Shown piece after piece: positions 1-31,781 of a stretch of DNA of 31,781 nt (position 1 is the first letter of the stretch; each line of letters begins with the position of its first letter). The notes under the pieces are model-generated. The model made no database searches, was not told the origin of the DNA, and saw only the letters and a program-made list of their open reading frames with translations. The position numbers and the translations under genes were made by a program. This DNA comes from a virus, in IMG/VR virus record IMGVR_UViG_3300027865_000027, positions 1-31,781 of that record; one strand, 5' to 3'.

Positions 1-135
1 ATGTGAATGGCCTTCATTTATTAATTTCTCTATTGCCTTGTTCTCTGGACACTGGCTCAAATCAATAGCCAGACAATCGAAGTCCGGGCCATACTCTGCA
101 AATTCACATTCTGTATTGCTGTAGTAACATTTCAT
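1..135 (-). CDS. Partial small Cys-containing protein (C-terminus off window)
   Basis: An ATG at 135-133 opens a frame that stays open to the left edge for 45 codons, so the C-terminus is missing. The start overlaps the stop of the upstream gene by four bases (ATGA), the arrangement used by most neighbours. The visible part has Cys at residues 3, 10, 21 and 29 and is mildly acidic. The family is not recognised. The Cys spacing could bind a metal, but that is only a guess. It belongs to the recombination/DHH operon by position. Confidence 0.6.
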   Translation of the reverse strand, partial: MKCYYSNTECEFAEYGPDFDCLAIDLSQCPENKAIEKLINEGHSH

Positions 136-401
136 TTCGCCCTCTTCAATAAATATGCTTTAAATGCAGGACACTTCTTTGCTCCCGTACACCCTCCGCA
201 AAAGTCCTCTGTCCTAGTTTCCTCTGTCTCGGGGCAGAGAATACCCTTGTCTGATGGTTTACCGGGTTCCCATTCTCTGCAATTATTTCGCATACCCCTT
301 ACATGAGCAATCCAGCAATCACTCAGGTTTTCATACTTCGTGCAGGCCCGTTCTACAATACAGAGATCATGTGCCGGGTGGTCTTTATTCGGTGTTGTCA
401 T
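132..401 (-). CDS. Cys-rich hypothetical protein (89 aa)
   Basis: A small protein with eight cysteines, at about residues 14, 20, 29, 41, 56, 68, 71 and 77. The last group reads CGGC-x5-C and resembles a zinc or iron-sulphur site. There is no signal peptide or membrane segment, so the cysteines are probably metal ligands in the cytoplasm rather than disulphides. Its ATG overlaps the stop of the DHH phosphoesterase gene by four bases, and its own stop overlaps the next start in the same way, so translation is probably coupled. No family is recognised and function is unknown. Confidence 0.7.
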   Translation of the reverse strand: MTTPNKDHPAHDLCIVERACTKYENLSDCWIAHVRGMRNNCREWEPGKPSDKGILCPETEETRTEDFCGGCTGAKKCPAFKAYLLKRAK

Positions 402-1243
402 CTTAAAAATGGAATTTCTTTTATCTGGAAACCCGCTGCTCCTTTATGACCTCCACCCCCATACTTTTTTGCTATTACAGATACATCAACTGCTGATTTT
501 GTTGAATAAAGAGAAACAGTCCATTGACCTTTTCTCCATATAAAAGTAAGCATGATATCATATTTTTCAGTATCCCACACTGAATCGAACATTTGAGAAT
601 TAGTCAGCCCTCGATTAATGGCTATTGCTCTAAGTCCTTCAAATTCAGTTTCAAAGGAACAAGCTGAAATATATTTTTCATTTTCTTGGTCACGGAACTT
701 TAAGAGAAGCCTGCCATCATCACGGATTTTTCTCATATCAGCAAATTCAAAGCTTATATCGGGAATAAGAATAGCATCCCATATTTTTTCTGAGGGCAAT
801 GTATTATATAATCTCATGCCCCACTGAAAAGGCATAATTGCAGGATGTACTTCTAAATCCCATATATCATATCTACCGAGAAGAAAGACAGATAGTGGCG
901 TGAGTTCTTCTGGAAAACAATAAACCCACGTCAACTCACAACCCGCAGACTTATTATCAAGTTCCGCGTCTATTTTCTTTATGGGGGTAGCTTCAAACTC
1001 TTTTATTGCAGAAATATGGTGATCTATCCATACCAAATTACATATTTCTGAAAGTCTCTCCATATCAGAAAAAGGTTGCAATGAAAAATCAACCATAAAG
1101 ACTTGTTCGCCTTTCTCAATAGAATCCCACGGGAAAGTATCTCCGTAATTAATCCCGATCATTTCACATTCAGGATATTTTTTGAAAATAATAGCACCTG
1201 AACAATGCCCATCTAAATCCGCTGAGTGATAAAAACATTTCAT
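398..1243 (-). CDS. DHH/DHHA1-family phosphoesterase
   Basis: A 281-residue protein with both halves of a DHH phosphoesterase. Near the N-terminus it has HSADLDGHCSG (residues 6-16) with the metal-binding Asp pair, Asp52 in a VDFS context, and the DHH triad at 74-76. At the C-terminus it has the DHHA1 substrate-binding motif GGGGHKGAAGF (about 262-272). Relatives include NrnA/NrnB oligoribonucleases (nanoRNases), cyclic-dinucleotide phosphodiesterases and RecJ. The short two-domain form fits NrnA/NrnB better than RecJ. In a phage it could recycle short RNA or pApA-type products, or remove nucleotide second messengers used in defence. The substrate cannot be read from the sequence. The start has GGGG upstream and overlaps a 52-residue gene by four bases. 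Confidence 0.88.
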   Translation of the reverse strand: MKCFYHSADLDGHCSGAIIFKKYPECEMIGINYGDTFPWDSIEKGEQVFMVDFSLQPFSDMERLSEICNLVWIDHHISAIKEFEATPIKKIDAELDNKSAGCELTWVYCFPEELTPLSVFLLGRYDIWDLEVHPAIMPFQWGMRLYNTLPSEKIWDAILIPDISFEFADMRKIRDDGRLLLKFRDQENEKYISACSFETEFEGLRAIAINRGLTNSQMFDSVWDTEKYDIMLTFIWRKGQWTVSLYSTKSAVDVSVIAKKYGGGGHKGAAGFQIKEIPFLR

Positions 1244-1398
1244 TTTAATTCCCCCTCTTTCTTCGGTACTTTCTTCTTCTGGTTTTTGACGAGATGGTAT
1301 TCATTTTCAGGTGCTATGAAAATATCGTAATTCTTAGGGAATATAGCGAACCTGAGGCCGAAAAACCATTTACCTTTTTTGACTTTTGTTTTTTTCAT
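1240..1398 (-). CDS. Small basic hypothetical protein (52 aa)
   Basis: A short gene found by reading the gap between the annealing-protein gene and the DHH gene. Its ATG shares a base with the upstream stop (TAATG) and its TGA overlaps the DHH start (ATGA), so it sits exactly in the coupled-translation chain. A GGAGGG ribosome site lies just upstream, inside the previous gene. The product is Lys-rich at both ends with an aromatic centre (WFFGLRFAIF). No family is recognised. The precise stop-start junctions and good ribosome site make it very likely to be real. Confidence 0.75.
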   Translation of the reverse strand: MKKTKVKKGKWFFGLRFAIFPKNYDIFIAPENEYHLVKNQKKKVPKKEGELK

Positions 1399-2426
1399 TA
1401 TCCCTCCGCTCCGGGCTCAGGATAAACGCCCTGACATTCTTCAATCTGGTCTGGATCACTGAGCCTTACACACAATTTTCCGTTAAGATCACGGTTCAGG
1501 CAAGGCCCGCACTTTTCCTCATCGTATAAAGGCGCGGTTTCTACTTCTGGTTCTTTAGTCTCTTGTTTTTTAGTTGTGCTTTTCGGCTCCTTTTTATCTT
1601 TCAGCTTATCCTTGACGGCAGCATTACCCTTTGCTTTGGCAGTTGTTCCTGCGGGTGCTTCTTCGACCTCGAACCAATCAGCAATCCCGGACATGTTATC
1701 TTTCAGAGAGTTATATATCTTCCCGAGAGACATTTTCTGTGCCGGGGTTATGCTTTCTAGTTTGCGCTGTATCCGCTTTTCGATCATTTCCTTAGTCACG
1801 CCGTATTTCTCAAACGCTTCAAGCATTTTTTTGATTGCTTCGGGAGTACAGTCAGCCTTTGCCCTTAATGTTTCTTCACACTGTTTCTGTGCCATTTCAA
1901 CAACATCACTGGGGATAATACCGAGAATACATGCTCTTAACCGCCTCGCTCCCTGATTTGCTACCATTTCATAGATGTCGCGGGGATCTTCCAGTTTGTA
2001 AGACCCTTTTCTGGTATGTCTTTTATGGGGTACTTGAAAAGCCTTTACTTGCCGGGTATTGGTTTCCATATCCCACGCAAATGCTTCTACCGTTGATTCG
2101 CCAGTTCGTTGCTCAAGTTCCCTGATGCCGAAGGTAATATTACCCCAATTCTGCGCCATTGCCTCTGCCAGCCGGATAGACGGTCCTGTAATGTCAGTGC
2201 CACCGCGGGCATAAGAATATAATGCCCCTTCAGCAAGCCCCGGACGCTGACAGGCTATCATTATCCTATCAATAGCCTCTGTTTGATTCCGGGGGAACTT
2301 CTTTGCGATGATCATAGAGGATTGAACCTCTGCTACTTCCCGGCCCGTTGCTATGTCTGTCAGGGCATTTCCTGACGGTTTTACCAGACTTCCCTCACCT
2401 ATTTTTGTCATTGCTTTGTTTTCCAT
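1398..2426 (-). CDS. Putative single-strand annealing recombinase (RecT/Bet-type role)
   Basis: A 342-residue protein. Residues about 30-190 form a conserved-looking core, including a GPSIRLAEAMAQNWGNI segment and a QGARRLRACILG segment. The tail (about 255-342) is Lys/Glu-rich and then carries four Cys. A YqaJ-type exonuclease is encoded just upstream, interrupted only by an HNH gene. Phage exonuclease/annealing-protein pairs (as in Red or RecET) are normally adjacent, so I infer a DNA-annealing role. The fold is not obvious from motifs, and I would not assign RecT, Bet or Erf. The start follows a strong AGGAGG (minus strand) inside the end of the HNH gene. The late Cys residues could be a zinc site. 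Confidence 0.55.
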   Translation of the reverse strand: MENKAMTKIGEGSLVKPSGNALTDIATGREVAEVQSSMIIAKKFPRNQTEAIDRIMIACQRPGLAEGALYSYARGGTDITGPSIRLAEAMAQNWGNITFGIRELEQRTGESTVEAFAWDMETNTRQVKAFQVPHKRHTRKGSYKLEDPRDIYEMVANQGARRLRACILGIIPSDVVEMAQKQCEETLRAKADCTPEAIKKMLEAFEKYGVTKEMIEKRIQRKLESITPAQKMSLGKIYNSLKDNMSGIADWFEVEEAPAGTTAKAKGNAAVKDKLKDKKEPKSTTKKQETKEPEVETAPLYDEEKCGPCLNRDLNGKLCVRLSDPDQIEECQGVYPEPGAEG

Positions 2427-2911
2427 TTACGCCTCCTTTGTTTTTTTCTACATTCTCTGTGATATCTTACATGTGGAAATCTTTTGTTGACATACATATT
2501 TTTAGGATCATCATATATCTGGCAAATATTACATTTTCTCCAATTAGCATTGCCACATACCTCTAAAGCCTTTTTCTCGACATGAATTTGCTTATGCTCT
2601 TTTGCTGACATACAAATAACAAGATTGTTTATATTATTATTGTGGAGATTCTCATCTTTGTGATGAATTTGGTATCCCTTCGGTAAAGGTTTACCATAAA
2701 TTTCCTCGGCAATAATACGATGCTTTAAAACCTCTTTACCTTTAACATGCATACGATGATATCTCCCGTTTTTCTTGCTACCCAATCCTTTAGGGGACTG
2801 TTCTTCATATCCTGCAAGAGGATTCCCATATTTTTTCCACTTTTGATAGTGCTTAGAACAAAGGCCTTTAGCAATAGTAGGATTTTCACAGCTTGAAACA
2901 GAACAGACCAT
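2408..2911 (-). CDS. HNH homing-type endonuclease
   Basis: A 167-residue HNH nuclease. The core reads IHHKDENLHNN (His83-His84, Asn91-92) followed by a distal His in KEHKQIHV (about 105-111), the HNH_3-type pattern. An N-terminal zinc-finger-like motif (C3, C8, C18, H21) and a C-terminal CxxC/HxxC set flank it. I chose the ATG at 2911 because AGGAGG sits seven bases upstream. A longer frame to 3019 would run into the exonuclease gene and has no ribosome site. The gene splits what is normally an adjacent exonuclease/annealing-protein pair, which fits a free-standing homing endonuclease inserted between genes. Its end overlaps the next gene by 19 bases. Confidence 0.88.
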   Translation of the reverse strand: MVCSVSSCENPTIAKGLCSKHYQKWKKYGNPLAGYEEQSPKGLGSKKNGRYHRMHVKGKEVLKHRIIAEEIYGKPLPKGYQIHHKDENLHNNNINNLVICMSAKEHKQIHVEKKALEVCGNANWRKCNICQIYDDPKNMYVNKRFPHVRYHRECRKKQRRRKWKTKQ

Positions 2912-2950
2912 AATACAACCTCCTGTCGTTGTTAATCCTGAAATTAGATT

Positions 2951-3003
2951 GTACGGCAGACGAGTCAGGAAGTCTCGCTTTTCGGGTGCTACCCTATCCG
3001 TAC
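2951..3003 (-). other. Compact three-way-junction RNA upstream of HNH gene
   Basis: The 97-base gap between the exonuclease stop and the HNH start holds an outer stem (2951-2956 with 2998-3003, perfect 6 bp). It encloses two small hairpins: 2961-2964/2974-2977, and 2984-2987/2991-2994 with a 3-base loop. An alternative pairing AGAC/GTCT (2958-2961/2972-2975) competes with the first. Leader structures that delay translation are known ahead of phage homing endonucleases, so this may be one. The stems are short, so it may be chance. Confidence 0.35.
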
Positions 3004-3008
3004 AAATA

Positions 3009-3917
3009 TTATAATACATCTTTTACCAAAAATCTACGACTTCCTGGTTTTTCTTGAAGATACTCTTTGTAAAGTTCATTCTGTTCTTTTTTGAATCTGC
3101 TTAAATCCAAACGCTGTGAAGGTTTGGATGAACGCCACGTAATTAAGGGCTGTTCCTGTGCGTCCTGTAATATCTCGGCTTCAGCAAGGGATTTCATCAG
3201 GAAACCCTTTAAATCCTGTTCCTCGTCCTCCAGCGCCTTTATTTGACCTCTTACGTCCTTCAAAGCGGTTATCCTCTCAAAGTCGGCTTCTGTGGCCTGC
3301 ATGACCTTGCCTGACACTGATATCTTGAATTTCTGCTGAATATCGGCAAAACTGATAGGATCAGGCTCGATTTTATTCTGAACTTTGTCCCAAAACTCGG
3401 CCTCAGCCTCAATTATCATGCTCTGAAGCTCCTTATCAGCCGGGATTTCGTATATCCTGAAGTCTGAACCACCGATCAGGGCTGCGACATCGGCTATCTC
3501 ATAGCCGGTAACAATCATGTAGTGCTGGACCTGAAGCAGATAATACTGCGGAATTTCGTCTGTGCCGGGTTCTCCCCACTCTCTTGCGTCCCTTGCGGTT
3601 TTGACTTCAAGCACTCTTTTATCAGTTGTGGCTCCATCCAGGTTCGCTAACATATGCTTGTATTTCGGATGTACTATTATCTCATCAGGAACTAAAACTT
3701 CCCGGCCTGTCTCATCTGCATATCTTTGTCTGACAATGGGCTCCAACAATCTGCCCCACAACATTGAAGGATTATCTTCTATCGGATCAGCAAGGCCGAG
3801 CTTATCCATGTATACTTCCAACGGCGTTTTCCATTTACTCAGGCCACAGATAGCAGCGACATCTGAACCGCCTATGCCCTTCCTGCGCTTTTCAAGCCAC
3901 GCTTTTTTATCTTCCAT
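3009..3917 (-). CDS. YqaJ-like phage recombination exonuclease
   Basis: A 302-residue protein with the YqaJ/lambda-exonuclease (PD-(D/E)xK) signature. It has the N-terminal GIGGSDVAAICGLS (about 14-27), Glu59 in LLEPIVRQRY, Asp94 in NLDG, the E-x-K pair Glu104/Lys106 in LEVKTA, and LQVQHYM (128-134). These enzymes digest one strand of a DNA duplex from the end and hand the overhang to an annealing protein, here probably the product of 1398-2426. I chose ATG 3917 over the GTG at 3920 because AAGGAG lies seven bases upstream. The C-terminus (about 205-302) is extended and partly helical. The gene looks complete despite the HNH insertion behind it. Confidence 0.93.
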   Translation of the reverse strand: MEDKKAWLEKRRKGIGGSDVAAICGLSKWKTPLEVYMDKLGLADPIEDNPSMLWGRLLEPIVRQRYADETGREVLVPDEIIVHPKYKHMLANLDGATTDKRVLEVKTARDAREWGEPGTDEIPQYYLLQVQHYMIVTGYEIADVAALIGGSDFRIYEIPADKELQSMIIEAEAEFWDKVQNKIEPDPISFADIQQKFKISVSGKVMQATEADFERITALKDVRGQIKALEDEEQDLKGFLMKSLAEAEILQDAQEQPLITWRSSKPSQRLDLSRFKKEQNELYKEYLQEKPGSRRFLVKDVL

Positions 3918-3929
3918 CACTCACTCCTT

Positions 3930-4172
3930 TCAGGTTTCATTCTTATAAGGACATTTATCTTCGTCACAATCAAAACGGTACTCGCAGAACCGGCAGACCG
4001 GTTCTTCGTCAGGCTGGCCTTGATCTGCGTCCCATATATCAGGGTATTCATTCATTCTTAACCTTCTCAATTTCCTTCTCTTTAAAAGTAAACAAAGACA
4101 GCGACGCAATAATATTAAAGGCCAGATAATAAATACCCCGACAAGAAATATTATTGATATGGTTTTTGTCAT
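3930..4172 (-). CDS. Small membrane protein with Cys4 tail
   Basis: An 80-residue protein with one N-terminal membrane segment (about 5-28), then a strongly basic stretch (about 31-39), which suggests a cytoplasmic C-terminus. The tail carries CxxC-x5-C-x4-C (Cys60, 63, 69, 74), a plausible zinc site. The ATG overlaps the upstream stop by four bases. It lies just ahead of the exonuclease gene in the same operon. No family is recognised. A shorter version starting at Met40 would lose the membrane segment, but no good ribosome site supports it. Confidence 0.65.
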   Translation of the reverse strand: MTKTISIIFLVGVFIIWPLILLRRCLCLLLKRRKLRRLRMNEYPDIWDADQGQPDEEPVCRFCEYRFDCDEDKCPYKNET

Positions 4173-4375
4173 TTTAAATTATCTTCATCAACAAGGTATT
4201 CTTGAATTTCTGTAAGTGAACCTCCCCATCCAGAAAAACAACTCAACACTTCTATATCGTGTTTTTCTACAGCTTCAATCGCTGCCCTTCTTGGTGGAGC
4301 ATCAAATCCTTGAAATGGAAATTCAGCGTCGGACTTTACAACTATCTTACATTCCCAAACTTTATATTTACTCAT
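4169..4375 (-). CDS. Hypothetical protein (68 aa)
   Basis: A small soluble protein with a compact mixed alpha/beta look: a strand (KYKVWECKIVVKS), a helix (PRRAAIEAVEKH), then VLSCFSGWGG. It overlaps the genes on both sides by a few bases, so its place in the recombination operon is secure. No family or function is recognised. Confidence 0.7.
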   Translation of the reverse strand: MSKYKVWECKIVVKSDAEFPFQGFDAPPRRAAIEAVEKHDIEVLSCFSGWGGSLTEIQEYLVDEDNLK

Positions 4376-4574
4376 GATGTGAGAGACTTAACGACTCTTT
4401 CTGCTGACCCCCCTCAAGATAATCAAAGTAAGTATTTCCATCATCAAGCAACTTCTGAGCTTGTTCTTCTGTCATATTTTCCGGGTTATAATGAAGCATA
4501 CCCAACCCTAACGGACGAGAGTTATTGTAAAGCCCTGCAAGTATCTTCGCCTTGTTGATTCCTTTAATATCCAT
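4368..4574 (-). CDS. Conserved-looking phage hypothetical protein (68 aa)
   Basis: A 68-residue protein with NKAKILAGLYNNSRPLG-LGMLHY near the start, then a MTEEQAQKLLDDG helix and YFDYLEGG. This pattern (LYN...G.G.LHY...M...A..L...G..YFDYL.G) recurs in small proteins of many phages as I remember them; no function is known to me. It is the first gene after the promoter and RNA-structure region, so it opens the recombination operon. AAGGGGG lies upstream of the ATG as ribosome site. Confidence 0.75.
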   Translation of the reverse strand: MDIKGINKAKILAGLYNNSRPLGLGMLHYNPENMTEEQAQKLLDDGNTYFDYLEGGQQKESLSLSHHE

Positions 4575-4606
4575 TCCCTACCCCCTTCATTAAATGTTAA
4601 AGCCCA

Positions 4607-4678
4607 TCCCGGCAACTGAACCGTGACAGTAGAATTCTGCATTGGGGGACATGGCTTAACGCAGAAATGTTGCCGGGA
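4607..4678 (-). ncRNA. Nested-stem RNA element in operon leader
   Basis: A perfect 10-bp outer stem (4607-4616 with 4669-4678, TCCCGGCAAC/GTTGCCGGGA) encloses a second 6-bp stem (4635-4640 with 4661-4666, TTCTGC/GCAGAA). A possible small hairpin (4615-4618/4627-4630) overlaps the base of the outer stem. The element lies between the promoter candidates and the first gene of the recombination operon, so it would be in the 5' leader. It could be a regulatory leader, a processed small RNA or a protein-binding operator. It does not fold as a tRNA. Strand is assumed from the operon. Confidence 0.45.
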
Positions 4679-4708
4679 CGAGCTAAATTATAAATTTTGT
4701 CACGATTC

Positions 4709-4747
4709 ATTATACGACATCTTAAAACATCTAATTGAGAATGTCAA
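4709..4747 (-). promoter_or_regulatory. Promoter candidates for recombination operon
   Basis: On the minus strand a perfect TTGACA (4742-4747) is followed, with a 17-base spacer, by TAAGAT (4719-4724, four of six consensus positions). A perfect TATAAT (4709-4714) lies ten bases further on but has no good -35 at the right distance. Both sit directly behind the terminator of the late operon and ahead of the gene starting at 4574, where a promoter is expected. The match is to a sigma70-type promoter. Confidence 0.55.
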
Positions 4748-4766
4748 GTAAAAAGTGAAGGCATAA

Positions 4767-4793
4767 AGAAGCCCCCCATTTCTGGGGGCTTCT
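4767..4793 (-). terminator. Intrinsic terminator of the late operon
   Basis: A 10-bp GC-rich stem (4767-4776 with 4784-4793, AGAAGCCCCC/GGGGGCTTCT) has a 7-base loop, followed on the minus strand by a short T-rich tail (TTTATG). It lies about 33 bases after the stop of the last late gene. The tail is weak on the minus strand and absent on the plus strand, so termination may be partial or helped by other factors. Confidence 0.75.
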
Positions 4794-4825
4794 CATCTGT
4801 TCCCACACATGGCGGGTCAGGCTAC

Positions 4826-5281
4826 TTAAAACTTCTTCTGTATAAGAGATACGGAAAGAACGGGTCTGATGCCGTCAATGCCACTATTAATATCGGCCAT
4901 AGCATTAAGACCGACTCTCGGACTAAGACCGAGTGCATTGTCTGAATCAATTATATAGGTATCAATGACTTCGAATAAGTCAAGGCTAAAACCAGCACCT
5001 AAAAGCGTGACATCACCTAAATTCCTGTTCTCCAGAATATCTTTAAAATCACCAGCACCTTGTAACCTAAAGTCAATCAATCCATCTTTGATAGTAAGTA
5101 ACGGTACTGCAAAACCCAACATGAACTTATTTTCATTGAAGTCGAAAAGCAAATCACCATCAATAATAACTCCGGTCTGCAAAATGGTTTTAAACCACTG
5201 TACGGGTTCTGCTGCTTCTGCATTCCCTGTCATTCCAACGATAAACAATACTGCCATAAGAATTAACAATAACTTTTTCAT
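4826..5281 (-). CDS. Exported protein, possible small outer-membrane barrel
   Basis: A 151-residue protein with a classic Sec signal peptide (two Lys, a hydrophobic core, then AEAA before Glu25). The mature part is rich in alternating hydrophobic/polar stretches (for example LLFDFNENKFMLGFAV and VTLLGAGFSLDLF) and ends in a strand with a C-terminal Phe (SVSLIQKKF), as outer-membrane barrels do. It is the last gene before the late terminator, next to lysis genes. Possible roles are outer-membrane disruption during lysis, receptor masking (superinfection exclusion) or a periplasmic factor. It has no lipobox, so it is not an ordinary outer spanin. The start follows GGGAGG. Confidence 0.75.
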   Translation of the reverse strand: MKKLLLILMAVLFIVGMTGNAEAAEPVQWFKTILQTGVIIDGDLLFDFNENKFMLGFAVPLLTIKDGLIDFRLQGAGDFKDILENRNLGDVTLLGAGFSLDLFEVIDTYIIDSDNALGLSPRVGLNAMADINSGIDGIRPVLSVSLIQKKF

Positions 5282-5409
5282 TTTCTCCTCCCTTCAAGAT
5301 GTTTTTCATATCTCTTTCTTTTATTGGCTTCCGTCCTTGTTCTCTGTCTTGAATACTTACCAGTCTGTTTATTATGGGCTGACTGTTGCCCCTTTTTACT
5401 GCCTGCCAT
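5278..5409 (-). CDS. Small basic phage protein (43 aa)
   Basis: A 43-codon gene recovered by hand. Its TGA overlaps the start of the exported-protein gene (ATGA), and AAGGGG precedes its ATG. The product begins MAGSKKGQQSAHNKQTGKYS and continues with many Arg/Lys in a helix. Short basic proteins with this kind of start (MAGSKK..SAHNK..GKY) are familiar to me from other phages, usually unannotated. The high positive charge suggests nucleic-acid binding or a disordered basic peptide. Function is unknown. Confidence 0.7.
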   Translation of the reverse strand: MAGSKKGQQSAHNKQTGKYSRQRTRTEANKRKRYEKHLEGRRK

Positions 5410-5449
5410 TTACTTCCCCTTTCTCTTAAAGATTTTCTTAAGTTTTCGC

Positions 5450-5458
5450 ATTATAACA
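5450..5458 (-). promoter_or_regulatory. Possible extended -10 promoter
   Basis: The minus strand reads TGTTATAAT (5458-5450), a perfect extended -10 element, in the 73-base gap between the holin candidate and the 43-residue gene. No convincing -35 box sits 16-18 bases upstream. It could give the 43-residue and exported-protein genes their own transcript. Confidence 0.3.
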
Positions 5459-5482
5459 TATCCGTCAAAATGCCATGTCCAC

Positions 5483-5722
5483 TTAAGAACTATTTTGCGT
5501 TTTTTTAATTTTGAAAGTAATACCACCAGAAGCCTTTACTCGCCCATAGGATGCCAGTATTAAGCCGATAAGCTCCATGAGTTCGGGATATAGGTTTATA
5601 AGCTCAGTCTGTGCAACGGTCAAGGTTTCTGTTGATACTTCCACGCCTGATGCCCTCAGCACAATACCTATAATTGTAAGTATCAAGCCTTGAATCGTCT
5701 TGCTCTTAAGAAAAAATTTCAT
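5483..5722 (-). CDS. Holin candidate (79 aa)
   Basis: A small membrane protein with two hydrophobic segments (about 10-24 and 50-63) around a polar, acidic linker, and a basic C-terminus. The size, topology and position right after the endolysin gene are those of a phage holin, which makes the inner-membrane hole that releases or activates the endolysin. I chose ATG 5722 because AAAGGAG lies six bases upstream; the GTG at 5725 is too close. The pattern SKTIQGLILTIIGIVLR near the start is also common in phage holins. Other small membrane proteins upstream are rivals for the holin role. Confidence 0.7.
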   Translation of the reverse strand: MKFFLKSKTIQGLILTIIGIVLRASGVEVSTETLTVAQTELINLYPELMELIGLILASYGRVKASGGITFKIKKTQNSS

Positions 5723-5734
5723 CACACTCTCCTT

Positions 5735-6181
5735 TCATGGATACACTATTTTTATCCTCTGAACGTCTGGTATGTTCAGGCAATCTGCATGAAGCCACTC
5801 ACGGATATTACCCCCAACATCTCTCCCAACTTCAATGCGAGTTATACGATTTAATTTAGGATGCTCCTGATCTATTATAATTCTATTTCTGACTTCCTCG
5901 GCAGACATCCCTTTAAAAACCATATCAGCACCTTTACCAAGTCTGTGCGGTGAGTGCATTGCCCCGATTTTACAATATTCAGGTCTTAACCCACGGAATT
6001 TCGCATCCCCACCCCAAACCCAATTATTCATATAAACAGTGACTCCGAAGTATTCCCATATTCCATCTATCATCATAAGAAAATTAGGACTGAAAAACTG
6101 CCACGACAATTCACCGAACTTCTCAAAGGTGAATTTATCAACAAGTTCCTCAATGCGAAAGTGTTTACACTTGTAAAACAT
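5735..6181 (-). CDS. M15-family peptidoglycan peptidase (endolysin)
   Basis: A 148-residue protein with the zinc-peptidase M15 (D-Ala-D-Ala carboxypeptidase/VanY-like) motifs. SPHRLGKGADMVF has His79 and Asp86 as zinc ligands, and WLHAD has His131. Glu117 in RIEVG is a plausible catalytic residue. Many Gram-negative phages use a single-domain M15A enzyme to cut peptide cross-links in the cell wall. No signal peptide or binding domain is seen, so it needs a holin to reach the wall. The start overlaps the upstream stop (TAATG) and sits behind a GGGGGAAG ribosome site. Confidence 0.88.
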   Translation of the reverse strand: MFYKCKHFRIEELVDKFTFEKFGELSWQFFSPNFLMMIDGIWEYFGVTVYMNNWVWGGDAKFRGLRPEYCKIGAMHSPHRLGKGADMVFKGMSAEEVRNRIIIDQEHPKLNRITRIEVGRDVGGNIREWLHADCLNIPDVQRIKIVYP

Positions 6182-6441
6182 TAATGACTTCCCCCGGCTG
6201 TTTTAATCCAGATAGTAAACCCAACCGCAAAGATCATAAAAACAAAACCTATCATACCTATTAAAAAAGATTTCCAGATGATACCTCTTGTGTTCTCAAA
6301 AAACTCTATAACTTTATCCATTGCTTCATGGTGTTTCCAATGTTTTTGTCTATCTACATAAAAATCTTCTGTTTTCTTGTCAATATATTTACCTACAGCT
6401 ATTGCAATATTTTCAATCTGTTCCTCTGAAATCTCTGACAT
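6181..6441 (-). CDS. Single-pass membrane protein of the lysis region (86 aa)
   Basis: A soluble, charged N-terminal part (about 1-55) is followed by one strong membrane segment (about 58-79) and a short tail. It is directly upstream of the endolysin and overlaps its start. This topology (helical cytoplasmic part with a C-terminal anchor) is seen in several holin- or antiholin-associated proteins. I cannot tell holin, antiholin and accessory roles apart. Confidence 0.7.
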   Translation of the reverse strand: MSEISEEQIENIAIAVGKYIDKKTEDFYVDRQKHWKHHEAMDKVIEFFENTRGIIWKSFLIGMIGFVFMIFAVGFTIWIKTAGGSH

Positions 6442-6442
6442 C

Positions 6443-6727
6443 CTATTTCCCCTTTAGTCTCTCTATTTCCTGTAGAAACTTCATGTATTGTATGTATAGT
6501 TCGGGAGCCATCTTATTACGACAACTCTCTCGGTAGCATTTGTAATTCAGTTCGTATTGGATGGTTACGTTTACCAGTTCCTTAAGTTCCTGATTCCTGA
6601 TATGTGAATTGAGTGCTTCGGCTGTTGCAAAATAAGATACAGAGCCTAGGGTAAGAGTCACAATAGTAATAACTGCCAATATCAGGCTTCTAAATTCTTT
6701 TAATTGCTCAATTAGTTTCACTTTCAA
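6443..6727 (-). CDS. Membrane-anchored helical protein, possible inner spanin (94 aa)
   Basis: An N-terminal membrane segment (about 13-37) is followed by a helical, charged domain (about 38-94) with two cysteines (about 59 and 64). An N-terminal anchor plus periplasmic helix is the layout of Rz-type inner spanins, which help fuse inner and outer membranes at the end of lysis. The domain is short for that and no outer-spanin gene with a lipobox is visible, so this is a position-and-topology guess. It ends one base before the next gene. Confidence 0.6.
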   Translation of the reverse strand: MKVKLIEQLKEFRSLILAVITIVTLTLGSVSYFATAEALNSHIRNQELKELVNVTIQYELNYKCYRESCRNKMAPELYIQYMKFLQEIERLKGK

Positions 6728-6878
6728 CCTCAGTTTCTTCTTCAGCAGGTGCTTGAATACCGTTTTTGTTCATTCTCTCAAATATTGCCCGTTCTAATTG
6801 TTCGGCCTGTTTTGCCCATGTTTTTGCTTGAATGACCGCCCTTCCATATTGTTGTTCTAAATCTTTTAATTCATTCAT
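6708..6878 (-). CDS. Small coiled-coil protein (56 aa)
   Basis: A short gene read by hand in the gap upstream of the lysis membrane proteins. Its ATG (6878-6876) follows AAGGAC-type ribosome sequence and its stop at 6708 overlaps the next gene by 20 bases. The first 37 residues look like one amphipathic helix, while the last 15 are Glu-rich and disordered. No family is recognised. Good spacing and the lack of any other gene here support it. Confidence 0.65.
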   Translation of the reverse strand: MNELKDLEQQYGRAVIQAKTWAKQAEQLERAIFERMNKNGIQAPAEEETEVESETN

Positions 6879-6891
6879 AGTTGTCCTTTCT

Positions 6892-7155
6892 TTATAGTTG
6901 ATCTATTTCAGTTATTGTGGCTTCCCAAATAGTTTTTTTCTCTGGTTGTTTGTCTATGCTATTTTGGAGTTGAACTTTAGTAGTTGCTTCTGCATCTGCT
7001 TTCATTTCTGCGATTTGTTCTGCTTCTGTTTTTTCAAACATAAATTCCATGAGATCATCTAAAGTTCTACCATTACGATGACTATCGTAAATATCACGAA
7101 TATAAGACCAAAGATACATTCTCATATACTTTTCTTGTGTTTTTGTTATAGGCAT
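6892..7155 (-). CDS. Hypothetical protein (87 aa)
   Basis: A soluble, helical, acidic protein. The N-terminal half is rich in aromatic and basic residues (YMRMYLWSYIRDIYDSHR) and the rest is Glu/Lys-rich. It starts one base after the stop of the fibre gene and precedes the lysis region. It could be a fibre chaperone by position, since such small genes often follow fibres, but nothing in the sequence proves it. Confidence 0.65.
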   Translation of the reverse strand: MPITKTQEKYMRMYLWSYIRDIYDSHRNGRTLDDLMEFMFEKTEAEQIAEMKADAEATTKVQLQNSIDKQPEKKTIWEATITEIDQL

Positions 7156-7156
7156 T

Positions 7157-8542
7157 TTACCACCAAGCCTCTGTTGTTTCGTAAACCAAATCTACATAAT
7201 TACCATCTGTTACAGTTATATCAGATGCTACACCATATATATTGTTACCATTTCTTCCGATTGTAAGATTATTGCCGCTACTACCCACATTATATATTCT
7301 ATATATTTGACCATCAACTGGAGAGCCATCTAATGTAATAGTAAATGCTCCCCCATCTGTATCACCAAAAACATAATGATTAGCTTTGGTAAGAGTTTGA
7401 TTCGAAGTATATCTATCCGTTCCCAAAACTCTACCTTTATCAGTTTTAAATCCCGTAGCACAATCAGCAAACAAGTATGTTTCATCATGATAAATCTTAT
7501 CGTCCTTCCCTATCCCAAAAACTATACCTGAGCCTATTCCATCACCAGCTAAATAAATCCCGTAATTATTCGTAGCATACGACATTGCACCGACATATAT
7601 TCCATAAGCGTCTGTCCGAGTTCCATTAGAGGGGGTGACAGGCTCAAGGTATATATGAGCAAACTCATTAACATCGAAATCAGGGAAAGAACCTCCCGTT
7701 GATGTATCCACTTCTGAGTATATTTGATACCACTTACTGATAGTATGTGTTCTGGCAGAAAAACCGCCCATGACACCCCTTAAATGCTGTGCATTAACTT
7801 GAGTGACAGTATATTCTTCACCCCCAAGACCAGTACCTCCAAATTGAGTTACATTTTTTAAACCTGTAACATCTGCTATAGTTCCTGCGGAGTTTTCTCC
7901 ATTCATTTGAACGTCCATATTAACGCCACGACCAAAGCCACCAGCTAAGGCATCACCAGTGTGAGTTACTATAAAATTACCAGCAAACATATCTAATTTA
8001 GAACCCGCAGCAGTAGCAGTATTATTGACTTCTAATGTCAGGGCTTCAACCCCTATCGTATTAACAGTATCATCTTTGGTAGCTACTATTTGAGCAGTAT
8101 CGCCTACCGCAGCAACATCCAGTGTTCCGTCTAATTTAGAGTTTCCAGTTACTCCAAAAGTTAATGTCGGTGGAGACATAGTTGAAGCACCTACAAATAA
8201 CGGATCCAAAACATAAGAGGGATTACCATCAGCAGTAAAATATACTTTGGGTGTATTGTTATCATATAAACCAAGAAACCCTATCTCACTATCAGTAGCA
8301 GTGCTACCATCACCAAAATAGACAGCATAATCACCGTCAGTACCTTTTATAGATATAGTTGGATTTAATGTCCCACCTTTAACAATCGAAAGTTCGCCTG
8401 TAGAATTGTCATATGTGAAACTGGGATCACCAGTTACTAAAGTTCCTGCCCCATTAATAAAGAGAACTTCATCCGGGCCTAACGCTCCTGCGCCTATCTC
8501 ATCAATGTTGTCTATGTATAGTTTTTCAAGTTCAAGTGCCAT
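7157..8542 (-). CDS. Tail-fibre-like protein (461 aa)
   Basis: A Gly/Thr/Asn-rich, low-charge protein of the beta-rich fibre type. The first about 30 residues may be a virion anchor. Residues about 35-330 carry irregular repeats such as FGDGSTATDSEIGFLGLYDN and DGTLDVAAVG. The C-terminal about 85 residues form a distinct beta domain (DGGAFTITLDGSPVDGQIY, NLTIGRNGNNIYG) ending in Trp-Trp. A related C-terminal pattern ends the exported protein at 23863-25614. There is no signal peptide. A receptor-binding or fibre-tip role is inferred from composition and late position. Confidence 0.7.
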   Translation of the reverse strand: MALELEKLYIDNIDEIGAGALGPDEVLFINGAGTLVTGDPSFTYDNSTGELSIVKGGTLNPTISIKGTDGDYAVYFGDGSTATDSEIGFLGLYDNNTPKVYFTADGNPSYVLDPLFVGASTMSPPTLTFGVTGNSKLDGTLDVAAVGDTAQIVATKDDTVNTIGVEALTLEVNNTATAAGSKLDMFAGNFIVTHTGDALAGGFGRGVNMDVQMNGENSAGTIADVTGLKNVTQFGGTGLGGEEYTVTQVNAQHLRGVMGGFSARTHTISKWYQIYSEVDTSTGGSFPDFDVNEFAHIYLEPVTPSNGTRTDAYGIYVGAMSYATNNYGIYLAGDGIGSGIVFGIGKDDKIYHDETYLFADCATGFKTDKGRVLGTDRYTSNQTLTKANHYVFGDTDGGAFTITLDGSPVDGQIYRIYNVGSSGNNLTIGRNGNNIYGVASDITVTDGNYVDLVYETTEAWW

Positions 8543-8874
8543 TATATAGCCGCCACTCTATAGGCACTATCTGTGCCTGAATGTGTTATTTTTATACTAT
8601 CAACGCTTATGTTTGACCATTTTAAAATTTCATTGTTTTTCATGGTTATTGCATCTGTTCCCGAAAAAATCCCGTTAGTTGAAAACTCTACCGTAAAGTT
8701 ACCATCACCGTCATTTATCACAAAACCCTGAGTAGAATTAGCACCGCCAAGGTCTGTGTTAAAATCCAAAGTCACAGGACTCTCACCCGTTACAAATGAA
8801 GTATCCTCGTAAAATTGAGGAGTGTCTGCTATTTCAGCAATATTAATATCTCTTGTAGCTAATTGAATACCCAT
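8542..8874 (-). CDS. Small beta-rich appendage protein (110 aa)
   Basis: A 110-residue protein with Gly/Asp/Thr-rich beta-type sequence (FVINDGDGNFTVEFSTNG, KITHSGTDSAY). It has no signal peptide and no cysteine. Its start overlaps the previous stop (TAATG) and its own stop overlaps the start of the fibre gene, so the proteins are probably made together. An adaptor or fibre subunit is plausible; no family is recognised. Confidence 0.65.
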   Translation of the reverse strand: MGIQLATRDINIAEIADTPQFYEDTSFVTGESPVTLDFNTDLGGANSTQGFVINDGDGNFTVEFSTNGIFSGTDAITMKNNEILKWSNISVDSIKITHSGTDSAYRVAAI

Positions 8875-9422
8875 TAATCAACAATCCTCATTCTTTCAAG
8901 TGTTACGGTTTTGGTAACAAATTTCGGCTTAACAACAATATGTTCCTTCTCAACGATCACAGGTTTTTCAACAATTAAATCCTTTTCTATTATATTGTAT
9001 TTCACAACATCAACGGTTCTCTCTTTAAAGACAGGCTTATCAACAACCTCATCCTTATATATGATATTCTTAACAACAATTTCCTCCTCTATAAATACAG
9101 GCTTTTTAACAATGACTTCTTCTTCAACGATCGTGATTTTCTTTACGATAACTTCTTCTTCAACAATCTTGGGTACTCTCACTTCATATTCAACCAACTT
9201 AGGCACATTAACGATATGTTCCATTTCAACAACTTTTATATTACTGACTAAAACTTCTTTCTCTTTAAATATAGGCTTTTCAATAGTCACTTCCTTAAAG
9301 ATAGGCTTATCAACTGAAACTGTCTTCTCAACAATTTTGATTGCATCAACCGTTGCTACCTGTCCTTCAGGTACAATTATTGTCTCTTTGTCCGGGGGGC
9401 GCACCCCACCACGCATAACCAT
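8874..9422 (-). CDS. Val/Lys/Glu short-repeat protein (182 aa)
   Basis: Almost the whole protein (about 26-180) is made of roughly 13 irregular repeats of 10-13 residues. Each alternates charged and beta-branched residues and often contains V-x-K-P followed by an aromatic or Val, for example VDKPIFKEVTIEKPIFKEKE and EEEVIVKKPVFIEEEIVVKN. There is no Cys and little Gly. The pattern suggests an extended beta fibre or a rod. It resembles in style the Val/Pro/Glu repeats of protist alveolins, but common descent is not claimed. The gene sits between a small virion-type protein and fibre genes. Some repeats also show at DNA level (around 9110-9175), so the array may have grown by duplication. Confidence 0.75.
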   Translation of the reverse strand: MVMRGGVRPPDKETIIVPEGQVATVDAIKIVEKTVSVDKPIFKEVTIEKPIFKEKEVLVSNIKVVEMEHIVNVPKLVEYEVRVPKIVEEEVIVKKITIVEEEVIVKKPVFIEEEIVVKNIIYKDEVVDKPVFKERTVDVVKYNIIEKDLIVEKPVIVEKEHIVVKPKFVTKTVTLERMRIVD

Positions 9423-9733
9423 CAGCTACCCTTCCATGATTCTACTTCAATAGTCGGCGCACTACTTTCTGAAGTAGCAAAGTATAAAATAGTATTTTCC
9501 TCAAGGTATATATCATCTATGTACTTTTCCGTTCCAGCCCGGACTGTCTGGTACAAGTTACCAGTAACGCCTTCTGAAGTCATTGAAAAACGTATATCTA
9601 CCATCTCTCTTGCCTGAATAGATATCTTGCGTGTAGCCCTTACAACCTCTACAGAATACTCTGTATTTGCCGCTGCAAGTGATACTACCTGTAAAGTAAA
9701 AGTTGTTGATGGATCACTATCGTGTCTTGCCAT
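9422..9733 (-). CDS. Small virion-type protein (103 aa)
   Basis: A beta-rich 103-residue protein. It has the pattern seen in several small phage virion proteins: a TEYSVEV strand, ISIQAREMVDIRFSMT, then GTEKYIDDIYLEENTILYFAT, ending in a short Trp strand. It leads the non-exported fibre group, so a fibre adaptor or decoration role is reasonable. The start has a GGAG-type ribosome site and the stop overlaps the repeat-protein start. Confidence 0.6.
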   Translation of the reverse strand: MARHDSDPSTTFTLQVVSLAAANTEYSVEVVRATRKISIQAREMVDIRFSMTSEGVTGNLYQTVRAGTEKYIDDIYLEENTILYFATSESSAPTIEVESWKGS

Positions 9734-9742
9734 GTTTCTCCT

Positions 9743-11251
9743 TTAGTTTAAAGTTACTCCTTCTAAAGTTACTCCTTGTACTGTTATTAATTCAGGAGCT
9801 AAATAGTGAAAATATTCTTCTATATTTGTATATCCACTCCCATTCTCATCACCACTACTTGTTTTAGAAAGATCACCAAAATTTGCAATTTCCCACCAAT
9901 CTGCCATACCATCACTATCACTATCTACTGGCGGGTCTGGTGTTGTAAAAGTAGGAAAAACTACGTCTGCCATGTTAATGTAAGTTCCCTCATCTCCTGC
10001 AGTATATTCACTAACCAACCGAATATCTACACTATCTCTCATTGGTACAGTAGCCCCAGCTTGACTTACAATCTCATCAGCATAAGCCTCTGACATCGGA
10101 ACAACTGTAATAGGGATTCCACCTACAAGTTCAAAAGGAGTATCACGCCTAAAAGATGTGCTTAAATAATCTGTAGGCCAACCGTATCTTGTAATCCATT
10201 CACTCCCTGTTTGCGTGGCTCTTGTATAACCAATGTTTCCAATCATATAGATCATTTCATATGGTGTATACCCGTCTGGAAAATTACCAGTAACCGTTCC
10301 TAAACCAGAAGCCCAAACCAAAACCTCTCTACCACCAGCCGTATCTCCCTCACTCCAAGGTGCATATGATAGTGGGCCGGGCTTAACATAGTTGTGAATA
10401 AAATTTGCATGAGCTTCATAATCTCTACCACTAACATTGGTAACAGGATTCATGGTCATACTGTTAACAAGATTAAAGTTGTAGATAACATTATTGACAA
10501 AATCAACCTTTGCATCATGAGTTATCATAGGCAGTCTTCCACGAAATGACATGATAAGATTTCTATAAAAACTGGCTTCAATATCTCCATCAATAACTGC
10601 ATTCCTTCCCCATATAAGAACTCCAAGGCCATGATTAGGCTCTGGGTGAGCATCATCAACACCTTCCGCTATAAGACAATTTGAAATAGTAATGCTATCG
10701 GTTCGTACATAATTAGACGCAATATCTAAAGTCTCATCACACCCCCAACTAACTGAACAATGGTCAATAATGACATTATATGCAAGTAAACTACCATCAA
10801 TCTGTCCATAGACAGAAAGAGAATCACCAGCAGTATCACAATTTCCCGCCCCATTACATTTAGCACAACCATTTCTAAAACGCATATGTCTCATAATAAC
10901 ATCATGTGTCTGTATTATGGTCTGCCAACCTTTAACTAAAATACCACCGGGAGAAGTTTCACCTGCTATTGTAAGATATGGATTATTAATTAAAAGTACA
11001 GAGTCAAGATCAATAATACCACTTACTTCAAATACTATAATTCTTGCTCCACTGGCTTCCGCTGCTTCTCGAAATGTATCGCCATCTACAGGGTTATCAG
11101 ATAGTGTGTCGATGATATATACAGTTCCACCACGACCACCTATTGAGTTCGCACCCCCACCTTGAGCACCCGGAAAGGCTACAATGGAAAATGCCTGATA
11201 AGGCAATAATAATATTACAACTAATATAATAAATCGTTTAAGTAATTTCAT
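9743..11251 (-). CDS. Exported pectate-lyase-family beta-helix protein
   Basis: A 502-residue protein with a Sec signal peptide (cleavage likely after Ser22, AFS). The mature start is AFPGAQGGGANSIGGRGG, followed by FREAAEASGARIIVFEVSG, NPYLTIAGETSPGG, HDVIMRHMRFRNG and DHCSVSWGCDE (163-173). This is the conserved order of PL1-type pectate lyases, which cleave polygalacturonate on a right-handed beta-helix. About 60 residues from the end a DSDSDGMADWWE...GSGYTNIEEY segment resembles the Ca-binding tails of secreted bacterial polysaccharide enzymes. A Cys cluster (129-138, CAKCNGAGNC) looks like an inserted loop. I chose ATG 11251 because AAGAGGAT precedes it. It may digest capsule or biofilm, but the signal peptide is odd for a tailspike. 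Activity is not proven. Confidence 0.85.
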   Translation of the reverse strand: MKLLKRFIILVVILLLPYQAFSIVAFPGAQGGGANSIGGRGGTVYIIDTLSDNPVDGDTFREAAEASGARIIVFEVSGIIDLDSVLLINNPYLTIAGETSPGGILVKGWQTIIQTHDVIMRHMRFRNGCAKCNGAGNCDTAGDSLSVYGQIDGSLLAYNVIIDHCSVSWGCDETLDIASNYVRTDSITISNCLIAEGVDDAHPEPNHGLGVLIWGRNAVIDGDIEASFYRNLIMSFRGRLPMITHDAKVDFVNNVIYNFNLVNSMTMNPVTNVSGRDYEAHANFIHNYVKPGPLSYAPWSEGDTAGGREVLVWASGLGTVTGNFPDGYTPYEMIYMIGNIGYTRATQTGSEWITRYGWPTDYLSTSFRRDTPFELVGGIPITVVPMSEAYADEIVSQAGATVPMRDSVDIRLVSEYTAGDEGTYINMADVVFPTFTTPDPPVDSDSDGMADWWEIANFGDLSKTSSGDENGSGYTNIEEYFHYLAPELITVQGVTLEGVTLN

Positions 11252-11261
11252 AGTTATCCTC

Positions 11262-12347
11262 TTAATCATATGTCATATCAATGATTACTGTAGCTCCCGC
11301 ATCTATTAACATTTTTATTTGTGGTCTACTGTCTAAAGTGGCAACATCAACGGTTCCATCATCATCGCATTCGGTACAGCCTTGGGCCACTAAATTATCT
11401 AAGGACAATGTATCATCTACCGCATCACCGACACCGCGAGTTGTTACAGTGGCACTGTCTATTGCATCTGATACAATAACCACAGTAAGAACTGTTCCCG
11501 CTCCTCCCCCGTCAGAGGTAGTGGTAATCCCTGTATATGTTCCATCACAGTCATCTCCGTCTGAACCAGTGCAACCGTCATCACTAAAATCATCGGTAGT
11601 GGCTGTCGCTGTAGCTTCAAGATAGAGACATACTTTTGTATCAGTGCAAGCACCAACATTTGCTTGTACTTCCCAATCTCCTATCATCTGAGCATCTGTC
11701 CCATCATTTCTCACAGTAGGAGTTCCGTCTGAGCCAATCATAGCCTCAATCCAGTCACCTTCACTTGTCCATGCTTCAACCATACCCATAGATGTAGGTA
11801 CTGGCAATGCAGTAATAGCATTATCAGCAAGTGTTTTTGTAAAATAAAACTTATTTGTTTCTCTCGTAGGTGAAACAGGAGTTGCAGCCCCATCAAGCAT
11901 TGTATGCCCGATTGTCCCGCCTTCCGAACCATCAATTCTTATCACACTTGTTAAACTTCCTACCAACTGCACTCCAATATCCATATCACATTCTTCTGCT
12001 CCTGAGCCAGTAGCAGTACAATTCCCAACTATCGAAGCGTTAGTATCAGTATCAGTACAATCAAGGTCTTTAAAAATAGCAGTGGGTGTAGACGATCTAC
12101 CAGTAGTTAAACTCCCACTTGCAATAACATCGCCAGTTGCTACTACATCTACAGCACTAATATTAGCAGTTACAGCTATATCAGTCCCATCAGTCGTCAT
12201 AGGCGCACCGTCAGGAGCATCAGAATTATTGAATATGAATTCCGTATCTACTGCATCACCAACACCACCACCACCAGTAACTGTCCACGCAAAAACTGGA
12301 GTTGATGTAAAAAGTAAAATTAATATGAGAATTATTATTTTTTTCAT
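11262..12347 (-). CDS. Exported Cys-rich beta protein (361 aa)
   Basis: Starts with a strong signal peptide (MKKIIILILILLFTSTPVFA, cleavage after Ala20). The mature part is Thr/Asp/Gly-rich and beta-type, with about ten Cys, many close together (CTDTDTNASIVGNC, CTGSDGDDC, CTECDDDG). That suggests disulphides formed after export. The first part resembles fibre repeats (DVVATGDVIASGSLTTG). AGAGG five bases before ATG 12347 decides the start over the GTG at 12353. No family is recognised. It lies between two other exported-protein genes and ends 10 bases before the pectate-lyase-like gene. Confidence 0.72.
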   Translation of the reverse strand: MKKIIILILILLFTSTPVFAWTVTGGGGVGDAVDTEFIFNNSDAPDGAPMTTDGTDIAVTANISAVDVVATGDVIASGSLTTGRSSTPTAIFKDLDCTDTDTNASIVGNCTATGSGAEECDMDIGVQLVGSLTSVIRIDGSEGGTIGHTMLDGAATPVSPTRETNKFYFTKTLADNAITALPVPTSMGMVEAWTSEGDWIEAMIGSDGTPTVRNDGTDAQMIGDWEVQANVGACTDTKVCLYLEATATATTDDFSDDGCTGSDGDDCDGTYTGITTTSDGGGAGTVLTVVIVSDAIDSATVTTRGVGDAVDDTLSLDNLVAQGCTECDDDGTVDVATLDSRPQIKMLIDAGATVIIDMTYD

Positions 12348-12349
12348 AA

Positions 12350-12727
12350 TCACCTCTTCCTTGCCTTAACAGGCTGACAAGTCATTGTTATTGAACAAGC
12401 CGTACAAGTATCTACATCTATCTGATAGTAGTTAAACGGCTGATTGACTATAGATTGCCCACCGAGTGCAGCAACATCATCTTGCATACCAAAATAAGTA
12501 ACATCATCCAGTGAACCATCTATATCAAGATTCAGAGTTCCTAAAGTCCCTGTGATATGACAAGTAATTGACTCGTAAGGCCCATCCCCACCATAAGTAG
12601 GCGACACTCCCGCCTCGTTTATAGTCGATGAAGTTCCATCGTCCTCTGTAATTGTATCAGGTGTTACATAACCAAACACCAGACACGGTACAAAAACTGC
12701 TATTAATACTGTTAATAAAATCTTCAT
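12350..12727 (-). CDS. Small exported Cys-containing protein (125 aa)
   Basis: Has a signal peptide (about 1-19, cleavage near VFG), with one Cys in the hydrophobic part that does not form a lipobox. The mature 106 residues are beta-type with four Cys (ITCHITG and DTCTACSITMTC). The start overlaps the stop of the big ejection protein by four bases (ATGA) and follows GAGGAGG, so it is made with the virion proteins. No family is recognised. It opens the run of three exported proteins. Confidence 0.72.
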   Translation of the reverse strand: MKILLTVLIAVFVPCLVFGYVTPDTITEDDGTSSTINEAGVSPTYGGDGPYESITCHITGTLGTLNLDIDGSLDDVTYFGMQDDVAALGGQSIVNQPFNYYQIDVDTCTACSITMTCQPVKARKR

Positions 12728-15700
12728 CTTTGCCTCCTCTTAAATGTGATTGTCTCTTCAGGTTTTGAACCTTCAAATTGCGTCAATGCTCTCGGCACTA
12801 ACTCTTTCTTTAGTTTCCTTACGCCTTTCAACTCACCTTTTGCATAGCCCCATTTCGAACTGCTTTTTTCGTATTCTTCCAATGTCATAAGTTGTTTCAA
12901 ACCTATCATTATATTTGATATGAAGGAAATCACCCTTGCTTGGTTAGCCCAAAAAGTAGCATCTAAAGCCCCGTATATTGACATCAACTCTCGAAATATC
13001 TTTTGCCTTGCTCTGCCAATAAACGTATCATCATCCTGATCTACTATGTAACTGCCTGCGATTGACATCGCCAATACAACTTCCATAGACCTATATAATT
13101 GCCATGCTTCTTTTTCATTAAATTTCTTTTTTGTAGCTAATACCTTTAAGTTATTATATGTTGATTGCATCATAGGAACAGCCCATCTTTTGTATTGCAG
13201 TTCTGTTGCTGCTTCAGGAGTTGCTCCGAAAACTGAAGTAGACCCTATGACTATACGATACTCACCCATGTCAAGTTTTAACTGAGCAAGTCTTTCAGCA
13301 GATAATTCCCCTGCTTTAAATTCAGCATCAGTCATAGAACCAAGCAGAAATGTCTTGTTTGCTGAAATCATACCATGATGAAACAACCCAAATAACGCAC
13401 CTGCTATCTTATCTCCACCATCTTTTGATACCTCGCCCAACTCATGCCATACTGACTTGCCTACAAAATTCTCATATTTTTTAGCAATGGCCTTACCTTT
13501 AGCTGTTCGCTTCCGCAGTAATCCTTTAGCAAAACTCTTATGTCCTAACTGTATAAAATTACCAGATGCTTCACCGAGCCTTGCGGTAAAACCAACGATA
13601 ATATTACCGCCTAAATCTTTAAGTGCAGTAAACGATCTTAAAGCCCGGAGTGTAATATCGAGCTTACCCCCCTGCTTTATAAAAACTCTTGTATGTCTAC
13701 CTTTTTTTGTATTCACATATTCTTTGAAGAATCTGTCGAGAGATTTATCTAACTTCAGACCACGCGGAGTTTTAGCTTCAGGTTCAAGTGCATGAACAAT
13801 GATGTCCAGTTCAGTTAATGTACTATCCAACATCTTTTTCTTTTCGATATTGGCATTGTACTGTAAAAATGCTTTTGCTACATTCTGCGTAGGGTCAATC
13901 TCCCCTTGCCTGAATAATACATTCGGTATAAACTTCTCAAGGGGAAGCACGTCACCTGTTGCAGTATCGAGGATATTCGCTATCTGCTCATCATGCTCAT
14001 ACTTTGCAAAAAGATTTTTAATGCCTGCCTTAATCCCGCTGTCTTTAACAGTTTCGAGCAATCCTTTTCTTAAATGGTTAATGTAAGCATCCTCAAAACG
14101 AGTATTCTTCAATGCTTCTATAGACATGAGATATTCCAGATGTTCGGCCATTTTGTTATTAATATAATTAGCGTAATCTATTTCTTCTGGAGTCATCTCC
14201 TTAATTAAAGCCCTTCTTTCTTCTTTGTTAGCTTCTATGTATTGAAATACATTTCTATCTTGTGGAGCTATAAACTCCCATGCCTTTTCAGAAAGCGTTT
14301 TCTTTCTACTTGCCCTTGCTTTTTTAGCCAAAACATCAACTTCTTTTTCAGCTTTCAGTATCTCAGTCTGTGCTACTAAATCCTTCATCACCATTTTCTC
14401 TACTATGTAGCGAAAAACAGGGCTGACTTTTGCTAATTGAGTGTCTGGTTTGAAACGCTCAAACTCTGAAACTGTTGTTCCAATAACAGACTCAATGGGA
14501 ACACCTATTTTCTCAGCCGTCTTTTCTAATGCTTCCCTGATTGTCTTAATACCTTTAAAGTCAGTCCGGTCTACAAGTTCGAGCTTCCTTGGAGATAAGA
14601 ACAAATCTCCCTGCTGATAAGGCTCTAAGGCATCGTAATACTGTTTAGCCTGTTCCGTAGTCATTTTCTCAAGAGGCGGCAACTTCATAGCCTTCCGCAG
14701 ATTATCTTCTTTCTTGAATTGCCTATCCTGTACCAATGCCATAACTTCAGCCTTGGCTTTTGCTGTTTCCTGAAACTCAACGGCTTTGTTATAAAATTCA
14801 TCAACGTGTTGCTTGAACTCCAAGTCACTCATTAAACGAATATCTTTTCTTGATATTTTCCTTAACTGAGCATCGGTTAATTGCAATGTGTCTCTAACAG
14901 CCCTTACCCTTGCTCTACGCCTTTTAACTATTTCCTTGGCAGTTTTAACTTTAGATATTTTCGCTTCAGCTTTTGCCTTTTCAGATAACTTCACGAATTG
15001 TAGTTCAGCCTCAGACTCAATTCGTTCTTCTTCTAAGGCTTCTTCTGCCTTAAGACGTTGGAATTCAAGTTCTCCTTCTGCCTCTGCAACTTTTCTTTGT
15101 GCTTTTTCTTCAACTTTTGCGATTTTCTTTTCAGCTTTTTCAAGTTCTTTTTCCCGTATTTTAATAAATTCTAACTCAGCATCCATTTCCTTTTCTTTTT
15201 CTGCTGTCAACTCTTCAGTTTTTAAAAGCGTAGCCTCTATTTCAGCCTCTCTTTGTGCAAGACGTTCTTTTTCTTTTATAATTTTCTCAGATTCTTTCTT
15301 AACATCTTCACCTTCAGGGAATATCGCACCTGCAACTTTCTCGCCTTGCTCCATCTCAACAATTAAATCTTCAGCAGAAATATCTTGAGCAGAACCGGGC
15401 TGTGCTGATATTAATTTTTCAAGTTCTAAATCTATTTTTTCCTGTGCATCTCTCGCTTCAACTTCACCAGCCAAAAACTCATACTTCTTCCCGTGAACAG
15501 CGGGGTCTCCCCCTTTAGCAAAACCTTCTATCCGCTGTATAACGTGGGTAATCTCATGGACTAAAATTTTCTTTATTTGTCTATCTGTCGGTATTCTATC
15601 TTCTATTGATATAACAATTTCATTTCTGCTACTGCTATAGGCAGCACCTTCTTTTCCCTTTACATACCGAACTCTGACTCCCCTCAATTCACGATAATGC

Positions 15701-17061
15701 ATAAACAATTCATCATGGTCAATTACATTTTCTAAGTCCGATGAACTGCCAGCGTGTTCGGTTTCATTAATGGTTGCTTTTATCATATGCTTGTTGAGAG
15801 AAGTTATTTCCATTTCCTTATCACTAATAGGGAAACGGATTTTTTTATCTGATAATGCTGAAAATTTGCCGATAGCATTAGTAAAACCTCTTGCCTTTTC
15901 TCCTCCAAAACCTCCTGCCTCACCCTTAAGTGGTTCAGCAAGTTTTTCTAACGCACCTGTTTCTTTAGCTACTCCTACCGCATGACCGGGAACACCCAAG
16001 ACAGCAAAAGACATAGCTGACTCTTTAGCTGTATTAACAAGCCTTTCAGTTATCTCGTCAATGGTTGCTTGTGGAATATCCGTACCTTGTAATTTATTAT
16101 TTAACTTCTTAGCCAATTCGGTAGCAGTTATATTAGTGGATTCCTGTGCTAATTCCTGAGCCGTTTCAGTTGTGACAAAAGCTCCGTATTTCTTTAAATA
16201 ATTTGTCGCTATTCCTTTAAGTGTTTTATTCTTTAATAACTCGATGACTGTTTCCCTTAAAGATTTTTGGAATAACTTTTCAGCCCCCGGAAAAGTCCGC
16301 AATAATGTCCTAATCTGAGCAACCTCTATCAAAGAATTGACAACACCTACACCAAAAGCTGTTGCTCTGGCTATGTTCGGATCAATCTTATTTCCCTCAG
16401 AGTCAGTCAATGTTCTTATCTCCCGAAAGGCAAGTCCTGCTTCTATTTTCAATATATTTTCCATAGTACCGGACGTGAAGCCAACGCTGAACATACTGGC
16501 AAAACTTATAGGAACGGTAAGAATTTCCTCTGGTGTTGCTATTTGAGGGCCAGCTTGTCCTGCTATCGCTGCTGCCGTTCCCCCTGCTATACCAAACTTA
16601 ATACCCCTTTCTGTGCCTTTCTGAGTACCCTGAACCATAATGGGGAGCATTTCAGCCGTACTTCCAACAGCTTTTTCAAATATCCCCTTATGTAGGGGAG
16701 GTGGAGTTGTAACAACTAACTTGTCAGAGACAGCCTCTAAAGCTGAAAATGTTTCTGGATCAGTTACAAAAATCATATCCCATTCCACTACCCCCTGTTT
16801 TGCACTACTCACTCCCGATTCCCACCGCTTCATCACTCTTTCTTCCCCTGAGAGTTGTAAGTTTTTGAGTCGTGGGTCTTCCTTGCTTACATCCTTTAAG
16901 GCATCTTGATAATCATAGGCTTCTGATGGACTTATCCCCAATGCCTCTGAATCAATTATTGCCTGTGTAGCCTTATCAGGATCAATGCCCGGAGTCATAG
17001 AGTTTTTAAATTTCTCCCACAATGAAACTTTGGGAGCTTGTTTTATAATTGTATCAGCCAT
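12724..17061 (-). CDS. Giant internal virion (ejection) protein with zinc-peptidase motif
   Basis: A 1445-residue protein in the position of T7 gp16, after the gp14- and gp15-like genes. Residues about 150-200 are Gly/Ala-rich and hydrophobic (GIAGGTAAAIAGQAG) and could insert in a membrane. Around 500, LVHEITHVIQRIEGF holds an HExxH zinc-peptidase site, followed by AGEVEAR with a possible third ligand, a pattern recurring in large phage proteins. Residues about 575-720 are a long Glu/Lys/Ala coiled coil. The C-terminal half is helical. T7 gp16 carries a transglycosylase instead, so the peptidase may help cross the cell wall or trim virion proteins. No lysozyme-like motif is seen. Confidence 0.82.
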   Translation of the reverse strand: MADTIIKQAPKVSLWEKFKNSMTPGIDPDKATQAIIDSEALGISPSEAYDYQDALKDVSKEDPRLKNLQLSGEERVMKRWESGVSSAKQGVVEWDMIFVTDPETFSALEAVSDKLVVTTPPPLHKGIFEKAVGSTAEMLPIMVQGTQKGTERGIKFGIAGGTAAAIAGQAGPQIATPEEILTVPISFASMFSVGFTSGTMENILKIEAGLAFREIRTLTDSEGNKIDPNIARATAFGVGVVNSLIEVAQIRTLLRTFPGAEKLFQKSLRETVIELLKNKTLKGIATNYLKKYGAFVTTETAQELAQESTNITATELAKKLNNKLQGTDIPQATIDEITERLVNTAKESAMSFAVLGVPGHAVGVAKETGALEKLAEPLKGEAGGFGGEKARGFTNAIGKFSALSDKKIRFPISDKEMEITSLNKHMIKATINETEHAGSSSDLENVIDHDELFMHYRELRGVRVRYVKGKEGAAYSSSRNEIVISIEDRIPTDRQIKKILVHEITHVIQRIEGFAKGGDPAVHGKKYEFLAGEVEARDAQEKIDLELEKLISAQPGSAQDISAEDLIVEMEQGEKVAGAIFPEGEDVKKESEKIIKEKERLAQREAEIEATLLKTEELTAEKEKEMDAELEFIKIREKELEKAEKKIAKVEEKAQRKVAEAEGELEFQRLKAEEALEEERIESEAELQFVKLSEKAKAEAKISKVKTAKEIVKRRRARVRAVRDTLQLTDAQLRKISRKDIRLMSDLEFKQHVDEFYNKAVEFQETAKAKAEVMALVQDRQFKKEDNLRKAMKLPPLEKMTTEQAKQYYDALEPYQQGDLFLSPRKLELVDRTDFKGIKTIREALEKTAEKIGVPIESVIGTTVSEFERFKPDTQLAKVSPVFRYIVEKMVMKDLVAQTEILKAEKEVDVLAKKARASRKKTLSEKAWEFIAPQDRNVFQYIEANKEERRALIKEMTPEEIDYANYINNKMAEHLEYLMSIEALKNTRFEDAYINHLRKGLLETVKDSGIKAGIKNLFAKYEHDEQIANILDTATGDVLPLEKFIPNVLFRQGEIDPTQNVAKAFLQYNANIEKKKMLDSTLTELDIIVHALEPEAKTPRGLKLDKSLDRFFKEYVNTKKGRHTRVFIKQGGKLDITLRALRSFTALKDLGGNIIVGFTARLGEASGNFIQLGHKSFAKGLLRKRTAKGKAIAKKYENFVGKSVWHELGEVSKDGGDKIAGALFGLFHHGMISANKTFLLGSMTDAEFKAGELSAERLAQLKLDMGEYRIVIGSTSVFGATPEAATELQYKRWAVPMMQSTYNNLKVLATKKKFNEKEAWQLYRSMEVVLAMSIAGSYIVDQDDDTFIGRARQKIFRELMSIYGALDATFWANQARVISFISNIMIGLKQLMTLEEYEKSSSKWGYAKGELKGVRKLKKELVPRALTQFEGSKPEETITFKRRQR

Positions 17062-17073
17062 TATTCACCTTTA

Positions 17074-18561
17074 TTAAAAGAAATCATCGAGCCATTGTTT
17101 TACTGTTCTATCTTTTTGTTCTTGTTCCACTGGTTCAAATTCTGTTGTAATCCATTCATTTGAATCTGTATTAGGATTTTCCTGTTTCCATTTCTTATAT
17201 TTCTTCATAAAATTAATTCTATTTTCCCGACTTACATCCAAGGCATCTTTGCTATCTTTTGCCTCATCTTTAGTCATCTGCCTTGAACGAAAAGTTGTTG
17301 CGTCTACCTCATTACCGTCCTCATCTATATAAGGCAGAAAGCCCCCGTTCTTTTCCCAATTCAATATCCTGCTTTCCCCTGCCTTAAAATCATAACTATT
17401 AAGAGGGTCGGCTTTTTTAAGCGCACCATCTCTTCTTTTCTCAAAATGGTCACGCTCTGGACGAGTAATTTTTTCCTTCCTATGTGCTTTACTGACTTCA
17501 GCCCACACTTTATTTATTTCTTTTTTCTCGGCATCATCTCCTAAGTCATCGAATTTAGAAGATAAACTATCATATGTATCAGGGTCAGACCTCACTACCT
17601 TACCTTTAGCACGATTTCTTGTTGCAACTATCCTATCAGCTTTTTTTAATTTATCAAAAACTTTAGGATTAACAGCTTCTATTTCAGGTTCAGTTAATCT
17701 TCCTTCCTCAAGTTTTATAGTAAAATCAGCATCAGTGTTAATCTCTAATTCTTCAATGGCTTCCTTTCTATCTTCTTCAGCTTGGTCTTCCTGTCTTTTA
17801 AGTTCGTCATCAACAGCTTTTTGCATCCTTATAGCTTCTGCTTCTAACCGTTCTCTATCCCCTGAAGATAAAACATCATTGTAAGTGCCTGCTTTCTTTT
17901 TAATTAAGAATATTTCAGGATTGTTAGTTGCCTCTGCTGTAGCCGCTGTTAAAGCAATATCAGAAGTAGTCTCATCAATAAGCACTTGTGGATCGTCTGG
18001 TAGTGGAATTCCAGTAGCTACCTGTTCTGCTATAAAGTTTTCAAACTCTATTATCTCATCCTCCATTAAATTCGGATCAGCCTGTACGTCCTGTTTCGAT
18101 TCTTCACGTTTCAGGGCTATTTGATTTGCAATATCTTTCAGCGTTTCGGCACTTTCATGAGATATCGTCTTCAGTTCCCATTGGTCGCTTTTAGTCTTAT
18201 AAGCAAATTTAAGTTCATCCCTATATTGGCTTGGAACATCCTTAAATAATCTTTCTTCGGCAATTTTAGCCCCTTCAAGAAAACTCTGTCTTGCACCCGC
18301 AGCATCACCAAACCTCTTTTCCTTTTCCTCTAAATGCAAGTCTCTCAGCGTACGGTTAAATTCTATCTTCTTATTATTTATTGCATTAAGGTCTTGAGCT
18401 TTAGCTGACGTTACTACGGCATCAATGGCCACATCCTGTAAGAGCTTAAATTCCTTACCAAGTCCCTCGGTTACTTTTTGTAAAGGCTCAACATCTATAG
18501 GAGTGGCAGCTACCTTGCCAGTTGGTTGTCTTTCAGTTTGAGGTCCGGGTATCTTCGGCAT
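17074..18561 (-). CDS. Internal virion protein, gp15-like position (495 aa)
   Basis: A highly charged, helical protein (Lys, Glu, Asp, Arg throughout). The N-terminus is Pro-rich (PKIPGPQTERQPTGKVAATP), followed by long amphipathic helices with coiled-coil character (about 100-320). There is no membrane segment or signal. The N-terminal pattern and the place between the gp14-like and gp16-like genes fit the T7 gp15-type core protein, which leaves the head with the DNA and helps form the periplasmic conduit. Direct similarity to gp15 is not evident by eye. Confidence 0.72.
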   Translation of the reverse strand: MPKIPGPQTERQPTGKVAATPIDVEPLQKVTEGLGKEFKLLQDVAIDAVVTSAKAQDLNAINNKKIEFNRTLRDLHLEEKEKRFGDAAGARQSFLEGAKIAEERLFKDVPSQYRDELKFAYKTKSDQWELKTISHESAETLKDIANQIALKREESKQDVQADPNLMEDEIIEFENFIAEQVATGIPLPDDPQVLIDETTSDIALTAATAEATNNPEIFLIKKKAGTYNDVLSSGDRERLEAEAIRMQKAVDDELKRQEDQAEEDRKEAIEELEINTDADFTIKLEEGRLTEPEIEAVNPKVFDKLKKADRIVATRNRAKGKVVRSDPDTYDSLSSKFDDLGDDAEKKEINKVWAEVSKAHRKEKITRPERDHFEKRRDGALKKADPLNSYDFKAGESRILNWEKNGGFLPYIDEDGNEVDATTFRSRQMTKDEAKDSKDALDVSRENRINFMKKYKKWKQENPNTDSNEWITTEFEPVEQEQKDRTVKQWLDDFF

Positions 18562-19122
18562 CTATTTACCCTCCAATAATCCAGCTTCACTTGCTGACTT
18601 AATAATCCTTGAAGTACCTCTCAGTATCGCAGAGGCCGTTCCGATACGAGCTATAGCGGAAGCCTGCCTGCCTTCTAACCTTGCTGTTGAGGCACTTATC
18701 AATTCATTCTGAACGTCTACATCTCCTGCAAATTTTATTGCCAGAGCCGCCATATCACCTTGTAATCCGGTTTCCTCTATTACCTGTCGTGCTGACTCGG
18801 AAATCTGCACTCCAGCCTTGCCAAATAAAGCACGTTGTGTTGAGGTTAATCTCTTTATTTCTTTTCTTTTTAAAGCTACCGCCCTATCTCTATTCTCTCT
18901 GGCAATACGGGCATTTATCTCGGCGACTTGAGCCTTCAATTCAGATGAAAAACGCAACGCTTCACTACGAGCTTTTATATTTTGAATATCTACATAGGCT
19001 GAACCTATAGCACTTATAGCCTGTAATCCGAAAATTGAGGCATTGGAAGTCTTGCTGAACGATGAAGATGAACCCCCTGTATTGCCTCCGAAACTCTGTC
19101 TCTGATTACCGAAAAAAGGCAT
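18562..19122 (-). CDS. Internal virion protein, gp14-like (186 aa)
   Basis: A 186-residue protein with a Gly/Ser-rich start, a hydrophobic Ala/Gly/Ile segment (about 31-48) and a long helical part rich in Ala, Arg and Glu (KARSEALRFSSELKAQVAEI, FGKAGVQISESARQVIEETG). The segment FGKAGVQISESA is the pattern typical of phage core proteins in the T7 gp14 class, which form the first pore in the outer membrane. It is placed between the nozzle gene and the gp15-like gene, one base from each. Confidence 0.78.
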   Translation of the reverse strand: MPFFGNQRQSFGGNTGGSSSSFSKTSNASIFGLQAISAIGSAYVDIQNIKARSEALRFSSELKAQVAEINARIARENRDRAVALKRKEIKRLTSTQRALFGKAGVQISESARQVIEETGLQGDMAALAIKFAGDVDVQNELISASTARLEGRQASAIARIGTASAILRGTSRIIKSASEAGLLEGK

Positions 19123-22100
19123 CTACACAGCCTCCTTTGTATCAACACTGGCTACAACAGCTACAACAGTCTGTGGGAATGGTTTATCTTGTAAAATAGT
19201 AACTTTACCATCTGTTTCGTATCCTTCGGGATAATCAATATCTACCTTATCGCCAGAAAATAACGTAGCTGAAGTAAAATCAACACGGTCAGTATCAGTT
19301 TCATTCGGCCCGATTAAGGCGTTATATGATTTATTAAATCTTAAATGTACCTTTATGATTCTCTTGATTCTGCCCTGTGCTGTGCCGTCTGAAGAACCAG
19401 CTTCCATTTTTACAAGTTGCAATACCCCGGTATACGGAACACCGACCCCGACCTTAGATGCTGAGTCTATAGTTATCGACCCACTTGATACTACCGCATC
19501 GTCCTGTTCTACACCATCACCTATTACATTGACTGTTTCCCCTTCAAGGTGGTCAAGACCTGAGATGGTTGTAGTTGCTACACCGTCATACTTCAAGCCA
19601 GAATCTGAAAACAGTATAGGACTTGTCGTTAAATCATCGTCATTGAATATAGAGTCCATCTTCTCAATATATCTTACTGTAGAACCATTAACGCTTCGTC
19701 TGATAATTGCCCATAATTCATCTTCATTCGCACCGGGTATAACTGCAACCGATTCAAACACCCCACTTGCCCCTGTTGTGTGCTTATGCCATGCGATTAC
19801 GTTCTGATCTTTAAGTAAGGTCAAGCCTATTAAAACACCATCTACCCTAACCATCCATAAAGTAGAATAAGGCTCATTCTGAAATGCCATTTGTATAATA
19901 CCGTCACCAGTTATATGTTCTGCCAATAAGTTAAGATCATCTGATTTATACCTATCTACATCAAAACTAAATATCATCTCTCTGAGCTTCTTCGCACCTT
20001 TTTGAGCATATATAATAAACTGCCCCATCTTTACAGGCTGGATATCCGCACTACCATTACTTGTTTGTTCCTTTGCATCGACATTTGTAGGGGTTACAGG
20101 AGTGCCAGGGCTTTTACTTCCGAACGCCCATTCACCACCTCCAGTTCCTATAAGAAGATTATCTCCATCTTCCATCCACACAATAGTGTTGACTTGCTTA
20201 CCAGCTAACGTAAAAGCGTAAGCGTCCGCATCAGCGGCAGCACTTGGATCGTGGTTCTCATAGTCGTCTGCCTGTGATGCCCATATAGTCTGAGGAAATG
20301 ACGGTGAGCCAGCCCATAAAAGCCTATTCTCAAAGAAGACCACCGTAGACGGATAATCGTTTGTAGTCCAGACAGATTTCTTAAGTTCCCATTCACCAGC
20401 ATCCATTACAACGTCTGTATCATATGTATCTGAAGCCAACGCTGCGGCTGATACAACTTTTTTATTAGTGTAGGCCATTATCTTATATGGTATAATTCCC
20501 GTTCCGTCATTTGTCGTTACAAACTTACCAACATCTCCAGCCTCAAATACATCAAGTGAACAAGTAAGTGTTACGACCTCTCCGTAATTAACTATAACCC
20601 CACCTGCGTAATGCCCTGATATTGTCATTGTTCCACTTTGATTTGAACCTACGAAATCCCATGTACCGGAGGCAACAGTTGTACCTGAGAACGCTACAAA
20701 TATATCTACCGTTGCGTTATCAGAATCAGCTACCGCTACGATAATCGCCCTTCCATTGCCAACCGTACTGTCTTCCCTTATCTCCCTGCCTACGTCACCG
20801 TCTTCAAATAAAGTACCCCCTGCGGCTCCGTCTGAAGCAGCTATACCAATTCCTACTGCTTTTTGACCGAGAGTAAGGGCTATACTTGGATCTTCCTTTT
20901 CGACCTGTAACGGTGCTGGTAGAAATTCAATCTCGATTAATTTCCATACGGCATCCGATAACCTGACCAACTTACGAGAAGCATAATTCTTATGAGCTAT
21001 GTAAAGCGTATCCGATGATTGTGCAAACTTAAGCTGAAATAAATGTTCTTTAAGGTATGGAGTCACAACTTCTACAAGCGTACCACCACCATCTGCTGAT
21101 AGACCATACTCAACAGTAGGGGGAACAAAAGCAGTCGTCCACCTTGCGGTATCCGATATTCTATATTCATCAGTTCTTACATTCGCATCCTGCTTTGATC
21201 CGTATATTAATAACTTCGTATCGGAATCAGAATCAGGATGGGTAGTCGGAACTGTTATAGTGTCTGACCCGCCCGAAGGTGCTGCACTAAATGTATTGGC
21301 GTGAGTTATACGAGCATCCTGTATATTACCAGCAAAAGCAGAAGTACCGGGTGTTAATTCCCCTACATACAAAAGCCCTGCCTTAGTGTACCCGGTTGCA
21401 TGAGAATCACTTGCCATTTGAACGCCATCAAGATATAACCCGTAATCATCACCAACCTTACATAAAGCTACATGATGCCAGTCAGTATCCTCTATTTCCT
21501 CTCCAGCCCCACCAGTACCTATAAGTTCTACCTCAAAGCCACCTCCGGTATCTTGAAACCTGAAGACAAGCCCTGACCCGTGTATATGTCCTAAATACCA
21601 AAAATTATTAGCGTTTTCGTATTGAGCTATATATATCTCTGTGCCTGCATGGTCAGTGTGCTTTACCTGCACATCTATAGTTACATTGGTCTGATTACTG
21701 ACATCCCACTCAAGACTGTCCGGCATATTCAGATTATCGCCTGTTCCGTCAAATAGTAAAGAGCTTTGAGTGCCTGACCACCTGCCAGTAGAATTAGCCA
21801 TAGTCACATTATTGGCTAAAGTAATTATATGCCCTGTATTACCTGAGTCGTAAATACCTAATGTTGCAGATATAGAGCCAAGCCATAAAGCCTGATCTAA
21901 ATCCGGCATTGTTACACTTGCGGTAAAAGTTGTAAGAACCACGCCATCTACGGTTATCGCCCAATCATTTGCGTTACCATTCCATCCCCTGACTACCGCC
22001 ACATGATACCAAGTGCTACCAGAGGGAACCCATGTAGCCTCCTTATGTATTAAACGTGCAGCGGTACTATCTACGTGAAGAACTATCTTCCCTCTTGCAT

Positions 22101-22725
22101 GATCTTGATACAGATTAATGAACCCACCAGCAGCGGCGTTATGAGCCTGACTGTATAAAGATTCTTGTCCAGCAGGTGATCTAAAGTACACCCACAGATC
22201 AATAGTCAGGGCAGCGGTAGTATAGCTCCAATCAGCGTGATCTGCTACAGAAAGGTAATCTCCAACTGCATCGAAAATCCCTGCGGCTGTACCGAATTTC
22301 TTTTCATCAGCAGCTAATTGTGCTTGTCCATTGGCAGTAGCAGTATGTCCTGTTGCCGAAGAATCAGTAAATACAACGCTTCCGTTATTACCGTTCATAT
22401 GAAGCATCAGTAACGTGTTGGCATCAACCCCGTAAAGCCTGCCTCCATCCCTGTAAAATCTGATGTATAAATCTCCAAACTCAAGGATATACGCTTGTTC
22501 GTTTGAAAACCTGAAAGGTACAAGTCGGGATTGCTTAGCGTTAGTTTTAGTGCCACCTATGTACTCAAATGCAGGACGGAATATAGCCGGGCCTTGAGGA
22601 GTAACAACGTAGTTTTCACACTTTTTTAAGAGCTTATCGTATTTGTCAAGATCAGTTCTACCCTCTATTAAAGGGCTGACTTCACCACCATTAAAAGATG
22701 GGATTAATTTGTACTCCCTCGACAT
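19123..22725 (-). CDS. Tail nozzle protein (T7 gp12-like) with inserted LamG-like domains
   Basis: A 1200-residue protein. The start (SFNGGEVSPLIEGRTDLDKYDKL, then NYVVTPQGPAIFRPAFEYIG and LVPFRFSNEQAYILEFGD) is the well-known N-terminus of podovirus tail tubular protein B. Between residues about 103 and 535 it carries two concanavalin/LamG-like domains. The first (FDAVGDYLSVADHADWSYTT, LTIDLWV, WYHVAVVRG) seems to resume after the second, at DEYRISDTARW (519-530), so one may be nested in the other. Nozzle sequence continues from about 540 (KFAQSSDTLYIAHKNYASRK). The inserts probably face outward and may bind surface glycans. T7 gp12 is 794 residues, so the inserts explain much of the extra length. 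Confidence 0.9.
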   Translation of the reverse strand: MSREYKLIPSFNGGEVSPLIEGRTDLDKYDKLLKKCENYVVTPQGPAIFRPAFEYIGGTKTNAKQSRLVPFRFSNEQAYILEFGDLYIRFYRDGGRLYGVDANTLLMLHMNGNNGSVVFTDSSATGHTATANGQAQLAADEKKFGTAAGIFDAVGDYLSVADHADWSYTTAALTIDLWVYFRSPAGQESLYSQAHNAAAGGFINLYQDHARGKIVLHVDSTAARLIHKEATWVPSGSTWYHVAVVRGWNGNANDWAITVDGVVLTTFTASVTMPDLDQALWLGSISATLGIYDSGNTGHIITLANNVTMANSTGRWSGTQSSLLFDGTGDNLNMPDSLEWDVSNQTNVTIDVQVKHTDHAGTEIYIAQYENANNFWYLGHIHGSGLVFRFQDTGGGFEVELIGTGGAGEEIEDTDWHHVALCKVGDDYGLYLDGVQMASDSHATGYTKAGLLYVGELTPGTSAFAGNIQDARITHANTFSAAPSGGSDTITVPTTHPDSDSDTKLLIYGSKQDANVRTDEYRISDTARWTTAFVPPTVEYGLSADGGGTLVEVVTPYLKEHLFQLKFAQSSDTLYIAHKNYASRKLVRLSDAVWKLIEIEFLPAPLQVEKEDPSIALTLGQKAVGIGIAASDGAAGGTLFEDGDVGREIREDSTVGNGRAIIVAVADSDNATVDIFVAFSGTTVASGTWDFVGSNQSGTMTISGHYAGGVIVNYGEVVTLTCSLDVFEAGDVGKFVTTNDGTGIIPYKIMAYTNKKVVSAAALASDTYDTDVVMDAGEWELKKSVWTTNDYPSTVVFFENRLLWAGSPSFPQTIWASQADDYENHDPSAAADADAYAFTLAGKQVNTIVWMEDGDNLLIGTGGGEWAFGSKSPGTPVTPTNVDAKEQTSNGSADIQPVKMGQFIIYAQKGAKKLREMIFSFDVDRYKSDDLNLLAEHITGDGIIQMAFQNEPYSTLWMVRVDGVLIGLTLLKDQNVIAWHKHTTGASGVFESVAVIPGANEDELWAIIRRSVNGSTVRYIEKMDSIFNDDDLTTSPILFSDSGLKYDGVATTTISGLDHLEGETVNVIGDGVEQDDAVVSSGSITIDSASKVGVGVPYTGVLQLVKMEAGSSDGTAQGRIKRIIKVHLRFNKSYNALIGPNETDTDRVDFTSATLFSGDKVDIDYPEGYETDGKVTILQDKPFPQTVVAVVASVDTKEAV

Positions 22726-22728
22726 CTA

Positions 22729-23559
22729 TTATCTTCCCTTTATAACCCAATTAAAGTTAGTGTCTGCTGGCTGTTCGTCAGGATCAGCTTCAAATGAATC
22801 CTGAGCCTCTGCTTTCTGTAAAGCATCTTCGAATTCCAGTAGTATATCCCCCCACATAGTTCTGCTATTCGCTATAGGCATACATATCTGAAGTGCTATC
22901 TTAAGATACAACGCCCTTATAAATGCCGAGGTAAACTTGGATACATCCGTAATCCGTGCTATGTAAGGTAACTGTAGAACATCATCACCTGCATACAAAT
23001 AATCACCTTCATCGAGAAAATGAACAGGTGGAGCGATATTTGCGTTTTTATCTACAAAAGTAGTTAAGTAATCCGATGGTTTATCGAATATCCAATCATA
23101 TCCTATCCCTCGTCTAAGAACAAGAGTTACACCCGCAGTCGGACCTTCTGCTGTAAGTGCATTGTCATTTACAAGAGTGAGCGTAGCATCGGTAGCCGTT
23201 GCAACGGTAAATCCAGTTTGAGAATCGTTACTATCACTGTCTTCAGGACTTACCCGCCAACCAGCAATAATACCGCCCGTTGCAACAAATTTCGAATCTG
23301 AGTCCGCTATGGTATCAGGGTCAGCATCAGCGAATGTAAGATTAGCAGCAGTAGCGTAAGTCTTATTATCTAACGTCACAAGCCTACGAGCGAAGTTCCA
23401 AGGAAATGCTCGTAAGACGTTATCTCTTTCGTTAGCGAAGTGGAGGTTACACTGTCTTGCAGCTTTATTGTCATCCGTCAAGGCAGTTATCTTGTCATGA
23501 CCTACTCTGGCTAAAGCCATGTTCGCAAGTTCTACCTCGGTGGTAATTAATGTAGACAT
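22729..23559 (-). CDS. Tail tubular protein A / head-tail adaptor (T7 gp11-like)
   Basis: A 276-residue protein with the typical start VELANMALARVGHDKITALTDD, then AARQCNLHFANERDNVLRAFPWNFARR, seen in podovirus adaptor proteins. These form the ring between portal and nozzle. A loop of about 90 residues in the middle (about 60-150, Asp/Thr-rich) is longer than usual and may be an insertion. The C-terminal part (YDWIFDKPSDYLTTF, ALYLKIALQICMPIANSRTM) is again family-like. The next gene is the nozzle, as expected. Confidence 0.9.
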   Translation of the reverse strand: MSTLITTEVELANMALARVGHDKITALTDDNKAARQCNLHFANERDNVLRAFPWNFARRLVTLDNKTYATAANLTFADADPDTIADSDSKFVATGGIIAGWRVSPEDSDSNDSQTGFTVATATDATLTLVNDNALTAEGPTAGVTLVLRRGIGYDWIFDKPSDYLTTFVDKNANIAPPVHFLDEGDYLYAGDDVLQLPYIARITDVSKFTSAFIRALYLKIALQICMPIANSRTMWGDILLEFEDALQKAEAQDSFEADPDEQPADTNFNWVIKGR

Positions 23560-23562
23560 GGC

Positions 23563-23853
23563 TTACTCCTTATTTTTTTTAGGTCTACCCGGTTTCCTCT
23601 TTGCTTTACTATCTTTTGTGAGCTTAGTTAATAAGTCAGGGTTTTGATCGTTGATCTTATCCCCTGCTGAAACTGGCTCTTTTTCTGTTATGTCTTCTAC
23701 GATGACTCTTTTTGTGAAATTCGCTCTAATTACATCATCGATCTCCGTACCAACAGGCAAGGTGATCGTCCTCTCCTTCGTATCCAAAGGAGCTTCAGGA
23801 GAGAACGTCATTGCACCGTAAAAAACCTCTGTGTGACAATCGTAATTGTCCAT
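23563..23853 (-). CDS. Small protein with AT-hook-like tail (96 aa)
   Basis: A soluble protein whose first about 70 residues are acidic, while the end is strongly basic and reads KRKPGRPKKNKE, a clear AT-hook core (GRP flanked by Lys/Arg). AT-hooks bind the minor groove of AT-rich DNA. It lies between the exported protein and the tail adaptor, so a role in DNA packaging or virion completion is possible. ATG 23853 is preferred over TTG 23856 because AAGGAGAT precedes it. No family is recognised. Confidence 0.65.
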   Translation of the reverse strand: MDNYDCHTEVFYGAMTFSPEAPLDTKERTITLPVGTEIDDVIRANFTKRVIVEDITEKEPVSAGDKINDQNPDLLTKLTKDSKAKRKPGRPKKNKE

Positions 23854-23862
23854 CAAATCTCC

Positions 23863-25614
23863 TTATCCAGTACAAGTTATTGAGCCAGTTTGTTCACCAA
23901 CTCCACGACAGAACCAATCAACCCCGTCAGATACGCAAATAACATAATCACCTACTGTATCAGCAGTATCAACGAAATTAATCACATCAGCATCATTCAC
24001 GTTATAAGAAGCATCGTCCACATCTATCATACAAACAATGTTATCTCCTTCAGGTGAAGTTACTGTATCATCATCTGCGGAATCTGAAGCATTAATGAAC
24101 ATGAACTCACAACCCGCTGAACCTGCAATTGCCGGTAGTGTATGAGTTGTTGCTGGAGTACCATCTGCATCCGAGAATACCAGACCACACTCATTCATGG
24201 TAAGAGTATTTGCTCCACCTTCAGTTGTGTATCTCTCAGAAGGTTTAACCTCTCCATATAAGGTTACTACTGGAACATCTGAACCAAAATCTCTAATAAG
24301 AATAACTTCATCAGTATCGTATGCTTCACCTAACCCAATAACGAACTGGTCATCGGAGTCATCAATACCCATGTAGAATTCTTCAACAACACCGTCAAAG
24401 ACAAGGTATGTATCTTCTGCTCCATTATCACCAATCGTCATTTTCGGAAGTGTACCTGTTAAGAGAATAGTATTGTCATCAGCGTCAAAGCGGACTCTTT
24501 CTTCAACTGTACCTGCTACAAACTGATTGTAAACAATGTCAGCATTTTCAGTACCATCACCGCCATCAGTTAAGATGAAATCAATACTAACAGCTTCTTC
24601 AAGACCTGCTGCTGCGCCGTCAAGATTTACAGTGATAGTTCCACCAAGATTTGTTGTACCTTCGCCGCCTGTAGTATCTACTTCAAGTAACAACATGGCG
24701 TTGGTAAGTAAGGCATTAGTTTCGGTTGTATTTGCCGTAACTTTTACTTGATCTCCAGTAGTTCCCGATGATGCTCCAGCCAAGCTAAGCACTTCTATGG
24801 GAGTACCTGCTGTTGCAACCTTAAACCTCATTGTTGCATCATTTGTGGCTGCTGTAACATCAGTCTGGATAACGTCAAGGGCTGCTATTTCTTCCGTATC
24901 ATTACCTGTACCATCAGGCATATGCCATACCATGCCGATACCTGCGCTATTAGCCGATACCGAACCTGCACCCATTGAGAATCTAATCATATCCTCAAGA
25001 ACGTCAGCTTCAGTTGTGCTTGAGTTGAACCAGAAAGAATCAGCAGTTGTAGCTGAATTCGCTGCTATTATTCTAAATGTTTCAAACAACGCACCAGCTG
25101 AATTCTGTTCAATGTAGAAATCAACCATTTCAGCAGCATCGGTTTCGTCATTGAACACCATATTGATATTGCCCTGTTCTTCAAGGCCACCCAAATCTTC
25201 CATATCAAATGATATGCCTGTACCAAATCCAGCCGCAACCGTACCAGTAGTTGAATGACTCGTAGTGAGTAAATCAGCCACAACATTTGTTGTTTCATCC
25301 GTGACCGTAATCGTAGTCAATTCGGTATGAGCATTAGTCGCCCCGGCTGTGAAACTTGAGTCACCAAAAGTAACGACTCTATCTGCTGTCGGGTCAGTTA
25401 TGAGAAAACAAGTTTCAAAGGCATTATCAGTCGTACCTTCAAAACAAAGCGATGTTCCGTCAGTCTGATCGGTCTGTTCCTGTACAACACCATCTATTGT
25501 AACCGGCCCTCTGAACCTCATGTCATCTCTGATTTCAGTCGCATACGCAACTGCGAGGCCAATAGTGAGAATCAGCATTAACCCCCACAATGTACCACTT
25601 TTAAATATCTTCAT
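23863..25614 (-). CDS. Exported fibre-like Cys-containing protein (583 aa)
   Basis: Starts with a Sec signal peptide (Lys2 and Lys5, a hydrophobic stretch, AYA before Thr26). The mature part is Thr/Asp/Ala/Gly-rich and beta-type, with fibre-like repeats such as GTGISFDMEDLGGLEEQGNI and GGTITVNLDGAAAGLEEAVS. Cysteines cluster at the start and in the last 110 residues (NECGLVF, GCEFMF, VCMID, ICVSDGVDWFCRG, ITCTG), suggesting disulphides. The C-terminal domain resembles that of the fibre at 7157-8542. It has GGAGGAGGT before its ATG. It lies between capsid/cement and tail genes, where a head fibre might be, but the signal peptide argues for export. Confidence 0.72.
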   Translation of the reverse strand: MKIFKSGTLWGLMLILTIGLAVAYATEIRDDMRFRGPVTIDGVVQEQTDQTDGTSLCFEGTTDNAFETCFLITDPTADRVVTFGDSSFTAGATNAHTELTTITVTDETTNVVADLLTTSHSTTGTVAAGFGTGISFDMEDLGGLEEQGNINMVFNDETDAAEMVDFYIEQNSAGALFETFRIIAANSATTADSFWFNSSTTEADVLEDMIRFSMGAGSVSANSAGIGMVWHMPDGTGNDTEEIAALDVIQTDVTAATNDATMRFKVATAGTPIEVLSLAGASSGTTGDQVKVTANTTETNALLTNAMLLLEVDTTGGEGTTNLGGTITVNLDGAAAGLEEAVSIDFILTDGGDGTENADIVYNQFVAGTVEERVRFDADDNTILLTGTLPKMTIGDNGAEDTYLVFDGVVEEFYMGIDDSDDQFVIGLGEAYDTDEVILIRDFGSDVPVVTLYGEVKPSERYTTEGGANTLTMNECGLVFSDADGTPATTHTLPAIAGSAGCEFMFINASDSADDDTVTSPEGDNIVCMIDVDDASYNVNDADVINFVDTADTVGDYVICVSDGVDWFCRGVGEQTGSITCTG

Positions 25615-25874
25615 CGAGTTACCTCCTCCTTAACCTTGAAAATGATCTCATGCCATAAGTTACAAGACCTTGTCGGGCTTGGTCTTACATAAATCCACGG
25701 AGCATCCCATGTTTTAGTTTTAGCTAATGGTCTGAGCTTATCTTCATTATCAGGGTCAATAATAAAACCCATGTCGATAAGTTTTCTGGCATTAGCCATT
25801 GGATCATCTGCCATGAAATAATCAAGATTGTACCGTTCTAAAAAATCACTTTTCACACCACCGTTATCACTCAC
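25611..25874 (-). CDS. Hypothetical protein (87 aa), GTG start
   Basis: A small soluble protein that starts with GTG behind a strong AAGGAGGAT. It contains a DNEDKLRPLAKTKTWDAPWIYVRPSP segment and no membrane part. The stop overlaps the ATG of the exported protein by four bases. It follows the intergenic hairpin and so may be expressed less than the capsid genes. No family is recognised. Confidence 0.65.
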   Translation of the reverse strand: MSDNGGVKSDFLERYNLDYFMADDPMANARKLIDMGFIIDPDNEDKLRPLAKTKTWDAPWIYVRPSPTRSCNLWHEIIFKVKEEVTR

Positions 25875-25892
25875 AAATCCTCCTTAAGTTAA

Positions 25893-25920
25893 AGGAAGGC
25901 GGTACTATTACCGCCCTCCT
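25893..25920 (-). terminator. Strong hairpin after capsid/cement genes (partial terminator candidate)
   Basis: A 12-bp stem (25893-25904 with 25909-25920, one G-U on the minus strand) has a 4-base loop. It occupies the 54-base gap between the cement gene and the next gene. The T-run after it is short on the minus strand (TTTAAC) and longer on the plus strand (AATTTTT). The position after the capsid genes recalls T7 T-phi, which lets only part of transcription through. It could instead protect the capsid mRNA end. Confidence 0.55.
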
Positions 25921-25928
25921 AATTTTTA

Positions 25929-26477
25929 CTACCTCAGTGTCGTATCGTCCGGCCCACCGAGCCATGCTGTTACAGTACCTGCACCCATATCATGACTTGC
26001 TGTTGTTGTCTGATATGTAATGCCAATATAAGGCTTTGTCGTATCCCCAATAAGATCAGGTGGAAGTTTAGACCTTACAAGATACTTACCAGCCGCCACA
26101 TGACCGTTGTTTCCAGCCGATGATGTGATGTTTAATACACTAAACGACATTGCAATCGTACCGCTCTCTATAGACGAAGCACTCGCCTTTTTACGAAGAT
26201 GAACTACCATCTCAGTAATAGTAGTTGACGATGCAACTAAAGCTGTGCTACCGACTATAATGTTAAGCCAGATTTCACCGCCACGGGCAATGTCATTAAT
26301 CGCATTAGCCGATCCTACGGAAAAGTCGTATCTGGCCGAAGCACTACCTGTCAGAAACCTCTTCACTAAATCTAACTGCAATACATTGTTAGAGGAAGCA
26401 GGGACAATAGCCGCAGTTTCGTCAAGTGCTGCTAACGAACCGTTTTTGTGAAATACTAATGTGCTATCCAGTATCAT
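25929..26477 (-). CDS. Capsid cement/decoration protein (Bbp16-like)
   Basis: A 182-residue beta-rich protein directly after the capsid gene. It has the run SSNNVLQLDLVKR, DIARGGEIWLNIIV, GTIAMSFSVL, KYLVRSKLPPDLIGDTTKPYIGITYQT and a closing GTVTAWLGG strand. This order matches my memory of Bbp16-type cement proteins, which clamp capsid subunits from outside. Bbp16 itself is shorter, so loops may be longer here. There is no signal peptide. A hairpin follows the gene. Confidence 0.72.
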   Translation of the reverse strand: MILDSTLVFHKNGSLAALDETAAIVPASSNNVLQLDLVKRFLTGSASARYDFSVGSANAINDIARGGEIWLNIIVGSTALVASSTTITEMVVHLRKKASASSIESGTIAMSFSVLNITSSAGNNGHVAAGKYLVRSKLPPDLIGDTTKPYIGITYQTTTASHDMGAGTVTAWLGGPDDTTLR

Positions 26478-26493
26478 TTTGTACCCTCCTTTC

Positions 26494-27510
26494 TTATGTT
26501 ATAGCAGTTTCAGTGTTGCCGATTTGCTCAACAAGCCTCACTGGCCTGCCGTTGAAACGAAGAATGTCCTCACCAGCAAGACCATCACCTGCGCCCGCTG
26601 TGTAATTGACATTATTCTTATCCTTCAACTTAATCTGCATCTGAGTCAAAATAGTCTCATTACAGTAAATCGTTGCTCCTCTACCACGGTTTTTCATGCG
26701 GTTTAAGAGTTTAATGAGATTATCTTCATCGAAGATGTTTGAACTACCTGCTGTTTCGATGTTTGCTAAACGAGCAATACATCTATCATCACGCACTACA
26801 AGACCAGCGTTGATCCTGAACCAATCACGGTATGCTTCGTACTGTGCTGCTGAAGCTAACGCTGATGTGGAACTGGACTTTGTAACCTGCCCTTTGTCCT
26901 GATGTTCTACTCCTACAGTCTGTGAACCCTTCGGGAACACCATGTGACAGTTATCCGTTCCCCACATTACAATGTAAATAGAGGTTGTATCAGCACCCGT
27001 ACCACCTTGTCCGAGAACAAGACCGTTAGTTTGCAGATTCGGCATCCTATGAGGTAATCCGTTAAACCTCTCAGGGTTTGAAGGTACATCACCGTAGTTT
27101 GTATTTGTACTTCTGTTAAAGATTGTTTTGACAAGCGTCTGCCCCATACCTTCAAGAAACGAAGTTGCTTCCTGCATCCTTGCTTCGGCAGGGTTAGGCG
27201 AGTTGTCAATTATCCATTTATCAGACTCTGAATATGACTCAAGCAGTCCGATGGTTTCGTCTATGGTTTCTGTGGTACTTGACTCTGTACCAACACCAGC
27301 GTTCAACTGCCTCCATGTACCTGTCGGAATACCAGTCCTCCGAACAACACGATGGAAGGTTGTGCCGTTTGCTTCCTGCCACACCATATCCTGAAACACA
27401 TCGTTGACCTGATTCAGCACTTCCGCTATACGAGCAGCAGTACCGTCCGGGTTTTTCCGGCGAGCCATTTCCAAGAGCGTTAATTGAGCATTAACGTCGT
27501 TTGTCGCCAT
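26494..27510 (-). CDS. Major capsid protein (epsilon15 gp7-like)
   Basis: A 338-residue protein close in length to epsilon15 gp7. Its start MATNDVNAQLTLLEMARRKN, followed by IAEVLNQVNDVFQDMVWQEANG and RTGIPTGTWRQLNAGV, is the familiar N-terminus of this HK97-fold capsid group. Later landmarks are FNGLPHRM, the MVFPKGSQTVGVEHQDKG stretch, RDWFRINAGLVVRDDRCIARLANIE and the C-terminal ILRFNGRPVRLVEQI. There is no N-terminal scaffold fusion, in line with a separate scaffold gene upstream. AGGAG lies seven bases before the start. Confidence 0.93.
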   Translation of the reverse strand: MATNDVNAQLTLLEMARRKNPDGTAARIAEVLNQVNDVFQDMVWQEANGTTFHRVVRRTGIPTGTWRQLNAGVGTESSTTETIDETIGLLESYSESDKWIIDNSPNPAEARMQEATSFLEGMGQTLVKTIFNRSTNTNYGDVPSNPERFNGLPHRMPNLQTNGLVLGQGGTGADTTSIYIVMWGTDNCHMVFPKGSQTVGVEHQDKGQVTKSSSTSALASAAQYEAYRDWFRINAGLVVRDDRCIARLANIETAGSSNIFDEDNLIKLLNRMKNRGRGATIYCNETILTQMQIKLKDKNNVNYTAGAGDGLAGEDILRFNGRPVRLVEQIGNTETAIT

Positions 27511-27520
27511 TTATTTTCTC

Positions 27521-28252
27521 CTAACTCGGCTCTGGCATATTCGACTTTGAAAAATCCAGCATCGGCGTACCAGAGGCCGTTCTTGGTATTTCTTTCTTTT
27601 GTGGTGTCTGATCTCCCTTAAGGAAAGCATCATCGCCAAACGCTTCAAATATCTTATGAAACGTATGCAGGATAATCGGGTCTTTGTCCATCCCGACATC
27701 CGCTAAAGACTTGAAATCGTCATCACCTGCAAACTTCTTTAAAGCTCGGACGGCTTTTTCGGAATTCGCTTCGAAATTACCCTTCCAGTTGTCCTTGAGC
27801 TTATTTTCCGCATCAAGGTCTTGTTGTTTGAGGGTTTCGTTAACTTTGTTATTCGCATCAGCCCCGTACTTGACGGCTGCTTCCCATACTGGCTTAAGCA
27901 TGGCATCAGATGCACCGGCCTTAAAGCCGACTTCTCTGATAACCTTTTCCAGCCCTTCATCGTACAGATAATCCTCCGGCAGTCCTTCGGGCTTACCGAT
28001 TGTATAACCGGTTGCTTCGTCAGGACGACCAGTTGCTTTAAAATATGCAGACTTTTCATCATCTGTCGATTGATCGTTCGGTATCCGTATCATACTTTTA
28101 GAATTTTCGGACAGGTCGATTAGCTTTCTATATGCATCTCCAGCTTTCTCCATACCACCAAATACTTCATGCCCTCTAATATCTTCAGGTACACTCGTCA
28201 ACCACGATTGTTCTTCTCCACCTTCTCCAACTGATCCGGTTTCTTCACTCAT
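27521..28252 (-). CDS. Capsid scaffolding protein
   Basis: A 243-residue acidic, helical protein just before the capsid gene. Its layout is that of phage scaffolds: a flexible acidic start, WLTSVPEDIRGHEVFGGMEKAGDAYRKL, then YTIGKPEGLPEDYLYDEGLE, a long central coiled-coil-like region (about 100-170), and a basic/Pro end that probably contacts the capsid protein. It is needed for assembly and leaves before DNA packaging. Its start overlaps the upstream gene by eight bases. Confidence 0.85.
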   Translation of the reverse strand: MSEETGSVGEGGEEQSWLTSVPEDIRGHEVFGGMEKAGDAYRKLIDLSENSKSMIRIPNDQSTDDEKSAYFKATGRPDEATGYTIGKPEGLPEDYLYDEGLEKVIREVGFKAGASDAMLKPVWEAAVKYGADANNKVNETLKQQDLDAENKLKDNWKGNFEANSEKAVRALKKFAGDDDFKSLADVGMDKDPIILHTFHKIFEAFGDDAFLKGDQTPQKKEIPRTASGTPMLDFSKSNMPEPS

Positions 28253-28529
28253 CTGTTTCCTCCTGTTTTTGTTCTATTGTTAAACTCATAATTGAGTTCA
28301 TGAACGAATTTGCGAATTCATTACTTCTGTGTTCTTCTGTCACACCAAACATCTTTAAGATTGATGTGCATAAATCTCTCTTACCAACTGCTTTATCTGT
28401 TTTCGTGTCGTCATTGAAAAAACCACCCATATATAAAATCATAGATAACGTACGTTTACCGTATTCGGTTTTAAACGTCTCACGAAAATCGTTTATATTT
28501 TCTTTTGTTAATAGGTCTTCGTCTATCAT
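28245..28529 (-). CDS. Hypothetical protein between portal and scaffold (94 aa)
   Basis: A small helical, acidic protein with no membrane part, signal or known motif. It overlaps the portal gene by five bases and the scaffold gene by eight, so it is translated with them. Small genes often occupy this place in podoviruses and may help head assembly. Function is unknown. Confidence 0.68.
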   Translation of the reverse strand: MIDEDLLTKENINDFRETFKTEYGKRTLSMILYMGGFFNDDTKTDKAVGKRDLCTSILKMFGVTEEHRSNEFANSFMNSIMSLTIEQKQEETDE

Positions 28530-30217
28530 TGTGCTACCGCTTCTGATATCTTTCCATCAACGGCCTTATCAGCTAAAGCCACGTTCTTTAAGGTCTTAGA
28601 CTGAGTTTCATTATTCAGGGTTTCTTCAAGTGCAGCTTCCTGTTCCTGCCTTACCTGCCTGTTCTCAAGCACTATCTGTTCAGGGATTATATGTTTTTCT
28701 GGAAATCCACCGCCCTGTAATACATCTCTTGCTACACCATCCCAATCTACATTATCGGCAGTCTGAGGGAACAATTCGATAATTGACCTTGCATTTTCCA
28801 ACGACTTGATAATCCCTTGAGTTTCAAAAGCCCTGCGCTGAGCTTGAGCAAGAGGCCCGATATAATCAATATCTATCTGTTGTCCTGCTAAAACAGGGGG
28901 TGGGTCTAAAAGTCGTCCGGCATTAAACTCAATACTAAATACCCTGTCTATGTTCTGATCCAGAGCTTCGGAACTCAACGAAGTGACTATGGGAGCCAAT
29001 ATTGCTATCTTCTCACCTTGTAGTTCAAGCACCTCAGTAGCGGTCATGGTAGTGTCACGGCTGGTTATTAAAAGAAAGAAATCAACAAAGTACGCTGAAT
29101 TTATAATGTTTCGTTTACGGTCTTGCTGTTCTATACCAACCGGATAGTTAATTTTTAAATCCATAGCATCGGCTTTTTCGTCAGGGTCTTTGAAGTAGTT
29201 AATACCCCCAGGTTTCCTTCTGAACTTCCCTTTCATGTTGGTATGGACGTTCATCGGGGGGTTAACGAATAGTTCTGCGGCTTTCAGTAAATCTTTCTCT
29301 AAAACGTGTGCGCCTATAATCTCAGACAGTATGTGCCAAGCCGGAGAGCGACCGTATAGTTCGTCAGTCTCTTTATCAAACCTCCAGATAGAGTAAGGAA
29401 ACTCGTCATATCCTTTTTCCCCTAAAATCTTACCCTCTCGTTGAGGGGGGCTGGTTGAACCGCTATGCTTATCACTTGAAAGAGACAGCCATATAGAAGC
29501 AAATGGTTTATTTAACTGACCAATTTTTCTATCATCACTGTCTTTTCTTGGAAATACCACGTGAAGAATTTTAAACTTCTGAAGTCTACGTGAAGCATTA
29601 ACGTCATTTAAGGCAACCTGCATTTCATGGGTTAAATTTTCCTCACCGAACTTATCCTTTAACTGCCTTGCTGTTAATTCAAACTCCCTATGGACACGAT
29701 CTATAACTTTGTACTGATTCTCTGCTATCATAAATTCCCTTATAGGTATGGTCGTGAAAAATATTTTGCCTGTTGCAATATCTTCCTCAGAATACATACA
29801 AGCTGTCCCGATACTACCGCCATCTTTAATATAAGACTTCATCTCTGAATAAAAATTAGACCGCTGAAAAGCTTTATATAAACGCTCTTCTGTGTCCTGT
29901 AACCATATTTTTACTTCCGGCAACTGGTTGATATCTTCATCGGATATGCCGAGTTTAAACCATCTCATAGTAGGAGCAACCATAAGAGCATGTATACCGT
30001 TTGTAAATATATTTAGTGCTGATCTCGGTGTGCCGTCGAACTGAAGTTGTCCTCTTGGCTGACCCTGCGTAGTGTTTTTGCTGACAGATGGTTGATGAGT
30101 GATTACGTAATCAATAATGTCCCTGAACACGGGCTCGTACTGCACCTTAACGTCTACCATCTGTTGATCGAAATCAAGTATGTCTCGTGCTAATTGATCT
30201 TCTCTTGATAGTGCCAT
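28526..30217 (-). CDS. Portal / head-to-tail connecting protein
   Basis: A 563-residue protein with the landmarks of podovirus connector proteins: YEPVFRDIIDYVITHQPS near the start, FDGTPRSALNIFTNGIHALMVAPTMRWFKL (about 60-90), SYIKDGGSIGTACMYSE, and DRVHREFELTARQLKDKFGEENL. It then has YGRSPAWHILSEI and a late helical part rich in Glu and Gln. Twelve copies are expected to form the ring through which DNA enters and leaves the head. The length is near that of T7 gp8 (536). Terminase genes, often close by, are not in this window. Confidence 0.93.
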   Translation of the reverse strand: MALSREDQLARDILDFDQQMVDVKVQYEPVFRDIIDYVITHQPSVSKNTTQGQPRGQLQFDGTPRSALNIFTNGIHALMVAPTMRWFKLGISDEDINQLPEVKIWLQDTEERLYKAFQRSNFYSEMKSYIKDGGSIGTACMYSEEDIATGKIFFTTIPIREFMIAENQYKVIDRVHREFELTARQLKDKFGEENLTHEMQVALNDVNASRRLQKFKILHVVFPRKDSDDRKIGQLNKPFASIWLSLSSDKHSGSTSPPQREGKILGEKGYDEFPYSIWRFDKETDELYGRSPAWHILSEIIGAHVLEKDLLKAAELFVNPPMNVHTNMKGKFRRKPGGINYFKDPDEKADAMDLKINYPVGIEQQDRKRNIINSAYFVDFFLLITSRDTTMTATEVLELQGEKIAILAPIVTSLSSEALDQNIDRVFSIEFNAGRLLDPPPVLAGQQIDIDYIGPLAQAQRRAFETQGIIKSLENARSIIELFPQTADNVDWDGVARDVLQGGGFPEKHIIPEQIVLENRQVRQEQEAALEETLNNETQSKTLKNVALADKAVDGKISEAVAQ

Positions 30218-30220
30218 ATC

Positions 30221-30496
30221 TTACCCTAACACCGAAGCTTGCCCACCGAATGTTGTTGATGCCCGGCCTAACCGGCCTATACCTCTGCGTTTTCTTTGTA
30301 AGCGTTCAACCCTTGAAAGCTCTGTGGCCTTCTCGCCCTCTTTAAGTCTTTCAGCTTCAGCAGAAGCTATCCTTGATTTTTGTTCTTCCATTATTACTCT
30401 CTGTTGCCTTCTTGATTTCGCAGCGGTCACAGAACTTGTTGCTGTACTGGCAGCGATTGCAGCAAGAGCTAAATATGTTGATGTAGCATAGGCCAT
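30221..30496 (-). CDS. Small Ala-rich structural-module protein (91 aa)
   Basis: Begins with a hydrophobic Ala/Ser/Thr stretch (about 4-25), then a charged helix (26-65), and ends in RRGIGRLGRASTTFGGQASVLG, like the C-terminal motif (R-x-G-R-x-S-T) of small phage virion proteins that lie beside portal genes. Its start overlaps the stop of the acetyltransferase gene, where AAGGAG serves as ribosome site. The hydrophobic part looks like a weak signal or membrane anchor, but its composition also fits a buried helix. Function is unknown. Confidence 0.72.
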   Translation of the reverse strand: MAYATSTYLALAAIAASTATSSVTAAKSRRQQRVIMEEQKSRIASAEAERLKEGEKATELSRVERLQRKRRGIGRLGRASTTFGGQASVLG

Positions 30497-30942
30497 TAGC
30501 TAATCTCCTTAATATAATGAGTTTCTATCTCCCTATATCCCATTCTGCTATAAAGATTCTTAACTTTGTCGGGCATTAGATTTGACAGGTGAACCATAAT
30601 TATTTTTTTTATTCCTTGCTCTGATACCCATTCCTCAAAGACTTTCAATAATTTTAAACCTTTCCCCCTATGTTCCTTATTAACAAACCAGAAAAATTCC
30701 GATGCCATTATTTCACCACTATTCGGATCAGGAAATTTTACAGCTCCCAAACTGCCAATTATGTCTTTATCTGATTTAAGTAAAAAAATAACTCCTATCT
30801 CAGCGTTCATAAGGTCAGTCCAAGTCTTTTCAAATACTTCTGGTATGAAATCTGAAGGAAACGCTCCTTCTTCATAAAACTCATAACCTAATTCTTTTAG
30901 TTTTGTTAAATCTGATATTAATGCTTTGCATACTGATATCAT
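30496..30942 (-). CDS. GNAT-family N-acetyltransferase
   Basis: About 148 residues with a GNAT fold pattern: a central strand (GVIFLLKSDKDIIGSLGAVKF), then EFFWFVNKEHRGKGLKLLKVFEEW with the acetyl-CoA loop (HRGKG), a strand KKIIMVHLSN and the final VKNLYSRMGYREIE. The acceptor is unknown; it could modify a host or virion protein. GNAT genes next to portal genes are not rare in podoviruses. I chose ATG 30942; a TTG at 30954 is also in frame. Neither has a ribosome site, because a terminator T-run lies just upstream. Confidence 0.85.
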   Translation of the reverse strand: MISVCKALISDLTKLKELGYEFYEEGAFPSDFIPEVFEKTWTDLMNAEIGVIFLLKSDKDIIGSLGAVKFPDPNSGEIMASEFFWFVNKEHRGKGLKLLKVFEEWVSEQGIKKIIMVHLSNLMPDKVKNLYSRMGYREIETHYIKEIS

Positions 30943-30950
30943 TTTTTTAA

Positions 30951-30988
30951 ACAAAAAAAGACCAAACTCCCGTTAAGGAATTTGGCCT
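30951..30988 (-). terminator. Intrinsic terminator ahead of structural operon
   Basis: On the minus strand an 11-bp stem (GGCCAAATTCC with GGAGTTTGGTC, two G-U pairs, 6-base loop) is followed directly by seven T. It lies about 34 bases after the stop of the 56-residue gene and runs up to the acetyltransferase start. This is the best terminator in the window. Confidence 0.85.
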
Positions 30989-31021
30989 TAAACTTTAATA
31001 TGCCTTTCGGCTGTTTCGTGC

Positions 31022-31192
31022 CTAATCAGTATTAATGTTTAAATATAATGCGACTTCCATTATTACTTCATCATTTGTCTTTCTTAAGTAATCTTCAATC
31101 CGTCTCCGAATCTTTTTTATATATTCGTCTTGATTAATTACACTATCATTAGCACATTGAGACTTGGATGTCAAGGGAAAAGGTTTTTTCAT
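31022..31192 (-). CDS. Small hypothetical protein (56 aa)
   Basis: Found by reading the gap before the terminator. The ATG overlaps the upstream stop (ATGA) and the frame ends in TAG at 31024-31022, shortly before the terminator, so it closes that operon. The product has a helical basic middle (EYIKKIRRRIEDYLRKTNDE). No clear family is recognised. The stop-start overlap is the main support. Confidence 0.65.
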   Translation of the reverse strand: MKKPFPLTSKSQCANDSVINQDEYIKKIRRRIEDYLRKTNDEVIMEVALYLNINTD

Positions 31193-31401
31193 AATTCTGT
31201 TATCTTTCCCCCATCCTTAAGAAATACATCCCCCCACTCACATATAATGGCATATACCATATCCCATATATTTAATTCTGCAATATCCTCTTCTGTCGCT
31301 GGACGCTCACTACCATCCTTGCCAACATACTTTAATCTATCCTTCGGACATCGCTCAACCATATACTCCGCATAGGTAAATGACTTATTGACGAGGTTCA
31401 T
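31189..31401 (-). CDS. Hypothetical protein (70 aa)
   Basis: A small soluble protein of mixed charge, with a helical acidic middle (PATEEDIAELNIWDMVYAII). It starts behind AGAGGA, three bases after the stop of its upstream neighbour. It belongs to a short operon of unknown small genes that ends at the terminator near 30951. No family is recognised. Confidence 0.65.
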   Translation of the reverse strand: MNLVNKSFTYAEYMVERCPKDRLKYVGKDGSERPATEEDIAELNIWDMVYAIICEWGDVFLKDGGKITEL

Positions 31402-31404
31402 GAC

Positions 31405-31764
31405 TTATTCCTCTAATATTTTATATTTATGTAACTCAAATTCTTCTTTATCAGTACCCATAAGTCGCCACTGTTGCATGTTTTTCATATCTACTATTTT
31501 TGTATAATGTAAGCCACCTGTCCACTTATGCCAAGACACATAATAAAGTCCATTTCCTATATATTTTATAATCTTTCCTTGCCATGATGGTGCTTTCTCT
31601 CTTCCAAATGCTACAAAATATTGGCCTACAATAACATCTGCGTTTTGATTATCAATATCTATTTTTTTATACAATTCTTCAATAAAATCAAATAAACACG
31701 GATAACACCTAAAATTACCTTCCCCGTTCTCTCCATGTATATCACACACCCAAAAATCAGACAT
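31405..31764 (-). CDS. Hypothetical protein (119 aa)
   Basis: A small protein with Trp/Tyr-rich beta stretches (IIKYIGNGLYYVSWHKWTGG) and four Cys in the first 25 residues or so (VCDIHG, CYPCLF), which could bind metal. GGAGATGAG lies before the ATG. It is the first gene visible at the right edge; the operon may continue beyond the window. No family is recognised. Confidence 0.65.
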   Translation of the reverse strand: MSDFWVCDIHGENGEGNFRCYPCLFDFIEELYKKIDIDNQNADVIVGQYFVAFGREKAPSWQGKIIKYIGNGLYYVSWHKWTGGLHYTKIVDMKNMQQWRLMGTDKEEFELHKYKILEE

Positions 31765-31781
31765 TATTTTCTCATCTCCAA

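Follow-up and report, generated by a model that had tools for sequence, protein, structure and literature searches.

By the textbook account, tailed phages assemble in the cytoplasm. Phage lyases with signal peptides are known, and so, separately, are signal-peptide genes in phages. In the flavobacterial phages Ingeline and Nekkels, signal peptides are mentioned on pectate-lyase proteins only (PMC8776804). These phages resemble the locus described here in having a lyase with a signal peptide inside the virion module; however, the signal peptide passes unremarked there, whereas the lyase of our locus belongs to a run of signal-peptide proteins in an HTVC010P-like podovirus. The phages of Porphyromonas gingivalis possess signal-peptide genes that obey the Q-rule and were read as modifiers of the host envelope (PMC10367356). 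They share with our locus phage genes whose signal peptides match the host, but theirs are of unknown function and without a tie to the virion.

A further likeness is found in cultured Cellulophaga phages. According to the depositors' notes in GenBank, ten proteins headed by signal peptides were detected by MS/MS in the virions of phi39:1 (gp25-26), phi10:1 (gp91-94) and phi19:1 (gp101-104). All ten have a signal peptide, although some are short and score 5.0-8.8, below those of our locus. Gln stands at the predicted +1 position in nine of them; the signal peptidase of Bacteroidetes prefers Gln there (PMC10367356). Two to five such genes follow one another towards the end of the virion module, and several of these runs have a lyase as their last gene or close to it. 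The lyase reported below has a homologue in phi39:1 gp26 (28%, E 2e-25). Phages phi17:1 and phi18:1 were likewise examined. Signal peptides are absent from the remaining MS-listed virion proteins that were checked in phi39:1, phi10:1 and phi19:1, and from all of those of phi18:1. Judging by the MS/MS notes on the ten proteins, signal-peptide-headed proteins appear to reach the virions of cultured phages.

No publication describing signal peptides on runs of virion proteins was found in the literature searched; the original Cellulophaga proteomics paper lies outside that search. Within this literature, what is new is that signal-peptide-headed proteins of fibre type form runs at a constant place in the virion module, and do so in two or more unrelated sets of phages, in one of which the virion location is backed by deposited MS/MS evidence.

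Layout of the locus

The window, i.e., the whole stretch analysed, is the IMG/VR virus record IMGVR_UViG_3300027865_000027 of 31,781 bases, with the virion module on the minus strand (Table 1). Genes for the portal, a scaffold-like protein, the major capsid protein, two tail-tube proteins and internal virion proteins follow one another as they do in Pelagibacter phage HTVC010P. The window is described here as HTVC010P-like from its portal, which is ~30% identical to that of HTVC010P over 90%, and from the identical gene order (portal, capsid, tail). HTVC010P itself has no signal peptide in the 32 genes scanned.

Table 1. Positions of the features discussed, in the window and in other phages.
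Sequence	Feature	Positions	Strand	Remarks
Window	Rest of virion module (portal, scaffold-like, major capsid, tail-tube, internal virion proteins)	17074..30217	-	Only signal peptide is that of the 583-aa gene
Window	Fourth signal-peptide gene, 583 aa	23863..25614	-	Between capsid and tail-tube genes; predicted cut after AYA (residue 25); 8 Cys
Window	Tail-tube protein, 1200 aa	19123-22725	-	
Window	Ejection-type protein, 1445 aa	12724..17061	-	Directly upstream of the run, anchor of the conserved slot; label from size and position
Window	Signal-peptide gene 1, 125 aa	12350..12727	-	Predicted cut after VFG (residue 19); 4 mature Cys
Window	Signal-peptide gene 2, 361 aa	11262..12347	-	Predicted cut after VFA (residue 20); 9 Cys
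Window	Signal-peptide gene 3, 502-aa pectate-lyase relative	9743..11251	-	Predicted cut after AFS (residue 22); 6 Cys
Window	103-aa protein	9422..9733	-	Terminates the run; no signal peptide, no Cys
Window	182-aa repeat protein	8874-9422	-	
Window	151-aa signal-peptide protein	4826-5281	-	
L045	Signal-peptide proteins	8471-13327		
L085	Signal-peptide proteins	8722-10534		
L181	Signal-peptide proteins and lyase relative	1617-5613 and 10007-13507		
L062	Stalked signal-peptide protein	2662-4038		
L026	Stalked signal-peptide protein	11664-13199		
L032	Stalked signal-peptide protein	5090-6652		

Three signal-peptide genes follow the ejection gene without a break, as the sequence-only reading had it, and are tightly packed: the successive gaps are -4, 2 and 10 bp, the start of the 125-aa gene overlapping the end of the ejection gene by 4 bp. 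The N-termini are MKILLTVLIAVFVPCLVFG followed by YVT (125 aa), MKKIIILILILLFTSTPVFA followed by WTV (361 aa) and MKLLKRFIILVVILLLPYQAFS followed by IVAFPGA (502 aa), the predicted cut lying before the letters given. Starts were chosen by the best ribosome-binding sites. The listed GTG at 12353 for the 361-aa gene and the listed ATG at 11269 for the 502-aa gene, 6 and 18 bases upstream of the chosen starts, are less likely, and their use would leave the signal-peptide observation unaffected. False signal peptides from wrong start codons were considered and rejected: all four signal-peptide starts in the window are ATG with good ribosome-binding sites. That fourth gene, which is conserved and encodes 583 aa, had been overlooked when the exported set was put at three, all of which stand.

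Signal peptides and cysteine content

Signal peptides were called with a simple script of our own that scores the n-, h- and c-regions. A trial on 48 kb of E. coli K-12 sequence gave 6.9 or higher for each of the ten exported proteins (OmpA, CsgI, AppA, GfcA-E, TorT and Agp), and the false calls at that level were membrane proteins only. The four window proteins score 8.3-9.0, with 8.3, 8.9 and 8.9 for the VFG, VFA and AFS contexts that had been recognised from the sequence alone. All four have a positive n-region, an uncharged hydrophobic h-region and small residues at -3/-1, as is typical of Sec and signal peptidase I substrates. Their export is thus predicted with high confidence.

Such a set is unusual in a virion module, as had been supposed. 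Among 79 other phage loci, signal-peptide genes made up 8 of 765 (1.05%) at a score of at least 7.5, with no adjacent pair. Given independence of genes, a chance run of three among 27 genes has a probability of ~2.5e-5; chance as the source of the run was rejected on the 1% background and the absence of adjacent pairs.

The earlier description had two Cys-rich proteins in the run. Over 1485 aa, the four mature signal-peptide proteins hold 27 Cys, whereas the 6058 aa of the remaining virion proteins hold 12 (odds ratio 9.3, p 2e-11), a roughly ninefold content. Such enrichment is expected for folding in an oxidising compartment.

The +1 residues of the four proteins are Y, W, I and T, never Gln, which would be expected if the host lies outside Bacteroidetes. 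With phi10:1, phi19:1 and phi39:1 (and, by similarity, phi13:2 and phi46:3) the window shares runs of signal-peptide genes beside tail genes and a homologous lyase. The Cellulophaga phages belong to other phage groups, however, with Bacteroidetes hosts, +1 Gln and few Cys, and the MS/MS evidence is theirs only, whereas the window combines other +1 residues and many Cys with an HTVC010P-like core. Since it lacks the +1 Gln, the window set is taken as analogous in working to the Cellulophaga type and is not classed as a member of it.

The four proteins with signal peptides

The 502-aa protein had been called a pectate-lyase relative, and it matches phrog_27797 (E 2.7e-33) and a solved pectate lyase (PL1-like), PDB 9buj (E 1.4e-33 across residues 22-297). 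A Pfam match is absent at E up to 1, so the protein is named a relative and not a Pfam family member. The predicted signal-peptide cut directly precedes the start of the lyase domain, FPGAxG. An R.RxP stretch (R237, R239, P241) is conserved with the G001 lyase, and the C-terminus carries a DSDSDGM-type motif. This type of lyase is encoded by bacteria of many phyla, with a signal peptide in most cases checked. The proposition that the phage lyase always has one was rejected: the lyase of phage L181 has none, its N-terminus being MAIPAFPGAEG.... The phage enzyme therefore does not invariably come with a signal peptide, and one that is unneeded can be lost.

The 361-aa protein has a 75-aa region in common with a signal-peptide-headed, tail-fibre-type protein of L188 (44%, E 9e-12, z 8.4). 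It has no match in 50,697 phage records and no direct PHROG or Pfam match. For the 125-aa protein, relatives could not be identified and PHROG and Pfam matches are absent; homology to the same-position proteins in L188 and G002 is unsupported (z 2.4 and 1.2). A single-sequence AlphaFold model of the mature 125-aa protein reached pLDDT 40 and was set aside.

Behind its signal peptide, the 583-aa protein carries a domain that it shares with tail-fibre-type proteins and that occurs in 84 IMG/VR loci. Of 79 other loci examined, 76 (three cut at the 5' end) have the domain in proteins that lack a predicted signal peptide, most of these being of tail-fibre type and poor in Cys. It follows a signal peptide in three further phages, L045, L064 and L085. 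In G002, the nearest phage, the homologue has 573 aa; the signal peptide is kept though diverged (8 of 25 residues identical), all eight Cys are kept, and the start of the mature protein is invariant (ATEIRDDM). A search of bacterial genomes with this pair gave no match, nor did the 583-aa protein or the 409-aa signal-peptide protein of L085 match anything in 50,697 phage records. The 583-aa protein has no direct PHROG or Pfam match.

The slot after the ejection protein

Signal-peptide genes stand just after the ejection protein in four of the six phages that share that protein (runs of 3, 3 and 4, and one interrupted). G002, whose tail tube is 60% identical to that of the window, has three (242, 306 and 495 aa) in this place, none related by BLAST to the window's three. 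A search with the ejection protein added four further phages. Four consecutive signal-peptide genes occupy the slot in L188, and in L189 two are adjacent with a third two genes farther. The run is absent in L186 and in L187, the contig of the latter ending soon after. Across the relatives the runs recur in the slot, whereas the proteins in them are mostly unrelated in sequence. Place and export tag stay fixed in this slot while the sequences vary, from which we infer a resemblance to a host-recognition module.

Several of the signal-peptide proteins bear fibre signatures. One of L045 carries Peptidase_S74 (tail-fibre chaperone), those of L064 carry tail-fibre PHROGs, and the second one of L188, with which the window's 361-aa protein has its 75-aa region in common, is of collar-fibre type (phrog_910). 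The likeness to tail fibres and receptor-binding proteins lies in domains (phrog_910, phrog_38058 and Peptidase_S74 among the relatives, and the one that the 583-aa protein has in common with fibre-type proteins), in the place of the run after the ejection genes and in its hypervariable content. The window differs from them in having a signal peptide where the usual N-terminal docking region stands, and in its high Cys content. The signal-peptide proteins of L045, L064 and L085 have Gln at +1, which, for L045 and L085, may point to hosts whose signal peptidase resembles that of Bacteroidetes.

Possible roles of the signal-peptide set

We lean towards reading the three run genes and the 583-aa gene as an exported tail-fibre/depolymerase cassette whose products join virions. 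Three roles had been offered for the set, and addition to virions outside the cytoplasm is the one favoured here, with action of the lyase on the matrix or envelope being compatible with it. The balance is tipped somewhat towards virion addition by tail-fibre domains behind signal peptides, by a position at which tailed phages usually have their host-binding fibres, and by the Cellulophaga MS/MS notes. The MS/MS evidence comes from the depositors' annotations, and a secreted protein may co-purify with virus particles; HTVC010P and the crAss001 fibres, both without signal peptides, and the two of six ejection-protein relatives that lack the run also speak against it.

The cassette would work as follows. 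The signal-peptide proteins would be produced alongside the other virion proteins, pass through Sec, lose their signal peptides to signal peptidase I and acquire disulfides as they fold outside the cytoplasm. Meanwhile, the head, tail tube and ejection proteins would assemble inside it. Cell lysis would bring the cytoplasmic and exported sets together, and the exported proteins would attach to the particle, some serving as host-binding fibres and one as a polysaccharide lyase. The data suggest a particle whose components come from two different cell compartments.

The main alternative, possible but rather unlikely, is that the proteins are exported and never bind the virion. The putative lyase would loosen polysaccharide for the exit of progeny, and the Cys-rich, fibre-like proteins would remain periplasmic or at the cell surface, masking receptors or blocking superinfection. 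The window lyase is indeed nearest to secreted bacterial enzymes, and some marine phages encode signal-peptide proteins, with a Thr-rich stalk and a hydrophobic C-terminal segment, that look cell-anchored. The window's proteins, however, have no such C-terminal anchor; their fibre signatures and virion-module position point to particles, and the MS/MS notes put signal-peptide-headed proteins, a homologue of the lyase included, in the virions of cultured phages.

It is improbable that the N-termini stay uncleaved, serving as hydrophobic segments that dock on the tail or enter the host membrane at infection, with assembly in the cytoplasm. Cleavage motifs obey the host rule in the Cellulophaga proteins with +1 Gln, the h-regions diverge freely and yet the mature part of the 583-aa pair opens with unchanged residues, and the Cys enrichment points to an oxidising compartment, even if usual tail fibres do dock via their N-termini (crAss001 gp22, without a signal peptide, via residues 1-26). 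Very improbable is the notion that the signal peptides are leftovers of captured host genes for secreted proteins, without a role in the phage: it suits a lyase from a family of secreted bacterial enzymes, but the remaining proteins are read as phage-type fibres, their signal peptides are retained across large divergence, and L181 shows that such a peptide can be lost.

Beyond the window, we tentatively propose that particle construction is split between two compartments in some tailed phages, with head, tail tube and ejection proteins put together in the cytoplasm and Sec-exported, processed and oxidised fibres and depolymerases added at lysis, and that this habit arose in several unrelated groups. 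This is a stronger claim than a variant fibre module. If true, host-recognition proteins could acquire their disulfides in the cell envelope and be added to virions late, and this would help to explain unannotated fibres in many environmental phages.

Further observations

The 1200-aa tail-tube protein is longer than its PHROG (712 aa); the surplus, which matches stretches of structural proteins, resembles lectin-type insertions, and the G002 tail-tube protein has a comparable insert of different sequence. Right behind the signal-peptide run lies a 182-aa protein of odd composition with repeating KPIFKE/EEVIVKK-like units, no Cys and no family match. Beyond the lysis-type genes, a 151-aa protein with the signal peptide MKKLLLILMAVLFIVGMTGNAEA followed by AEP has no Cys, matched no family and looks like a small envelope protein.

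In the related phages L045 and L085, signal-peptide proteins stand behind the capsid region, one with a C-terminal Peptidase_S74. Phage L181 combines the two kinds: it has two adjacent signal-peptide proteins, one of 393 aa and one of 937 aa that gives a weak carbohydrate-binding match, and, farther along, its signal-peptide-less pectate-lyase relative. The stalked signal-peptide proteins of L062, L026 and L032 lie beside fibre genes and look anchored to the host-cell surface, i.e., of another kind than those of the window; one of these contigs carries a WhiB-like gene.
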